Positions 1 to 64,000 of a stretch of DNA of 64,000 bases are shown in pieces. The notes below the pieces were generated by a model. It was not told the origin of the DNA. It saw nothing but the letters and a program-made list of their open reading frames with translations, and made no database searches. Origin of the DNA: Escarpia spicata (taxonomy: Eukaryota > Annelida > Polychaeta > Sabellida > Siboglinidae). A program made the position numbers and the translations under genes. The stretch lies in assembly GCA_963995525.1 (NCBI GenBank), contig OZ023206.1:73748506-73812505 (forward strand), in the 5' to 3' direction. Positions within the stretch are counted from its first letter, which is position 1, and each line of letters opens with the position of its first letter.

Positions 1-2
1 TC

Positions 3-470
3 TTTCTCGGTGTTCTTCCGAAACGTCTCGTGCTGGCCTGCATCGATAACGACGCCTACAACGGACGCTACGACAGAAATCCCTTTCACGCTAAAAACAA
101 CAACATCAACTTCCTCGCCGTGTACGTCGACGGACGACAGATACCCGCCAAACCTTTCCAGCCCGACTTCGAGAACGATCTCTTTGTCAGGTGCTACCAT
201 AACCTGTTCACCTCGACGGGTAAGGCGTGGCAGGACGAAGGCAACGGTTTGACTCGCTACGACTTCCGACACGGCTACACCTTCTTCGCCGTGGACCTCA
301 CCCCCGATGCATGCGACGACTGCTGCTTCCATCTGGTACATAAGGGCAACGTGCGCATCGAGATTCATTTCCACGACGCGCTGACAACCACTGTGAACGT
401 CGTCGCCTACGCCGAATTCGAGAAGGTGCTGGAGATCGACAGGAGTCGTAACGTCATCTACGACAACTGA
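3..470 (+). CDS. Polinton/Maverick major capsid protein, C-terminal part (truncated by window edge)
   Basis: The frame is open from the window edge, so the 5' part is missing; 155 codons are visible, ending in TGA at 468-470. Residues starting CIDNDAYNG and continuing through NNINFLAVYVDGRQIPAKPF match the C-terminal half of the capsid-like gene at 38709-39917 of this window (INNDVYNG, NNINFVAIYVDGRQVPSKPL). This family is the double jelly-roll major capsid protein of Polinton/adintovirus-type elements, often labelled F54H12.2-like in animal genomes. The stop overlaps the start of the protease gene (TGATG), a compact virus-like arrangement. The codons are GC-rich compared with the AT-rich surroundings. 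The visible part carries no break, unlike the second copy. Family assignment rests on recognition of conserved stretches, not a search. Confidence 0.8.
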   Translation, partial: FLGVLPKRLVLACIDNDAYNGRYDRNPFHAKNNNINFLAVYVDGRQIPAKPFQPDFENDLFVRCYHNLFTSTGKAWQDEGNGLTRYDFRHGYTFFAVDLTPDACDDCCFHLVHKGNVRIEIHFHDALTTTVNVVAYAEFEKVLEIDRSRNVIYDN

Positions 471-922
471 TGGAAACCCTACAGCTCGTCCGCCTACTCA
501 CCCACGATACGCACGCCCGTGTCGTCATGCGCGGAATCGTACCCAAAGACGTGCTGCTCGAACTCCGAATAGACGCTTACCCCGTCGCCTTCGTGTGTAA
601 CACACACGACACGGGTAAACCCGGTGAACATTGGATAGCGATATACGTAGACGCCGACGGTTGCGGCGAATACTTCTGCTCGTACGGTCTGCCGCCGCAG
701 CACGTCGAGTTTTGTCGCTTCTTGAATAAACATTGTGTAACGTGGACTCATAATTCTAAGAGACTACAGAGTCCCGTGTCTAACGTTTGTGGACAATACT
801 GTGTTGCTTATCTCATGTTTCGATGTCGTGGAGTTGTCATGAAGGATTTCGTAAAAGGTTTCGGCACTGATATGATAGCAAACGATTGCCGTGTATTCGA
901 TTGGCTTAAACAACTGCAATAA
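470..922 (+). CDS. Adenain-like cysteine protease of a Polinton element
   Basis: A 150-residue ORF whose ATG at 470 overlaps the capsid stop by one base. Adenain-family proteases mature capsid proteins in adenoviruses and Polintons. Visible landmarks are His54-Trp55 in GEHWIAIYVD, Gln100 and Cys107 in LQSPVSNVCGQYC; the Gln-to-Cys spacing of seven matches the adenain oxyanion and nucleophile arrangement. The acidic triad position lies in the EYFCSYG segment, where relatives carry Asp or Glu directly before the SYG/PFG-like turn; here that position is Cys70, so activity is doubtful unless Glu67 substitutes. Length is close to the usual 150-200 residues. Two AATAAA signals lie about 230 and 275 bp downstream (1154-1159, 1197-1202). 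The ORF has no stop or frameshift. Confidence 0.8.
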   Translation: METLQLVRLLTHDTHARVVMRGIVPKDVLLELRIDAYPVAFVCNTHDTGKPGEHWIAIYVDADGCGEYFCSYGLPPQHVEFCRFLNKHCVTWTHNSKRLQSPVSNVCGQYCVAYLMFRCRGVVMKDFVKGFGTDMIANDCRVFDWLKQLQ

Positions 923-1492
923 CCGTGTTTCATTAACGAACAGGTGTTATCATCATCATTGTCATTAACGATTCGAGCCTATGGCGCGGTGGTCACACAC
1001 CCGTAAGCTCACGGCCTCTGAGGTGGTGTTCACTCACCCGTAAGTCGTATACCATCATCATCCCGCGAGCCACTGACGTGGTCGTATTGACCCCTAAGCT
1101 CACGACCTCTGTCGCGGTGTTCATTCACCCACAAGTCTTGATGTACTTCGTTTAATAAAACACGGTTTCATATTATATACGCTTGTATCTTTCATCAATA
1201 AAACACGTGTGCACTCGTATACTCTTGTGTTTCGTTAGTTCTTTCATACACGCGCATTCACCTTCCCTCCCGTACACGTACATTCATACAATAACACCAC
1301 TCCCCGTTAGGAGGCGTCACCCACTATTTCAACTCTGATGTAACCGCCAGGGGGCGCTACACACGCTCACACATACGGTCACGTGACTACTCACTTTGCT
1401 CAGGGGGGCGGCTTTCGAAACCTCCCTAATATCAACCAAAAATGACTCCGAAACACCCCTGGATGGCTATCCAGATGGTCTCTCTTACTACT
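923..1492 (+). other. 3' flank of the Polinton gene pair
   Basis: No gene seen. It holds a degenerate direct repeat of about 60 bp with a 91-bp offset (around 988-1050 and 1079-1140, both containing TAAGCTCACG). AATAAA polyadenylation signals are at 1154-1159 and 1197-1202. I could not recognise a Polinton terminal inverted repeat. Confidence 0.45.
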
Positions 1493-1648
1493 GATGTGGG
1501 TAACATCTCGTCAACAAAGGGGATGTGGGTAACATCTCGTCAACAAAGGGGATGTGGGTAACATCTCGTCAACAAAGGGGATGTGGGTAACATCTCGTCA
1601 ACAAAGGGGATGTGGGTAACATCTCGTCAACAAAGGGGATGTGGGTAA
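1493..1648 (+). repeat. 29-bp minisatellite, about 5.4 copies
   Basis: Unit GATGTGGGTAACATCTCGTC plus AACAAAGGG, period exactly 29 (the ATG of the unit falls at 1494, 1523, 1552, 1581, 1610 and 1639). Copies look identical. From 1649 to 1860 the sequence is unique, with nothing recognised apart from a TATATAAG-like string near 1767. Confidence 0.95.
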
Positions 1649-1860
1649 AAAGCAGTACTTCCCACTTAAAAGTTGTAATGTTGTCAGCAGTTCAAATAGG
1701 ACATATGTATAATGTTGACATTTATGTAGATTGGATATATAATTACCGAGGACAGGTCACTGAGCTATATAAGAACACACCTTTTTACTGACATTGTTAG
1801 CTGATGTGTTTATGAGTGATGCCGTCATTCAGGGACACAGTTACCACATGTCAATGTGTA

Positions 1861-2655
1861 CACGGGCTCACAGGCTGCGGGTGTGGTGGGTGCAGACACA
1901 CCCCGTTGAGGCAAGAACACGGGCTCACAGGCTGCGGGTGTGGTAGGTGCAGACACATCCCGTTGAGGCTATAACACGGGCTCACAGGCTGCGGGTGTGG
2001 TGGGTGCAGACACCCCCCGTTGAGACAAGAACACGGGCTCACAGGCTGCGGGTGTGGTGGGTGCAGACACACCCCGTTGAGGCAAGAACACGGGCTCACA
2101 GGCTGCGGGCGTGGTTGGTGCAGACACACCCCGTTGAGACAAGAACACGGGCTCACAGACTGCGGGCGTGGTTGGTGCAGACACACCCCGTTGAGACAAG
2201 AACACGGGCTCACAGGCTGCGGGTGTGGTGGGTGCAGACACACCCCATTGAGGCAAGAACACGGGCACACAGGCTGCGGGTATGGTGGGTGCAGACACAC
2301 CCCGTTGAGGCAAGAACACGGGCTCACAGGCTGCGGGTGTGGTGGGTGCAGACACACCCCATTGAGGCAAGAACACGGGCTCACAGGCTGCGGGTGTGGT
2401 GGGTGCACACACCCCGTTGAGGCAAGAACACGGGCTCACAGGCTGCGGGTGTGGTGGGTGCAGACACACCCCATTGAGGCAAGAACACGGGCTCACAGGC
2501 TGCGGGTGTGGTGGGTGCAGACACACCCCATTGAGGCAGAACACGGGCTCACAGGCTGCGGGTCTGGTGGGTGCAGACACACCCCGTTGAGGCAAGAACA
2601 CGGGCTCACAGGCTGCGGGTATGGTGGGTGCAGACACACCCCGATGAGGCAAGAG
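1861..2655 (+). repeat. 57-bp GC-rich minisatellite, about 14 copies
   Basis: Units begin CACGGGCTCACAGGCTGCGG and recur every 57 bp (1861, 1918 and so on). Since 57 is 19 codons, several frames on both strands stay open across the array and give repetitive Cys/His/Pro-rich translations; I treat these as repeat artefacts. One unit near 2402 lacks a few bases. Confidence 0.95.
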
Positions 2656-2689
2656 TTCCGGCCGTCTTAAAGGGTGTAATGGTGGTCTC

Positions 2690-4647
2690 ATGGGGTGCGT
2701 AGTTGGAAATCTGAAAGGGGTGTACTTGAAGGTGTCACGGATGTATAGTTGGAGGTCTCAAGGGAGTGCATTTGGAGGTCTCAAGGGGTGTACTTGGAGG
2801 TCTCAAGGGGTGTAGTTGGAGGTCTCAAGTGGGTGCATTTGGAGGTCTCAAGTGGGTGCATTTGGAGGTCTCAAGGGGTGTATTTGGAGGTCTCAAGGGG
2901 TGTAGTGGAGGTCTCAAGGGAGTGCATTTGGAGGTCTCAAGGGGTGTAGTTGGAGGTCTCAAGTGGGTGCATTTGGAGGTCTCAAGTGGGTGCATTTGGA
3001 GGTCTCAAGGGGTGTAGTTGGAGGTTTCAAGGGGTGTAGTTGGAGGTCTCAAGTGGGTGCATTTGGAGGTCTCAAGGGGTGTAGTTGGTGGTCTCAAGGG
3101 GTGTAGTTGGAGGTCTCAAGTGGGTGCATTTGGAGGTCTCAAGGGGTGTAGTTGGAGGTTTCAAGGGGTGTAGTTGGAGGTCTCAAGTGGGTGCATTTGG
3201 AGGTCTCAAGGGGTGTAGTTGGAGGTTTCAAGGGGTGTAGTTGGAGGTCTCAAGGGGTGTAGTTGGAGGTCTCAAGGGAGTGCATTTGGAGGTCTCAAGG
3301 GGTGTAGTTGGAGGTCTCAAGGGGTGTAGTTGGAGATCTTAAGGGGTGCAGTTAGAGATCTCAAATGAGTGCTTTTGGAGGTCTCAAGGGGGTGCAGTTG
3401 GAGGTCTCAAGGGGGTGCAGTTGGAGGTCTCAAGGGTGTGCAGTTGGATGTCTCAAGGGGTTGCATTTGGAGGTATCAAGGGGTGTAGTTGGAGGTCTCA
3501 AGGGGTGTAGTTGGAGGCCTCAAGGGGTGCAGTTGGAGGTCTCAAGGGGGTGCATTTGGAGGTCTCAAGGGGTGCAGTTGGAGGTCTCAAGGGGTGTAGT
3601 TGGAGTTCTCAAGGGGTGCAGTTGGAGGTCTCAAGGGGTGCAGTTGGAGGTCTCAAGGGGTGTACTTGGAGGTCTCAAGGGGTGTAGTTGGAGGTCTCAA
3701 GTGGGTGCATTTGGAGGTTTCAAGTGGGTGCATTTGGAGGTCTCAAGGGGTGTATTTGGAGGTCTCAAGGGGTGTAGTGGAGGTCTCAAGGGAGTGCATT
3801 TGGAGGTCTCAAGGGGTGTAGTTGGAGGTCTCAAGTGGGTGCATTTGGAGGTCTCAAGTGGGTGCATTTGGAGGTCTCAAGGGGTGTAGTTGGAGGTTTC
3901 AAGGGGTGTAGTTGGAGGTCTCAAGGGGTGTAGTTGGAGGTCTCAAGTGGGTGCATTTGGAGGTCTCAAGGGGTGTAGTTGGAGGTTTCAAAGGGTGTAG
4001 TTGGAGGTCTCAAGTGGGTGCATTTGGAGGTCTCAAGGGGTGTAGTTGGAGGTTTCAAGGGGTGTAGTTGGAGGTCTCAAGGGGTGTAGTTGGAGGTCTC
4101 AAGGGGTGTAGTTGGAGGTCTCAAGGGAGTGCATTTGGAGGTCTCAAGGGGTGTAGTTGGAGGTCTCAAGGGGTGTAGTTGGAGATCTTAAGGGGTGCAG
4201 TTAGATATCTCAAATGAGTGCTTTTGGAGGTCTCAAGGGGGTGCAGTTGGAGGTCTCAAGGGTGTGCAGTTGGATGTCTCAAGGGGTTGCATTTGGAGGT
4301 CTCAAGGGGTGTAGTTGGAGGTCTCAAGGGGTGTAGTTGGAGGCCTCAAGGGGTGCAGTTGGAGGTCTCAAGGGGGTGCAGTTGGACGTCTCAAGGGGGT
4401 GCATTTGGAGGTCTCAAGGGGTGCAGTTGGAGGTCTCAAGGGGTGTAGTTGGAGTTCTCAAGGGGTGCAGTTGGAGGTCTCAAGGGGTGCAGTTGGAGGT
4501 CTCAAGGGGTGTAGTTGGAAGTCTCAAGGGGTGCAGTTGGAGGTCTCAAGGGATGCAGTTGGAGGTCTCAAGGGGTGCAGTTGGAGGTCTCAAGGGGGTG
4601 CAGTTGGAGGTCTCAAGGGGTGCAGTTGGAGGTCTCAAGGGGTGCAG
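2690..4647 (+). repeat. 22/23-bp minisatellite, about 88 copies, with a higher-order duplication
   Basis: The basic unit is GGAGGTCTCAAGGGGTGTAG plus TT (22 bp); a 23-bp variant carries AAGTGGGTGCATTT. Rare variants recur 826-872 bp apart, for example ATGAGTGCTTTTGG at 3365 and 4214, and GTAGTGGAGG at 2902 and 3774, so a block of about 850 bp was duplicated in tandem. There is no credible coding potential. Confidence 0.95.
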
Positions 4648-4720
4648 ATTTACAAACGGGGGGCAGCTGACGGTTGTTTCGGGAACCTGGTCAGGTCGTA
4701 AAACGCATCCACACAATGAA

Positions 4721-5911
4721 CCACACTACAGGCCTGACACGACACAACCACACTACAGGCCTGACACGACACAACCACACTACAGGCCTGACACGACGCA
4801 ACCACACTACAGGCCTGACACGACGCAACCACACTACAGGCCTGACACGACACAACCACACTACAGGCCTGACACGACGCAACCACACTACACGTCTGAC
4901 ACGACACAACCACACTACAGGCCTGACACGACACGACCACACTACACGTCTGACACAACCACACTACATGCCTGACACGACGCAACCACACTACAGGCCT
5001 GAAATGACGCAACCACACTACAGGCCTGACATGACACAACCACACTACAGGCCTGACACGACGCAACCACACTATAGGCCTGACACGACACAACCACACT
5101 ACAGGCCTGACACGACACAACCACACTACAGGCCTGACACGACGCAACCACACTACACGTCTGACACGACACAACCACACTACAGGCCTGACACGACCAC
5201 ACTAAAGGCCTGACACGATACAACCACACTAAAGGCCTGACACGACACAACCACACTACAGGCCTGACACGACACAACCACACTACACGTCTGACACGAC
5301 ACAACCACACTACAGGCCTGACACGACACAACCACACTACAGGCCTGACACGACGCAACCACACTACATGCCTGACACGACGCAACCACACTACAGGCCT
5401 GACACGGCGCAACCACACTACAGGCCTGACACGACACAACCACACTACAGGCCTGACACGACGCAACCACACTACACGTCTGACACGACACAACCACACT
5501 ACAGGCCTGACACGACACGACCACACTACACGTCTGACACAACCACACTACAGGCCTGACACGACACAACCACACTACAGGCCTGAAATGACGCAACCAC
5601 ACTACAGGCCTGACATGACACAACCACACTACAGGCCTGACACGACGCAACCACACTATAGGCCTGACACGACACAACCACACTACAGGCCTGACACGAC
5701 ACAACCACACTACAGGCCTGACACGACGCAACCACACTACACGTCTGACACGACACAACCACACGTCTGACACGACACAACCACACTAAAGGCCTGACAC
5801 GATACAACCACACTAAAGGCCTGACACGACACAACCACACTACAGGCCTGACACGACACAACCACACTACACGTCTGACATGACACAACCACACTAAAGG
5901 CCTGACACGAC
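4721..5911 (+). repeat. 27-bp minisatellite, about 44 copies, with a 584-bp higher-order duplication
   Basis: Unit CTACAGGCCTGACACGACAC plus AACCACA, carrying an AGGCCT (StuI-type) site. It is nine codons long, so long open frames on both strands are expected by construction. Rare variants recur exactly 584 bp apart: GAAATGACG at 5001 and 5585, GACATGACAC at 5028 and 5612, ACTATAGG at 5071 and 5655. Confidence 0.95.
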
Positions 5912-8108
5912 AAAGCCAAACTCTGACAGAGAGGATTTGTAGAAATAATGCTCCACATAACTGGCAGAGTGTCATTTTTATATGACAACACTTATGACGG
6001 CTTCATATGGTGTTTCCTAAAATATTAATTACATAAAATATATCAAGATAAATATCCACAACGAACACGATTATATTGTGTATCATATAAATACCCATCA
6101 TTTTATTGCAGACATGCACTCAAGCCAATCTGCTTTGATCACTTTATCTTAATGTTTCAGTATAACTTGGTAAACACACAAATGGAGTATTTACACATCT
6201 ATTTACAAACATTTCACGTAATTGAATTATATATGCTGAGAACACATCTGTTATCTACCGCCCACTCTACTCTAAGACCAAATCGTCTTCCTACAATCAT
6301 GTTATCTACTCATTCCAAACTTACAATCCCTCTCTATATTCGTTCTCCCCCATCCACGTGTATATTTCCGGGGCGGTGCTATCTCATACGTTGGTCAATC
6401 AGGCCCTGGGATCGGTGAACCATCTTGTCAACACTATACAAGTTCCTCGGGCATTCACTAACTCCTCTAGCCCAATCCAGCCCACCTCTCAGGATTGTTA
6501 TGGCTGTCTCTCACACCTGTCTCTCAGTCTCACTGCAAACATAACATATTGACACATTCTGAGTAATAATTACATGTTATGAAACTCTAAATTTATTCGA
6601 AATATTAAAAGGATATATAAGTATGTTTTATACTTTTTCAAATTCATATTGTCTTTGATCCAGTCCCTAATCTAAAGCCTGGTTTTTAAGGTTTATTTTC
6701 TTCAATTTAATCAGCTGAAGACAAATGATTATTAAATGAAGTGATGACAAATACATATTAATTGAGCCAGTCCCTTATCTAAAGTCTTGATCTTGCCCTG
6801 GTTGTCTTTTGCAACAAAGTATATTTACTGATCAAAGCCATGAAACTTCCTGTTATAAAATGTATATTCATTGGTTGGTAATTTCTACACAACTAAAAAC
6901 ATCCTCGGTCAGTCGTGGAGCCCAAAGTGAATCAGGTTCGTTTTAAATATTCAAATGTGTAGAATGTTAATTGTTGAATAATAGGCAAAATTGGTTCATT
7001 AAAATAAATAAATTACAAACGTTTTATTGAAATCCCCCAAATTACTTTGATTGTTAGATCTAACAAAACTTGCAACTATAAATAGTTATTTAATTGTATA
7101 GTCTATGTGCCGGATTACATAAGTTTGTAAAATGTTAACCACACTTGTTCAAACAGTTTAATTAATAACTTCACCAAAATAAAATAAATAACGAATGGTA
7201 CATGTTAATTTTGATTTAGTCCCTTGTCAATCGTTGCCAATTGTTTGTTGCCATGGTTACTATTTGCAACAAAGTATATAGTTACTGATCAAAGCCAGAA
7301 AACTTCCTGTTATACAATGTATATTAATGTCCACACAGCGACTGTAAACATCCTGTGTCATTCAGGAGGCCACAGAATCAGTTCGTTCAAATATTCTGGG
7401 TCTGAATATTTCAAGTAATATGCAAAGTCGGTTTAACATTAATAAAAATAAATGGACGACAAGTTTTGTTGAAATCCTAAACAAATGACTGACTTAGATG
7501 AGGAAACTTGTCAAAGGGTGAATACCTTCTGTTACACCGTCAACTGATTTAGGGGCGGACTACGTTTGTCACATTTAGGCCAGGTCTGGTAAAACATAAT
7601 TTGTCCAACTTATGTCACCAAACATTAACAATAAAACTGCAGTGACGAGTGACGCGCCAGTGTGTCACATACAGAGGACACCGGACAGGGCTTAGTCTTA
7701 ATCACTGATAATTATAATCAAAGGAAACAATAAAAAGGAATGGTACAAGATAGTGTTGAATCACCCCGTCTAATGGGGCGAGTGCCCCGGGTGAGGGTTG
7801 TTTAGAGGGCACAAAGTATGTTTACTAGTGACAGCCAGGGACGAGGTAGAGAGACACGACAGACGTAGCTGACGTCAGACGTATCTGACGACGTCATAGA
7901 TACATTGTATCACAACGTCGAGGCGGAAACTTCTACCCTAGCAATCAACTGCGGTTGTTTTGAGGGGTGTGGAAACTTCTACCCTGGCTGGGGTGTTTAC
8001 AACGCCGTCTAATGAGGTGGTCATTTAGAGACGAGTCAGTGACAGTGGACAGTGTTGAGAGTAGATCAACTGTAGACGAGTGTGACAGTTGACAATCAAC
8101 TGACTTAC
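5912..8108. other. AT-rich unassigned stretch with a diverged tandem duplication
   Basis: No gene seen. A diverged tandem copy lies at an offset of about 455 bp: GCAACAAAGTATAT followed by ACTGATCAAAGCCA and CTTCCTGTTATA occurs at about 6811 and about 7266, and the flanks from about 6755 and 7210 are also similar. The part nearest 8108 may include the 3' UTR of the minus-strand NLR gene that ends at 8109. Confidence 0.5.
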
Positions 8109-8193
8109 CTAGTAGTTGTAGTTAAACCTCCACCGTACACCGAGTCGCTCTAGTCCGCGGACACACTCGGGTGACAGGGAACAGCCGCCAGCC
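8109..8193 (-). CDS. NLR terminal exon: last LRR and stop
   Basis: The acceptor is a pyrimidine-rich tract ending CTGTCTTTCAG at 8194. The exon reads AGGCSLSPECVRGLERLGV and then a short tail rich in Asn and Tyr, ending in TAG at 8111-8109. This fits the truncated last LRR of NLR proteins, which commonly ends in a GLERLGV-like helix. The first base completes a Gly codon begun in the exon ending at 8652. The stop is followed immediately by GTAAGT, a perfect donor sequence, so the exon boundary may coincide with the stop codon; a spliced 3' UTR or a recently acquired stop are both possible. Confidence 0.8.
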
Positions 8194-8651
8194 CTGAAAG
8201 ACAGAGGACAGATACAGGACACGTGTCATGTCGTCACACGACTCTCGGTGACTCTACGTCACACAAACTAACTCGACTCAACCAGATAATATCATCTCAC
8301 CTTATCTCCAACTGTCGGTTGACTGTCATCAGTTGACAGAAGACGTCACGACTGTCGTCTGTCACCCGGGGGTTGACCAGGCACCTGTATAAGTAGGAGA
8401 CAGGAATAAGTGGACAGACACTGACAAACCCTCGGGTCGTCGCCGGTCTTAATGTGTCACCATAAACCCTTCGCGACAGTGACACAATCGTGTCAAGTTG
8501 TGTCACTTTTACGGATTAACGTTTTTAGGGGTTAATTGTTGACGGGCAATTTAAGGTTTGCAAAACACGTTTACTGATGGGGCAATTAGCTGACTGAGGG
8601 TAAATAAAGAGAGGGTGGTAATTGTAGTGTGTCATTAAACATGTTCCTTAC

Positions 8652-8735
8652 CCCAGTTGCTTCAGCTGTCCCCATCGACCCAGACCGTCAACGAGGGCGG
8701 CCAGTGACACGTCCGTTAAACCGCACCGGTCCACG
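8652..8735 (-). CDS. NLR LRR exon (84 bp)
   Basis: Acceptor GTTGTTTCAG precedes 8735 and donor GTAAGG follows 8652. The exon starts with one base and ends with two bases of split codons. It encodes VDRCGLTDVSLAALVDGL and a following WGQLKQL segment, the ribonuclease-inhibitor-type 28-residue LRR with the Cys-Gly-Leu start seen in NLR receptors. The length of 84 bp is the classic one-repeat-one-exon size. The Leu spacing shows no defects. Confidence 0.85.
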
Positions 8736-9045
8736 CTGAAACAACGACATATTATAAATGTTTATGTCACATTTCAGCCGTCGTCGGACAAACTGTCAAC
8801 GTGTCGTGTCGTTGAACTACCTCCAGTAAACAACAACAAATGTCAGACTCGATCCACCAAAACAACACTTTTAACGCCAACATTTCTTCTGATGCGTCAA
8901 ATATTCGATGGTTGAGACGTCAACAAACTGGTAAAGACAAGTACGAGTCGCTACGGACGATGACAGGACGACGACGTTTCTAAAAGTCGCCAGTTCATTT
9001 GAAGCCGGTGTAACTAAAGTTGACGATGTCATCTTACAGACTTAC

Positions 9046-9138
9046 CTTACGACACGGAGTCGTGACATCTCGGCGACAGCTGCCCCCAGAGACTGAGCCG
9101 CCTCCGCCGTTGACAGACATCCGTCGTTGCCGCTCAGA
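9046..9138 (-). CDS. NLR LRR exon (93 bp)
   Basis: The acceptor ends TTTGTAG at 9139 and the donor GTAAGT begins at 9045. The repeat begins LSGNDGCL and continues through an Ala-rich helix to MSRLRVV, the second LRR subtype that alternates with the Cys-Gly-Leu subtype in NLRs. GTAAG is doubled at the 3' edge (9050-9041). Only the inner donor keeps the length a multiple of three (93) and the frame into the next exon, so I chose it. Use of the outer donor would shift the frame. Confidence 0.82.
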
Positions 9139-9642
9139 CTACAAAGTAAGTAAAACGAGACATGTGACATGTGGACAACTGGTCTATTAACGACAACATT
9201 CACGACACAAACGTCTACACAGGACAGACTCGAGTGAGACGATAAAGTCGTATTTCAACTGTCAGTGTCAGTTGAAACAAATGTAACTTCTGTGTCGGTC
9301 GTTGTCACATCAAAGGACGTCGATCGCCGGCCTTCGACGTCTTTAAAATGTAATACATAATAAAAGACAAATGTGAACCAAAGCCGAGGACAACGTCTCA
9401 AACAAACGTCTTCTCCACGTGTTGGCGACAATCTACAAATTATAAACAAATATACACCAACTTTGTGTGTCGACAGTCGCCAGACACCAGCAGTTGTTTC
9501 ACGCAGACTTCACGAAACATTTCATTACAATTTACACAGTTCACTGTTTTGTTTTATATTTTAAACACCTGCTGCCTCTGTGTGTTCTTTAACCACAGGT
9601 CGCTGTAACTGTTTACAACAGCAATAATTAAATATTTCTTAC

Positions 9643-9726
9643 CGGAGCTGTTCCAACTGCCGCATGTGTCGCAGTCCCCGTGACAAGTCAGTCAATGTCT
9701 GCGGCATTAAACCGCACCGCCGCAAC
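9643..9726 (-). CDS. NLR LRR exon (84 bp)
   Basis: Acceptor TTGTTGTTTCAG precedes 9726 and donor GTAAGAA follows 9643. It encodes LRRCGLMPQTLTDLSRGL and MRQLEQL, a complete Cys-Gly-Leu-type LRR. The exon and its 5' intron sequence are a duplicate of the module at 8652 (about 1 kb offset). Phase is identical to the other LRR exons, so exons of this type can be gained or lost without disturbing frame. Confidence 0.87.
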
Positions 9727-9990
9727 CTGAAACAACAAAATGTTTATTGTAGACTTCATCGACATAAATAATATCATCTGTTGTCGAACAAACTCTCAAA
9801 GTCTCTTCATCGTTGAACTACCTCCAGTAAACAACAACAAATGTCAGACTTGATCCACCAAAACAACACTTTTAACGCCAACAATTCTTCTGATACCTCA
9901 ATTATTCGATAATTCAGACAAGAAACTGGTGAAACTAAAGTCGTATTTCACTTGTCAGTGTCAGTTGAAACAAATGTATCGAGTCAGCTG

Positions 9991-11490
9991 TCCTGGGTGG
10001 GTCCAGGGGGGGTCGAACTTGCTACTATCTGACAGACTTTCTGTGTCGATCCTTTTTGTGGACGACTTTGTATACATTGTATCCTTATTCACCCGACCGG
10101 CCAAAGTGCAGATGTTGATCTGGAACATTCTATAAATTAATAAATATATTAATTATCAGCATTGCAACAATAAACACGCCGATCTGGTGAATGGTCATCA
10201 ATGTTTACACATTAAAAAATCCAATATTTGATTATTAATAAAATGTTATGCATTATACAATAGTTCAGCTATTGTTTCGTAAAAGGAACGGGACAGGGCC
10301 TTTTTAACTTTTATAACTATTTTTTTAAAACTTTGATTGTGTTAAGTTAATACGCGTGTTTACATAGGCGTCGATTATAGCTAAACTTGTCTTTCCTCTT
10401 TGCTCCTACTGGAGGACGTAGCTATTTGAACCATTTTTCCCGCAGGAATGAAATTACCGTTATTACGGAATTAATCAAAGATCATACATTATTAAAATAG
10501 TTAACTTGTTCTTTTTAAGTTTTTGTTATAAGTGTACACAACTTACTGTATTATACTTACCTTGTTGCAGGGCGTAACCTAACAGTTAGTAAGATTACAG
10601 TTAGAACACTGAAAAGAGACCGTTTGTGAACGCGACTATCTGAACGACTGAAGCAGACGACATTTGATTTTGAAATGACGCCACAAACGTGCTTCCATCT
10701 GGAGACGTGTCTGGAACGAACGTAGTTCTCTGTGTGCTCGCCGAATGTCACTGGCGCCACATGTCATAGACACTTAGCTCCACGCCTGCTCTATTTGCTC
10801 CTAGCATACTGTTAAAATAATGACGTTTTATTTAAGTTTTAATATCGATAAATTAATATATGAAGCTGAAACTTAAATACGTTATGAGAGAAACCTCGGA
10901 TGTAAAAACGCAAAAAAAGTGTAGAATTGTATTTTGTGAAATAACGTCTTAGAACTGTGTCGTTGGTCGGTCGCTTGGAAAAAAACTTATAATTTTGAGT
11001 AGCCCTTGTGTTTACATACATAGTACATAGACCATTATCTTGTGTTCATATATGACATGCATGTTTGTGAGATATGTACATTCAAATCACAAAACCCGGC
11101 ATGTCAACTCCACATTTATTTCTTGCAAATATATTACTGTCCAAGAAAAGTATGAAATAATGCAGTAATGAACTAGTGTGTTCTATTCAAACATGTCAAT
11201 GAGACACTGTGGTAAATATGAAAGACTTCATTATATGTCATGATTTTTTCAAAGTTTTGGCTCAAATATTAGTACACGTTGGTGTAATCTCCTTTATGTT
11301 TTGAACCACATATGACAGGGATAAATCTTTGTGTGAATAATTATAATAACTTACGTTACCTTACAAAAAATCATCCTATGTACAGCTATTACTTCTGTAG
11401 ATTTTACAAAGGTTGAATTGTGGAAAAAAAACAGTAACGTATGTAAACAGATATATATATATATAACTTTTATATAATATATATAATTAT
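9991..11490. other. Intronic AT-rich stretch
   Basis: No exon that I can support. A donor-like sequence on the minus strand at about 10558 (CAACAAG followed by GTAAGT) is preceded by an open frame starting at a GTG, but it lacks an LRR pattern. A short TA tract lies at about 11452-11500. Confidence 0.4.
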
Positions 11491-11499
11491 ATTATAATT

Positions 11500-14480
11500 A
11501 TTTACATCGTAAGGAGCCACTGTTGGGTATGGCTTACGACGGGGTGGGTGCGTATGGTGTTATTGAGTGTTTGGGCCGCAGGATAGGCGAATGAAATCGT
11601 TTATGGTCTCAGCCTGGACTTGCAACTCGTTTAGTTTATTCCAGTCTACTATTGTCTTTACAAAGTATGAGTTTTTGAATTGGTCGGTGTGGGATGCAGG
11701 TACTGCATAGCACCTGGTGCTATTGGTTGTTAGGTGTTGTACAAAGTTTGAGGATACCTGTTCTGGGAAATGTTTGGGTTGGATGCGTCTTTTTTTTATT
11801 CTTTGGGGCCGAAAGTATGTTTCTGCGGGGATGGCTGGGATAGATCCCTCAGCTATTTTGTACATGAATTTAAGTCGTAGGTCCCGACGTCTGCTTTGCA
11901 GGGTATTGAGTTTTAGGTATGTTAATATGTTTGTGATCGATCCTTCATGTCTGAAGTGGTAGTCGCCGGTAATGAAACGAGCAGCGCGGTGTTGGATACG
12001 CTCTAGTTTATCTATGTCCCCCTGATGGTATGGGTCCCACACTATGGCTCCGTACTCTAAGGCAGCGCGCACAAGGGCAATACATGCGGTCCGTTTGCTG
12101 TTTATAGGACAGTGTCGTATGTTACGCCTTAGGAAACCAAGTTTGCTTTTTTAGTTACTGTTGCGATGTGGGAGTGCCATTTAAGGTCGTCGGAGATAGA
12201 GATACCAAGATAGGGGTTGCAGTTTACACGTTCTAGGGTGGCGTTATTTAGGGTGTAGAAATAGTCAGTTTTATGTTTTGCACTGAGGATGTAGCATTTG
12301 TTTTTATTGTAGTTCATACCCCAATCTTTTGCCCATTTTTGAAGTTGTTTTAGGTCGTGTTGTAGTGCGATGTGATTGTTGAATGTTTTGATTTCTCTGT
12401 ATAGTAGGCAGACGTCTGCAAATAGGCGGACTTTATATTTTATTGATGCTGGTAGGTCGTTTATATGACAGAGGAATAGTAGGGGGGCAAGTACAGTGCC
12501 TTGCGGGACACCGGATTTGACGGGTACTTCTCTCGACGTTTCGCCGTCTAGCACAACTTTCATGGATCTGTCAGTGAGGATGTTTTCTAGCCACTTGAGC
12601 GTGGTTCCGGTTATGCCATCTAGTGGGATAATTTATGGAGGAGTTTTGTGTGGGGGACTGTGTCAAAAGCCTTGCTAAAGTCTAATATTGCTATGTTTAC
12701 TTGAGTTCCAGAATCGAAAGAAGAGAATAGGTCATGCGTGGTGGTTAGGAGTTGTGTTTCGCAGGAGAAGCCTGCTCTGAAGCCGTGGTTGAGGTGTGTT
12801 AGGATGTTGTGCTCTTCTAGGTAGGTCATGGTGTGGCGGTAGATTATGTGTTCGAGAATTTTGCATGGGACCGATGTCATGGAGATGGGGCGGTAGTTTT
12901 CTGGTAGGTGCTTATCTCCTTTTCTAAAGACAGCCGATACATTTGCTGTGCGCCATTCTGATGGTAGGTTGCCTGTGTCTAAGGATCTCTGGAAGATGTC
13001 TCGGAGTGCATGGGATAGAGTGTCGACACCCTTCTTAAGGACAGCATTGGGGATCTGGTCAGGGCCACATGCTTTATGCGGTTTGATGGACTTGAGTAAT
13101 TTACGTACTCCGGTAGTGTCAATTTTAGTGTCACATATATTTGGGTGTTGTGGGGGATCAATCAAGGTGTGGCGCGGATCTGTCTTCTTTCGTGAAGACA
13201 CTCTGGAACTGGTCCAAGAGGATCTCAGCCTTCTCCTTACTGTTACACACCAGTGATCCATTCTTTTTAGCGGAGCTACTCCAATGTTGGCTTGTTTTCT
13301 ATTTTTGATATAGTGCCAGAATGGCTTTGAGTTTTTGTTTGGAGACTTGTGGTGATGGTGTTTTTAATAAAGTCCCATTCTCCTTTAAGCAAACTTCGTG
13401 GTCTACATGTTTTCTGTATGAATTTGTAATGTTCCCAGTTGTTTGTTTTCTTAGCTTTATCGTACAGTCTTCTCTTTCGCTTTAGTAGTCTTTGTTGCTT
13501 TCTGTTTAGCCATGGGAGATTGCACCGACTGGAGTTGAGCTTTGATGGGATATGTTTGTTGATAGATTTCACTAGTGCGTTTTTGAAGATTGTCCAAAAG
13601 TTTCTGAGCACGTACTTAATGTGTATTGAGTGTTTATTTCATTAGACAGGAAGATGAAATCAGCATTTAGATTATCCCAGTCAGCGCGAGCAAATTGGTA
13701 AATTTTCCTGCGTTGTTTGTTTTGGTGTTGGACTCTTACATCAAAATGCGTGACGATGATGTCATGGTCTGATATCCCTGGCACAGAAGCAGAGTTTGTC
13801 ATGACTGTGGAATTTGTTGTAAAGATTAGGTCTAGTAACTTGCCCTCTCTAGTTGAGCTAGTGTGGATTTGTGTAAGCTGCACATTTTCTGTTGTGTCAA
13901 TGAGGGTTTGTTGAACGGATCGCTCTGGGGTGCACGTTTTCACAGTGCTTGTGTCCCATAGTGTATCGGGACAGTTGAAGTCTCCACAGAGGATTATTTG
14001 TTTTTGCTTCGAGTTTGTTGTAATCTTTGTCAGGGATTTATTTAGTTCTTATATGGTTTTGTGGCAGCGTTGCGGCATGTAGAATGAGCCTATTATTAGG
14101 TTACTTTTGTTATGGAGTTGTACTTTGACACACATGATTTCGCAGTCGCTATTCAGGTCTGGTTCAGTAGAGGATATGAGGTCTTTTCGTACTAGCACAA
14201 AGACCGCCTCCTACTGCGTTGCGGTCTTTCCTGTAGGTGGTGTAGTTATCTGGGAACACTTCATTGGACTTTATGTTGTTACTAAGCCAGGACTCACAGC
14301 CACAGATAACGTCTGGTTTTATGTAGTTTGTGGATGCTTCCAGGTCGGCTCTTTTGTTCATTATACTGCGACAGTTTATGGTCATGACATGTAGGTTTAT
14401 TTTCTGCGGAAGATAAAATACTGATGAACCTCCTCTGGAATTTGTCGATTTTGCTTTCTTTGAAGACTGTGAGGAGCTAT
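11500..14480 (-). mobile_element. Degraded LINE (CR1/Jockey group), endonuclease and reverse transcriptase
   Basis: Minus-strand ORF2 remains run from about 14400 down to 11560 in at least six frames. In order: endonuclease start with MTINCRSI and CESWLS (14385-14164); endonuclease end with GISDHD (13943-13572); a basic linker (13611-13276); RT with KACGPDQIP, NYRPISMTSVP and FSKAFDTVPH (13261-12620); RT with SGVPQGTVLAPLLF (12563-12129); and the C-terminal region with RIQHRAARF (12072-11560). The catalytic YADD position reads FADV, so the second metal-binding Asp is lost. Frameshifts between all blocks mark it as dead. It sits in the 6.8-kb NLR intron, same strand as the host gene. No ORF1 was recognised. 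Confidence 0.85.
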
Positions 14481-14654
14481 TGGGTCTTCTTGCTGGGTTG
14501 TCTGATATTTATATATTATATACAGGGGTGTATATATGGTCGATTCTCACAAAACCTGGACATATTTGTCTTATTTCATTAAATGGCCAACCATTCAAAC
14601 ATAATTCAAAGGATACGCACAACACAACACCATATGATGTATAATGAATGTGGG

Positions 14655-15010
14655 CAAACAATATGTAAAAATGGGCCAAGAGGCTCTGAAGTCCTTTGGT
14701 CTAATACGTCAATAGGTGAGCCTGGCTGACCAAATGAGTGATAAGTCAGAACAAATGTAACATTGTTTTCTTACATTCTTGTAAAGGTTGGGTAGAGTGC
14801 TTTACACGGTTTCAAAAATTATGACTGCTACAAAAATTGGCGAAGTTATGGAGCATTGAACATGGTAAAGGTCAAAAAGTGAAAATTAAGAAAACGGCTG
14901 TTGAAGTTTTATATTACATATGCAAATGGATTGCATGGAAATATTACATAGACATATTAAACAGACCATTCACGCAAGATGAAGTACTAATGCAAATAAA
15001 AAAACTCAAT
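14655..15010 (+). repeat. Dispersed repeat, left block (second copy at 40070-40365)
   Basis: ATGGGCCAAG, GAAGTCCTTTGG, CTGACCAAATGAGTGATAAG and GGATTGCATGGAAATATTAC occur in the same order and spacing in both copies, with roughly 90 percent agreement by eye. It has no coding potential. Confidence 0.8.
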
Positions 15011-15689
15011 GGCAGGCAGTGAGCCTGCCATTATCAAATACACAGGTTTACAGCTGGTCCCCCAAATGAGCAACCCCAGTGATCAGGGCAAAGTCCACTA
15101 TCCAGTTATAAATAGAAATCAGTGACTGCAGGAGGCAGCAGTAGAGAAATAGTAGGGTGGCTAAGCAAACTCAAAGACAGTTGCAGCTTACTGTCCACCA
15201 AGCAGTAGCAGAGCAGTTTTATAATAATAATAATCCACAAGTTAAGTGGCAGTGATCTTCCTTTTATCATTCATGTGATGTTTATTGTTAGCAGGGCGGA
15301 CAAATGGTTATCATACGTAGACAGGTACAGAAAGAAACTGAAATTTTCTATAAAAAGAACACGTTTGCCTATCAATGGCATGTATTTCATATTGTTGCTG
15401 TTTCTGCCAGGCAGAAACAGTTTCTGCCCGGCATAAATCAAACAACCCTGTAGGTAATTATTAATCAAATGTTTTTTGGTGAATCATAGTTACAGATCAT
15501 TAAGGGTTACGATGGAAGTAAAATGTTTACATGTTTATTGTTCACTGAAACTAGTAAGTGATCAGAGCAAAGTCCACTATCCAGTTACATCAGTAAGGTG
15601 GTTCCCATGATAGCTGCATATAATTGTCTTAATGGGAGCCTCCCTGACCAACAGTGAATATTATATTGTAGTTTATGTGCTTATGATTC
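15011..15689. other. Unassigned intron sequence between the two dispersed blocks
   Basis: No gene. It contains a short perfect inverted repeat GTTTCTGCC-A-GGCAGAAAC at about 15400-15418. Confidence 0.4.
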
Positions 15690-16091
15690 AAGCAAATACA
15701 TATTTCTTGTCTTGTGTATAGCAGAACTATGTCAACTCTTTTAATAGTTGACATTTAGTTGTTTCAAGTGTCAACTATATTGTGAATCTGTAATTATTAG
15801 TCTATATTGATACAACTGATTTACACAGTACCATGTCTACACAAGGCATGGCAAGTGTAAACAGAACAGTAGAATGCATTTGATATATATATATATAAAG
15901 TGTAGGATATTTCACTCTATAGTTGTCCAGAATATTAATTTTCTATGTTTGTCACCTACAGGTCACAATATATCTTTAACCAATAGACACCACAGTCACA
16001 CCATTTTATAATTATAATTGAATGAACATCAAAATAAACACAACTTGCAATTATAGAAAATCAATAGTTTTGAAGATACAGTTTAAAATTA
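15690..16091 (+). repeat. Dispersed repeat, right block (second copy at 41384-41792)
   Basis: Shared strings in order include GTCAACTATATTGTGAATCT, CATGTCTACACAAGGCATGG, CACTCTATAGTTGTCCAGAA and AACACAACTTGCAATTATAG. Together with the block at 14655 it forms one element seen twice in the window with different middles. Confidence 0.8.
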
Positions 16092-16516
16092 AGTTTTGCT
16101 CTTTCTATAAATAATTTATACCCTCTCCAACCTATGAAATATAATCAACTTTAGGAAAATATTAATGTTTTGGATTATTACCAGGTACGTAAACATTTTG
16201 TTTCCAGAACATGGGGTGGATGTGGTACGAAAAGAGAAAAAAGAACAGAACAAGGTGGAGATGTTCGCTGAATAACATTTTGTTCCTACACATATATTTA
16301 TGCATGGTACAGTTGATCAATATAGACCAGGGCCAACGTGTCTTGCATAACACAACCATTTATAGAACTGATATATGCGTTGTTGATGGAAATATTAACA
16401 ATATGACACTGTCTAAATGCAACAACAACAACACAGTAATGGCTGGTTAGTATGACAATCCTATCTAGTCTATGTCAGTATTGTGAAGATGCTAAAAGTC
16501 AAAGGAAAGTACTTAC

Positions 16517-16600
16517 CTGAGGACTGTGATGGACTTGTTCTTCGACAGACCATCACTGAGCTCCTTCACTAGGTCTGTGTCTAGATCACATCTGCTCAAG
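16517..16600 (-). CDS. NLR LRR exon (84 bp), isolated between transposons
   Basis: The acceptor ends CACTTTCAG just above 16600, and donor GTAAGTAC begins at 16516. The exon encodes LSRCDLDTDLVKELSDGL and KSITVL, the first LRR after NACHT in this window. Joined to the NACHT exon it forms an Asp codon and restores the canonical LxLSxC motif; joined to the exon at 9726 it forms Arg. It sits less than 100 bp from a plus-strand LINE remnant, yet its own sequence is intact. Found by hand from the splice and LRR pattern. Confidence 0.85.
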
Positions 16601-16644
16601 CTGAAAGTGAGACATTTTGTAACTATAGACTTTACTTCCCACTA

Positions 16645-17860
16645 CAGGGTGTATTTCAAATATATTAGGAAGGGTTGTATACAAAAGGACCTATAGTTTT
16701 TTTAACAAATAACATCTTAAACAATAATCAATATGGATTCCGATCGAAACATTCCACCATTAATGTGGCATCTACGTTAGTTTCTGATGTTGTAAATGCG
16801 TTAGAAAATTTTTTAGTCATCATTATATTTCTTGATTTAAATGAGGCATTCGATACCATAAACCACCATTTTATTACATAAGTTATATTACTACGGAATA
16901 AGACGTACCCCTCTTAAATGGTTCAGGAGCTATCTTACAAATAGAACACAATATGTCAGTTGTAGCAACAGTGCTTCACTTCCACAAAATATCACATTCG
17001 GTGTGCCGCAGGGCTCTATTCTTGGTCCACTTTTATTTATCTTATATGTAAATGATCTCCCCTTTTGTGTGAAGCAAAGTAAAGCAATATTATTTGCTGA
17101 TAACACCATTGTGTATATGGATGGAAATCATATTACTAAACTTTATAATGACTTGAAGTATTAGCCGACTGGGTTCATGCTTATAAGTTGTCATTAAATG
17201 TATCCAAATAAAAAAATATTTTGTTTTCTAGATCACGACATCTACTTAGTGAACAAATAACATTAACGATGTCAGATCAGATAATTCAGCCTACCTATTG
17301 TGTAAACTTTCAAGGCCTTCTTATTGATCATAAACTTGACTAGTAAGAACACATAAATGTCTGCAGAAAAAAACTTTGAAGTGCTTTATTTGTTATAAAT
17401 AAAGTGAATCACTTTCTTCCTGTAGAATCCTTAAGGACAATTTACTATGCATTAGTATATCCATTTTTGACATATGCAATAATCCTTTGGAGATCTACAC
17501 ATTAAAAGCTACACAAAGAAATTATCCATTATGCAAAAAAATATTGTTTGTAGTATTATTCAAACTGGTTTCCATGAGTATACTCATCCCCTGTTCACAT
17601 GTTTAAATGTACTAAAACTGAAGGATATTTATTAAATAGAAATTGCGTTTTTGTAGAATTATTGTCATAACAATCTGCCAGTGTCCATATCTAATATTTT
17701 TACACTAACCTGTGATATTCCCCTACGATCATCAAATAGTTTATTATGCAACGGGCCGATAGTATGGAATAATTGTTTTGCCTTATATTCAAAATAAACC
17801 TACCAGCTTCGTATCTCCTTTAAAGTCTATGAAGGTACTACACCATACTAAATGTGTTAT
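16645..17860 (+). mobile_element. Degraded L2-like LINE, reverse transcriptase and C-terminus
   Basis: The plus strand begins within RT: NNQYGFRSKHSTINVAS, then FLDLNEAFDTINHH, a frame change near 16885, then YGIRRTPLKWF, VPQGSILGPLLFILYVNDLP and LFADNTIVY. The YADD-equivalent reads FADN, so the active site is damaged. Stops become dense after 17160, and the C-terminal motif with CNGPIVWNN is recognisable near 17750. It is 5' truncated, as is usual for LINEs. The start lies about 45 bp from the LRR exon at 16517-16600, on the opposite strand to the NLR gene. Confidence 0.8.
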
Positions 17861-18136
17861 CACTTTTTTGTTTTGTATTATTTGATTAGTCTTAAATGGT
17901 TTATGAAAATACTACTACATTCTGATTGCTGGATTTGGTCTTCTGCAATATAGCGTTATTGTTGTATATACCTGTATGTGAAAAGAAAAAAAAAGTAAAT
18001 TTTGGGTCTACCAGCCTGGTCACCACAGATATTTATTATTTAAGGTAGTGTATTAACTACTTAGAGTCATTAATTGCACGTTGTATCTACAACAATTCAG
18101 TTTAGCATTATTAGTCGTTGGCAGCGACCAGTGATT

Positions 18137-18498
18137 CAGGTTATATCGTTTCTGTTATAACATTGTACACCCATATCTACAGGTAACAGCCTTGGCTCTG
18201 CTGCCAACCAGGTTATATTGTTTCTGTTATAACATTGTATACCCATATCTACAGGTAACAGCCTTGGCTCTGCTGCCAACCAGGTTATATTGTTTCTGTT
18301 ATAACATTGTATACCCATATCTACAGGTAACAGCCTTGGCTCTGCTGCCAACCAGGTTATATTGTTTCTGTTATAACATTGTATACCCATATCTACAGGT
18401 AACAGCCTTGGCTCTGCTGCCAACCAGGTTATATTGTTTCTGTTATAACATTGTATACCCATATCTACAGGTAACAGCCTTGGCTCTGCTGCCAACCA
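18137..18498 (+). repeat. 72-bp tandem repeat, five copies
   Basis: Units contain GTTATAACATTGTATACCCA and GTAACAGCCTTGGCTCTGCT. The period is 72 (24 codons), giving open frames on both strands that I do not regard as genes. The first copy differs at a few positions and the others look identical. Confidence 0.95.
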
Positions 18499-18589
18499 GG
18501 AATTGTTTAGATTGTATATGCTTTTCCTTTGATTTATCTTCTGTATTATACAATTCCGAAATAAAACTCCTTACCTTACCACATTACCA

Positions 18590-18755
18590 TCCCCACAAAT
18601 GTAAAATATGTGATAGCACTGCATCATGCCCATATTTCTGTGTGAAACCACTCTTTTGAACTCTTTCCCTATTTCTGCGACAAAAAAATTTCCATGAATT
18701 TGCTAAAGGGGTGGCCATACATGTACAGCTCAGGAGTATGAAAATTGGGTGTAAA
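18590..18755 (-). repeat. Inverted single copy of the about 393-bp monomer family
   Basis: Read on the minus strand it carries the hallmarks of the direct array at 19610-21165: GCCACCCC, AATTCATGGAAAT, GTCGCAGAAATAGGG and TTTCACACAGAAATATGGGC. Partial copy. Confidence 0.7.
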
Positions 18756-19609
18756 GCGTTTTCGGGGGATGCTGATACAAAGGACGTATGCAGCGAGTCA
18801 GGAATTGTTGCAAAAGATTTAGTTACTGGAGTCCTCGATGGCAAGATATACACCCGAGCTGTCCGAGTGCACAGGTATATCAGTGAAACACCAATAAGAC
18901 TAGCTCGAGCAGAGTTCAACATGTGAGTAAAAGAAAACCACCAGGAGAAGAAATCAGCGATCAGCATGGTCTGAGACCGAGTACTGAGTGAACAACTAGA
19001 TGAATTGTGCCAACAAAACTGAGATAATGTGTTGCACAGTTAGTGGAGTTGAGGAACATTTGGAATGATTTCTAGGAACACATTCGCCACGGCAATGGAG
19101 AGTTGTCAACATTCTGGATGTCTTCGGTAGACATGGTAGAAGATGTGTTGCTTGGACTTCTGCTTGCTTTTTGCGAGGGGACATGTTGCATTGTGAAAGA
19201 GAGGGTTTCAGTCATTCGACTTCTGTCCAGTCTACTCTAGTTTACTGTACAGTTCTGTCACCACCGCCATATTGCTTGAAACAAAAACTGTCAATGGTGC
19301 TAATGATAAGAATAATGAGTAAATGTGAAGAAATTGATATTAATTGGCTGACGTAGACTTCTCGGCGCATCATGAATTCTGAAATATGAACTCTAACTAG
19401 CTTACACTATTATAATATGAAAATAATGCCCTTTTAACTCCATCGTACGAAAGATAGTACTGTAATGGAAATTTTAATGACCACCATAAGAACAATGACA
19501 AGTATGCTCTCACTAACTAAATTCTAACAAATGCTCATTCTAATATCATCATACAAATAATATAGCTGCAAGAAAATGTGCATAAAGTGCCTAAATAATA
19601 ACAACTGAA
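18756..19609. other. Unassigned intron sequence
   Basis: No gene or repeat that I can support. Short ORFs here (up to 127 codons on the minus strand, partly overlapping the inverted monomer) have no recognisable domain. Confidence 0.4.
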
Positions 19610-21165
19610 GTCCAATCAACATTCTGGTGTTGATTTCTTATATTGATCCTGAAATGTGTGGATTGCATTTTCAGATGTGGTAGATAAAATGCCATAAAAG
19701 CCACAATTATCAAGGTATTACATTCTAAGATATCTACAAAGTCTGATACTTCACCCACATTGGATCCGATTTCCATACTCCAGTGATGTACAGTAGCTAT
19801 TTTATAACGGTTTGTGTATGACCACCCGTTTTGCAATTTCACAACAAACCTGTTGTTGCAGAAATGGGGAACATGTTAGAAAGAGTGATTCTACACCAAA
19901 ATATATTCGTGTGCTGAAACGGTATCAAACATTTTACATCTCTAAAGATGTAGGTAACATTCTGGGGTAATAAGAAATTTGATTGAGGATACATGAGATC
20001 ATTAGCCAGAATGTTGAATGATTTTTGTTGTTCACGAAGCTCTGAATGGCGTGGATCGCTTTTTGAGATGTGGTAGATGAAATGCCATAACATCAACAAT
20101 TCTCAAGATATTAAAATACTTTTGATATGGGTGTGACGCGAGACACTTTCGCAACATCACATCCAATTGTCACACTCCTAACCTGTACAATAACTACTCT
20201 ATGGTGGTTTGTGTATGGCCATCCCATTAGCAAATTCATGGAAATTGTTTTGTCGCGGAAATGGGGAAAGGATTAAAAAGAGTGATTTCACACAGAAAGA
20301 TGTGAATGCTGCAGTGGTATCACATATTTTCCTTCTCTAGGGATCTAAGCCAACATTTGCAGCAACAGGAACCTTAAAAACGATACACGAGGTGCTTAGC
20401 CAAAACTTTGAATGATTTCTGTTGAAAAATCTCTGAAAGTCGTGGATTGTTTTTGAGATGTGATAGATGAAATGCTATAAAATAAAACATTCTCAAGATA
20501 TTAGACATTTTTTACATGTGTTGGTTGGGTTTGCTTATCCATTTCCGGACGTGGCAGCCTTGATGGATTGTCTATAGACAGCTCTTTCGTTTGCCAGTCT
20601 CCCCTCTCGCCAGACGTCTGCTCCCATCCATTCCTCCATTTACATGTGTACGACACAAAATACATGAGCAATATCAAATCCAATTTTCATTCTCCTGAGC
20701 TGTATAATGGCTAGTCTATGATGGTTTATTCTAGCAATTTCACGGAAAATTTGTTGTCGCGGAAATCGGGAGAGGTTTGAAAAGAGTGTTTCACACAGAA
20801 ATATGGACATGATGCAGTGTACCACATATTTTCCATTTGTGGGGGTGTAGGGCAACATGCCGGTATATTTAGAACCTTCAGTGAGGATACATGTTGTTAT
20901 TAGCTATATGTTAAAAACGTTTTTGGTGGAAAACCTGAATGGCGCGGATTGCACTTTGGGATGTGGTAGACACAAAATAATGTTCATATGTGTGCGAAGC
21001 ACGACAGATCTGCCATGTTGCATCCAATTTTCATGAACCAGAGATATATAATAACTGTTTTATATATTTATCTGTATCACACTTTTCGAAATGTCATGGA
21101 AAACTTGTTTCCGTGGAAATGGGGATAGTGTTAGTGTTGATTTCTCACAGAAAGATACCAGTGTT
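19610..21165 (+). repeat. Diverged tandem monomers, about 393 bp each, about four copies
   Basis: Anchor strings recur: GATGTGGTAGAT at about 19673, 20070 and 20459 (GATGTGATAGAT), with GATGTGGTAGAC at about 20959; and GAAATGGGGA at about 19860, 20257 and 21116, with GAAATCGGGA at 20761. Spacing is 390-397 bp except where about 110-130 bp is inserted at about 20515-20640. Identity between copies is moderate, so the array is old. The last monomer runs into the CA tract. Confidence 0.75.
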
Positions 21166-21167
21166 CA

Positions 21168-21658
<491 letters not shown>

Positions 21659-21839
21659 TACTGCTCTATTTGACATACTTACTGACATATGGTGATATTT
21701 GTATTAACGACCGCCATGTTTAAAATGACGGATGCAACTGTCAGAGAAGGTAAAATGTTATTGGATATAGAACGATTGAAATCACACCCTAGAGATATAT
21801 ACATATGTGCCTCATAGTGCAGAAGATTTAGAACAATAC

Positions 21840-22215
21840 AGTAGGTTTATTGAGTTGCCGCAGTAATTCTGCGGTTAGCCGAAGGAGGATTCCTGGGGAC
21901 TTTTAGTACATTACACTTCCTCCGATCAAATTCTGCTGGTCTGCTAAAAGTACCAACCACACGCCTCAAGTCTTTCAGAGACTGTGCGTTCTTGAAAGTG
22001 GCCCCTGTACTTTGGAACAATCTGCCACAGTCAGTCAGACAGTGTGACACTATTGCAACGCTTAAGAAAATGCTGGAGATGTACCTTTTTAAAACTACTT
22101 TCACTACTTAAATGAGGGACATACAATTGTAAACGTTTTTGTAAAGCGCTTTAAACAAAACTAAAGACTGAATACAGGGCTATTATAAGACATAATTATT
22201 ACTATTACTTCAGAC
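21840..22215 (+). mobile_element. L2-type LINE 3' end fragment
   Basis: A plus-strand frame encodes the C-terminus of L2 ORF2: APVLWNNLPQSVRQCDTIAT, then LKKMLEMYLFK and a stop near 22108. The 3' UTR contains GTAAAGCGCTTTAAAC, matching the GTAAAGCGCTTTGAG signature at L2 3' ends, and finishes in an ATTATTACTATTACT tail. It is strongly 5' truncated. The sequence before it (21658-21839) shows nothing recognised. Confidence 0.85.
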
Positions 22216-22599
22216 ACTTCCAGGGATCTCTGGTGCAAAAATCAGCTTATTATTATAAACTTTTACGTTTGATCCACAAATTCCAGGACTATCTATAAAT
22301 TTGAGCAAACAAGGAAGCATTTGGTACTCAGTGTCATGCAAACTGAGCGACATCAATGCTAGAGAAGCAAGTCTATATTATTCCAAATAGTGGTCAAACT
22401 GGGTGCAAGAATTAAAATAGATATTATACTATTATTTTTACCTCGGAAAATATTCCATAGTAAATTGAGCAGGTTGTTAATTTGTCAGCATTGCTGGCAC
22501 TTACTGTATTAGTGTTCTTAGTTAGACATATGCTGTTTGTCCAATGTGTTTTGCCAATAATATTACTTGACTTGTGTTACTTTTGTTGATTTGCTCTGC
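22216..22599. other. Unassigned intron sequence
   Basis: No gene or repeat recognised between the L2 tail and the CR1-like LINE 3' end. Confidence 0.4.
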
Positions 22600-22699
22600 C
22601 CCTGACAATATTTAACAAGATTTAACAAGATTGTCATCCAGAAAAATAATCTAGATGGCAGGTGGACAAGGAAGCCTTTTGGCTTATCAAGAGTCCAAT

Positions 22700-24960
22700 A
22701 CTTATTATCTACGTGTATCCCGCCCTTTTAAGATATGTGTCGCTTTTAATTTTAAACGTATTCACACTACTAGCACAAACACAATCTGGAGATAATTTGT
22801 TCCATTCATTTACAGTCCTTTGTGAGTATGAGAACTTTCTTATATCTAATCTACACTGCTCCTTTGCTAATGTAACTTCATGTCCTCTAGTCCTTCTATC
22901 TTTCTTAACTGAGAAAAAATATTTCTATCAATATTTTTAAAAACCACTCAATATTTTAAATACTTCTATCTGATGTCCTCTCCTGGTCTCTAATGTTGTT
23001 AAACCACATTCTTTTAGGTGTTTTTCATAACTAAGATCCCTAAGTTTTGTATCATTTTAGTCGCTCTCCTCTGTACTCTTTCTAGCATATCTATGTCCTT
23101 CTTGCGATATGGCCTCCACGCTTGAATACAATATTCTAAATGAGGCCTAACTATTGTTTTGTACAGCGATATTATTAGCTCTTTTTCCTAATAAGTTATA
23201 TTTCGCCTAATTAATCCAAGGATTTGATTTCCCTTTGAAGCGACAATACTGCACTGCTCTGAAACCGTCATATCAGAACTAATGGTAAGTGCTTTTCTTT
23301 TATGGTAGTCTTAGTACAGAACCTCCCATTGTATATTGTACATCTTCGTTCCCATGTCCTGTGTGGAGGCATTTACATTTCCCAACATTTTTTAGTCCAT
23401 TTTATCAATCTGTCAAGATCATCTTGTAAATGCTGTCTATCTTCATCACGTTTAATCCTTCTAAACAATTTTGTATCATCCCCAAATGTCAACACCTTGC
23501 TTGTTATATCATCGGCCAAATTGTTGATATATATTAAGAATGATATAGGTCCCAGTACTAATCTCTGTATCCCACTCAAAACTGATTTCCAGTTTGAAGC
23601 CTCCCCATCAGCTACCATCCGTCGTCTTTTGTCAATTAGCCATTTTTCTTTCCAGTTAATTAAACCATTTCCTATGCCATGGGCCTTTAGTTTAAACAGT
23701 AATCTTTGATGCGGCATTTTGTCGAAAGCTTTCTAAAAATCTAAGTAGATGATATCTACTGGTGATCTCTTGTCTACCCACTTAGTGATATCTTCGAAAA
23801 AACATAACATTTGTTAAGATTGACCTCGCTTTTAGAAACCCATTTTGAGATGATTTTAACAAATTATGTTTAACAAGAAAATCCACTGTGTGATCTTTAA
23901 TAAGTCTTTCTAATAATTTGCAAATCATTCATGTTAAACTCACTAGTCTATAATTTTCTAACTTCTTTCTGGAACCTTTTAAAAATAATGGTATAATGTT
24001 TGCTTCTTTCCATCCTAAAGGAACCACTCCCTCTTCTAATGACCAGTTGAAAACTGTTGCACGTGTTATGCTAATTTGTTCTACAATTTCCAATAGTAGT
24101 TTGGGCGGAATCCCATCCACTCCAGGTGATTTATTATCCGTCATTTCCAGTATGTCTATATGACTTCCACATCCTTTGTTTGTACTTAATTTTTCTAACG
24201 GCTTCTTTCGATAAGTATTTCTTTCTGGACTGTTTCCCTTGTTTTTTTAAGGGAACACATTTATCGACGATGCACTGAATTTCACTCTTGAAGATATTCC
24301 AGAATTCTGTTGCTGTCTTATTATTCAGTATGTTGTTCCAGTCTATCTTTGCTAAATATTTCCTCATTTCCTTATATCTCTTCCTTTGTGGAAATTTCTC
24401 CTGAACTGCTTTTTATTATTTCTTTCTTATTTTACTTTGATGGTCAAATTTATCTGGTTGAGATCACTACTTCCCAGTGGCTTACATAATTTGACATTGT
24501 CAACTAATTCTTTCTGTGAGGACAAAACTATGTCTAACACATTCTCACCCCTGGTTGGTTCTAGCACATGTTGAGAAAGGAATGTATCTTGAACTAAAAC
24601 TAAAAACTTGTGGTCCTCTCTCCCCATACTCTGTAGAGATTTCCATTGTATATGACCATGGTTAAAATCTCCAATAATAATATAGTCCCTTTGCTAACTT
24701 CCCTTATAGCGTTTTCTACTTTCTCATTCTCTTTTATGCTTATGTTTGGACTTCGATAAACTAACTCAACCGTTACCGTTGAGCTTCCTGTAACTATGTT
24801 ACACCAAACAGCTTCTTCGCAATCTGCTTCTCTTTCTAACTTTATTTCATAAGCCTGGATAGATTCCTTAATATAAAAAATATCTCCACCTCCCCGTCTT
24901 CCTATTTTATCTTTCCTAAACATTATATAGCCTGTTAGACCCAATTCGCCATCTGATATA
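22700..24960 (-). pseudogene. CR1-like ORF2: endonuclease and reverse transcriptase
   Basis: Blocks on the minus strand, in order: endonuclease (24944-24600) with MFRKDKIGRRGGG and VELVYRSPN; endonuclease end (24627-24427) where SDH reads SDLNQ; linker (24367-24134); RT palm (24144-23929) with KSPGVDGIPPKLL and NYRLVSLT; RT (23717-23373) with LVLGPISFLIYINNL and FGDDTKLF; then thumb and C-terminus with many stops down to about 22700. The usual FADD core appears as FGDD. At least five frame changes show decay. Confidence 0.82.
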
Positions 24961-25059
24961 TCAGTGGTGGCCCATGATTCGGTAATACCTATTATGTGAA
25001 AGTCAATAATTCTACCATAATGTTTAGTTCACTTCTTTTGTTTACTATGCTCCTTGCAT

Positions 25060-26214
25060 TTAAACTATATCCTGATTCAGAAGTTTTCCAAACTGCTGCC
25101 CCTTTCCATTTAGATAGAGACCATCTCTCATGTACATATCTTCCCTCCCAACAAAGTATCCCCATAAATCTACGAATCCCACCGCCTCTTCTTTACACAT
25201 CTGCTCAACTAGTGCGTTGATCGCCATCCTCTTGCAGTTTCTATATGCTGGCCCCCTTCCTCCCATTACTGGCAAAATTCCTGAGAGAATAATCTGTTCG
25301 ACTCTTGTCTTCATTAACTTCCTCACTAACTGTCTGTACTTCTGTACTATCCCAGTTGTTCCCTCCCTGTCTGCATTATTTGCCCCTATGTGTATAGTGT
25401 ATGTACTACTAGTATAGACACTCCCTTGCCATGACCTTCTCTACCCTTTCAGTCACAGGTTCTATTCTAGCCCCCGGTAAACAAACAACGACGTCCCCCC
25501 CTTCGCTTAATGTTTTATCTGTCTTTCTCAGAATGGAGTCGCCCATACACACCCTCTCTTTCCTCATTGCCCCCTCAATCACTTTCTCAGAGTAGCTCCT
25601 CCGGTTTGCATCTGTCTGGTTGTAGTCTTGTTCCCCTGTCTTCTGCTCTCCTGTCACAATCTCGTCCGTTCCATTCTTTCCTGACGCTGTTTCTCTTGTC
25701 ACCTTTCCTCCTGTCATTGTCCCTCCCAACTTCTCTTCTGTCACATTTACTCTCACTTCCTTTCTTCCCGTCATCTTTCCTCCCACTGCATTTCCTTCTC
25801 TCCTCTCCCGTTTCTGATTCCCTCCTACCTCTTGCTCTACATTTTCTGCCGTCAATCCTCCAATTTCTTCCCCTCCAATCACCTTCCCTCCTCTCAGTCT
25901 TCTTTCCTCAGTCTTCTTGCCACTGTTCTGCTCCTTCAGTCTCACAGTATTCCCAACTCTCTCCCTGTCAACTCTCTCCATTCCATCTGTTTCCTTGTTG
26001 ATTCTTATCTCCATCCCCTTCACAATATCTACCAACCTTGCTAACTCCTTCTCCAGACATTCCACCTTCCAAACCCCTCACACTGAAAGGTGAATCCCTC
26101 TTCCTTGGTCTCTGCCCATGACTTCCCACAGCCTGATAGAACAAAATCCAGCCAACTGTGGCAGTTGTCGCACCCCAAGTGTCACTTTACCTTGATTTTC
26201 CGCTTGCAGGGCGC
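25060..26214 (-). pseudogene. CR1-like ORF1: PHD-type zinc finger plus SGNH esterase domain
   Basis: ORF1 starts at ATG 26214 and has a stop after 11 codons, but its frame continues with CDNCHSWLDF, CGKSWAET and GFTFQCEGF, a PHD-like Cys/His finger. Then comes a charged Gly/Glu/Lys-rich linker (26065-25600) and an SGNH hydrolase-like domain: block I VCMGDSIL near 25540, IHIGANNADREG near 25370 (reached only after a frameshift at about 25409), and a C-terminal RDGLYLNGKG near 25110. CR1/L2 ORF1 proteins often carry such an esterase. The block V His expected in DGLHLN is Tyr here, so with the frameshift and the early stop the protein is non-functional. Confidence 0.78.
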
Positions 26215-26215
26215 C

Positions 26216-26734
26216 ATATCAGGATTTATTTAATAATTATAATCTAATTAGCTATTAAATATAGTTTAGTCAACTGTGTTTACACTATTCACTACATCTA
26301 TGTAGTCTTTAAGAAGAGTGTTTAATCAACTTATTGCTTTAAGTTAATTTCGAATGGTTGTTAGAAATTACACTTACTTGCAAAGCTAGACAAGTCCGGC
26401 TTATATATCATAATAGACACTTAGCAGGTGTTCTCACAGCAGAATTATGCTAATTTAGAGCATTTTAAAGGGAATCATTATGTCAGTATACATATAATGA
26501 TATAGTGTTAGCCATTATTTGGTTTATTAAGTTATAGCTGATAATTGGTTGTATATCAGTTAATGAGTCTTGTTAGCTAGTGCAATGCTGCGCAGTATTA
26601 TATTTAACTTGCTTGTTTTTTTTACAGACAGTGCATGGCGTGATTGCACTGAGCAGTGCTCAGGCGCCGTGTTAGACTGCAGTTCCCAGTTGGGGTGAAC
26701 ATTGTTACCTTTAATTGGTGTATTATTAATTGTT
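26216..26734. other. Unassigned AT-rich stretch 5' of the CR1-like LINE
   Basis: No gene seen. A donor-like GTAAGTG on the minus strand near 26375 has no coding context. Confidence 0.4.
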
Positions 26735-26948
26735 TATAAACAATTAGTATGATAGTTATACATGTATACAGTCTGTACTAAGGAATTATAAACAATTAGT
26801 ATGATAGTTATACATGTATACAGTCTGTACTAAGGAATTAGAAACAATTAGTATGATAGTTATACATGTATACAGTCTGTACTAAGGAATTATAAACAAT
26901 TAGTATGATAGTTATACATGTATACAGTCTGTACTAAGGAATTAGAAA
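26735..26948 (+). repeat. 52-bp tandem repeat, four copies
   Basis: CAATTAGTATGATAGTTATA starts at 26741, 26793, 26845 and 26897. Copies are nearly identical, alternating TATAAACA and TAGAAACA at the junction. Confidence 0.95.
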
Positions 26949-29659
26949 CAAGGCAAGTAGATATGTTTTAGTATTGATTCATGAAATAATGTAATACAAG
27001 CACTGATCCCTTGTATGACTGTAATGGATGTGATGTAGACATACTGATACTGTATTATGCACAGAGGAGTGTCTCGTATACATGTGTTTACAGTGTAATT
27101 GTAGAAGTGTTACAACCGAGTATATATTTTATGGACATTTTACATTGATTTGATGCTGTCTTAATGATACTTAGGATGCATTTGAATGTATTTCTTGATT
27201 TGAGAACACAGTATTTAAACTAATATAGACCTATATGTTATTGATAGTAAGTCCGTCAAGGAGGATTGCCGTTTGGATATCTAGTTTCAAATATCACAGG
27301 TGCTAGCCTGCTATTTGGTACCTGAGATGATCTATATGCAATTTAACTGTATCAAAGTTATGCAAGGAATATTATGTTTAATGCTGTTGTTGAATGATCC
27401 TTTGTATCCATTTTTGCACTTGTAGTAATCATATGTTATTATGTTGCAGGTTTATTTTGTATTTTAGATTTGACACAATAAATAATACTCATCATTAATA
27501 TGTGTTGACCTGTCTTCATGGTAAATCCCCTGTTACAAATAGAACATGTTTAACTTCCACACACTGTAATGGTGAACTTTGCCGTCCTGATTAGTTGCTC
27601 CACGGGTGGGTGTAAGTTTGTTATTACAGCATTTTGTAGACACTTTACATATGACAATGGTCTCAGAAAATAGATCACAAATGAGTTAATGCTTAGTTGG
27701 GCGGGTTGCAAATGGTTTAGTTGTCCCATGGACAACAAGTAGAAGGAAAGACATGCACATGTCTGATGACTAATTGACTCATCTCGAACTAACGGACAAC
27801 GAAGCAAAGTAATAGTTAGCCACATTTTGTTTATGCCTTTAAATGTAAGAAAAGGCGTTGTCATGAAAAGTTGGTTGCTTAGAAGTTAGAACATCTATTC
27901 TGTGTTAGGGCAATTAAATTAACAACTGCTTTCATAACTGGCTAATAAACGATGTTCTAAGAAAACAGGTTTGAATGATTTTAACCGCTCGGTTTTAACA
28001 GCCCGGTTTTAACCAGGTTAAAAACGGGCCAATTTTCCCTTTAAAAAGTTGTCAAAACCAGTCAAAACCTAATTTGATGTATAATTGTGTTATATGTCTA
28101 TAATAAATTGTTAATTAACTATAACTATAAAACAAATGTCAGCTTGAATATGGAACACAATATTTGTATGATTTTGAGCAATTGCTTGTGATATAATTAA
28201 ATTCAAACTCTTGCAAAAAAATGTAGGCCATATATTTTAATTATATGTATAAAATTGTTTTAGTGGTAATCAATGCAAAGTAAAAAAGATTGATCCTCTG
28301 TTGTACGTCCTGTTTCCATAATTTAAATTAACCAATTAAATTAATTTTTCCAAAGATAGCCTATCTATGTTCTCATGATTGATGGTATACTCAGTGCTGC
28401 CTAACTAACAGAAAAACAAATTTCCAAGTTATTATTTAATAAGTAACTTGGTAGATATACACTGTTTCAACATATTGTGTTGCTACACTGTAACACCTGT
28501 CGGCAGCTAAGGTTGTGAGTTAGCACTTCAAAGAGATGCTTGTTTTACAATATCCAATAAGTTACATTGTGTTAATTACAGCTGTTAAAGTGCCTGCATG
28601 GCCAGACATGACCAAGTGTTTACGTCTGTAGAGCATCACAATGGGAAAGACAGCACAAGTGGATAGCCAATAATCATCCAACGTGCTTCTAAATTTACAA
28701 CAAACAGCAGGAAACATTATATTACTAACAGTCAATGTTAAATTATTGTATTCAAATTAAAAAACCTTTGAATAAAATATGATAGTTTTCTATTGCAATT
28801 ACAGCCATCATGATACTTATTTTATATTCTTCTAAGACATTTTATAATTATATTCATCACTTTCAGAAAACAATAAGAATTTAACATAATTTAATGGTTC
28901 TACCCAGCGTCATCTTACTTCATTTCATTATATAATTCTACACCCGTAAACTTGATTAAAGTCCAGACGTGAAAGTAATATGCCCACGTGCCACGTCAGT
29001 CATCAGTCATTGGGAATTCACTGATAACGTGCAAACCTTGCTGAACACTCAAGCTGGAAACGGGTGATGGAAAAGGCCGTGTGAAGATGTGGGTAGTGCA
29101 AGAGTTACTGGAAACTGTGGTAAAGAAAGGAGTGATATTGTGACAAAGAAATCTTCTGCAACCGCTTTGTTACAAAGGAGACCAAGATGACGGCTGTTCG
29201 TGCATTCTCCATCTCAGCCAAACCCAGCTGTGACATCATCAAAGCATGTCACCTCCTTCACTGGTCTCATGACCACTCACGCTATGGTCCCAAGTTGAGG
29301 CCAAGTGTACTTGCAAAACAGATCTTGCTTGTGTGGATGTTGCTATGTGAACAACGTTCCAGCACTTACGTCTGGTCAGGACAGCAACACATATCATAAT
29401 GTTCAAGTGATATTACTGATGATCCTGCCACTGTTCACCCCACACATGAAAGGTCATCAAATACACAGAAAAAGTGATGTATATGTATATATATGTATAT
29501 ATACATATATGACTTCATTGCTGTCAAGCAATGTCACAAGTGGAACGTAGGGACGGTAAAGGACACATGAGGGAGAATAGCTTGCCTTATTAAAGACACC
29601 AGCGCAAGGCTGGTTCAAATAGGCAAAGTGAGATATAAAGAATAGGAAATGTTATTCCA
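26949..29659. other. Unassigned AT-rich intron sequence
   Basis: No gene that I can support. It includes a GC-poor palindromic patch at about 27985-28030 (GGTTTTAACAGCCCGGTTTT and its partial complement) and a TA/TGTA tract at about 29480-29510. A minus-strand frame of about 104 codons at 27550-27864 has no recognisable domain. Confidence 0.4.
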
Positions 29660-30380
29660 AGCAGACCTGAGGCCGAGTACATTTTCATGAGTACAAGTAT
29701 GAGTACTTTGACGATGTATAAGTATGAGTACACTGCTAAAAGCTGAGTACGAGTAAAAGTACGAGTACGTATTTTAATATAAATATTAAATGATAACGTA
29801 TTTTAAAATTATTAATTAATCTAATTTATATAACTCAGTACAAATGAATATGCAATGGCAGTTGATTAATTTTTTTATGAGGAAAACTAAAAAAACTTCT
29901 TTATTTCATCAACAATGAAATTCACTTCATTGGCATTAATTTCAGTGGCATCCTATGATCTTATCACCTATTTGCCATTGCACCGAATGAACATGAGTTG
30001 TTCACAGGTTGAGTCTTTCAAGCTGCACCTTTCAGGGCAGAATACTTTCTCGGCTATGCTAAATAACCTTTAAACTGGGGCTGATGAGGCTGAGATGTTG
30101 AGGAACCAACTGAGCCAGAGTTGGAAAACTCAGAATTGCAGTGGGTCACTGTGACGATCTGTACATGGCTGACTGAGGTATTCGTTCACCTCTACAATCA
30201 GCAATATGCTGATTTTATAAGTTTGCAAGTTATATTTTCTGATTGTAGACTACTAATTGTTGAGAGGGTTAGCACATGTCCACATAACAGGCTCAGCATC
30301 TCCTTTGGACTTTTTAGCCGGGCTGCTGGCATAGGATAATACTAGTGCAGGAGGCAGTCTGACTGGAGCCACCTTACTTC

Positions 30381-30828
30381 TGTCGTACCGCTAACTATTG
30401 CATTTCAGTTAGGCAGCGGCAGACAGCATTGGGGGATTAACTACTCGGGACTCTATTTCGTTTAACTTACATTAATAAAATATATATCTATATAGTCACG
30501 TAACACCGGTACTTATCTCAGTCACAATGTTTATTAACAGCCGCCCATGTTAACAGAAGTACAATCATCAAACTAAACATTTACAACTCAATACACCTAA
30601 AACTACACGTGGCTCTGCCATTCTCTACCCGAACCAAGGTTTATCCACCCACGAGACTTACCGGCCAAAAACCTCGAGTCCAGCCCACGTGCCCTATTTA
30701 TAATCTCCTCCTTGGCGGCAAAAACAGTCACATGACTCATTTATAAAAACCATGCCCTCTGGTGGGATCATCCCTCCGTACTGCCCTCTTGTGGGACTTT
30801 CATCCACTTATTTGTTGTGGCTCTACCA
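30381..30828 (-). repeat. Gypsy 3' LTR (minus-strand orientation)
   Basis: 448 bp, beginning TGTCGTACCGCTAAC on the plus strand and ending GTGGCTCTACCA. It contains an ATTAATAAAATATATATCTA patch. Confidence 0.9.
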
Positions 30829-30844
30829 TAATTCCCCCCCCACT
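30829..30844 (-). promoter_or_regulatory. Polypurine tract of the Gypsy element
   Basis: Minus strand AGTGGGGGGGGAATTA directly precedes the 3' LTR, the place where plus-strand DNA synthesis is primed. Confidence 0.75.
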
Positions 30845-31395
30845 AATTTGAAATTTGTCCCCAAATTTATACATATGTACCACATCCCGTGGTATGTCAT
30901 AAGTAACCTCTCATGATCAAACTTACAAACATTTCATCTTTTAAAAAAATCTGTTCAAAATACATTCACAATACATTATACATTGTCGCCATAGAAACAT
31001 TGTCAACCTGGCCTGTCTGTATTAATGCTGAGTGTTCATAGTGTTCACAAATAGCATGTCACCATTTGCAGGTGGTGTGCAGGTACATTGCTTTAACACT
31101 GGGTGCCAACCCTGTACATCTCATATATACTACCACTTTATATACATATATTACCTACCCTTATCGGTATTACTCGACAAGACCCCGACTACGCAGGCTA
31201 GTAGGTTGCTCTGATGCGAGTACCCTCTGTCTCCATTTAAGGAGCAAACATCATCACTCCCCACACTGCCTTATAGACCTGCCCATACCGTCATCATTGT
31301 ACTTTCAACATCTAGATCAATGCACCGATCTGCTGATGCTGATACATAACCCACAGTTCTAGCTAGTGTCTCTACTACTAACATTCTCTAGTCTA

Positions 31396-31740
31396 CTAAG
31401 TCTGCTTTAGACGTTTCTTCTTCTTGGCTTTACCAGCCATTGTGTACTTGACAAAGTACTCTCTTTGCAAGTCCCTGGGGACAACACTTTCATCAACCCA
31501 TTCTCGTTTCTTTACATTCCACCATTTTACCTTATACCACAACTTGCCACGGTACCGTTTAGCACAGAGTACCCTCTCTATGGATTTTTGAGAGTCCCCA
31601 CTTTGTGAGTGGTCTGGCTGTCTACCTATTTTGTCCTCATTGACAGTTGAATCGGTCTGACTGTTGTCTGGCCTGTCAGTTGTTGGCTCATTTTGCAGCT
31701 CTGTACTGCTGTTGCCCTTGGCGTCCCGACTCGTAGTACC
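31396..31740 (-). CDS. Integrase C-terminal tail with chromodomain (pol remnant)
   Basis: An open minus-strand frame overlaps the gag end in another frame. Its last part reads RVLCAKRYRGKLWYKVKWW and KKREWVDESVVPRDLQREYF, a chromodomain-like fold segment as found at the C-terminus of chromovirus integrases, where it steers integration to chromatin marks. It is preceded by a Ser/Thr/Asp-rich spacer. The integrase catalytic core is missing. The deletion junction lies at about 31690-31800, where the gag frame gives way to this one. The stop is followed by about 570 bp of untranslated sequence to the 3' LTR. Confidence 0.7.
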   Translation of the reverse strand, partial: GTTSRDAKGNSSTELQNEPTTDRPDNSQTDSTVNEDKIGRQPDHSQSGDSQKSIERVLCAKRYRGKLWYKVKWWNVKKREWVDESVVPRDLQREYFVKYTMAGKAKKKKRLKQT

Positions 31741-32521
31741 CGACCCGGTTTGTGGCGTGTGACGACTCCCGTTCCGCTTCGCCGCCCGCATGGCCAGCCG
31801 GCGCGATACTATGCATCGCATACGCCATCACGTCGCGCTCGATCATTGGTGCTGACATCCCGTTCACTGCAGCCGGGCAGCGCAACAATTCCTCCACGGT
31901 CTCAGGCCGTGACATCTCCACGAATGGCGTCACCGTCGAATGCAGCCCGCCAAGCACCAGCCTCACGAGTTGAACCTGTGTCATCTCCAAGCCGCGGGCT
32001 GCTTTCATCACCTCGGCCGTAAAACTGGCGACGTCTTGTCCTGGCTGTTGTCTCATCGAGTATAAGTCACGCTCTTGTCGCCATCGACCGTGCTGCGATC
32101 GGGCGAAGCGCTCTCGACACGCTGCTTTCAATACGGTCCAGTTTCTTTGTGTGCTCTCTGGCAGTGTCAGAAACCATGTTTCGGCTATTCCCGCCACGTG
32201 GAAAGCAAAAGCATCACTATAGTTATCAACGGTTAAATTTTGAAGGCGGGCGTACCGTTCGAATTTTTGCAGCCATATCTCTGCGTCTTCGGAATTTCCG
32301 TCGAACTTGTTCACGACATAACTCGGATGTGCCGATCCAACACCAACGGCGACTTGTTGCAGCTTGTTAACGATGCCTTCGATTGCTGCGACCATAGCTT
32401 CGTCGGCTACGTGCGTCACCGGTCTTTCGTTTTCACTGGTGTTATCGCCCATCGACCTCGCCGCGCTGCTTTCTGCATTTTCCATTTCGTGTTCGCCAAG
32501 ACTTCCTCCTTTCGTCGTCAA
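31688..32521 (-). CDS. Gypsy gag (retrotransposon capsid protein)
   Basis: An open frame of 277 codons. The first in-frame ATG is at about 32485 (MENAESSAARS); an upstream non-ATG start cannot be excluded. The Retrotrans_gag core is visible: VNKFDGNSEDAEIWLQKFER, FAFHVAGIAETWFLTLP, FARSQHGRW, QQPGQDVASFTAEVMKAARG and LVLGGLHSTVTPFV. Such Gag proteins package element RNA in cytoplasmic particles. No CCHC zinc knuckle is seen before the stop; the knuckle and everything up to the integrase tail appear to be deleted. The frame itself is intact, so the product could still be made. Confidence 0.85.
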   Translation of the reverse strand: MTTKGGSLGEHEMENAESSAARSMGDNTSENERPVTHVADEAMVAAIEGIVNKLQQVAVGVGSAHPSYVVNKFDGNSEDAEIWLQKFERYARLQNLTVDNYSDAFAFHVAGIAETWFLTLPESTQRNWTVLKAACRERFARSQHGRWRQERDLYSMRQQPGQDVASFTAEVMKAARGLEMTQVQLVRLVLGGLHSTVTPFVEMSRPETVEELLRCPAAVNGMSAPMIERDVMAYAMHSIAPAGHAGGEAERESSHATNRVGYYESGRQGQQQYRAAK

Positions 32522-32753
32522 CTGTTGGACATTTCGTGACGTGCTTGCCCGTGTGTTGTTGGCCGGCCCGTCCGTTTTGGTTTGTTATTTGTTTGTGAAT
32601 ATAACTCTAGTACGTCTCGCGTTTAACCCTCGGTTCGGGCAGATCGTTTCATAAAATTTTGAAAACTACCACACAATGTTACAGTAAATTTTCAGCGGAC
32701 CATCCTTTCCGACCACGTGGATTGCCAATCTAATCGAATTTTGAAGTTCAAAA

Positions 32754-32770
32754 CCGCGGATTCTCCACCA
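32754..32770 (-). promoter_or_regulatory. Primer binding site of the Gypsy element
   Basis: Minus strand TGGTGGAGAATCCGCGG, two bases inside the 5' LTR. It starts with TGG, complementary to a tRNA CCA end. I cannot assign the tRNA. Confidence 0.7.
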
Positions 32771-32772
32771 TT

Positions 32773-33220
32773 TGTCGTACCGCTAACTATTGCATTTCAG
32801 TTAGGCAGCGGCAGACAGCATTGGGGGATTAACTACTCGGGACTCTATTTCGTTTAACTTACATTAATAAAATATATATCTATATAGTCACGTAACACCG
32901 GTACTTATCTCAGTCACAATGTTTATTAACAGCCGCCCATGTTAACAGAAGTACAATCATCAAACTAAACATTTACAACTCAATACACCTAAAACTACAC
33001 GTGGCTCTGCCATTCTCTACCCGAACCAAGGTTTATCCACCCACGAGACTTACCGGCCAAAAACCTCGAGTCCAGCCCACGTGCCCTATTTATAATCTCC
33101 TCCTTGGCGGCAAAAACAGTCACATGACTCATTTATAAAAACCATGCCCTCTGGTGGGATCATCCCTCCGTACTGCCCTCTTGTGGGACTTTCATCCACT
33201 TATTTGTTGTGGCTTTACCA
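32773..33220 (-). repeat. Gypsy 5' LTR (minus-strand orientation)
   Basis: 448 bp, same sequence as the other LTR apart from CTTTACCA at the right edge. It is followed by TACTTC, the same six bases that precede the other LTR. Confidence 0.9.
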
Positions 33221-33775
33221 TACTTCTACAGAGGAAGACTGTAAATTCTTGTTCATAGCAGTTAGCACTGTCAGCCACTGTCAAGTGGTATGGTCTCCAG
33301 ACTACATCTCCAGACTACAGTCTAACTGTTGGGTTAATTGCTAATTGGCTCTTTATGGACATCCTGATGGTTTAACTAAACAAACAGGTTGATGGCCTGA
33401 ACTGATAGCTTACAATTATTGTTTGTTTAACAGGGTGTTTCTGACTAGGAAAACATGCTGCCTGTTGCCATGTTTGGGTATCATAGTCATGGTTATCAGA
33501 GAATGAGGATGTACTGGGATGTGTAGGGATGGTAAATTGGTATTCTATCAGAAATAACAAAGTATTTTTAAAATAGTGGAATATTTAAATATTTCAGGAA
33601 AGTTTCATTTTATAACCAAATGTATGTTTTCCCCAGTACATATTGAGAAAGTACTCAGATGTACTCGTAATGTACTCGTAAAATATGAGTACAATGAGTA
33701 TGAGTACGAGTACGAGTCCATGACCCATATGTTTTATGAGAACGAGTACGAGTACTTCAAAAGTTAATTGTGTTA

Positions 33776-34096
33776 AATGTTTATCGGTAAGTCAGAAACA
33801 AAATTGTAAATCAAAATATGTTATTAAATATGTTTGCGTTCCCTTTCAAACTAGATATAAAGTATTCTCAATAAAGCTGTAGAGTTAACATAAATATGCT
33901 ATCAGCTATTCAACAGGTACCCAATTATAACAAATATAATCGATACCTGTGAAACACATTTTCTAAGTCCGCATTTACCGTAGAATTAATTATCCCATAA
34001 AAACAAATTCAATACCATTGCCAAGCCAACTGTTGGTATTTAGTAACAAATGACAACATTATTTTTATGCACAACATAAGTACACTTATGTCAACT
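33776..34096. other. Unassigned intron sequence
   Basis: AT-rich, no feature seen. Confidence 0.4.
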
Positions 34097-34512
34097 CAAT
34101 GGTATGATGTGTGACGTGGAAGGAGTTGACATGGTGTGATGTGTGACGTGGAAGGAGTTGACATGGTGTGATGCGTGACGTGGAAGGAGTTGACATGGTG
34201 TGATGCGTGACGTGGAAGGAGTTGACATGGTGTGATGTCTGACGTGGAAGGAGTTGACATAGTGTGATGTGTGACGTGGAAGGAGTTGACATGGTGTGAT
34301 GTCTGACGTGGAAGGAGTTGACATGGTGTGATATCTGACGTGGAAGGAGTTGACATGGTGTGATGCGTGACGTGGAAGGAGTTGACATAGTGTGATGTGT
34401 GACGTGGAAGGAGTTGACATGGTGTGATGCGTGACGTGGAAGGAGTTGACATAGTGTGATGTGTGACGTGGAAGGAGTTGACATGGCGTGATGTCTAACG
34501 TGGAAGGAGTTG
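34097..34512 (+). repeat. 32-bp minisatellite, about 13 copies
   Basis: Unit GTGACGTGGAAGGAGTTGAC plus ATGGTGTGATGT, period 32 (GTGACG at 34111, 34143 and so on). It lies about 80 bp beyond the donor of the NACHT exon, inside the 18-kb intron. Open frames across it are periodic artefacts. Confidence 0.95.
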
Positions 34513-34590
34513 ACATATGCAAGTGTGCACACGTGTATGTTCGCGTGCAGAAAATTACATATGTGAATGATATGAAAGCATACAACTTAC

Positions 34591-36190
34591 TCGAGGGTGG
34601 TAACAGGACACTTGTCTTGGCTGAGAATCCACGTGAGAGCTCGCATTTCTGTCGGGAACACCTTGTCGCTGCTGATGCTACTTGGAGCAAGATCCACCAT
34701 CGTTGGATTCTGTGTCTCATGTAAGATGGTTACAACTTTCATTGAGTCATCTTTCAGTACCTCTGCCAGTTTCGCCAGAAGTTCTCGGGGATCCAGTGTG
34801 ATGGCTGATGACAACAGCTGTTCTCTGTATGGTGCAAGCCGCTCGTCTCCTGTCAGTCCCGTGAGAAACGATATGACCACCTCGTACTTGTGGACGGAGG
34901 ATGGATCCTGCAGAAGTGGCCATACTTCTTCAACAGATCCTCTCAGCAGACCAAGGGCTGCAAAGTACTCCTGCAAGGTAAGGTGGTTGAACGACCAACA
35001 TCTCCTGTGCATTGTTGTCGCAATCTTGTCCACTGTACGTGACTGTGTCATGACGCCGCACTGCATGTCATCAGGACTGTCGCAAAGACCAACTCCTTGA
35101 AGGTCTGTTTGATAGAAGATGATCCTGAGAGGATCTGTCTTGACACACTGTCTGGCCAGGTCAGCATACTTCCTGAACGGTTCCGTTATGACCTGGAGTA
35201 TGTCATCCATGTCAGCATCTGTCTTCTTCAAGCGTGGATGAAGCTTCTTTGCTGAGCTAGTGGTTGCACTGACATACAACTGTGTTACTGTCCTGATGAC
35301 TGGTGCATCTCCATCTCCATCAGTGTTCTGTGTGTGTATGGCAGCCAGAGTTTGACACACAAACTGACAGAGGAGAGGGATGTAAGCGAAAGTCACAAGA
35401 TTCAGGTTTTCTTCAAACATCTTTGTAATGAACTGCTCCAGGTCTCTGTTGGCTCCACTGAATATGCTGACATACTCTCTGATGCTGGTTCGGGGAAATC
35501 CGTATAATTCCACCGTTCTCGAAAATGCCTTCATCGGAAGTTCTAGAGTTGGCCGTGATGTGAATACTACTTTAGTGTAAGGCAGCATTTTTTTGCCAAC
35601 AATACTGGACAACAACACAAACAGGTCAACGGGTACAGACCAATCATTCACACATCTTGATTGGTAGACGAAATTGCGAAGCTCATCAAGACCGTCGACC
35701 AAAATCAACATCCGATTGGCGTGGATGGATAGGTATGTCGTTGCAGCATCTTTCTCATCAGGAGGCAATGGCAGTCCACCAAGAAGCAGCTCAGCAAGGC
35801 TCCACTTCTTGTCTTGAATCAGATCCCTCAGTGTAACGATGAAGACATGGTCGAAGACATCATTCCAGAGCTCCCCGGCAGCCCACAGACAGGCAATGTG
35901 TCGCAAAATTGTCGATTTCCCCACACCTCCTTTACCACGGATCAGTAGTTTCTTGGGGGTGACTTTGTCTTCCTTCTTGTCGAAGAGCTCTGGCAACAGC
36001 ACAACAGGGCTATTTTGCATGCGTTTCTCCATGAGAGCGACATCCCGGTGGTTCAAGGTCTCTGGGAGAACCTCTGTCTCGTATTGCTGCAGGCGTAATT
36101 CCACGTAGACCTTGCCCAGGGGTGCATCGCCGTCTTCACTCTCCAGAACCATGTCACTGTATAGTTCTTGTAACACTGTCTTCAGCTGAT
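34591..36190 (-). CDS. NLR NACHT exon (1,600 bp)
   Basis: One large uninterrupted exon of about 533 codons. The acceptor is TTTTGTTATCAG at 36191 and the donor GTAAGT starts at 34590. Counting from the first codon, landmarks are Walker A GKGGVGKST (about 86-94), Walker B LILVDGLDE (about 162-170), a sensor-like VVFTSRP (about 208-214), and downstream helical segments including FAYIPLLCQF and FNHLTLQEYFAALGLL, as in the winged-helix and NLR-associated helices after NACHT. The P-loop Lys and Walker B acidic residues are present, so ATP binding is expected. The exon ends inside the first LRR strand (CPVTTL). The upstream open frame before 36190 is intron. A possible preceding exon ending near 36288 (donor GTATGA, phase 1, 97-bp intron) is compatible in phase but unsupported by domain content. 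Confidence 0.9.
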
Positions 36191-36199
36191 CTGATAACA

Positions 36200-38700
36200 A
36201 AATAAGACAATATGGTAAATCATTAATACAAGACTGTCAGAGTTGCCTGGCTTTGCACAGGATAAAAGGCATTTTCCAGATAAAGTCATACCTATGCCAA
36301 TGGATCCCACAATCCTATGAATGGGAATGTCACCCATCCTCAAATCGTTTGCACTCAAATATAATACCCATGTACCAACAATTATTGTTGGGTTAATTCT
36401 GAATACTGAATTGTACCAAAGACATATTAATATAATAAGACGTTGCACTCGCTGTTTTTCTGTCTTGGCAACCAAGTGTCGCCCTCTTGTAGTCGGATGG
36501 CAGACGGGACAACATGACCGCTTCGTTATGACGGAGGTCGGCAGAAAATAAATAAATAAAAGGAAGTTTGGTCGGTCTGTGCGGCGGCAAGTTGTTCGAG
36601 ATTTTACAACACTTCTATCTTTCTTTTGTTTTCCGACAAACCAGCATAACAGGTATACTGTTTGTAAAACTTTTATATGCTGTCAGAACTAAATTTTTGG
36701 CAACTTATATAAAATGTCATATTAATGTCATGAATACTAAATTTGAGTTTAATTGTATACACTGGTTACAATTATGTTATCGACTGATTGCATACATATT
36801 GTTCTGAAAGTTGTTTTTAATTCAATACTGACGATTTTTTAACGACGAAAGCGGAAAGACCTAGCTATCATCGACCTGTGTACAAGTGTTATTAATAAAT
36901 TATTAAATTACGGCATCTATTGGCGAACATTCATTGCAACACAATGCTTATACCATAAATATGCACTGGCATTAGATGGTCTCTCTAGGAAAAGAGTGTA
37001 TGTGTTACAAAAACACAATGAAGTGAAATGTAGAGCTGGAACTGGGAATCTTGGGGGCTAAGCAATATTTTTGGTGTGGAGCTGGAGATCGAATTAGCCC
37101 GCAATATCTTGGAAAGGGGGGTGCAGTTGGACATTTTGGTCAAGGAGAGGTTCAGTAGGAAGATTTTAGTCAGTCACAAAAGAATCTCAAGGGGAGTGCA
37201 GTTAGATGTTTTGGTGAACTTCAACAACTGTGACTGTGAAAAAATGTCTACAGCACCCGCCTCCCCATCTTTCGATGTCAAGGTCCGACAGTGGAGCTGT
37301 GCTGATGCTCCGGCACTGCCCACCCATTATTTATGTCGTTCCGGCGCCAATGCCAAAACATTTTATTACATCAGTTATTAATTAACCAATAAAATTAAAT
37401 TTGAATAAACTTTCATATTTTCGATTTATGAAAATGGTAGGAACATTTGAGTGATGAACTCCTTACCTGCTAGCTTTTTATTCTTTATATACCACTTATT
37501 ACGCTGGATTAATATAGTTTTAGACAATTAAATGGATAATTAATGTGCCTAATTTATTATTAACACATAATAAAATTATGTTCAATGACGTTTATTTGCG
37601 TGTTATTGAACATTTTAATTTTAGTCTGCATCCTAGCACACACACACTACACCCATACAACATTAAACGGACCTGCAACCCAGCTAGCAGGGGCGCCACC
37701 GCTCAGCAGTGACACAATGCTATTCAGTAGGAGAGGCTAATGACTGACAGGTACTACACATAATGCGTCTTTGATTGTACTGACCTAAACCCAAATGCCC
37801 AACAGCTGAAACCCACCCATTCCCAATATTAAATGTGTTTTAAATTAGGTCCAACCCATATTCCTGCTGCATACAAATTGATCAATTGTAACTGGTCACT
37901 GGCCTAGTATTATGACAAACTTGAACTCTATATCAACAATACTGAAAAGATACAATGTTCTGAAATGTCTAAATGCGCTGGTTGCTACTAAATGCTGCTG
38001 CAGGGTTATGCGTTAAAGATTGGCAAACGTCAATAACATAAGAAGTAATCAAACGTTCTCGATACATCCACAGGCATGTTTGTAAATGGCATTATTATCT
38101 TTACAAAGATATAAGAAAAACATTAATCGTGCCTCTGGAACTCCACATGCAGTTTTTTTTAAATACCTGAGCCCCCAAAGATCTCCACCCTCCCAGATGA
38201 ATTTGGAAAAAAATATAAATGTACGTTTGGGTCCGCTATATGACAGGCACAGTTCCAGCTCAATACATACATGCAAAACTAACAGAGTTATAGATCCACA
38301 GTTTCGTAATGGTTTTTCTTGTACTGTTGTTTTTTTTGGCCCCAAGCAAACCTATTAGTGTCGTGGAGAGGGTGGTCCCTATTTGTCTGGCATCTACTCT
38401 TTGACCTGTCCAGCTTGAGTGACCGTGTCTGGAGCTCCTGCTGGTTTAGTTCTCTTAGTCCTGGTGCTGATTTCCAAAAGGGCATTAAAACAGGAGTTGG
38501 CTGCACCCCCCACCAACATAGGTTTCTTCATATTTTCTTTTTAATTGAACTATAAACTAATAATCTCCAAACATAAAAAAGAAATTAAGGTGTCCATTCT
38601 ACAAGAAAAACTACATTGATCACGAGTGGTTCGCAAAAATTCTCAGAAATAGCTAAAATCACAAAATATGCCTAAATAAAACAATTTTACTTTAATTTCG
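36200..38700. other. Region upstream of the NACHT exon, unassigned
   Basis: Upstream exons of the NLR gene should lie here or beyond, but none is convincing. Around 37119-37215 two strings related to the 22-bp minisatellite family occur (GTGCAGTTGGACATTTTGG and GTGCAGTTAGATGTTTTGG). A minus-strand frame at 38049-38345 and a plus-strand frame at 37076-37381 show no domain. Confidence 0.4.
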
Positions 38701-38708
38701 TTATAAAT

Positions 38709-39917
38709 TCACGGCATAGACGACGACGTCACTGTCTGTGGAAGCGCCGCGGCGAAGTGCACCTGTAGTCGCAGGTTGCCCTTGTCCACGGCGTTGAAAT
38801 GATCTTCATGGCAACGGTCGGCTGCCAGATCGAACCCGAAGGTGTGGCCCGCACCGAAGTCGGCGCGTGCCACGTCATTACAATCGTTTCCGAAAGCCTG
38901 GTAGCTTCTGGCGTACGCACCTACGGCAAAGTTCGGCTGCAGCGGCTTGCTCGGTACCTGTCGACCGTCCACGTAGATGGCGACGAAGTTAATGTTGTTG
39001 TGCTTCGCGTTGAACGGGTTTTTATTGTTGGTCCCGTTGTAGACGTCGTTGTTGATTAGACACAGGACCACCTGATTCGGCAACACGCGGAGGTAGACGT
39101 TCTCGTGAATGTGAGACATTGTCCTCCGCGGGATGGAGAACACCTTGCAGTCGACTCGACGTAGCCGGTACTTGGCCGTCCCCAGCGTCAACGCCTTGAT
39201 GTGTCCGAGCTGTACAGCTGGGATCACTTTGGCCTTTCGCACCTGCAGGAAGGTCTCGATCAGTAGTGTCTTGAAGCCGGGGTCGACACCGGTCGTCATT
39301 AATGCGAAGCCGAAGGCGTACTTGCTTCGCACTAGACGTTCAGCGGATAGCGGTCCTGCATGAACACGTCCACGTGCACGCGTCCCAACATTTCCACTTC
39401 GCTGGTCATCAGTATGTGTGAGCGCCGGTGTTGTAGTTCGTTCGTTATCGGCGCCGATCGACTCCATAGAGCCCGTGGTGTCCTTACACCACAGGCCGCA
39501 CTCGAGCTGCGTCTCCTTGGCTTCGGTCCCGTAACTCAATAGCGTTTCGATGTAGACACGGTACGGGTACGTGATCGTCGACGGCGTCACCAGCGTGCCG
39601 TTCGTCGACACGTCGACTTGATTGAACAGCGAGTGCAGCCAGTTGTTGCCCGGTGCCACGGGACTGTCGGTGTCAAGGTCCGTATCGTTCGCCTTCAACG
39701 TGTACGCTTTCAGGTACAGTCGAACGCTCGACAGGTTCAGGTAGTCGTTCCCAGACACAGGTACGAGAAACTCGATGGGACCACCTGCATCGAGAGTGGT
39801 CAATGGTTGGTAGTCGACCCCTTGACCGCTCTCGATGCTCGTCTGCGTCGTCGGCACTCTGAAAAGGTCCACTTCGGTCTTTAGACACTGGCAGGACTGT
39901 CGGTGAACGGACGCCAT
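38709..39917 (-). pseudogene. Polinton major capsid protein, nearly full length, frameshifted
   Basis: Starting at the ATG at 39917 (MASVHRQSCQCLKTEVDLF), the open frame runs about 402 codons. Conserved stretches include TQTSIESGQGVDYQPL, LNLSSVRLYLKAYTLK, WLHSLFNQVDVSTNGTLV and INNDVYNG near the end, typical of the Polinton double jelly-roll capsid family. Between about 39420 and 39335 the long frame has lost family resemblance while another frame keeps it until a TAG at 39334-39332, so two compensating indels flank a misread patch. The last about 20 residues are also replaced after a shift near 38730. GC content contrasts with the AT-rich flanks. A Lys/Arg-rich frame starting at 40020 overlaps the 5' end and may be the tail of an upstream element gene. 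Confidence 0.82.
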
Positions 39918-40069
39918 TCTTGTAGTCAGAGAATATGTCAATGGTCTCCGGTCGCAGCGTCCGTTCTTTACGACGACGTTTCGGCGTACTGACCGTCGTC
40001 GCCTTGACCAGTCGATGCATTGTGGTAGCGACGTGATGTAGTTAGGTTTCTGTTTGTGTCAAAATGTGT

Positions 40070-40365
40070 AAACAAAAAATGGGCCAAGTGGCCCTGAAGT
40101 CCTTTGGACTAATACGTCTATATGTGACCCCGGCTGACCAAATGAGTGATAAGTCGGAAAAATTGTAACATTGTTTTCTTACATCCTTATAAAGGTTTGG
40201 TAGTGTGCTTTACACGGTTTCAAAAATGTTGACTGCTACAAAACTTGGCGAAGTTATGGAGCATTGAACATGGTAGGGGTCAAAAAGTGAAAATGAAGAA
40301 AACGGCTGTTGAAGTTTTACATTATATATGCAAATGGATTGCATGGAAATATTACATGCACAACA
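40070..40365 (+). repeat. Dispersed repeat, left block, second copy
   Basis: Matches 14655-14950 (see there). It begins about 50 bp beyond the Polinton fragment. Confidence 0.8.
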
Positions 40366-40939
40366 TTCAAATGTGGCACACAGTATGTAATATGTATGTT
40401 ATGTTGCAATGATACACTGGAAGTACAAATGTGCTGCTCCAAAGACTTATCAAGTTATGCCAGATTATGTCTTTATGTGTAAAACTAAGAGGACAGATTA
40501 TCTGAGAGCAAAAGGTAGACTCACTGTTTGACACAGTTTAAAACCTACAGGCAACTGTCCAGTTTAACAGGGGTCTAGTGGCTTAATGCTGTCTGTTGAC
40601 ACAAGCTACTGCCAGTGACCAATTACAGATTAGTCACACTTTCCATCAAACAATAGCAGGCAGAGAATCTTAGCTCCATAGCTGAGTGTAATACACAACC
40701 AGAGCCACCACTGATTCATGGTCAAGTAGATTAGCTCAATGCACCAACTAAGACAATACACAACACTGTGAGTGACAGTGTCCAGAGTGAGGCCTAAGCA
40801 GTGTCATCATTGCTGAATAGATCAATTAAACCTGCCAAGTGGGTGACATTCTGCACAAGTGTTCATTAATCCTTAGTGATTGTTCAGAACACCAGACTGA
40901 CCACATACCTAAACAAAGCGAATGTAATAGGTGAAGAAC
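40366..40939. other. Unassigned; part resembles 41795-41990
   Basis: GGCAACTGTCCAGTTTAACA at about 40550 and GGCAACTGTTCAGTCTAACA at about 41805 head two diverged copies about 1,255 bp apart. No gene seen. Confidence 0.45.
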
Positions 40940-41365
40940 AGGCAGTGTTCAGATAGGGGTATTGGTTGAATTGTATTTGTCTCGACGCAAAAGGCTTTTT
41001 TGTGCCTTCATCGATTATAAGAAAGCATTTGATTTAGTAGACCGGTCCTCCCTGTGGTCTAAGATAATTTCATTCGGTATTAATGGTACTGTGTTGAAAG
41101 TTGTATACAACATGCACAAAAATGCTAAATCATGTATAAATCAGGGCCAGGCTGTGTCAGCCTTCTTCTCATGTGATGTAGAGGTACGGCAAGGAGAAAA
41201 CTTGTGTCCTTTGTTATTTGCTATTTACCTGAATAATTTTGAACACTGTTAGTCACAATTATAACGGACTTGACATGGCAGCTGGTGAAATTTACAACAA
41301 CCTTAGTGATGATGATGTAGACAATGTATGTTCTACTATATGCTGATGACACTAGAATGATTCAA
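40940..41365 (+). mobile_element. Non-LTR reverse transcriptase fragment
   Basis: The open frame 40962-41252 reads LFCAFIDYKKAFDLVDRSSL, then NGTVLKVVYNMHKNAKSC and VEVRQGENLCPLLFAIYLN, that is RT motifs A and B of a LINE distinct from the CR1/L2 copies here. The frame breaks near 41250, and the motif C string VLLYADDTR is readable in another frame at about 41328-41356, so the catalytic Asp pair survives in a broken gene. It is immediately followed by the dispersed repeat block. Clade uncertain. Confidence 0.75.
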
Positions 41366-41383
41366 TCAAATACAGATTTCTTG

Positions 41384-41792
41384 CTTGTGTTTAGCGGAAC
41401 TATGTCAACTCTTCTAATGGTTGACATTTGGTTGTTTCAGGTGTCAACTATATTGTGAATCTGTAATTATTAATCTATATTGATACAATTGATTTACACA
41501 GCACCATGTCTACACAAGGCATGGCAAGTGTAAACAGAACAGTAGAATGTATTTTATATATATAAAGTGTAGGACATTTCACTCTATAGTTGTCCAGAAT
41601 ATAAATTTTCTATGTTTGTCACCTACAGATGACAGCATATTAATTTTCTATGTTTGTCACCTACAGGTTTCTACAGACAATACATTTTTAACCAATAGAC
41701 ACCACAGTCACACCATTTTGTAATATTTAAATGAACATCAAAATAAACACAACTTGCAATTATAGAAAATCAATAGTTTTGAATATACAGTT
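41384..41792 (+). repeat. Dispersed repeat, right block, second copy
   Basis: Matches 15690-16091. An extra short duplication of ATTTTCTATGTTTGTCACCT occurs at about 41607 and 41643. Confidence 0.8.
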
Positions 41793-41992
41793 TAACAGTT
41801 TTAGGCAACTGTTCAGTCTAACAGGGGTCAAGTGTGTCTACTCTGCCTGGGCCCTGTGACCAATGAAAGATTAGTCAAGGTTTCAATGGAACAAGAGCAC
41901 TATGCTGCAGAGTTTAGTCCTGCTGCTGGCATTATGGCACAATAAACAAAATCTACTGTTGGGGGTTGTCTCAAGAGCCCTTCTCCATCACT

Positions 41993-42395
41993 AGATAATG
42001 TAAAACTTGTGCACTTTGTGGGCCCCTTAGGTGCCCTTAGAATGATTCAATCAACTACAGACTTCTTGTATATAGTGGCAGCACCCTAAGATACATCTGT
42101 GCAAAATTAGAACAAAAGTTGCTGAACAGTTTTTGTAAAAATAGGCAAAATGTTACATTTTTGCCAGTTTTAGGGTCCTTGGAGGCCCTAGGGAGCCCTT
42201 AAAATGATTCAATCAAATACAGATTTCTCGTGCATAGTGGCAGTGCCCTAAGATATGCCTATGCAAAATTAGAGAAAAAGTTGCTGAACGGTTTCTGAGA
42301 TACGGCAGCTAACGGCGGATGGCGTACGTCGGACGGAGGACGGCAGACACAGAGTGATGGCAATAGTCCATTGGACCTTCGGCTAAAGGACTAAA
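41993..42395 (+). mobile_element. Short non-autonomous element tail with internal duplication and terminal hairpin
   Basis: AATGATTCAATCAA followed by TACAGA and TATAGTGGCAG-type sequence occurs at about 42040 and 42207; AATGATTCAATCAA also occurs at 41356, and a related string at 15690. The end carries GGCGGATGGCGTACGTCGGA, GACGGAGGACGGCAGAC, then AGTCCATTGGACC and GGCTAAAGGACT as an imperfect hairpin, then a short A-run abutting LINE sequence at 42396. This looks like the 3' terminus of a SINE- or MITE-like element; class not settled. Confidence 0.5.
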
Positions 42396-44030
42396 AATGA
42401 TGTGGAAGTCATATAGATGTACTGGAAATGATGAAGACTACAACATAAAGAAGCACTTAACCAAACTACAGCTGAAATTATAAATCCAAAGAGAAGCTAT
42501 CAACAAAAATTTGTCTGTAATATAAAATATGACAGCAAGAGTTGTTATGCATATGTTTGGAGCAAACAGAAGGTTCAGGATGAGGTCGGTTCTCTAGAAG
42601 ATAGTGGTGGAAATATAATATCAGAGGGATTGTTTATGGCAGAAGACCTGAATGAGTATTTTAGTTCGGTGTTTACCAGGGAAGATATTAGCTCACTGCC
42701 AGTACCAGAGGCTAAGTTCAAGGGGGCAAAATCAGACTATTTAGGACAGTTAATTGTAACCACGGAAATGATAGCTAACAGAATAAGGGCTATGAAGGAT
42801 AATAAATCAGCTGGAGTGGATGGGATTCCACTCACACTACTATTGAAAATTGTAGAACAAATTAGCCTACTGCTTGCAACAGTTTTCAACTTGAGAAGAG
42901 GGAGTGGTTCCTTTAGAATGGAAAGAAGCAAACATTATACTGTTATTTCAAAAAGGTTCGAGAAACAAGTCAAAGAACCACAGACCAGTGAGTTTAACAT
43001 GAGTGATTTGCAGATTCTTAGAAAGACTAATTAAGGATCACATGGTGGATTTTCTTGTTAAACATAACTTGTTAAAACCATCTCAACATGGGTTTCTAAA
43101 AGTGAGGTTATGCTTAACAAATTTTGTTTCTTTGAAGATATCACTAAGTGGGTAGACGAGGGGTCACCAGTAGATATCATCTACTTAGATTTTCAAAAAG
43201 CTTTAGAAAAAATGCCACATCAAAGATTACTGCTTAAACTAAAGATCCATGGCGTCGCAAATGGTATAATTAACTGGATAGAAAATGGCTCCTTCATGTA
43301 CGCTTCTTCGGGTTCCAATTCTCGGATCAAGGCCTCTCAGTCGAGTCTCTGCTGATCCAGCCAAGATAATCTACTGGGAATGACCAACCACTGCGCAAGC
43401 TTCGTTCCGCACTCACCGAACCTCTACAGAGACTGACACGGCAGACAACGATGAATCAGTGAATCACATATATATTACTAATGATATATATATATGTAAA
43501 TATATATATATGTAAATGCCTTCACACAGGACATGGGAACGAAGACGTAGAATATACAATGGGGGTACTGTACTAAGTACTATTGTAAAAGAAAAGGACT
43601 TAGGGTTAACAATTAGTGCTGATAAAACAAAACATATAGCATATAAGGAAAAAGAACTAATAATACCGCTGTACAAAGCAATAGTAAGGCATAATTTAGA
43701 ATATTGTATACAAGCGTGGAGGCCATACCGCAAGAAGGACATAGGTATGCTAGAAAGAGTACAGAGGAGAGCGACTAAAATGATACAAAAACTGAGGGAT
43801 GTTTGTTATGAAAAACGCCTAAAAGAATGTGGTTTAACAAAACTAGAGACCAGGAGATTGAGAGGAGATCAGATAAAAGTGTTTCTAATATTGAATGGTT
43901 ATGAAAATATTGACAGAAATATTTTTCTCTCAGTTAAGAAAGATAAAAAGACTAGAGGACATGAAGTTACATTAGTAAAGGCGCAGTGTAGATTATATAT
44001 AAGAAAGTACTAATTTTCACAAAGGACTGT
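42396..44030 (+). mobile_element. CR1-like LINE ORF2 fragment, plus strand, RT core replaced
   Basis: Same family as the minus-strand LINE at 22600-26215 ([58 protein letters not shown]). Frames: linker (42396-42630), RT palm start (42630-43034), RT motif A with IIYLDFQKALEK (43110-43290), C-terminal region (43516-44013). It is truncated at about 44030, before the tail seen in the other copy. Between about 43291 and 43509 the LINE sequence is replaced by unrelated DNA ending in a TA-rich tract, removing the catalytic core. Confidence 0.82.
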
Positions 44031-44099
44031 ACCTAATCTTATACCTAACTAGAGTGGGCCATATAGATAGGTATACATTAGTACTGACGTACCTAACTA

Positions 44100-47000
44100 G
44101 AGTGAGCCACAGATGTATACATTAGTATTGTATTGTATGTATTCAGATTCCAACAGGTCCAGTGGACCCAGTAACAGGACTGATAACTGAAACAATACAT
44201 ATAAATAATAAAACAATAATAGAATAATAAAAACAATAAGAACAATAAGGACATAAAAACCACACAATATCAACATCAAATGTACCAGGCAAACATCCGT
44301 TATACATAGAAATGTTTTTTGAATTTAGGATCTAAAGGGTTCTGAAAAATATATCACAAGTTGGATCACTTAAATACAATGTGTTGAACGTAGTCATACA
44401 TCTATTCAAAAAATAATTTTCTAATGCTCATTCTGTTATTAGAAACTCTAAACGGGGTGTAGTTTCGTAGAGATCGTGAAGGACAGTGAAATTGGATAGC
44501 CCCTACCAGATACGACGAGTCTAGTTGGGAGTGCACACACTTGTGTAAAAACATAAGATCTGCAACTTGCCTACGATGTTGAAGGGAAGGTAGTCTAAAA
44601 TGTTGGCAAAGCTCAGGATAACTGTCAGAGGAGTACTGTATTTTGGATATGTAACATAGATATTTCACAATTTTTTTAACTCATTCGATTTTGTAAATAA
44701 ACGTACGTTGCCAGGGATTCCAGATAACACTGCGATACTCCAACTGGTTTCTGCCTAGAGATATATACAAGGATCGCGAAGCCTGTACATTGGTAAAAGT
44801 CAAACTGTTGGTCAATGTGATACCGAAATCTTTGACAGTGGTGAACTTGGGCAGAGACTGGCTTAAAATTGTGTAGTCATAGAATATATACGTTTTTTTT
44901 TAGTGAATGTTAGTTAAACATTATGCAGCATTTCTCAACGTTAGGTTTAAGGTGCCATCTCTCACACCAGACATACAATGTCCAGATCCTTCTGCACCAA
45001 CTGACAATCGGTCACCAACGTACTTTCTTTAAACAAAATTTTATGATCAGCATACAATGACATTTCACATGAATCAACATGATTAGTGAGATCGTTAACA
45101 TACAAGATAAACATAAGTGGTCCAATTTGTGAACCGTGTGGTACACCAGACAACACTGGCTTCCAGTCAGATGTTTTGCCTTCGAGGACCACGTGTTGTT
45201 TTCGGTTGACAACGACTCTATGCATTGCCCGGAATAGCCACATGATCTAAGCTTGTGAATTAACAATTAGTGGCATACTGAATCAAAGGCTTTACTGAAA
45301 TCCAAATAAACAGAATCAACCTGTCAACCACTCTATGCATTGCCCTGAATAGCCACATGATCTAAGCTTGTGAATTAACAATGGGTGGCATACTGAATCA
45401 AAGGCTTTACTGAAATCCAAATAAACAGAATCAACCTGTCAACCACTCTAGGCATTGCCCGGAATAGCCACATGATCTAAGCTTGTGAATTAACAATGGG
45501 TGGCATACTGAATCAAAGGCTTTACTGAAATCCAAATAAACAGAATCAACCTGTCAACCACTCTATGCATTGCCCTGAATAGCCACATGATCTAAGCTTG
45601 TGAATTAACAATGGGTGGCATACTGAATCAAAGGCTTTACTGAAATCCAAATAAACAGAATCAACCTGTCAACCACTCTAGGCATTGCCCGGAATAGCCA
45701 CATGATCTAAGCTTGTGAATTAACAATGGGTGGCATACTGAATCAAAGGCTTTACTGAAATCCAAATAAACAGAATCAACCTGTCAACCACTCTATGCAT
45801 TGCCCGGAATAGCCACATGATCTAAGCTTGTGAATTAACAATGGGTGGCATACTGAATCAAAGGCTTTACTGAAATCCAAATAAACAGAATCAACCTGTC
45901 AACCACTCTATGCATTGCTCGGAATAGCCACATGATCTAAGCTTGTGAATTAACAATGGGTGGCATACTGAATCAAAGGCTTTACTGAAATCCAAATAAA
46001 CAGAATCAACCTGTCGACCACTCTATGCATTGCCCGGAATAGCCACATGATCTAAGCTTGTGAATTACCAATGGGTGGCATACTGAATCAAAGGCTTTAC
46101 TGAAATCCAAATAAACAGAATCAACCTGTCAACCACTCTATGCATTGCCCGGAATAGCCACATGATCTAAGCTTGTGAATTAACAATGGGTGGCATACTG
46201 AATCAAAGGCTTTACTGAAATCCAAATAAACAGAATCAACCTGTCAACCACTCTATGCATTGGCCGGAATAGCCACATGATCTAAGCTTGTGAATTAACA
46301 ATGGGTGGCATACTGAATCAAAGGCTTTACTGAAATCCAAATAAACAGAATCAACCTGTCAACCACTGTATGCATTGCCCTGAATAGCCACATGATCTAA
46401 GCTTGTGAATTAACAATGGGTGGCATACTGAATCAAAGGCTTTACTGAAATCCAAATAAACAGAATCAACCTGTCAACCACTCTATGCATTGCCCGGAAT
46501 AGCCACATGATCTAAGCTTGTGAATTAACAATGGGTGGCATACTGAATCAAAGGCTTTACTGAAATCCAAATAAACAGAATCAACCTGTCAACCACTCTA
46601 TGCATTGCCCGGAATAGCCACATGATCTAAGCTTGTGAATTAACAATGGGTGGCATACTGAATCAAAGGCTTTACTGAAATCCAAATAAACAGAATCAAC
46701 CTGTCAACCACTCTATGCATTGCCCGGAATAGCCACATGATCTAAGCTTGTGAATTAACAATGGGTGGCATACTGAATCAAAGGCTTTACTGAAATCCAA
46801 ATAAACAGAATCAACCTGTCAACCACTCTATGCATTGCCCTGAATAGCCACATGATCTAAGCTTGTGAATTAACAATGGGTGGCATACTGAATCAAAGGC
46901 TTTACTGAAATCCAAATAAACAGAATCAACCTGTCAACCACTCTATGCATTGCCCGGAATAGCCACATGATCTAAGCTTGTGAATTAACAATGGGTGGCA

Positions 47001-50000
47001 TACTGAATCAAAGGCTTTACTGAAATCCAAATAAACAGAATCAACCTGTCAACCACTCTATGCATTGCCAGGAATAGCCACATGATCTAAGCTTGAGAAT
47101 TAACAATGGGTGGCATACTGAATCAAAGGCTTTACTGAAATCCAAATAAACATAATCAACCTGTCAACAACTCTATGCATTGCCCGGAATAGCCACATGA
47201 TCTAAGCTTGTGAATTAACAATGGGTGGCATACTGAATCAAAGGCTTTACTGAAATCCAAATAAACAGAATCAACCTGTCAACCACTCTAGGCATTGCCC
47301 GGAATAGCCACATGATCTAAGCTTGTGAATTAACAATGGGTGGCATACTGAATCAAAGGCTTTACTGAAATCCAAATAAACAGAATCAACCTGTCAACCA
47401 CTCTATGCATTGCCCGGAATAGCCACATGATCTAAGCTTGTGAATTAACAATGGGTGGCATACTGAATCAAAGGTTTTACTGAAATCCAAATAAACAGAA
47501 TCAACCTGTCAACCACTCTATGCATTGCCCGGAATAGCCACATGATCTAAGCTTGTGAATTAACAATGGGTGGCATACTGAATCAAAGGCTTTACTGAAA
47601 TCCAAATAAACAGAATCAACCTGTCAACCACTCTATGCATTGCCCGGAATAGCCACATGATCTAAGCTTGTGAATTAACAATGGGTGGCATACTGAATCA
47701 AAGGCTTTACTGAAATCCAAATAAACAGAATCAACCTGTCAACCACTCTATGCATTGCCCGGAATAGCCACATGATCTAAGCTTGTGAATTAACAATGGG
47801 TGGCATACTGAATCAAAGGCTTTACTGAAATCCAAATAAACAGAATCAACCTGTCAACCACTCTATGCATTGCCAGGAATAGCCACATGATCTAAGCTTG
47901 AGAATTAACAATGGGTGGCATACTGAATCAAAGGCTTTACTGAAATCCAAATAAACAGAATCAACCTGTCAACCACTCTATGCATTGCCCGGAATAGCCA
48001 CATGATCTAAGCTTGTGAATTAACAATGGGTGGCATACTGAATCAAAGGCTTTACTGAAATCCAAATAAACAGAATCAACCTGTCAACCACTCTATGCAT
48101 TGCCCTGAATAGCCACATGATCTAAGCTTGTGAATTAACAATTAGTGGCATACTGAATCAAAGGCTTTACTGAAATCCAAATAAACAGAATCAACCTGTC
48201 AACCACTCTATGCATTGCCCTGAATAGCCACATGATCTAAGCTTGTGAATTAACAATGGGTGGCATACTGAATCAAAGGCTTTACTGAAATCCAAATAAA
48301 CAGAATCAACCTGTCAACCACTCTAGGCATTGCCCGGAATAGCCACATGATCTAAGCTTGTGAATTAACAATGGGTGGCATACTGAATCAAAGGCTTTAC
48401 TGAAATCCAAATAAACAGAATCAACCTGTCAACCACTCTATGCATTGCCCTGAATAGCCACATGATCTAAGCTTGTGAATTAACAATGGGTGGCATACTG
48501 AATCAAAGGCTTTACTGAAATCCAAATAAACAGAATCAACCTGTCAACCACTCTAGGCATTGCCCGGAATAGCCACATGATCTAAGCTTGTGAATTAACA
48601 ATGGGTGGCATACTGAATCAAAGGCTTTACTGAAATCCAAATAAACAGAATCAACCTGTCAACCACTCTATGCATTGCCCGGAATAGCCACATGATCTAA
48701 GCTTGTGAATTAACAATGGGTGGCATACTGAATCAAAGGCTTTACTGAAATCCAAATAAACAGAATCAACCTGTCAACCACTCTATGCATTGCTCGGAAT
48801 AGCCACATGATCTAAGCTTGTGAATTAACAATGGGTGGCATACTGAATCAAAGGCTTTACTGAAATCCAAATAAACAGAATCAACCTGTCGACCACTCTA
48901 TGCATTGCCCGGAATAGCCACATGATCTAAGCTTGTGAATTACCAATGGGTGGCATACTGAATCAAAGGCTTTACTGAAATCCAAATAAACAGAATCAAC
49001 CTGTCAACCACTCTATGCATTGCCCGGAATAGCCACATGATCTAAGCTTGTGAATTAACAATGGGTGGCATACTGAATCAAAGGCTTTACTGAAATCCAA
49101 ATAAACAGAATCAACCTGTCAACCACTCTATGCATTGGCCGGAATAGCCACATGATCTAAGCTTGTGAATTAACAATGGGTGGCATACTGAATCAAAGGC
49201 TTTACTGAAATCCAAATAAACAGAATCAACCTGTCAACCACTGTATGCATTGCCCTGAATAGCCACATGATCTAAGCTTGTGAATTAACAATGGGTGGCA
49301 TACTGAATCAAAGGCTTTACTGAAATCCAAATAAACAGAATCAACCTGTCAACCACTCTATGCATTGCCCGGAATAGCCACATGATCTAAGCTTGTGAAT
49401 TAACAATGGGTGGCATACTGAATCAAAGGCTTTACTGAAATCCAAATAAACAGAATCAACCTGTCAACCACTCTATGCATTGCCCGGAATAGCCACATGA
49501 TCTAAGCTTGTGAATTAACAATGGGTGGCATACTGAATCAAAGGCTTTACTGAAATCCAAATAAACAGAATCAACCTGTCAACCACTCTATGCATTGCCC
49601 GGAATAGCCACATGATCTAAGCTTGTGAATTAACAATGGGTGGCATACTGAATCAAAGGCTTTACTGAAATCCAAATAAACAGAATCAACCTGTCAACCA
49701 CTCTATGCATTGCCCTGAATAGCCACATGATCTAAGCTTGTGAATTAACAATGGGTGGCATACTGAATCAAAGGCTTTACTGAAATCCAAATAAACAGAA
49801 TCAACCTGTCAACCACTCTATGCATTGCCCGGAATAGCCACATGATCTAAGCTTGTGAATTAACAATGGGTGGCATACTGAATCAAAGGCTTTACTGAAA
49901 TCCAAATAAACAGAATCAACCTGTCAACCACTCTATGCATTGCCAGGAATAGCCACATGATCTAAGCTTGAGAATTAACAATGGGTGGCATACTGAATCA

Positions 50001-52760
50001 AAGGCTTTACTGAAATCCAAATAAACATAATCAACCTGTCAACAACTCTATGCATTGCCCGGAATAGCCACATGATCTAAGCTTGTGAATTAACAATGGG
50101 TGGCATACTGAATCAAAGGCTTTACTGAAATCCAAATAAACAGAATCAACCTGTCAACCACTCTAGGCATTGCCCGGAATAGCCACATGATCTAAGCTTG
50201 TGAATTAACAATGGGTGGCATACTGAATCAAAGGCTTTACTGAAATCCAAATAAACAGAATCAACCTGTCAACCACTCTATGCATTGCCCGGAATAGCCA
50301 CATGATCTAAGCTTGTGAATTAACAATGGGTGGCATACTGAATCAAAGGTTTTACTGAAATCCAAATAAACAGAATCAACCTGTCAACCACTCTATGCAT
50401 TGCCCGGAATAGCCACATGATCTAAGCTTGTGAATTAACAATGGGTGGCATACTGAATCAAAGGCTTTACTGAAATCCAAATAAACAGAATCAACCTGTC
50501 AACCACTCTATGCATTGCCCGGAATAGCCACATGATCTAAGCTTGTGAATTAACAATGGGTGGCATACTGAATCAAAGGCTTTACTGAAATCCAAATAAA
50601 CAGAATCAACCTGTCAACCACTCTATGCATTGCCCGGAATAGCCACATGATCTAAGCTTGTGAATTAACAATGGGTGGCATACTGAATCAAAGGCTTTAC
50701 TGAAATCCAAATAAACAGAATCAACCTGTCAACCACTCTATGCATTGCCAGGAATAGCCACATGATCTAAGCTTGAGAATTAACAATGGGTGGCATACTG
50801 AATCAAAGGCTTTACTGAAATCCAAATAAACAGAATCAACCTGTCAACCACTCTATGCATTGCCCGGAATAGCCACATGATCTAAGCTTGTGAATTAACA
50901 ATGGGTGGCATACTGAATCAAAGGCTTTACTGAAATCCAAATAAACAGAATCAACCTGTCAACCACTCTATGCATTGCCCTGAATAGCCACATGATCTAA
51001 GCTTGTGAATTAACAATGGGTGGCATACTGAATCAAAGGCTTTACTGAAATCCAAATAAACAGAATCAACCTGTCAACCACTCTAGGCATTGCCCGGAAT
51101 AGCCACATGATCTAAGCTTGTGAATTAACAATGGGTGGCATACTGAATCAAAGGCTTTACTGAAATCCAAATAAACAGAATCAACCTGTCAACCACTGTA
51201 TGCATTGCCCGGAATAGCCACATGATCTAAGCTTGTGAATTAACAATGGGTGGCATACTGAATCAAAGGCTTTACTGAAATCCAAATAAACAGAATCAAC
51301 CTGTCAACCACTCTATGCATTGCCCGGAATAGCCATATGATCTAAGCTTGTGAATTAACAATGGGTGGCATACTGAATCAGAGGCTTTACTGAAATCCAA
51401 ATAAACAGAATCAACCTGTCAACCACTCTATGCATTGCCAGGAATAGCCACATGATCTAAGCTTGTGAATTAACAATGGGTGGCATACTGAATCAGAGGC
51501 TTTACTGAAATCCAAATAAACAGAATCAACCTGTCAACCACTCTATGCATTGCCCGGAATAGCCATATGATCTAAACTGGTGAATTAACAATGGGTGGCA
51601 TACTGAATCAGAGGCTTTACTGAAATCCAAATAAACAGAATCAACCTGTCAACCACTCTATGCATTGCCCGGAATAGCCATATGATCTAAGCTTGTGAAT
51701 TAACAATGGGTGGCATACTGAATCAAAGACTTTACTGAAATCCAAATAAACAGAATCAACCTGTTTCTTGTTGTCAATAAATTCAGATATGGCGTTCAAG
51801 TAACTAGCTAGATTAGATACTGTAGTTCTACACGTCACAAATCCGTGTTGGCTGCCCGACATTGTGTTACGCACATGCTCATACAATGAGTCGAATACGA
51901 CTTTCTCAAAAACTTTGCTAAATAGCGGTAAGAGAGAGATAGGTCTGTAGTTGCACACATTTCGTTTATCTCCCTTCTTGTACACAGGAACAACATTTGC
52001 TCTTTTAAAACAAATTGGAAAAGTTCCACATTTTAAGGACACCTTAAAAGCGTAGTTAGTGGACCTGCTAATTCGGCAGCACATTCCCTAAGGATTACAC
52101 CTGATATATTGTCAGGTCCGCATGCTTTGTTTACATCGGTGGTTCTTAGTACTCCGATGACATCATCATAAGACACATTGATATTAGTCATTGAGTCGGA
52201 TTGACAGGAGGGAATTATTGGATAAACAAGGTTATCTACTAATGCAAAGACAAATTCGAAGTGGTCAGAAAATAGTTCTGCTGGACTGTCAGCTGGACTG
52301 TCTGCCTCAGTGCCTTTATATACCATTGAGTTAGGAAGTGTTACATTAGTTTGTTTGCTTTAGGCAAAACTAAATATACATTTGGTGTTTTGTTTGACGG
52401 ACTTTTCAATTTCCGATATGTAGTCACAATACCTTTGTCTTTTAAGTTCCTTAAAAGTAGTTCGTAGTTCAGAAAATACTTGGTAATCAGATAACGAATG
52501 TGAGCGTTTATGTGTGCGGTGTCTTTCTCGTTCAATGTTGCGATCATATCGTTATCATATCATACTGGGTATTTACATCCACGAATGCAGATACGAGGAA
52601 CGCATTCGTTTATGGCAGCATACAAAATGTCATAAAATAGATCAAAACTCTCGTCAATGTCAGTAGTGTCCGTGAGAAATGATACAAGACAATAAGTGTC
52701 TTAGGCGACAAAAGTCTGCTTTGCGATAGTTCTAACCTACTTTTTGTTCCTAGGGTCAAC
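44100..52760 (-). mobile_element. LINE whose RT gene contains a 6.5-kb internal satellite expansion
   Basis: Minus-strand order: linker (about 52760-52330, several stops); RT start (52326-52033, KACGPDNISGVILREC); RT (52084-51641) with VVPVYKKGDKRNVCNYRPIS, QHGFVTCRTT and VDSVYLDFSKVFDSVCH; then the 115-bp array; then RT motifs B and C (45243-44962) with VLSGVPHGSQIGPLMFILYV and YADHKILF (second Asp changed to His); C-terminal region (44668-44402, LPSLQHRRQVADLMFLHKCV); and a 3' UTR with AATAATAAAACAATAAT-type tail near 44200. Both halves join naturally across the array, so the array expanded inside a pre-existing LINE copy. The element is 5' truncated. Confidence 0.85.
45215..51764. repeat. 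115-bp satellite array, about 57 units, derived from LINE RT motif A
   Basis: The unit includes TGCATTGCCCGGAATAGCCA, CATGATCTAAGCTTGTGAAT and GGCATACTGAATCAAAGGCT, with a HindIII site in nearly every unit. Period is exactly 115 (for example 45327 to 45442). Reversed, the unit encodes QVDSVYLDFSKAFDSVCHPL then LIHKLRSCGYSGQCIEWL, that is RT motif A of the surrounding LINE. Since 115 is not a multiple of three, the frame changes every unit. Rare variants recur exactly 2,875 bp (25 units) apart, for example at 46016 and 48891, 46261 and 49136, 47471 and 50346. Units at the right edge are the most diverged. Confidence 0.97.
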
Positions 52761-52925
52761 ACTAACATTGGAACTAGGGCTTTTTTGTTGCTGCACCAAT
52801 CTTTGGAATATGCTCCCTCTTAGTGTTAGATCATTTAAAAATATTACAAAATTCCGTTGTCATTTAAAAACTTATCTTTACAACCTTGCTTATCTACCGT
52901 AGCTCCCTAGCGCCTTGACCCACGT
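52740..52925 (+). mobile_element. L2-like LINE ORF2 C-terminal fragment
   Basis: The plus strand reads VPRVNTNIGTRAF, a one-base shift, then LWNMLPLSVRSFKNITKFRC and LKTYLYNLAYLP before TAG near 52901, the standard L2 C-terminus. CCCTAGCGCCTTGACCC in the following bases resembles L2 3' UTR sequence. It abuts a minus-strand LINE on its left side and another on its right. Confidence 0.78.
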
Positions 52926-53217
52926 GTTGACAACTGGAATACTTCTTATGGATTTTGAGATTGACCAACCCTTTTGTTTTGATGCACCTCTGAGCTTGGT
53001 TTCTATTATTGAATATAACATATTCTGTTCAGTTTGAGAGATAAGTCTTAAACTATTTGAGGGGAGTACTCCTTATTCCATAATATTCAAGTTTATGTAA
53101 TAAGATTTGGTGATCAATTGTAACAAATGCTTTACTCATATCCAGGAAAACACTAAGAACCGAGTCTTTTTTTTAGAGCTTTTGTGACATCACTAATAAG
53201 TGCGGTTATAGCATTTA

Positions 53218-53772
53218 TTGTTGAATCGGCAGGCGAAGCTTGACATGAGAGTATGGCAGGAATTTTTGAGAAATTTCAATGGTAGGGCATTTATCCTGAA
53301 TGAGAAGTTTCGCACAGGTGAATGTTTGGATCTATACACTGATGCATCGGGCAGCGTAGGATACGGGGCAGTGTATGGCAAGGAATGGTTTTGGGGAGAA
53401 TGGCCTCAATCATGGTTTTCACGGAACATTGCAGTGTTAGAGTTGTTCCCTATCATGGCTGCGGTTGAAGTCTGGGGGGGGGGGGTATGGGCAAATCAGA
53501 GTGTACGCTTCTTTACAGATAATGAAGCACTCGTGTCAGTCATTAATAAACAGACATCCCGCGAACCCCAAATTATGACTCTACTTCGCAGGATGATCCC
53601 CACTTGCCTAACATTCAATATAAACTTGATGGCATGTCATGTGCTGGGTCGAGTGAACAGTTTGGCAAACAGGTTGACACGTCGTCAGTTGGATGAATAT
53701 AGAATGTTGGCTCCCTGGGCTAATGCCATGCCAATCGATCTGCCAGCTCATATCTTACCGCACAATTTATAA
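53218..53772 (+). CDS. DIRS-like retroelement RNase H domain fragment
   Basis: An open frame of 184 codons. Family-like sequence begins at RQAKLDMRVWQEFLRNFNG (about 53228); the first codons belong to the host LINE, so the start is a truncation, not an initiation site. RNase H landmarks: Asp42 in YTDASGSVGYGAV, Glu75 in LELFPI, Asp101 in FFTDNEALV, and position 151 in NSLANRL, which is Asn where active relatives have Asp (LADRLSR). The ending MLAPWANAMPIDLPAHILP matches the C-terminus of RT-RNase H proteins of DIRS/tyrosine-recombinase-type elements. A run of G around 53476-53486 falls inside the frame and adds Gly residues. The RT part is missing upstream. Confidence 0.8.
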   Translation: MLNRQAKLDMRVWQEFLRNFNGRAFILNEKFRTGECLDLYTDASGSVGYGAVYGKEWFWGEWPQSWFSRNIAVLELFPIMAAVEVWGGGVWANQSVRFFTDNEALVSVINKQTSREPQIMTLLRRMIPTCLTFNINLMACHVLGRVNSLANRLTRRQLDEYRMLAPWANAMPIDLPAHILPHNL

Positions 53773-53804
53773 CAAGGCGTTTAAAGAAACCATGTTGGAG
53801 GATG

Positions 53805-54025
53805 TGAAGACTTGTCACGGGCAAGCTCTTACAGTCCTGGTAGAGTAGCATACTTTTAAAATTATGTGGGTTTTGACAGTGTTACAATGCTAGGGAGGCT
53901 TGTCACGGGCGAGATCTTCCAAGCTTTGTAAGCAGCATAGTGCTTTGGCAGTTACAATGATGGGGCTATGATAAGTTAGAATGATAGTCTGACTTGTCAC
54001 GGGCGAGATCTTCATGTCCTTGTAT
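53805..54025 (+). repeat. Three direct repeats of about 90 bp downstream of the RNase H
   Basis: CTTGTCACGGGC followed by GAGATCTT- or AAGCTCTT-type sequence occurs at 53811, 53899 and 53993. Repeats of this kind could belong to the 3' region of the DIRS-like element. Confidence 0.7.
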
Positions 54026-55560
54026 ATATAGATATAGGGAGTCGTTGTCATTTGAGGTGGGGTGTGACATGCTCAGGTGACCTTGTGGCGGAATGGCCCC
54101 ACCTCTCTTTAGTGTTTTAATAAGTAGTAGTTTTAGTTGTCGAAATGTTTGACATCTTTTTGAGAGGTTTTTATGTATTATTTACGATTTTAATGTAGTG
54201 CTTTATCATGTGGGTCTTTATTTAGAATGCATAGTCTAAGTAAACGGGGCAATGCCTAAGACCTCAAATGGCCCACATTTGTTTGTAAATATTTGCAAGT
54301 TATAACTCATCCAATAATCTGGTGAGTAATAAATAACTGTCAGAAGGTTATTCTGGCCATATACTACCATATCTCTTGTTGACTTGTTGCATTGCGTAAA
54401 GGTTTTTTTGCTATTTTCAATTCATGATCATCTGTCTCGTACTATTCCTTCAACTACTGACTTGTTTATTAAAATAGTTATTGGTAGAGCTACTCGCTCA
54501 CCGAATAGTTTTAGAACAAGTGGACAAAGATTGTCATTACCAAAACGTTTCTTAAGTTGAAGGGACATTATAATTTGCCTGATCTAATTTTCATCGGTTT
54601 ATTTTTGGGCTCCACTTTTTGGATTTTGTTTAGGGCAATTCTGAAGGAATACATTTGCATGGTTTGGATCAACATTTAAAAAAAGTTACAAAATGTATTC
54701 AAAATTTGATTAGGTTCATTATGCAATGATAGTCTAATTGTTGTAGATACGTCCAATTAATTTGACGGAGAGCAGATGTTGTGTGTCGAATGGACATGTT
54801 CAATAAAGGTTTATGTTTGAATATTAATGGCTCGTTTGATTTTTAGAAGGCTTCCGCTTGCCAATTAAACAAAATATAGGTAAATGATCGGATATACCAC
54901 TGTACAGTATGCCAGAGTGAACAAATGGGGTTGTATGCCGTACATACATGTTATCAATGAGGGTAACAGAAGTATGGGTGATACGCGTTGGCTTGTAATA
55001 GTGGGAATGGTGTTTGCTGCTAGATACGTATGTAGAAGGTCGGATGAGGGTTTATAGGAGGCAGTTTTTAGGTAGTCAAAATGTTGATAAGTTCCTATTG
55101 TGACCTGATTGCTTGAGCTTTGAGTCTTATGTAATATTGATTTATATCGTTGAATAGATGAAGTGACATTTGTATTAGGAATCCGGTATATTTTGCCAAT
55201 GATTGAAGTTTAACAATTACCACTAGATTCAACAAATATAGATTCAAGTTCACCTTCTATGAAAATAGCAAGCTCATCACGAAGATTGTATTGAATATTA
55301 TCATACATACATACATACACCACCTTTAGATTTAACCTTCCTGTTTTTTTAATAAAGTAGTAATTAAGCAGTTTAAGAAGATGCACATTATCATTTAGAA
55401 ATGTTTCACATAATAAAATAAATTTCAACATCTGCACCAGATAGTTCTGATAATAATGTTTTAAGTTGATAAAATTTAGATGAGTCCTGGTATATTTAGA
55501 TGGAGTACTTTGTACTGAAAATTATTATGACAAAATTTGTCAGGAAGTATATTGTTAACA

Positions 55561-56261
55561 TCATAGTAATTACTATTTATATCAGGTAAATTAAAACAGT
55601 TTTTTGTAAGTCTTCGTTATGAGTAAATATATTGTACAAATGCCTGAGATGTAGCTCAGAATAATTACTTAACATATCATCCATATTTTATTGGGAGTAA
55701 TTAGCTGTCTATACACATATTGCATTTTAAGTCACAAAAGAAGAAAATAATTGTCAACAAAAAGTACTATATGATAAGAAGAAAATCGTTAAATGAAAGA
55801 ACATCTCAGATGTTGAGATGTTCATAAAGGACTTTTCTAAAATAAAACATGTCTGGTGTCGATAATTGTGAAGTAGTTGAATATATATCATTGTAGTAGT
55901 TGTGTTTACATACACATTTCAGAAGGTTATACAGTGCGAGTTTAGGAGAATTAGATAAAGATGGACAGGTGGCTATGCAGAACAGCTTAGCAAAAACACG
56001 AAAAGAAACTAAATGCATGGCTGACTACAAGGTAGATGACTGGCTGTGAAGTCAGGCTAAGACGACTAGCAAACAACTAATACCTTCAACTAAACATGCT
56101 GCGGTGGTACCCATGTATCACTAACCTGATATATAGTATTAGTAAGCCATTGTGCATTTACTCAACTAATATAAAAACTAACATCATAGTATAACATATC
56201 ACAATGGATGATATGTTACATACCCGCACTGCATTTAGCAAACCAATGACATTTTAACCAG
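55561..56261. other. Unassigned AT-rich stretch
   Basis: It may include the 5' part of the L2-like LINE (minus-strand frame MDDMLSNYSELHLRHLYNIF near 55690 and a frame at 56018-55806), but I cannot assign a domain. Confidence 0.35.
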
Positions 56262-58735
56262 TGACAGCCATTATTGGGCCAATGCAGTTCTTGCAATGGT
56301 AAACCAACGATAGCCATTATTGGGCCAATGCAGTTCTTGCAATGGCAAACCAACAATAGCCATTATTGGGCCAATGCTGTTCTTACAATGGCAAACCAAC
56401 GATAGCCATTATTGGGCCAATGCTGTTCTTACAATGGCAAACCAACGATAGCCATTATTGGGCCAATGCAGTTATTGCAATGGCAAACCAACGATAGCCA
56501 TTATTGGGCCAATGCAGTTCTTGCAATGGCAAACCAACAATAGCCATCATTGGACCAATGCTGTTCTTGCAATGGCAAACCAACGATAACCATCATTGGA
56601 CCAATGCTGTTCTTGCAATGGCAAACCAACGATAGCCATTATTGGGCCAATGCAGTTCTTGCAATGGCAAACCAACGATAGCCATCATTGGACCAATGCT
56701 GTTCTTGCAATGGCAAATCAACGATAGCCATCACTGGACCAATCCTGTTCTTGCAATGGCAAACCAACGATAGCCATCATTGGACCAATGCTGTTCTTAC
56801 AATGGCAAACCAACGATAGCCATCATTGGACCAGTGCTGTTCTTGCAATGGCAAACCAACGATAGCCATTATTGGGCCAATGCAGTTCTTGCAATGGCAA
56901 ACCAACGATAGCCATCATTGGACCAATTCAGTTCTTGCAATGGCAAACCAACGATAGCCATCATTGGACCAATGCTGTTATTGCAATGGCAAACCAACGA
57001 TGGCACACCAACGACAGCCATTATTGGGCCAAAGCTGTTCTTGCAATGGCAAACCAGCGATAGCAATTATTGGGTCAATGCAGTTCTTGCAATGGCAAAC
57101 CAATGATAGCCATTATTGGGCCAATGCAGTTCTTGCAATGGCAAACCAACGATAGCCATCATTGGGCCAAAGCTGTTCTTGCAATGGCAAACCAACGATA
57201 GCCATCATTGGGCCAATGCTGTTCTTGCAATGGCAAACCAACAATAGCCATCATTGGACCAATGCTGTTCTTGCAATGGCAAACCAATGATGGCAAACCA
57301 AAGATAGTCATCATTGGACCAATGTTGTTCTTGCAATGGCAAACCAACGATAGCAATTATTGGGCCAATGCAGTTCTTGCAATGACAAACCAACGATAGC
57401 CATCATTGGACCAATGCAGTTCTTGCAATAGCAAACCAACGACAGCCATTATTGGGCCAAAGCTGTTCTTGCAACGGCAAACCAACGATAGCCATCATTG
57501 GGCCAATGCTGTTCTTGCAATGGCAAACCAACGATAGCCATCATTGGACTAATGATGTTCTTGCAATGGCAAACCAACGATAGCCATTATTGGGCCAATG
57601 CATTTCTTGCAATGGCAAACCAACGATAGCCATCATTGGACCAATGCTGTTCTTACAATGGCAAACCAACGATAGCCATTATTGGGCCAATGCAGTTATT
57701 GTAATGGCAAACCAACGATAGCCATTATTGGGCCAATGCAGTTCTTGCAATGGCAAACCAACGATAGCCATTATTGGGCCAATGCAGTTCTTGCAATGGC
57801 AAACCAACAATAGCCATCATTGGACCAATGCTGTTCTTGCAATGGCAAACCAACGATAGCCATTATTGGGCCAATGCAGTTCTTGCAATGGCAAACCAAC
57901 GATAGCCATCATTGGACCAATGCTGTTCTTGCAATGGCAAACCAACGATAGCCATCATTGGACCAATGCTGTTCTTGCAATGGCAAACCAACGATAGCCA
58001 TTATTGGGCCAATGCAGTTCTTGCAATGGCAAACCAACGATAGCCATCATTGGACCAATTCAGTTCTTGCAATGGCAAACCAACGATAGCCATCATTGGA
58101 CCAATGCTGTTATTGCAATGGCAAACCAACGATGGCACACCAACGACAGCCATTATTGGGCCAAAGCTGTTCTTGCAATGGCAAACCAACGATAGCCATC
58201 ATTGGGCCAAAGCTGTTCTTGCAATGGCAAACCAGCGATAGCCATTATTGGGCCAATGCAGTTCTTGCAATGGCAAACCAACGATAGCCATCATTGGGCC
58301 AAAGCTGTTCTTGCAATGGCAAACCAACGATAGCCATCATTGGGCCAGTGCTGTTCTTGCAATGGCAAACCAACAATAGCCATCATTGGACCAATGCTGT
58401 TCTTGCAATGGCAAACCAATGATGGCAAACCAAAGATAGTCATCATTGGACCAATGTTGTTCTTGCAATGGCAAACCAACGATAGCAATTATTGGGCCAA
58501 TGCAGTTCTTGCAATGGCAAACCAATGATGGCAAACCAAAGATAGTCATCATTGGACCAATGTTGTTCTTGCAATGGCAAACCAACGATAGCAATTATTG
58601 GGCCAATGCAGTTCTTGCAATGACAAACCAACGATAGCCATCATTGGACCAATGCAGTTCTTGCAATAGTTCTTGCAATGGCAAACCAACGACAGCCATT
58701 ATTGGGCCAAAGCTGTTCTTGCAACGGCAAACCAA
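56262..58735 (+). repeat. 46-bp minisatellite, about 53 copies, with a 1,132-bp higher-order duplication
   Basis: The unit contains AATGGCAAACCAACGATAGC and CATCATTGGACCAATGCTGT; most units carry ATTGG and CCAAT as a near-palindrome (ATTGGGCCAAT). Rare variants recur 1,132 bp apart: TGGCACACC at 57001 and 58133, GACCAATTCAG at 56921 and 58053. Short insertions (for example GATGGCAAACCAAAGATAG) are also shared. Translations of about 62-65 residues in both directions are periodic artefacts. Confidence 0.95.
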
Positions 58736-59264
58736 TGATGGCAAACCAATGACAGCCATTATTGGGTCAATGATGTTTTGATAATGGTAAACCAATGATG
58801 ACAAATGCATGGCAGACATTATTGGGCCAATGATATTTTTCAATGGCAAGTCAATAATGACAAACCAATGACAAACTATCGTTGGCCCAATCATGGTTTC
58901 TGCAGCGAGCATTGTTCCAATGAGATTTGCAAGCTGGGATGTGAATGCTACACCACCATTTTAATTGTACTTTGTTTTTATCTGTCTCATGTATCGTTAT
59001 GATTTTATTGATTTATTTATTATGTATTTGTTTTTTATGTGATGACGACTGAGTGGCTCGGCCATCAGAAATAGTATATACTAAGCATGTTACTGAGTGA
59101 AAATAAAATGATCAATCAGAGGAATTGCAAACTTGACAGGCACAATCATGTAGCAAAATCACAGTGGTCAATGACATGTTATTTGTTCAAAAACTAGTGA
59201 CGAAAGCTGCTACAAATGTGACAATCAAGAAACTTAGTAAACGCTAATAATAATATTTAATAGG
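58736..59264. other. Degenerate edge of the 46-bp array and unassigned sequence
   Basis: Decayed repeat copies continue to about 58890. Then comes a stretch with GACTGAGTGGCTCGGCCATC and AATAAAATG at about 59045-59112 that resembles a LINE 3' UTR, though I cannot name the family. Confidence 0.4.
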
Positions 59265-59394
59265 CTATTTAACAAGATTTAACAAGATTGCCGTCCAGAG
59301 CTGTAAGCTCCAGACGGCATGCGTACAAGGAAGCCTTTGGCTTATTGAGAGTCCAACAATTTTCCACCTGCGTATAACCCGCCCTCGCCAGATG
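59265..59394 (-). mobile_element. CR1-like LINE 3' tail fragment
   Basis: TTTAACAAGATTTAACAAGA, then CCAGAC-type sequence, AAGGAAGCCTTTGGCTTATT and GAGAGTCCAA match the 3' end of the minus-strand LINE at 22600-22735. Only about 130 bp is present, ending exactly where the 76-bp array starts. Confidence 0.8.
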
Positions 59395-61540
59395 GTCAGT
59401 GTTAGAGGAACGGCCTCAGTAGACACAGAAACACATCAAGTACCAGTGACATGCTCCAACAGGTCCAGTGGTCAGTGTTAGAGGAACGGCCTCAATAGAC
59501 ACAGAAACACATCAAGTACCAGTGACATGCTTTAACAGGTCCAGTGGTCAGTGTTAGAGGAACGTCCTCAATAGACACAGAAACACGTCAAGTACCAGTG
59601 ACATGCTGCAACAGGTCCAGTGGCCAGTGTTAGAGGAACGGCCTCAATAGACACAGAAACACATCAAGTACCAGTGACATGCTCCAACAGGTCCAGTGGC
59701 CAGTGCTAGAGGAACGGCCTCAATAGACACAGAAACACATCAAGCACCAGCGACATGCTCCAACAGGTCCAGTGGCCAGTGCTAGAGGAACGGCCTCAAT
59801 AGACACAGAAACACATCAAGTACCAGCGACATGCTCCAACAGGTCCAGTGGCCAGTGTTAGAGGAACGGCCTCAATAGACACAGAAACACATCAAGTACC
59901 AGCGACATGCTCCAACAGGTCCAGTGGCCAGTGTTAGAGAAACGGCCTCAATAGACACAGAAACACATCAAGTACCAGCGACATGCTCCAACAGGTCCAG
60001 TGGCCAGTGTTAGAGGAACGGCCTCAATAGACACAGAAACACATCAAGTACCAGCGACATGCTCCAACAGGTCCAGTGGTCAGTGCTAGAGGAACGGCCT
60101 CAATAGACACAGAAACACATCAAGCACCAGCGACATGCTCCAACAGGTCCAGTGGCCAGTGCTAGAGGAACGGCCTCAATAGACACAGAAACACATCAAG
60201 CACCAGCGACATGCTCCAACAGGTCCAGTGGCCAGTGTTAGAGAAACGGCCTCAATAGACACAGAAACACATCAAGTACCAGTGACATGCTCCAACAGGT
60301 CCAGTGGCCAGTGCTAGAGGAACGTCCTCAATAGACACAGAAACACATCAAGTACCAGCGACATGCTCCAACAGGTCCAGTGGTCAGTGTTAGAGGAACG
60401 GCCTCAATAGACACAGAAACACATCAAGTACCAGCGACATGCTCCAACAGGTCCAGTGGCCAGTGCTAGAGGAACGTCCTCAATAGACACAGAAACACAT
60501 CAAGTACCAGCGACATGCTCCAACAGGTCCAGTGGCCAGTGTTAGAGGAACGTCCTCAATAGACACAGAAACACATCAAGTACCAGCGACATGCTCCAAC
60601 AAGTCCAGTGGCCAGTGCTAGAGGAACGGCCTCAATAGACACAGAAACACATCAAGTACCAGCGACATGCTCCAACAGGTCCAGTGGCCAGTGTTAGAGG
60701 AACGGCCTCAATAGACACAGAAACACATCAAGTACCAGCGACATGCTCCAACAGGTCCAGTGGCCAGTGTTAGAGAAACGGCCTCAATAGACACAGAAAC
60801 ACATCAAGTACCAGTGACATGCTCCAACAGGTCCAGTGCTAGAGGAACGTCCTCAATAGACATAGAAACACATCAAGTACCAGCGACATGCTCAAACAGG
60901 TCCAGTGGCCAGTGTTAGAGGAACAGCCTCAATAGACACAGAAACACATCAAGTACCAGTGACATGCTCCAACAGGTCCAGTGGTCAGTGTTAGAGGAAC
61001 GGCCTCAATAGACACAGAAACACATCAAGTACCAGTGACATGCTCCAACAGGTCCAGTGGCCAGTGCTAGAGGAACGTCCTCAATAGACACAGAAACACA
61101 TCAAGTACCAGCGACATGCTCCAACAGGTCCAGTGGCCAGTGTTAGAGGAACGGCCTCAATAGACACAGAAACACATCAAGTACCAGTGACATGCTCCAA
61201 CAGGTCCAGTGACCAGTGTTAGAGGAACGGTCTCAATAGACACAGAAACACATCAAGTACCAGTGACATGCTCCAACAGGTCCAGTGACCAGTGTTAGAG
61301 GAACGGCCTCAATAGACACAGAAACACATCAAGCACCAGTGACATGCTCCAACAGGTCCATTGGTCAGTGCTAGAGGAACGGCCTCAATGGACACAGAAA
61401 CACATCAAGCACCAGTGACATAATCCAACAGGTCCAGTGGCCAGTGTTAGAGGAACGGCCTCAATAGACACAGAAACACATCAAGTACCAGTGACATGCT
61501 CCAACAGGTTCAGTGGTCAGTGTTAGAGGAACGACTCTGC
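59395..61540 (+). repeat. 76-bp satellite array, about 28 units, derived from LINE ORF2 C-terminus
   Basis: Units contain CAGTGTTAGAGGAACGGCCT, CAATAGACACAGAAACACAT and GACATGCTCCAACAGGTCCA; the period is 76 (59395, 59471 and so on). The unit encodes HRNTSSTSDMLQQVQWSVLE plus ER, the segment that in the adjoining LINE fragment continues into LCSARLAMLYKI at 61530-61570. The array is therefore an expansion of LINE coding sequence that runs into its source on the right. A 76-bp unit is not a multiple of three, so frame is not kept. Confidence 0.95.
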
Positions 61541-61935
61541 TCTGCCAGACTCGCCATGCTCTACAAAATCCGCAACGGACAATCATGTGTGAGGTGTGAC
61601 GCCCTCAAGCCCTTGCCTGCCAGCAATAGACGAAGCCACCACAGCCAGCAGTACCAGCGCATCACCTGCCGCACTGACTACAGGAGTAACACCTCTTTCC
61701 CTACACCATCCATGGCTGGAACACTTTGCCCCCAGACACCGTCCAGTCCACCACACTTGGCACCTTCATTCTGAGGGAGTCAAGACACATCTAAACAACT
61801 ATTTGTGGGCCTGGGGTAGCAGTAGGGTGCTCTTGGTCCACTTACCCCCGGCTTGCCAGGGTATGACAGGCGTGTGGCTTGTGGGCAGCCGCGCATATAG
61901 CTATGTATTATATTATTATTATCATTTATTATTTT
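61480..61935 (+). mobile_element. LINE ORF2 C-terminus and 3' UTR (source of the 76-bp units)
   Basis: The plus strand reads MLQQVQWSVLEERLCSARLA, MLYKIRNGQ, then RTDYRSNTSF; after a one-base shift near 61692 it continues FPYTIHGWNTLPPDTVQSTT and LGTFIL to a stop near 61790. This is the C-terminal region of an L2/CR1-group ORF2. The 3' UTR ends in ATATTATTATTATC-type microsatellite near 61910-61935. Confidence 0.82.
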
Positions 61936-61992
61936 GTTAAATTTTATATAACCAACATTATAGATCACCGCTATGATATTGCATTGTGTTAA

Positions 61993-61997
<5 letters not shown>

Positions 61998-62038
<41 letters not shown>
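61998..62038 (+). repeat. TA microsatellite
   Basis: About 20 TA dinucleotides. Confidence 0.98.
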
Positions 62039-62040
<2 letters not shown>

Positions 62041-63812
62041 GACCGCATTATTATCGTATGTGACAGTGTTACCACGTGCATTATCGCCCCTATTTCCCAA
62101 AAATTTGGGATAACCACCGACCTGCTCGCATTGTTGTCCACCCCATCTCGGCCACACAAATAATACATACAAAATAGTTGATAAACATGCAGAAATACAA
62201 CACAATTGGCAGAAATACAATAAAATGGGCAGAAAGTTGTTGAATATTCTTTAGACTTTACATAGTCTGCTCAGATGATTCTGTTGCTGGTTCGGTAATT
62301 AGAATCAGTTTTTCAACTTTTTCATATGACATAACTTTTTCCACATAATATATCATGACATTGTAATAAAACATGCAGACAGGCCACAGAAAGGCCAGAA
62401 AGTTGTAGAATATACTTCAGAGTTCACATGCGTCTGCTGCTGGTTGTCACTTCAGTCAGCAGGTATTGGTTCTGATTGAATGGCTCTTAAACTCGCCACG
62501 GTATAATTGTTTTCACAAAGTGACTTTATTCACATAAAATACACCATGTAATAATAACCATTCTCCCGATTGTAAACATTAAAAAACAACATTCGAAAAG
62601 TAATCGACAGTAGCACTGCATGTACGGACGGGTAACCAGCAAAGGCTGTATCTATAGTTTGCACAAATGGTGATGCATAGACGGGTTGAATTAGATTAGA
62701 AATATAAGAAACGTTTCTTGATGTCAGCATTATGACATAATTATGTAAACCTCTTTAGCAAAGGAGATGAATGATCATGTGATTGTCCGTAGCCACGATA
62801 AAGGGTGAACATAAAATGACCAGCGCCCAGATGTACGACTTCTAGAACATTGCAAACGTAGTGGCGAAGCCATCCATATTTATTCATATTCCCTTAGGGC
62901 TGCAGCCAGAGCCTGACCTGTTTTCGTGAACTTGCGAACAAATGTCAAACCCACCGAAGGAACTTTAAATGTGGATGTTTAACGAAGACAACATTAACTC
63001 AGAATAAAATTACAATGCACAGCGAGCATTACAAACTCCTGCCATACAAACTATGAACGAATTGAGAACCTTTGTATGACGCTTTGTACAATACGAAAGT
63101 TTTGTGGAATTGGCCCTGGACTGCGATGTTGGAAAGGGTTTCACAACGCAGTAACCAATCCTTCATTCATATGACAATTTCAAACGTAAATCAATATATG
63201 AAACTTTCAAAGTTTCACTTATCAGGCTTACATCTTAGTGGCTTATAGATTGGCCCGGGACCGAGGAAAAAGATTGACTTAACTAAGCGAAAATTGGCTT
63301 ATGCGAGTTCAAGTTATTGGGAGTGCAATGACTACAAATATCTGTTATTCAAGTTATTCATATGTTGTGAGATTGTTTAGAGTTACATCATTTTCATCAG
63401 ACGTCTATCAATGACAATGTTTCCTATTTCAATTATTGCCTTATATGGTACGAACGTTTTGTGAAACCTGGCGATGGTCAATATCTAGTTGCTATCTCAT
63501 ACACATGCTTTAAGTTTATGTTGTTTGGATAATTTTGCGTGGGGGACAATAATGTGGATCTACTTTAGCGCCCATGTTTGCATAACCACCGTCTCCCCAC
63601 ATTGGAATATCTCGACCTAATCGCCCATGAGCGATAATGCAGTCAAATATAGTATATATATATATATATACTAACAGCACCATATGCAAATATGCACAAG
63701 GGACCGCCTTAGGGATACCGCCGTTTTTAAGCAGACCAGAGCCGGTCTGCAATAAGTTTTTATCTCTGGTTGCGTAGTAATGGAGCGGTCGACCTACAGT
63801 GGCGTTAGGCTT
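62039..63812. other. Unassigned AT-rich stretch between TA tracts
   Basis: No gene seen. It contains a diverged tandem pair with AGAAAGTTGT at 62231 and 62397 (offset about 165 bp), and an inverted pair TGACCGCATTATTATCG (about 62041) and CGATAATGCAGTCA (about 63631), each adjoining a TA tract. Confidence 0.4.
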
Positions 63813-63817
63813 ATATA

Positions 63818-63870
<53 letters not shown>
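63813..63870 (+). repeat. TA microsatellite, interrupted
   Basis: TA repeats with one CA interruption near 63835. A shorter TA tract lies at 63651-63671. Confidence 0.97.
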
Positions 63871-63872
<2 letters not shown>

Positions 63873-64000
63873 CCATTCTAACACAATTGTTATAATATTG
63901 GGAACGGTTCATGATCTTCAGTAAATCATGTATTCAACACCGTAATATATAGAAAGCCATCAATCAAAATATTACCTCCAATTCTCTTGAGTTCTCTTTT

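Follow-up and report, generated by a model that had tools for sequence, protein, structure and literature searches.

We find that a 115-bp segment of a LINE reverse transcriptase (RT) coding region has been expanded in place into a large tandem array in Escarpia spicata, and that two collinear sister copies of the region carry smaller arrays with the same unit. Very probably, a single LINE-internal tandem duplication of 115 nt occurred before these copies split, and each array then changed in its own way to reach 57, 7 or 3 units, as part of a region-wide tendency to expand. The large array lies in the window, by which we mean the whole 64,000-nucleotide stretch of DNA analysed, together with the two halves of its parent element:

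45210..51764, minus strand: tandem array, 57.0 units of 115 bp, each the RT motif A segment of a LINE (TRF, unit table, junction count)
51765..52735, minus strand: 5' side of the LINE, which holds the upstream RT motifs and runs without a break into unit 1 in LINE order (RVT_1, DNA homology to single-copy LINEs, junction)
44125..45209, minus strand: 3' side of the LINE with RT motifs B and C and a C-terminal remnant (RVT_1, DNA homology to single-copy LINEs)
45205..45214, minus strand: joint of the last unit with the LINE 3' side, 13 nt missing (comparison with single-copy LINEs)

The array is reported by TRF with a period of 115, 57.0 copies, 98% matches and 0% indels, and when read one unit at a time it likewise resolves into 57, all exactly 115 bp long, each with 0-4 differences from the consensus and no indels. 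The copy number and period given in the initial annotation (about 57 copies at 45215..51764) therefore stand, but the start moves to 45210. The 57 units comprise 18 distinct forms, with neighbouring units differing on average by ~1.8 bases, and the consensus unit contains a HindIII site. The minus-strand translation of the unit, QVDSVYLDFSKAFDSVCHPLLIHKLRSCGYSGQCIEWL, bears out its assignment to the RT motif A segment. The units run head to tail inside a degenerate LINE, which we class as a non-LTR retrotransposon by its RVT_1 domain within a dispersed repeated element. Pfam RVT_1 is found on the 5' side (51641-52087, E 2.4e-11, profile 5-101) and on the 3' side (44962-45246, E 2.2e-7, profile 86-162) and thus, as had been proposed, the array is flanked by the preceding RT motifs on one side and by motifs B and C on the other.

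We considered whether the repeats persist because they have a function, for instance as a repeated RT-motif peptide or in a structural DNA role, as the low variation among units might indicate. However, recent expansion already predicts low variation, the copy number ranges from 57 to 7 to 3 between regional copies, and 115 bases make 38 codons plus one base, such that the reading frame is broken, rotates and runs into stops. A functional role is therefore very improbable, and a coding function of the array is rejected because of the rotating frame.

Elsewhere in the same genome, the LINE carries one unit. Scoring 40 of 214 candidates yielded 37 single matches, and in all 19 of these that were read there is one unit per LINE; the loci are spread over many contigs, with the unit in coding context. 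Similarly, in relatives from protein databases the reading passes straight through one unit as ordinary RT. Since LINE copies elsewhere carry a single unit, these observations show that the array was born inside the LINE, and confirm that one unit is native to the element and the rest a local expansion. The array qualifies as a transposable element (TE)-derived tandem repeat, since its unit shares homology with sequence inside such an element (at 19 of 19 single-copy places) and has expanded head to tail in place within the parent copy. The reverse history, in which the LINE acquired an older 115-bp satellite or landed in one, is contradicted both by the single-copy loci and by the protein relatives, as well as by the occurrence of the array joint at no other genomic place; nothing was found in its favour, and we reject it as exceedingly improbable.

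The parent sequence had been described as preserved on both sides of the array. This is so on the LINE 5' side, where no loss of sequence relative to single-copy LINEs was seen at the joint with the first unit, but not on the 3' side, which is frameshifted relative to the last unit and has lost 13 nt. These 13 nt, of the CAGTCTTACCTTG type in single-copy LINEs, lie between two TTG triplets; they are present at full length in 17 of the 19 single-copy places, are absent from the window and from the copy on C3, and appear as CAGTCTTAACTTG in the copy on C631. As C631 retains them, their loss was not needed for the birth of the array, and we rejected it as part of the founding event. The TTG triplet on either side suggests an ordinary microhomology deletion.

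The founding joint itself is blunt (GTTG^ACAGG), as the parent has the 115 bp in one uninterrupted stretch and, on our reading, no bases are shared between the two ends of the unit. A possible CAG microhomology at this joint is offset by one base and was rejected, and the joint was therefore called blunt. Thus, the short direct repeats expected to flank the founding duplication under the Haber-Louis model, as that model is described in PMC3389668, are not found here. Nor is the incomplete terminal unit of the slipped-strand model, as set out in the same source, since the terminal units of all three arrays are complete (57.0, 7.0 and 3.0 units).

The distribution of the unit-unit junction in the genome indicates how often such an array arose. 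Allowing up to 3 mismatches, the junction has 64 matches in the 1.06-Gb genome, compared to 0 for the reversed control, so that chance is not at issue. All matches fall in three places, with 56 in the window (on C2, 73.79-73.80 Mb), 6 on C631 (at 459 kb) and 2 on C3 (at 327 kb), exactly n-1 for 57, 7 and 3 units. Over tens of kilobases, non-LINE sequence included, these places are collinear and represent copies of one region, with identities mostly of 94-99% (~1-5% apart, depending on the stretch). That collinear copies of one region carry the three arrays shows that these descend from a single birth and have since diverged in copy number.

The initial annotation had seen here the birth of a satellite family with a dated origin. 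Outside the three collinear copies we find the multi-unit junction nowhere in the genome, and all 64 junctions lie at these copies rather than at several unrelated loci; the array is not a satellite family. The date survives as a relative one, with a birth before the split of copies now ~1-5% apart. In the limited collection of literature searched, with papers elsewhere outside its scope, we found no report of siboglinid satellite DNA. The presence of the array at three places might also be explained if a LINE RNA in which the repeats were already present had been retrotransposed. We regard this as almost certainly wrong and reject it, because the collinearity extends beyond the LINE, and there is no further junction in the genome; the three places are explained by segmental copies or alleles.

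The relationships among the three copies are not uniform along the region. A right-flank tree of 19 sequences (2 of 21 loci were dropped for short matches) groups the window, C631 and C3 together with a support of 0.955; the left-flank tree includes four sequences only. The window is closer to C631 than to C3 in both the right flank (99.3% versus 94.6%) and the left flank (97.95% versus 95.78%), but in the non-LINE stretch 34600-41600 it is slightly nearer to C3 (97.3%) than to C631 (96.9%). Moreover, flank identity pairs the window with C631, while the 13-nt loss pairs it with C3, a conflict to be explained by a TTG-TTG deletion that occurred twice independently, by lineage sorting or by sequence exchange among the copies.

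A distance of ~0.68 Mb separates the array in the window from the end of C2, and the C3 copy is located ~0.33 Mb into its contig; neither the terminal 9.3 kb of C2 nor the initial 9 kb of C3 contains a TTAGGG array. Viral contigs, scanned by pattern and by protein, gave no match. A contig scan with P0031 returned one relative, at 46%, in a MAG contig. For the NACHT gene in the window, named relatives occur in Lamellibrachia satsuma (63%) and Ridgeia piscesae (56%), which points to a siboglinid tubeworm as the likely source.

Three segments of the array in the window bear on its growth:

45232..48106, minus strand: 25-unit block, first copy (unit table, self-comparison)
48107..50981, minus strand: 25-unit block, second copy (unit table, self-comparison)
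51305..51764, minus strand: LINE-5' end of the array, 3 of 4 units still ancestral at unit position 84 (unit table)

As assembled, a 25-unit block has been duplicated: 2,911 bp match without a mismatch at a lag of 2,875 (25 units). Such exactness, in an array in which neighbouring units differ by nearly two bases, would also be expected if the assembly had wrongly lengthened a shorter true array, either to give the 57 copies as a whole or at least the exact second block, and the other two regional copies have only 7 and 3 units. However, arrays with the same joint were assembled on C631 and C3 as well, and therefore an array as such is real. Furthermore, other arrays in the window have block duplications whose copies have diverged, for instance that with a 27-bp unit (lag of 584, 97.7% identical), unlike what a duplicated piece of assembly would give. 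We consider an artefact of this kind rather unlikely, although well within consideration, and favour genuine growth of the array.

Within the array, the variant A84G is found in 54 of the 57 units, with the ancestral base retained in units 1, 2 and 4 in LINE order. On C631, 3 of the 7 units are identical to the majority sequence of 17 single-copy places (2 of the 19 were omitted, as their unit is not 115 bp). Units with A84 and with G84 occur in all three arrays, and thus at least two unit types are older than the split of the copies. The variants common to pairs of arrays are mixed: C12A and C94A are found in the window and C3, T40C in C631 and C3, and G35A in the window and C631.

The 115-bp unit is not the only sequence of the region that has changed in number. 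Eight further repeat units also vary between regional copies, such that all nine units counted are unequal in at least two copies. Three of these are single or nearly so in the window:

52065..52111, minus strand: 47-bp coding segment of the same LINE, single in the window; 9 tandem copies in C3
44042..44131, no strand assigned: 48-bp unit, one full and a diverged second copy with small gaps; 197 copies in C3
53900..54013, no strand assigned: one 94-bp unit, the first 20 bases of which recur at its opposite end; 49 copies in C3

The numbers of matches in the window, C631 and C3 are 1, 1 and 9 for the 47-bp unit, 1, 1 and 197 for the 48-bp unit (C631 has a partial second copy and so is not strictly single), and 1, 1 and 49 for the 94-bp unit. 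The 48- and 94-bp repeats, unlike the blunt-jointed 115-bp unit, had pre-existing direct repeats. The share of sequence taken up by arrays is 25.2%, 40.1% and 38.6% in the three regional copies, compared to 5.3% in 92 kb surrounding 18 LINE loci with a single unit, although these loci are short (5-7 kb) and long arrays are cut. The emphasis placed on the RT motif was thus misleading, as the region also holds repeats that expanded from a different part of this LINE and from unrelated sequence. With eight other units also varying in number, the LINE identity of the array looks incidental.

These observations are best explained by the following history. In a degenerate LINE copy, a contiguous 115-nt stretch of the RT coding region was tandemly duplicated once only, in the ancestor of the three regional copies, perhaps by end joining or a template switch. 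As the units were nearly identical, they could then have recombined or slipped differently in each copy, through unequal exchange, gene conversion or slippage, to give 57, 7 and 3 units; in the window, A84G took over 54 of 57 units and, as assembled, the whole 25-unit block was duplicated recently. The cause may be the region-wide tendency to tandem expansion, with nothing particular to the RT motif. A stronger proposal, which we advance tentatively, as it may well be wrong, is that the region hosts a sequence-independent process by which ordinary DNA, and with it LINE coding sequence, is repeatedly converted to tandem arrays, in some cases through blunt joints. It would be fast enough that three homologous copies only ~3% apart differ in the number of every repeat counted, with three of the repeats expanded in one copy alone and single or nearly so in the other two.

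LINE-derived tandem repeats are already known as a phenomenon, and the present array is a new, well-documented case. The review PMC9659126 names as satellite DNAs chicken HinfI (CR1, partial ORF2), Phodopus PROsat (L1 ORF2) and Phoca Pvc20 (L1 ORF2), in which, as here, the tandem unit is similar to the coding part of a LINE. The present array, however, is limited to one locus and its sister copies, is still inside its parent LINE, and has single-copy LINEs available in the same genome. The maize repeats CRM1TR and CRM4TR, derived from centromeric retrotransposons, resemble it as local retrotransposon-derived arrays that are homogenised locally, and according to PMC3648361 short direct repeats for a single founding recombination were likewise not detected; they are derived from LTR/UTR sequence of centromeric Ty3/gypsy elements, whereas the present array is LINE coding DNA in collinear copies with 57, 7 and 3 units. 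In humans, PMC3389668 reports at least 7,276 TE-derived tandem repeats (23% of minisatellites/satellites), which similarly start inside TEs, mostly without flanking direct repeats, and then duplicate locally; here the genome is that of an annelid, and the comparison spans three collinear copies. The Tetris foldback transposon and an emerging satellite of Drosophila virilis (PMC4079207) likewise illustrate a transposable element as the source of building blocks for tandem arrays, but Tetris is a DNA transposon rather than LINE coding sequence.

The first step in the birth of a satellite is rarely seen, because the parent and the intermediate states are lost. In this one genome, the parent is preserved in single-copy LINEs, alongside parallel expansions nearby and arrays at several stages: 7 units near the ancestral sequence (3 of them the parent majority), 3 units that are small in number and diverged, and 57 units in a large, recently grown array. 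The birth and growth of the array can thus be traced via its sister copies. Starting points with known parental sequence inform the open question of mechanism, since the two mechanisms postulated for human TE-derived repeats account for only 6% of them, as given in PMC3389668. If a region-wide, sequence-independent process is indeed at work, this region would be a natural laboratory for the beginnings of satellites.

In the array at 45210-51764 of the window, a 115-bp unit is repeated in tandem 57.0 times; read unit by unit, every copy is exactly 115 bp long and differs from the consensus at 0-4 positions, with 18 distinct forms in all. On the minus strand the unit translates as QVDSVYLDFSKAFDSVCHPLLIHKLRSCGYSGQCIEWL, the stretch of RT motif A, and Pfam RVT_1 matches the sequence flanking the array on either side. 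Each unit spans 38 codons and one further base, so the reading frame rotates between successive units; the frames across the array run into stops.

The single-copy state is found both among protein relatives and elsewhere in the genome. The upstream RT piece has 218 protein-database relatives, at least 20 of which are 72-84% identical among the 120 matches listed, and a second search using one relative (P0031) as query yielded 363 matches (120 listed). In 18 of 19 close relatives chosen from both match lists, the YSGQ-type motif of the unit is present exactly once; the remaining protein (P0242) begins past this motif, and a second unit was not found in any of the 19. We also searched the window's own genome (1,060,511,957 bases, 1,097 contigs; the window lies at C2:73748506-73812505) with a two-unit query. 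Scores were obtained for 40 of its 214 candidates, and the counts are therefore lower bounds: at least 69 matches, including at least 29 full-length matches at three places, at least 3 partial ones bordering these places, and at least 37 single matches outside them. The 18 loci retrieved for reading contain 19 of the 37 single-match places, and all 19 have one unit only (its length is 113 bp in L016 and 119 bp in L028, which carries a small insertion). Past the unit, a 13-nt segment of CAGTCTTACCTTG type and then TCAACCG-type sequence follow in 17 of the 19, while two (L012 and L014) end within the 13-nt segment. The 5' flank of L016 is unrelated sequence. With the unit excluded, matching pieces of these LINEs mostly share 84-94% identity with the LINE of the window (79-97% by piece); identity within the unit is biased upward, since the loci were selected by similarity to it. 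In the parent LINE the unit forms one contiguous stretch, and the joint between units, GTTG^ACAGG, has zero bases common to the two ends.

A 25-nt pattern spanning this joint (≤3 mismatches) matched the whole genome 64 times, with 56 matches on the window's contig (C2), 6 on C631 and 2 on C3; the reversed pattern, used as a control, had 0 genome matches. These counts are 57-1, 7-1 and 3-1, in agreement with the TRF counts of 7.0 units on C631 and 3.0 on C3. The three array places are copies of one region. In the stretches compared, homology to the window runs from ∼16.4 kb to 3.7 kb past the window end for C631 and from ∼7.5 kb to 59,393 for C3, in inverted order; the matches are interrupted at arrays and at other points. 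C3 collinearity ends where a 76-bp array starts. Long matching pieces are mostly 94-99% identical (one C631 piece, 91.8%), and identity in the non-LINE stretch 34600-41600 is 96.9% for window-C631, 97.3% for window-C3 and 96.6% for C631-C3. As there are three distinct copies, they are not two alleles of a single locus, although one pair may be alleles.

As the parent sequence for comparing the units, we used the majority sequence of 17 single copies, having excluded L016 and L028 for length. C631 units 1, 2 and 4 are identical to it, and the mean number of differences is 0.86 for C631 units, 1.89 for window units and 3.00 for C3 units, compared to 1.18 for the single copies themselves. At unit position 84, both the ancestral A and the alternative G occur in all three arrays; G is found in 54 of 57 window units, and A is kept in 3 of the 4 closest to the LINE 5' side, a distribution consistent with an ancestral array that contained two or more unit types. 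The remaining shared variants are mixed among pairs of copies, and loss of the 13-nt segment is common to the window and C3, yet LINE-flank similarity groups the window with C631. We read these conflicting patterns as exchange between copies or as sorting of old variants; either fits. Growth of the window array includes a duplicated 25-unit block: 45232-48142 and 48107-51017 match over 2,911 bp without mismatch, so that the duplication either happened recently or arose in the assembly.

Other units in the region also differ in copy number.

Copies of nine units in the window, C631 and C3, in that order (matches covering ≥75% of the unit)
115-bp unit: 57, 7, 3
47-bp unit: 1, 1, 9 (array at 2742-3164 of locus L011, C3:326241-326663, derived from a different coding part of the LINE copy that holds the 115-bp array)
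48-bp unit: 1, 1, 197 (array at C3:328435-337880)
94-bp unit: 1, 1, 49
80-bp unit: 1, 10, 2
32-bp unit: 13, 39, 3
46-bp unit: 51, 55, 28
76-bp unit: 28 (59388-61533), 223 (C631:434403-451294), none (C3 not collinear there)
52-bp unit: 4, none in the C631 stretch searched, 8

The 47-bp unit, a second coding segment of the LINE that holds the 115-bp array, is truly single in the window (52065-52111) and C631. By our reading of the alignments, the 47- and 80-bp joints share 0-1 bases. The 48- and 94-bp arrays grew out of pre-existing short repeats, because the window and C631 already hold such repeats: for the 94-bp unit, 20 bases that recur at a distance of 94 bases in both; for the 48-bp unit, one full copy plus a diverged second one in the window (44042-44131), which have a 15-base direct repeat in common at a spacing of one period, and a full copy followed by a partial second in C631. 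Long blocks are repeated at large lags in other window arrays (2664-5912 and 56266-58739); examples are lag 1132 in a 46-bp array and lag 584 in a 27-bp array, the latter a diverged block duplication of 97.7% identity.

The share covered by arrays (period ≥10, ≥4.5 copies) is 25.2% in the window, 40.1% in the C631 stretch and 38.6% in the C3 stretch, compared with 5.3% in 92 kb surrounding the 18 single-copy loci, where the control pieces are short. The scaffold ends are poor in arrays (0% of the last 9.3 kb of C2, 2.3% of the first 9 kb of C3); array richness is therefore not tied to the extreme ends of the scaffolds.

The window also contains the following features.
31691-32584, minus strand: Retrotrans_gag ORF
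34590-36236, minus strand: NACHT-domain ORF, 549 aa, with its closest named relatives in siboglinid tubeworms
38712-40058, minus strand: ORF without Pfam match
452-919, plus strand: ORF without Pfam match
53077-53202, minus strand: RT motif A fragment of a different LINE, directly upstream of the array-bearing LINE

The two ORFs without Pfam matches look like a putative Polinton-type capsid and protease.

Tandem repeats derived from transposable elements, including satellites derived from LINE ORF2, are already known from earlier reports (PMC9659126, PMC3648361, PMC3389668). The unusual feature of this case is that a series of array states occurs within one genome.
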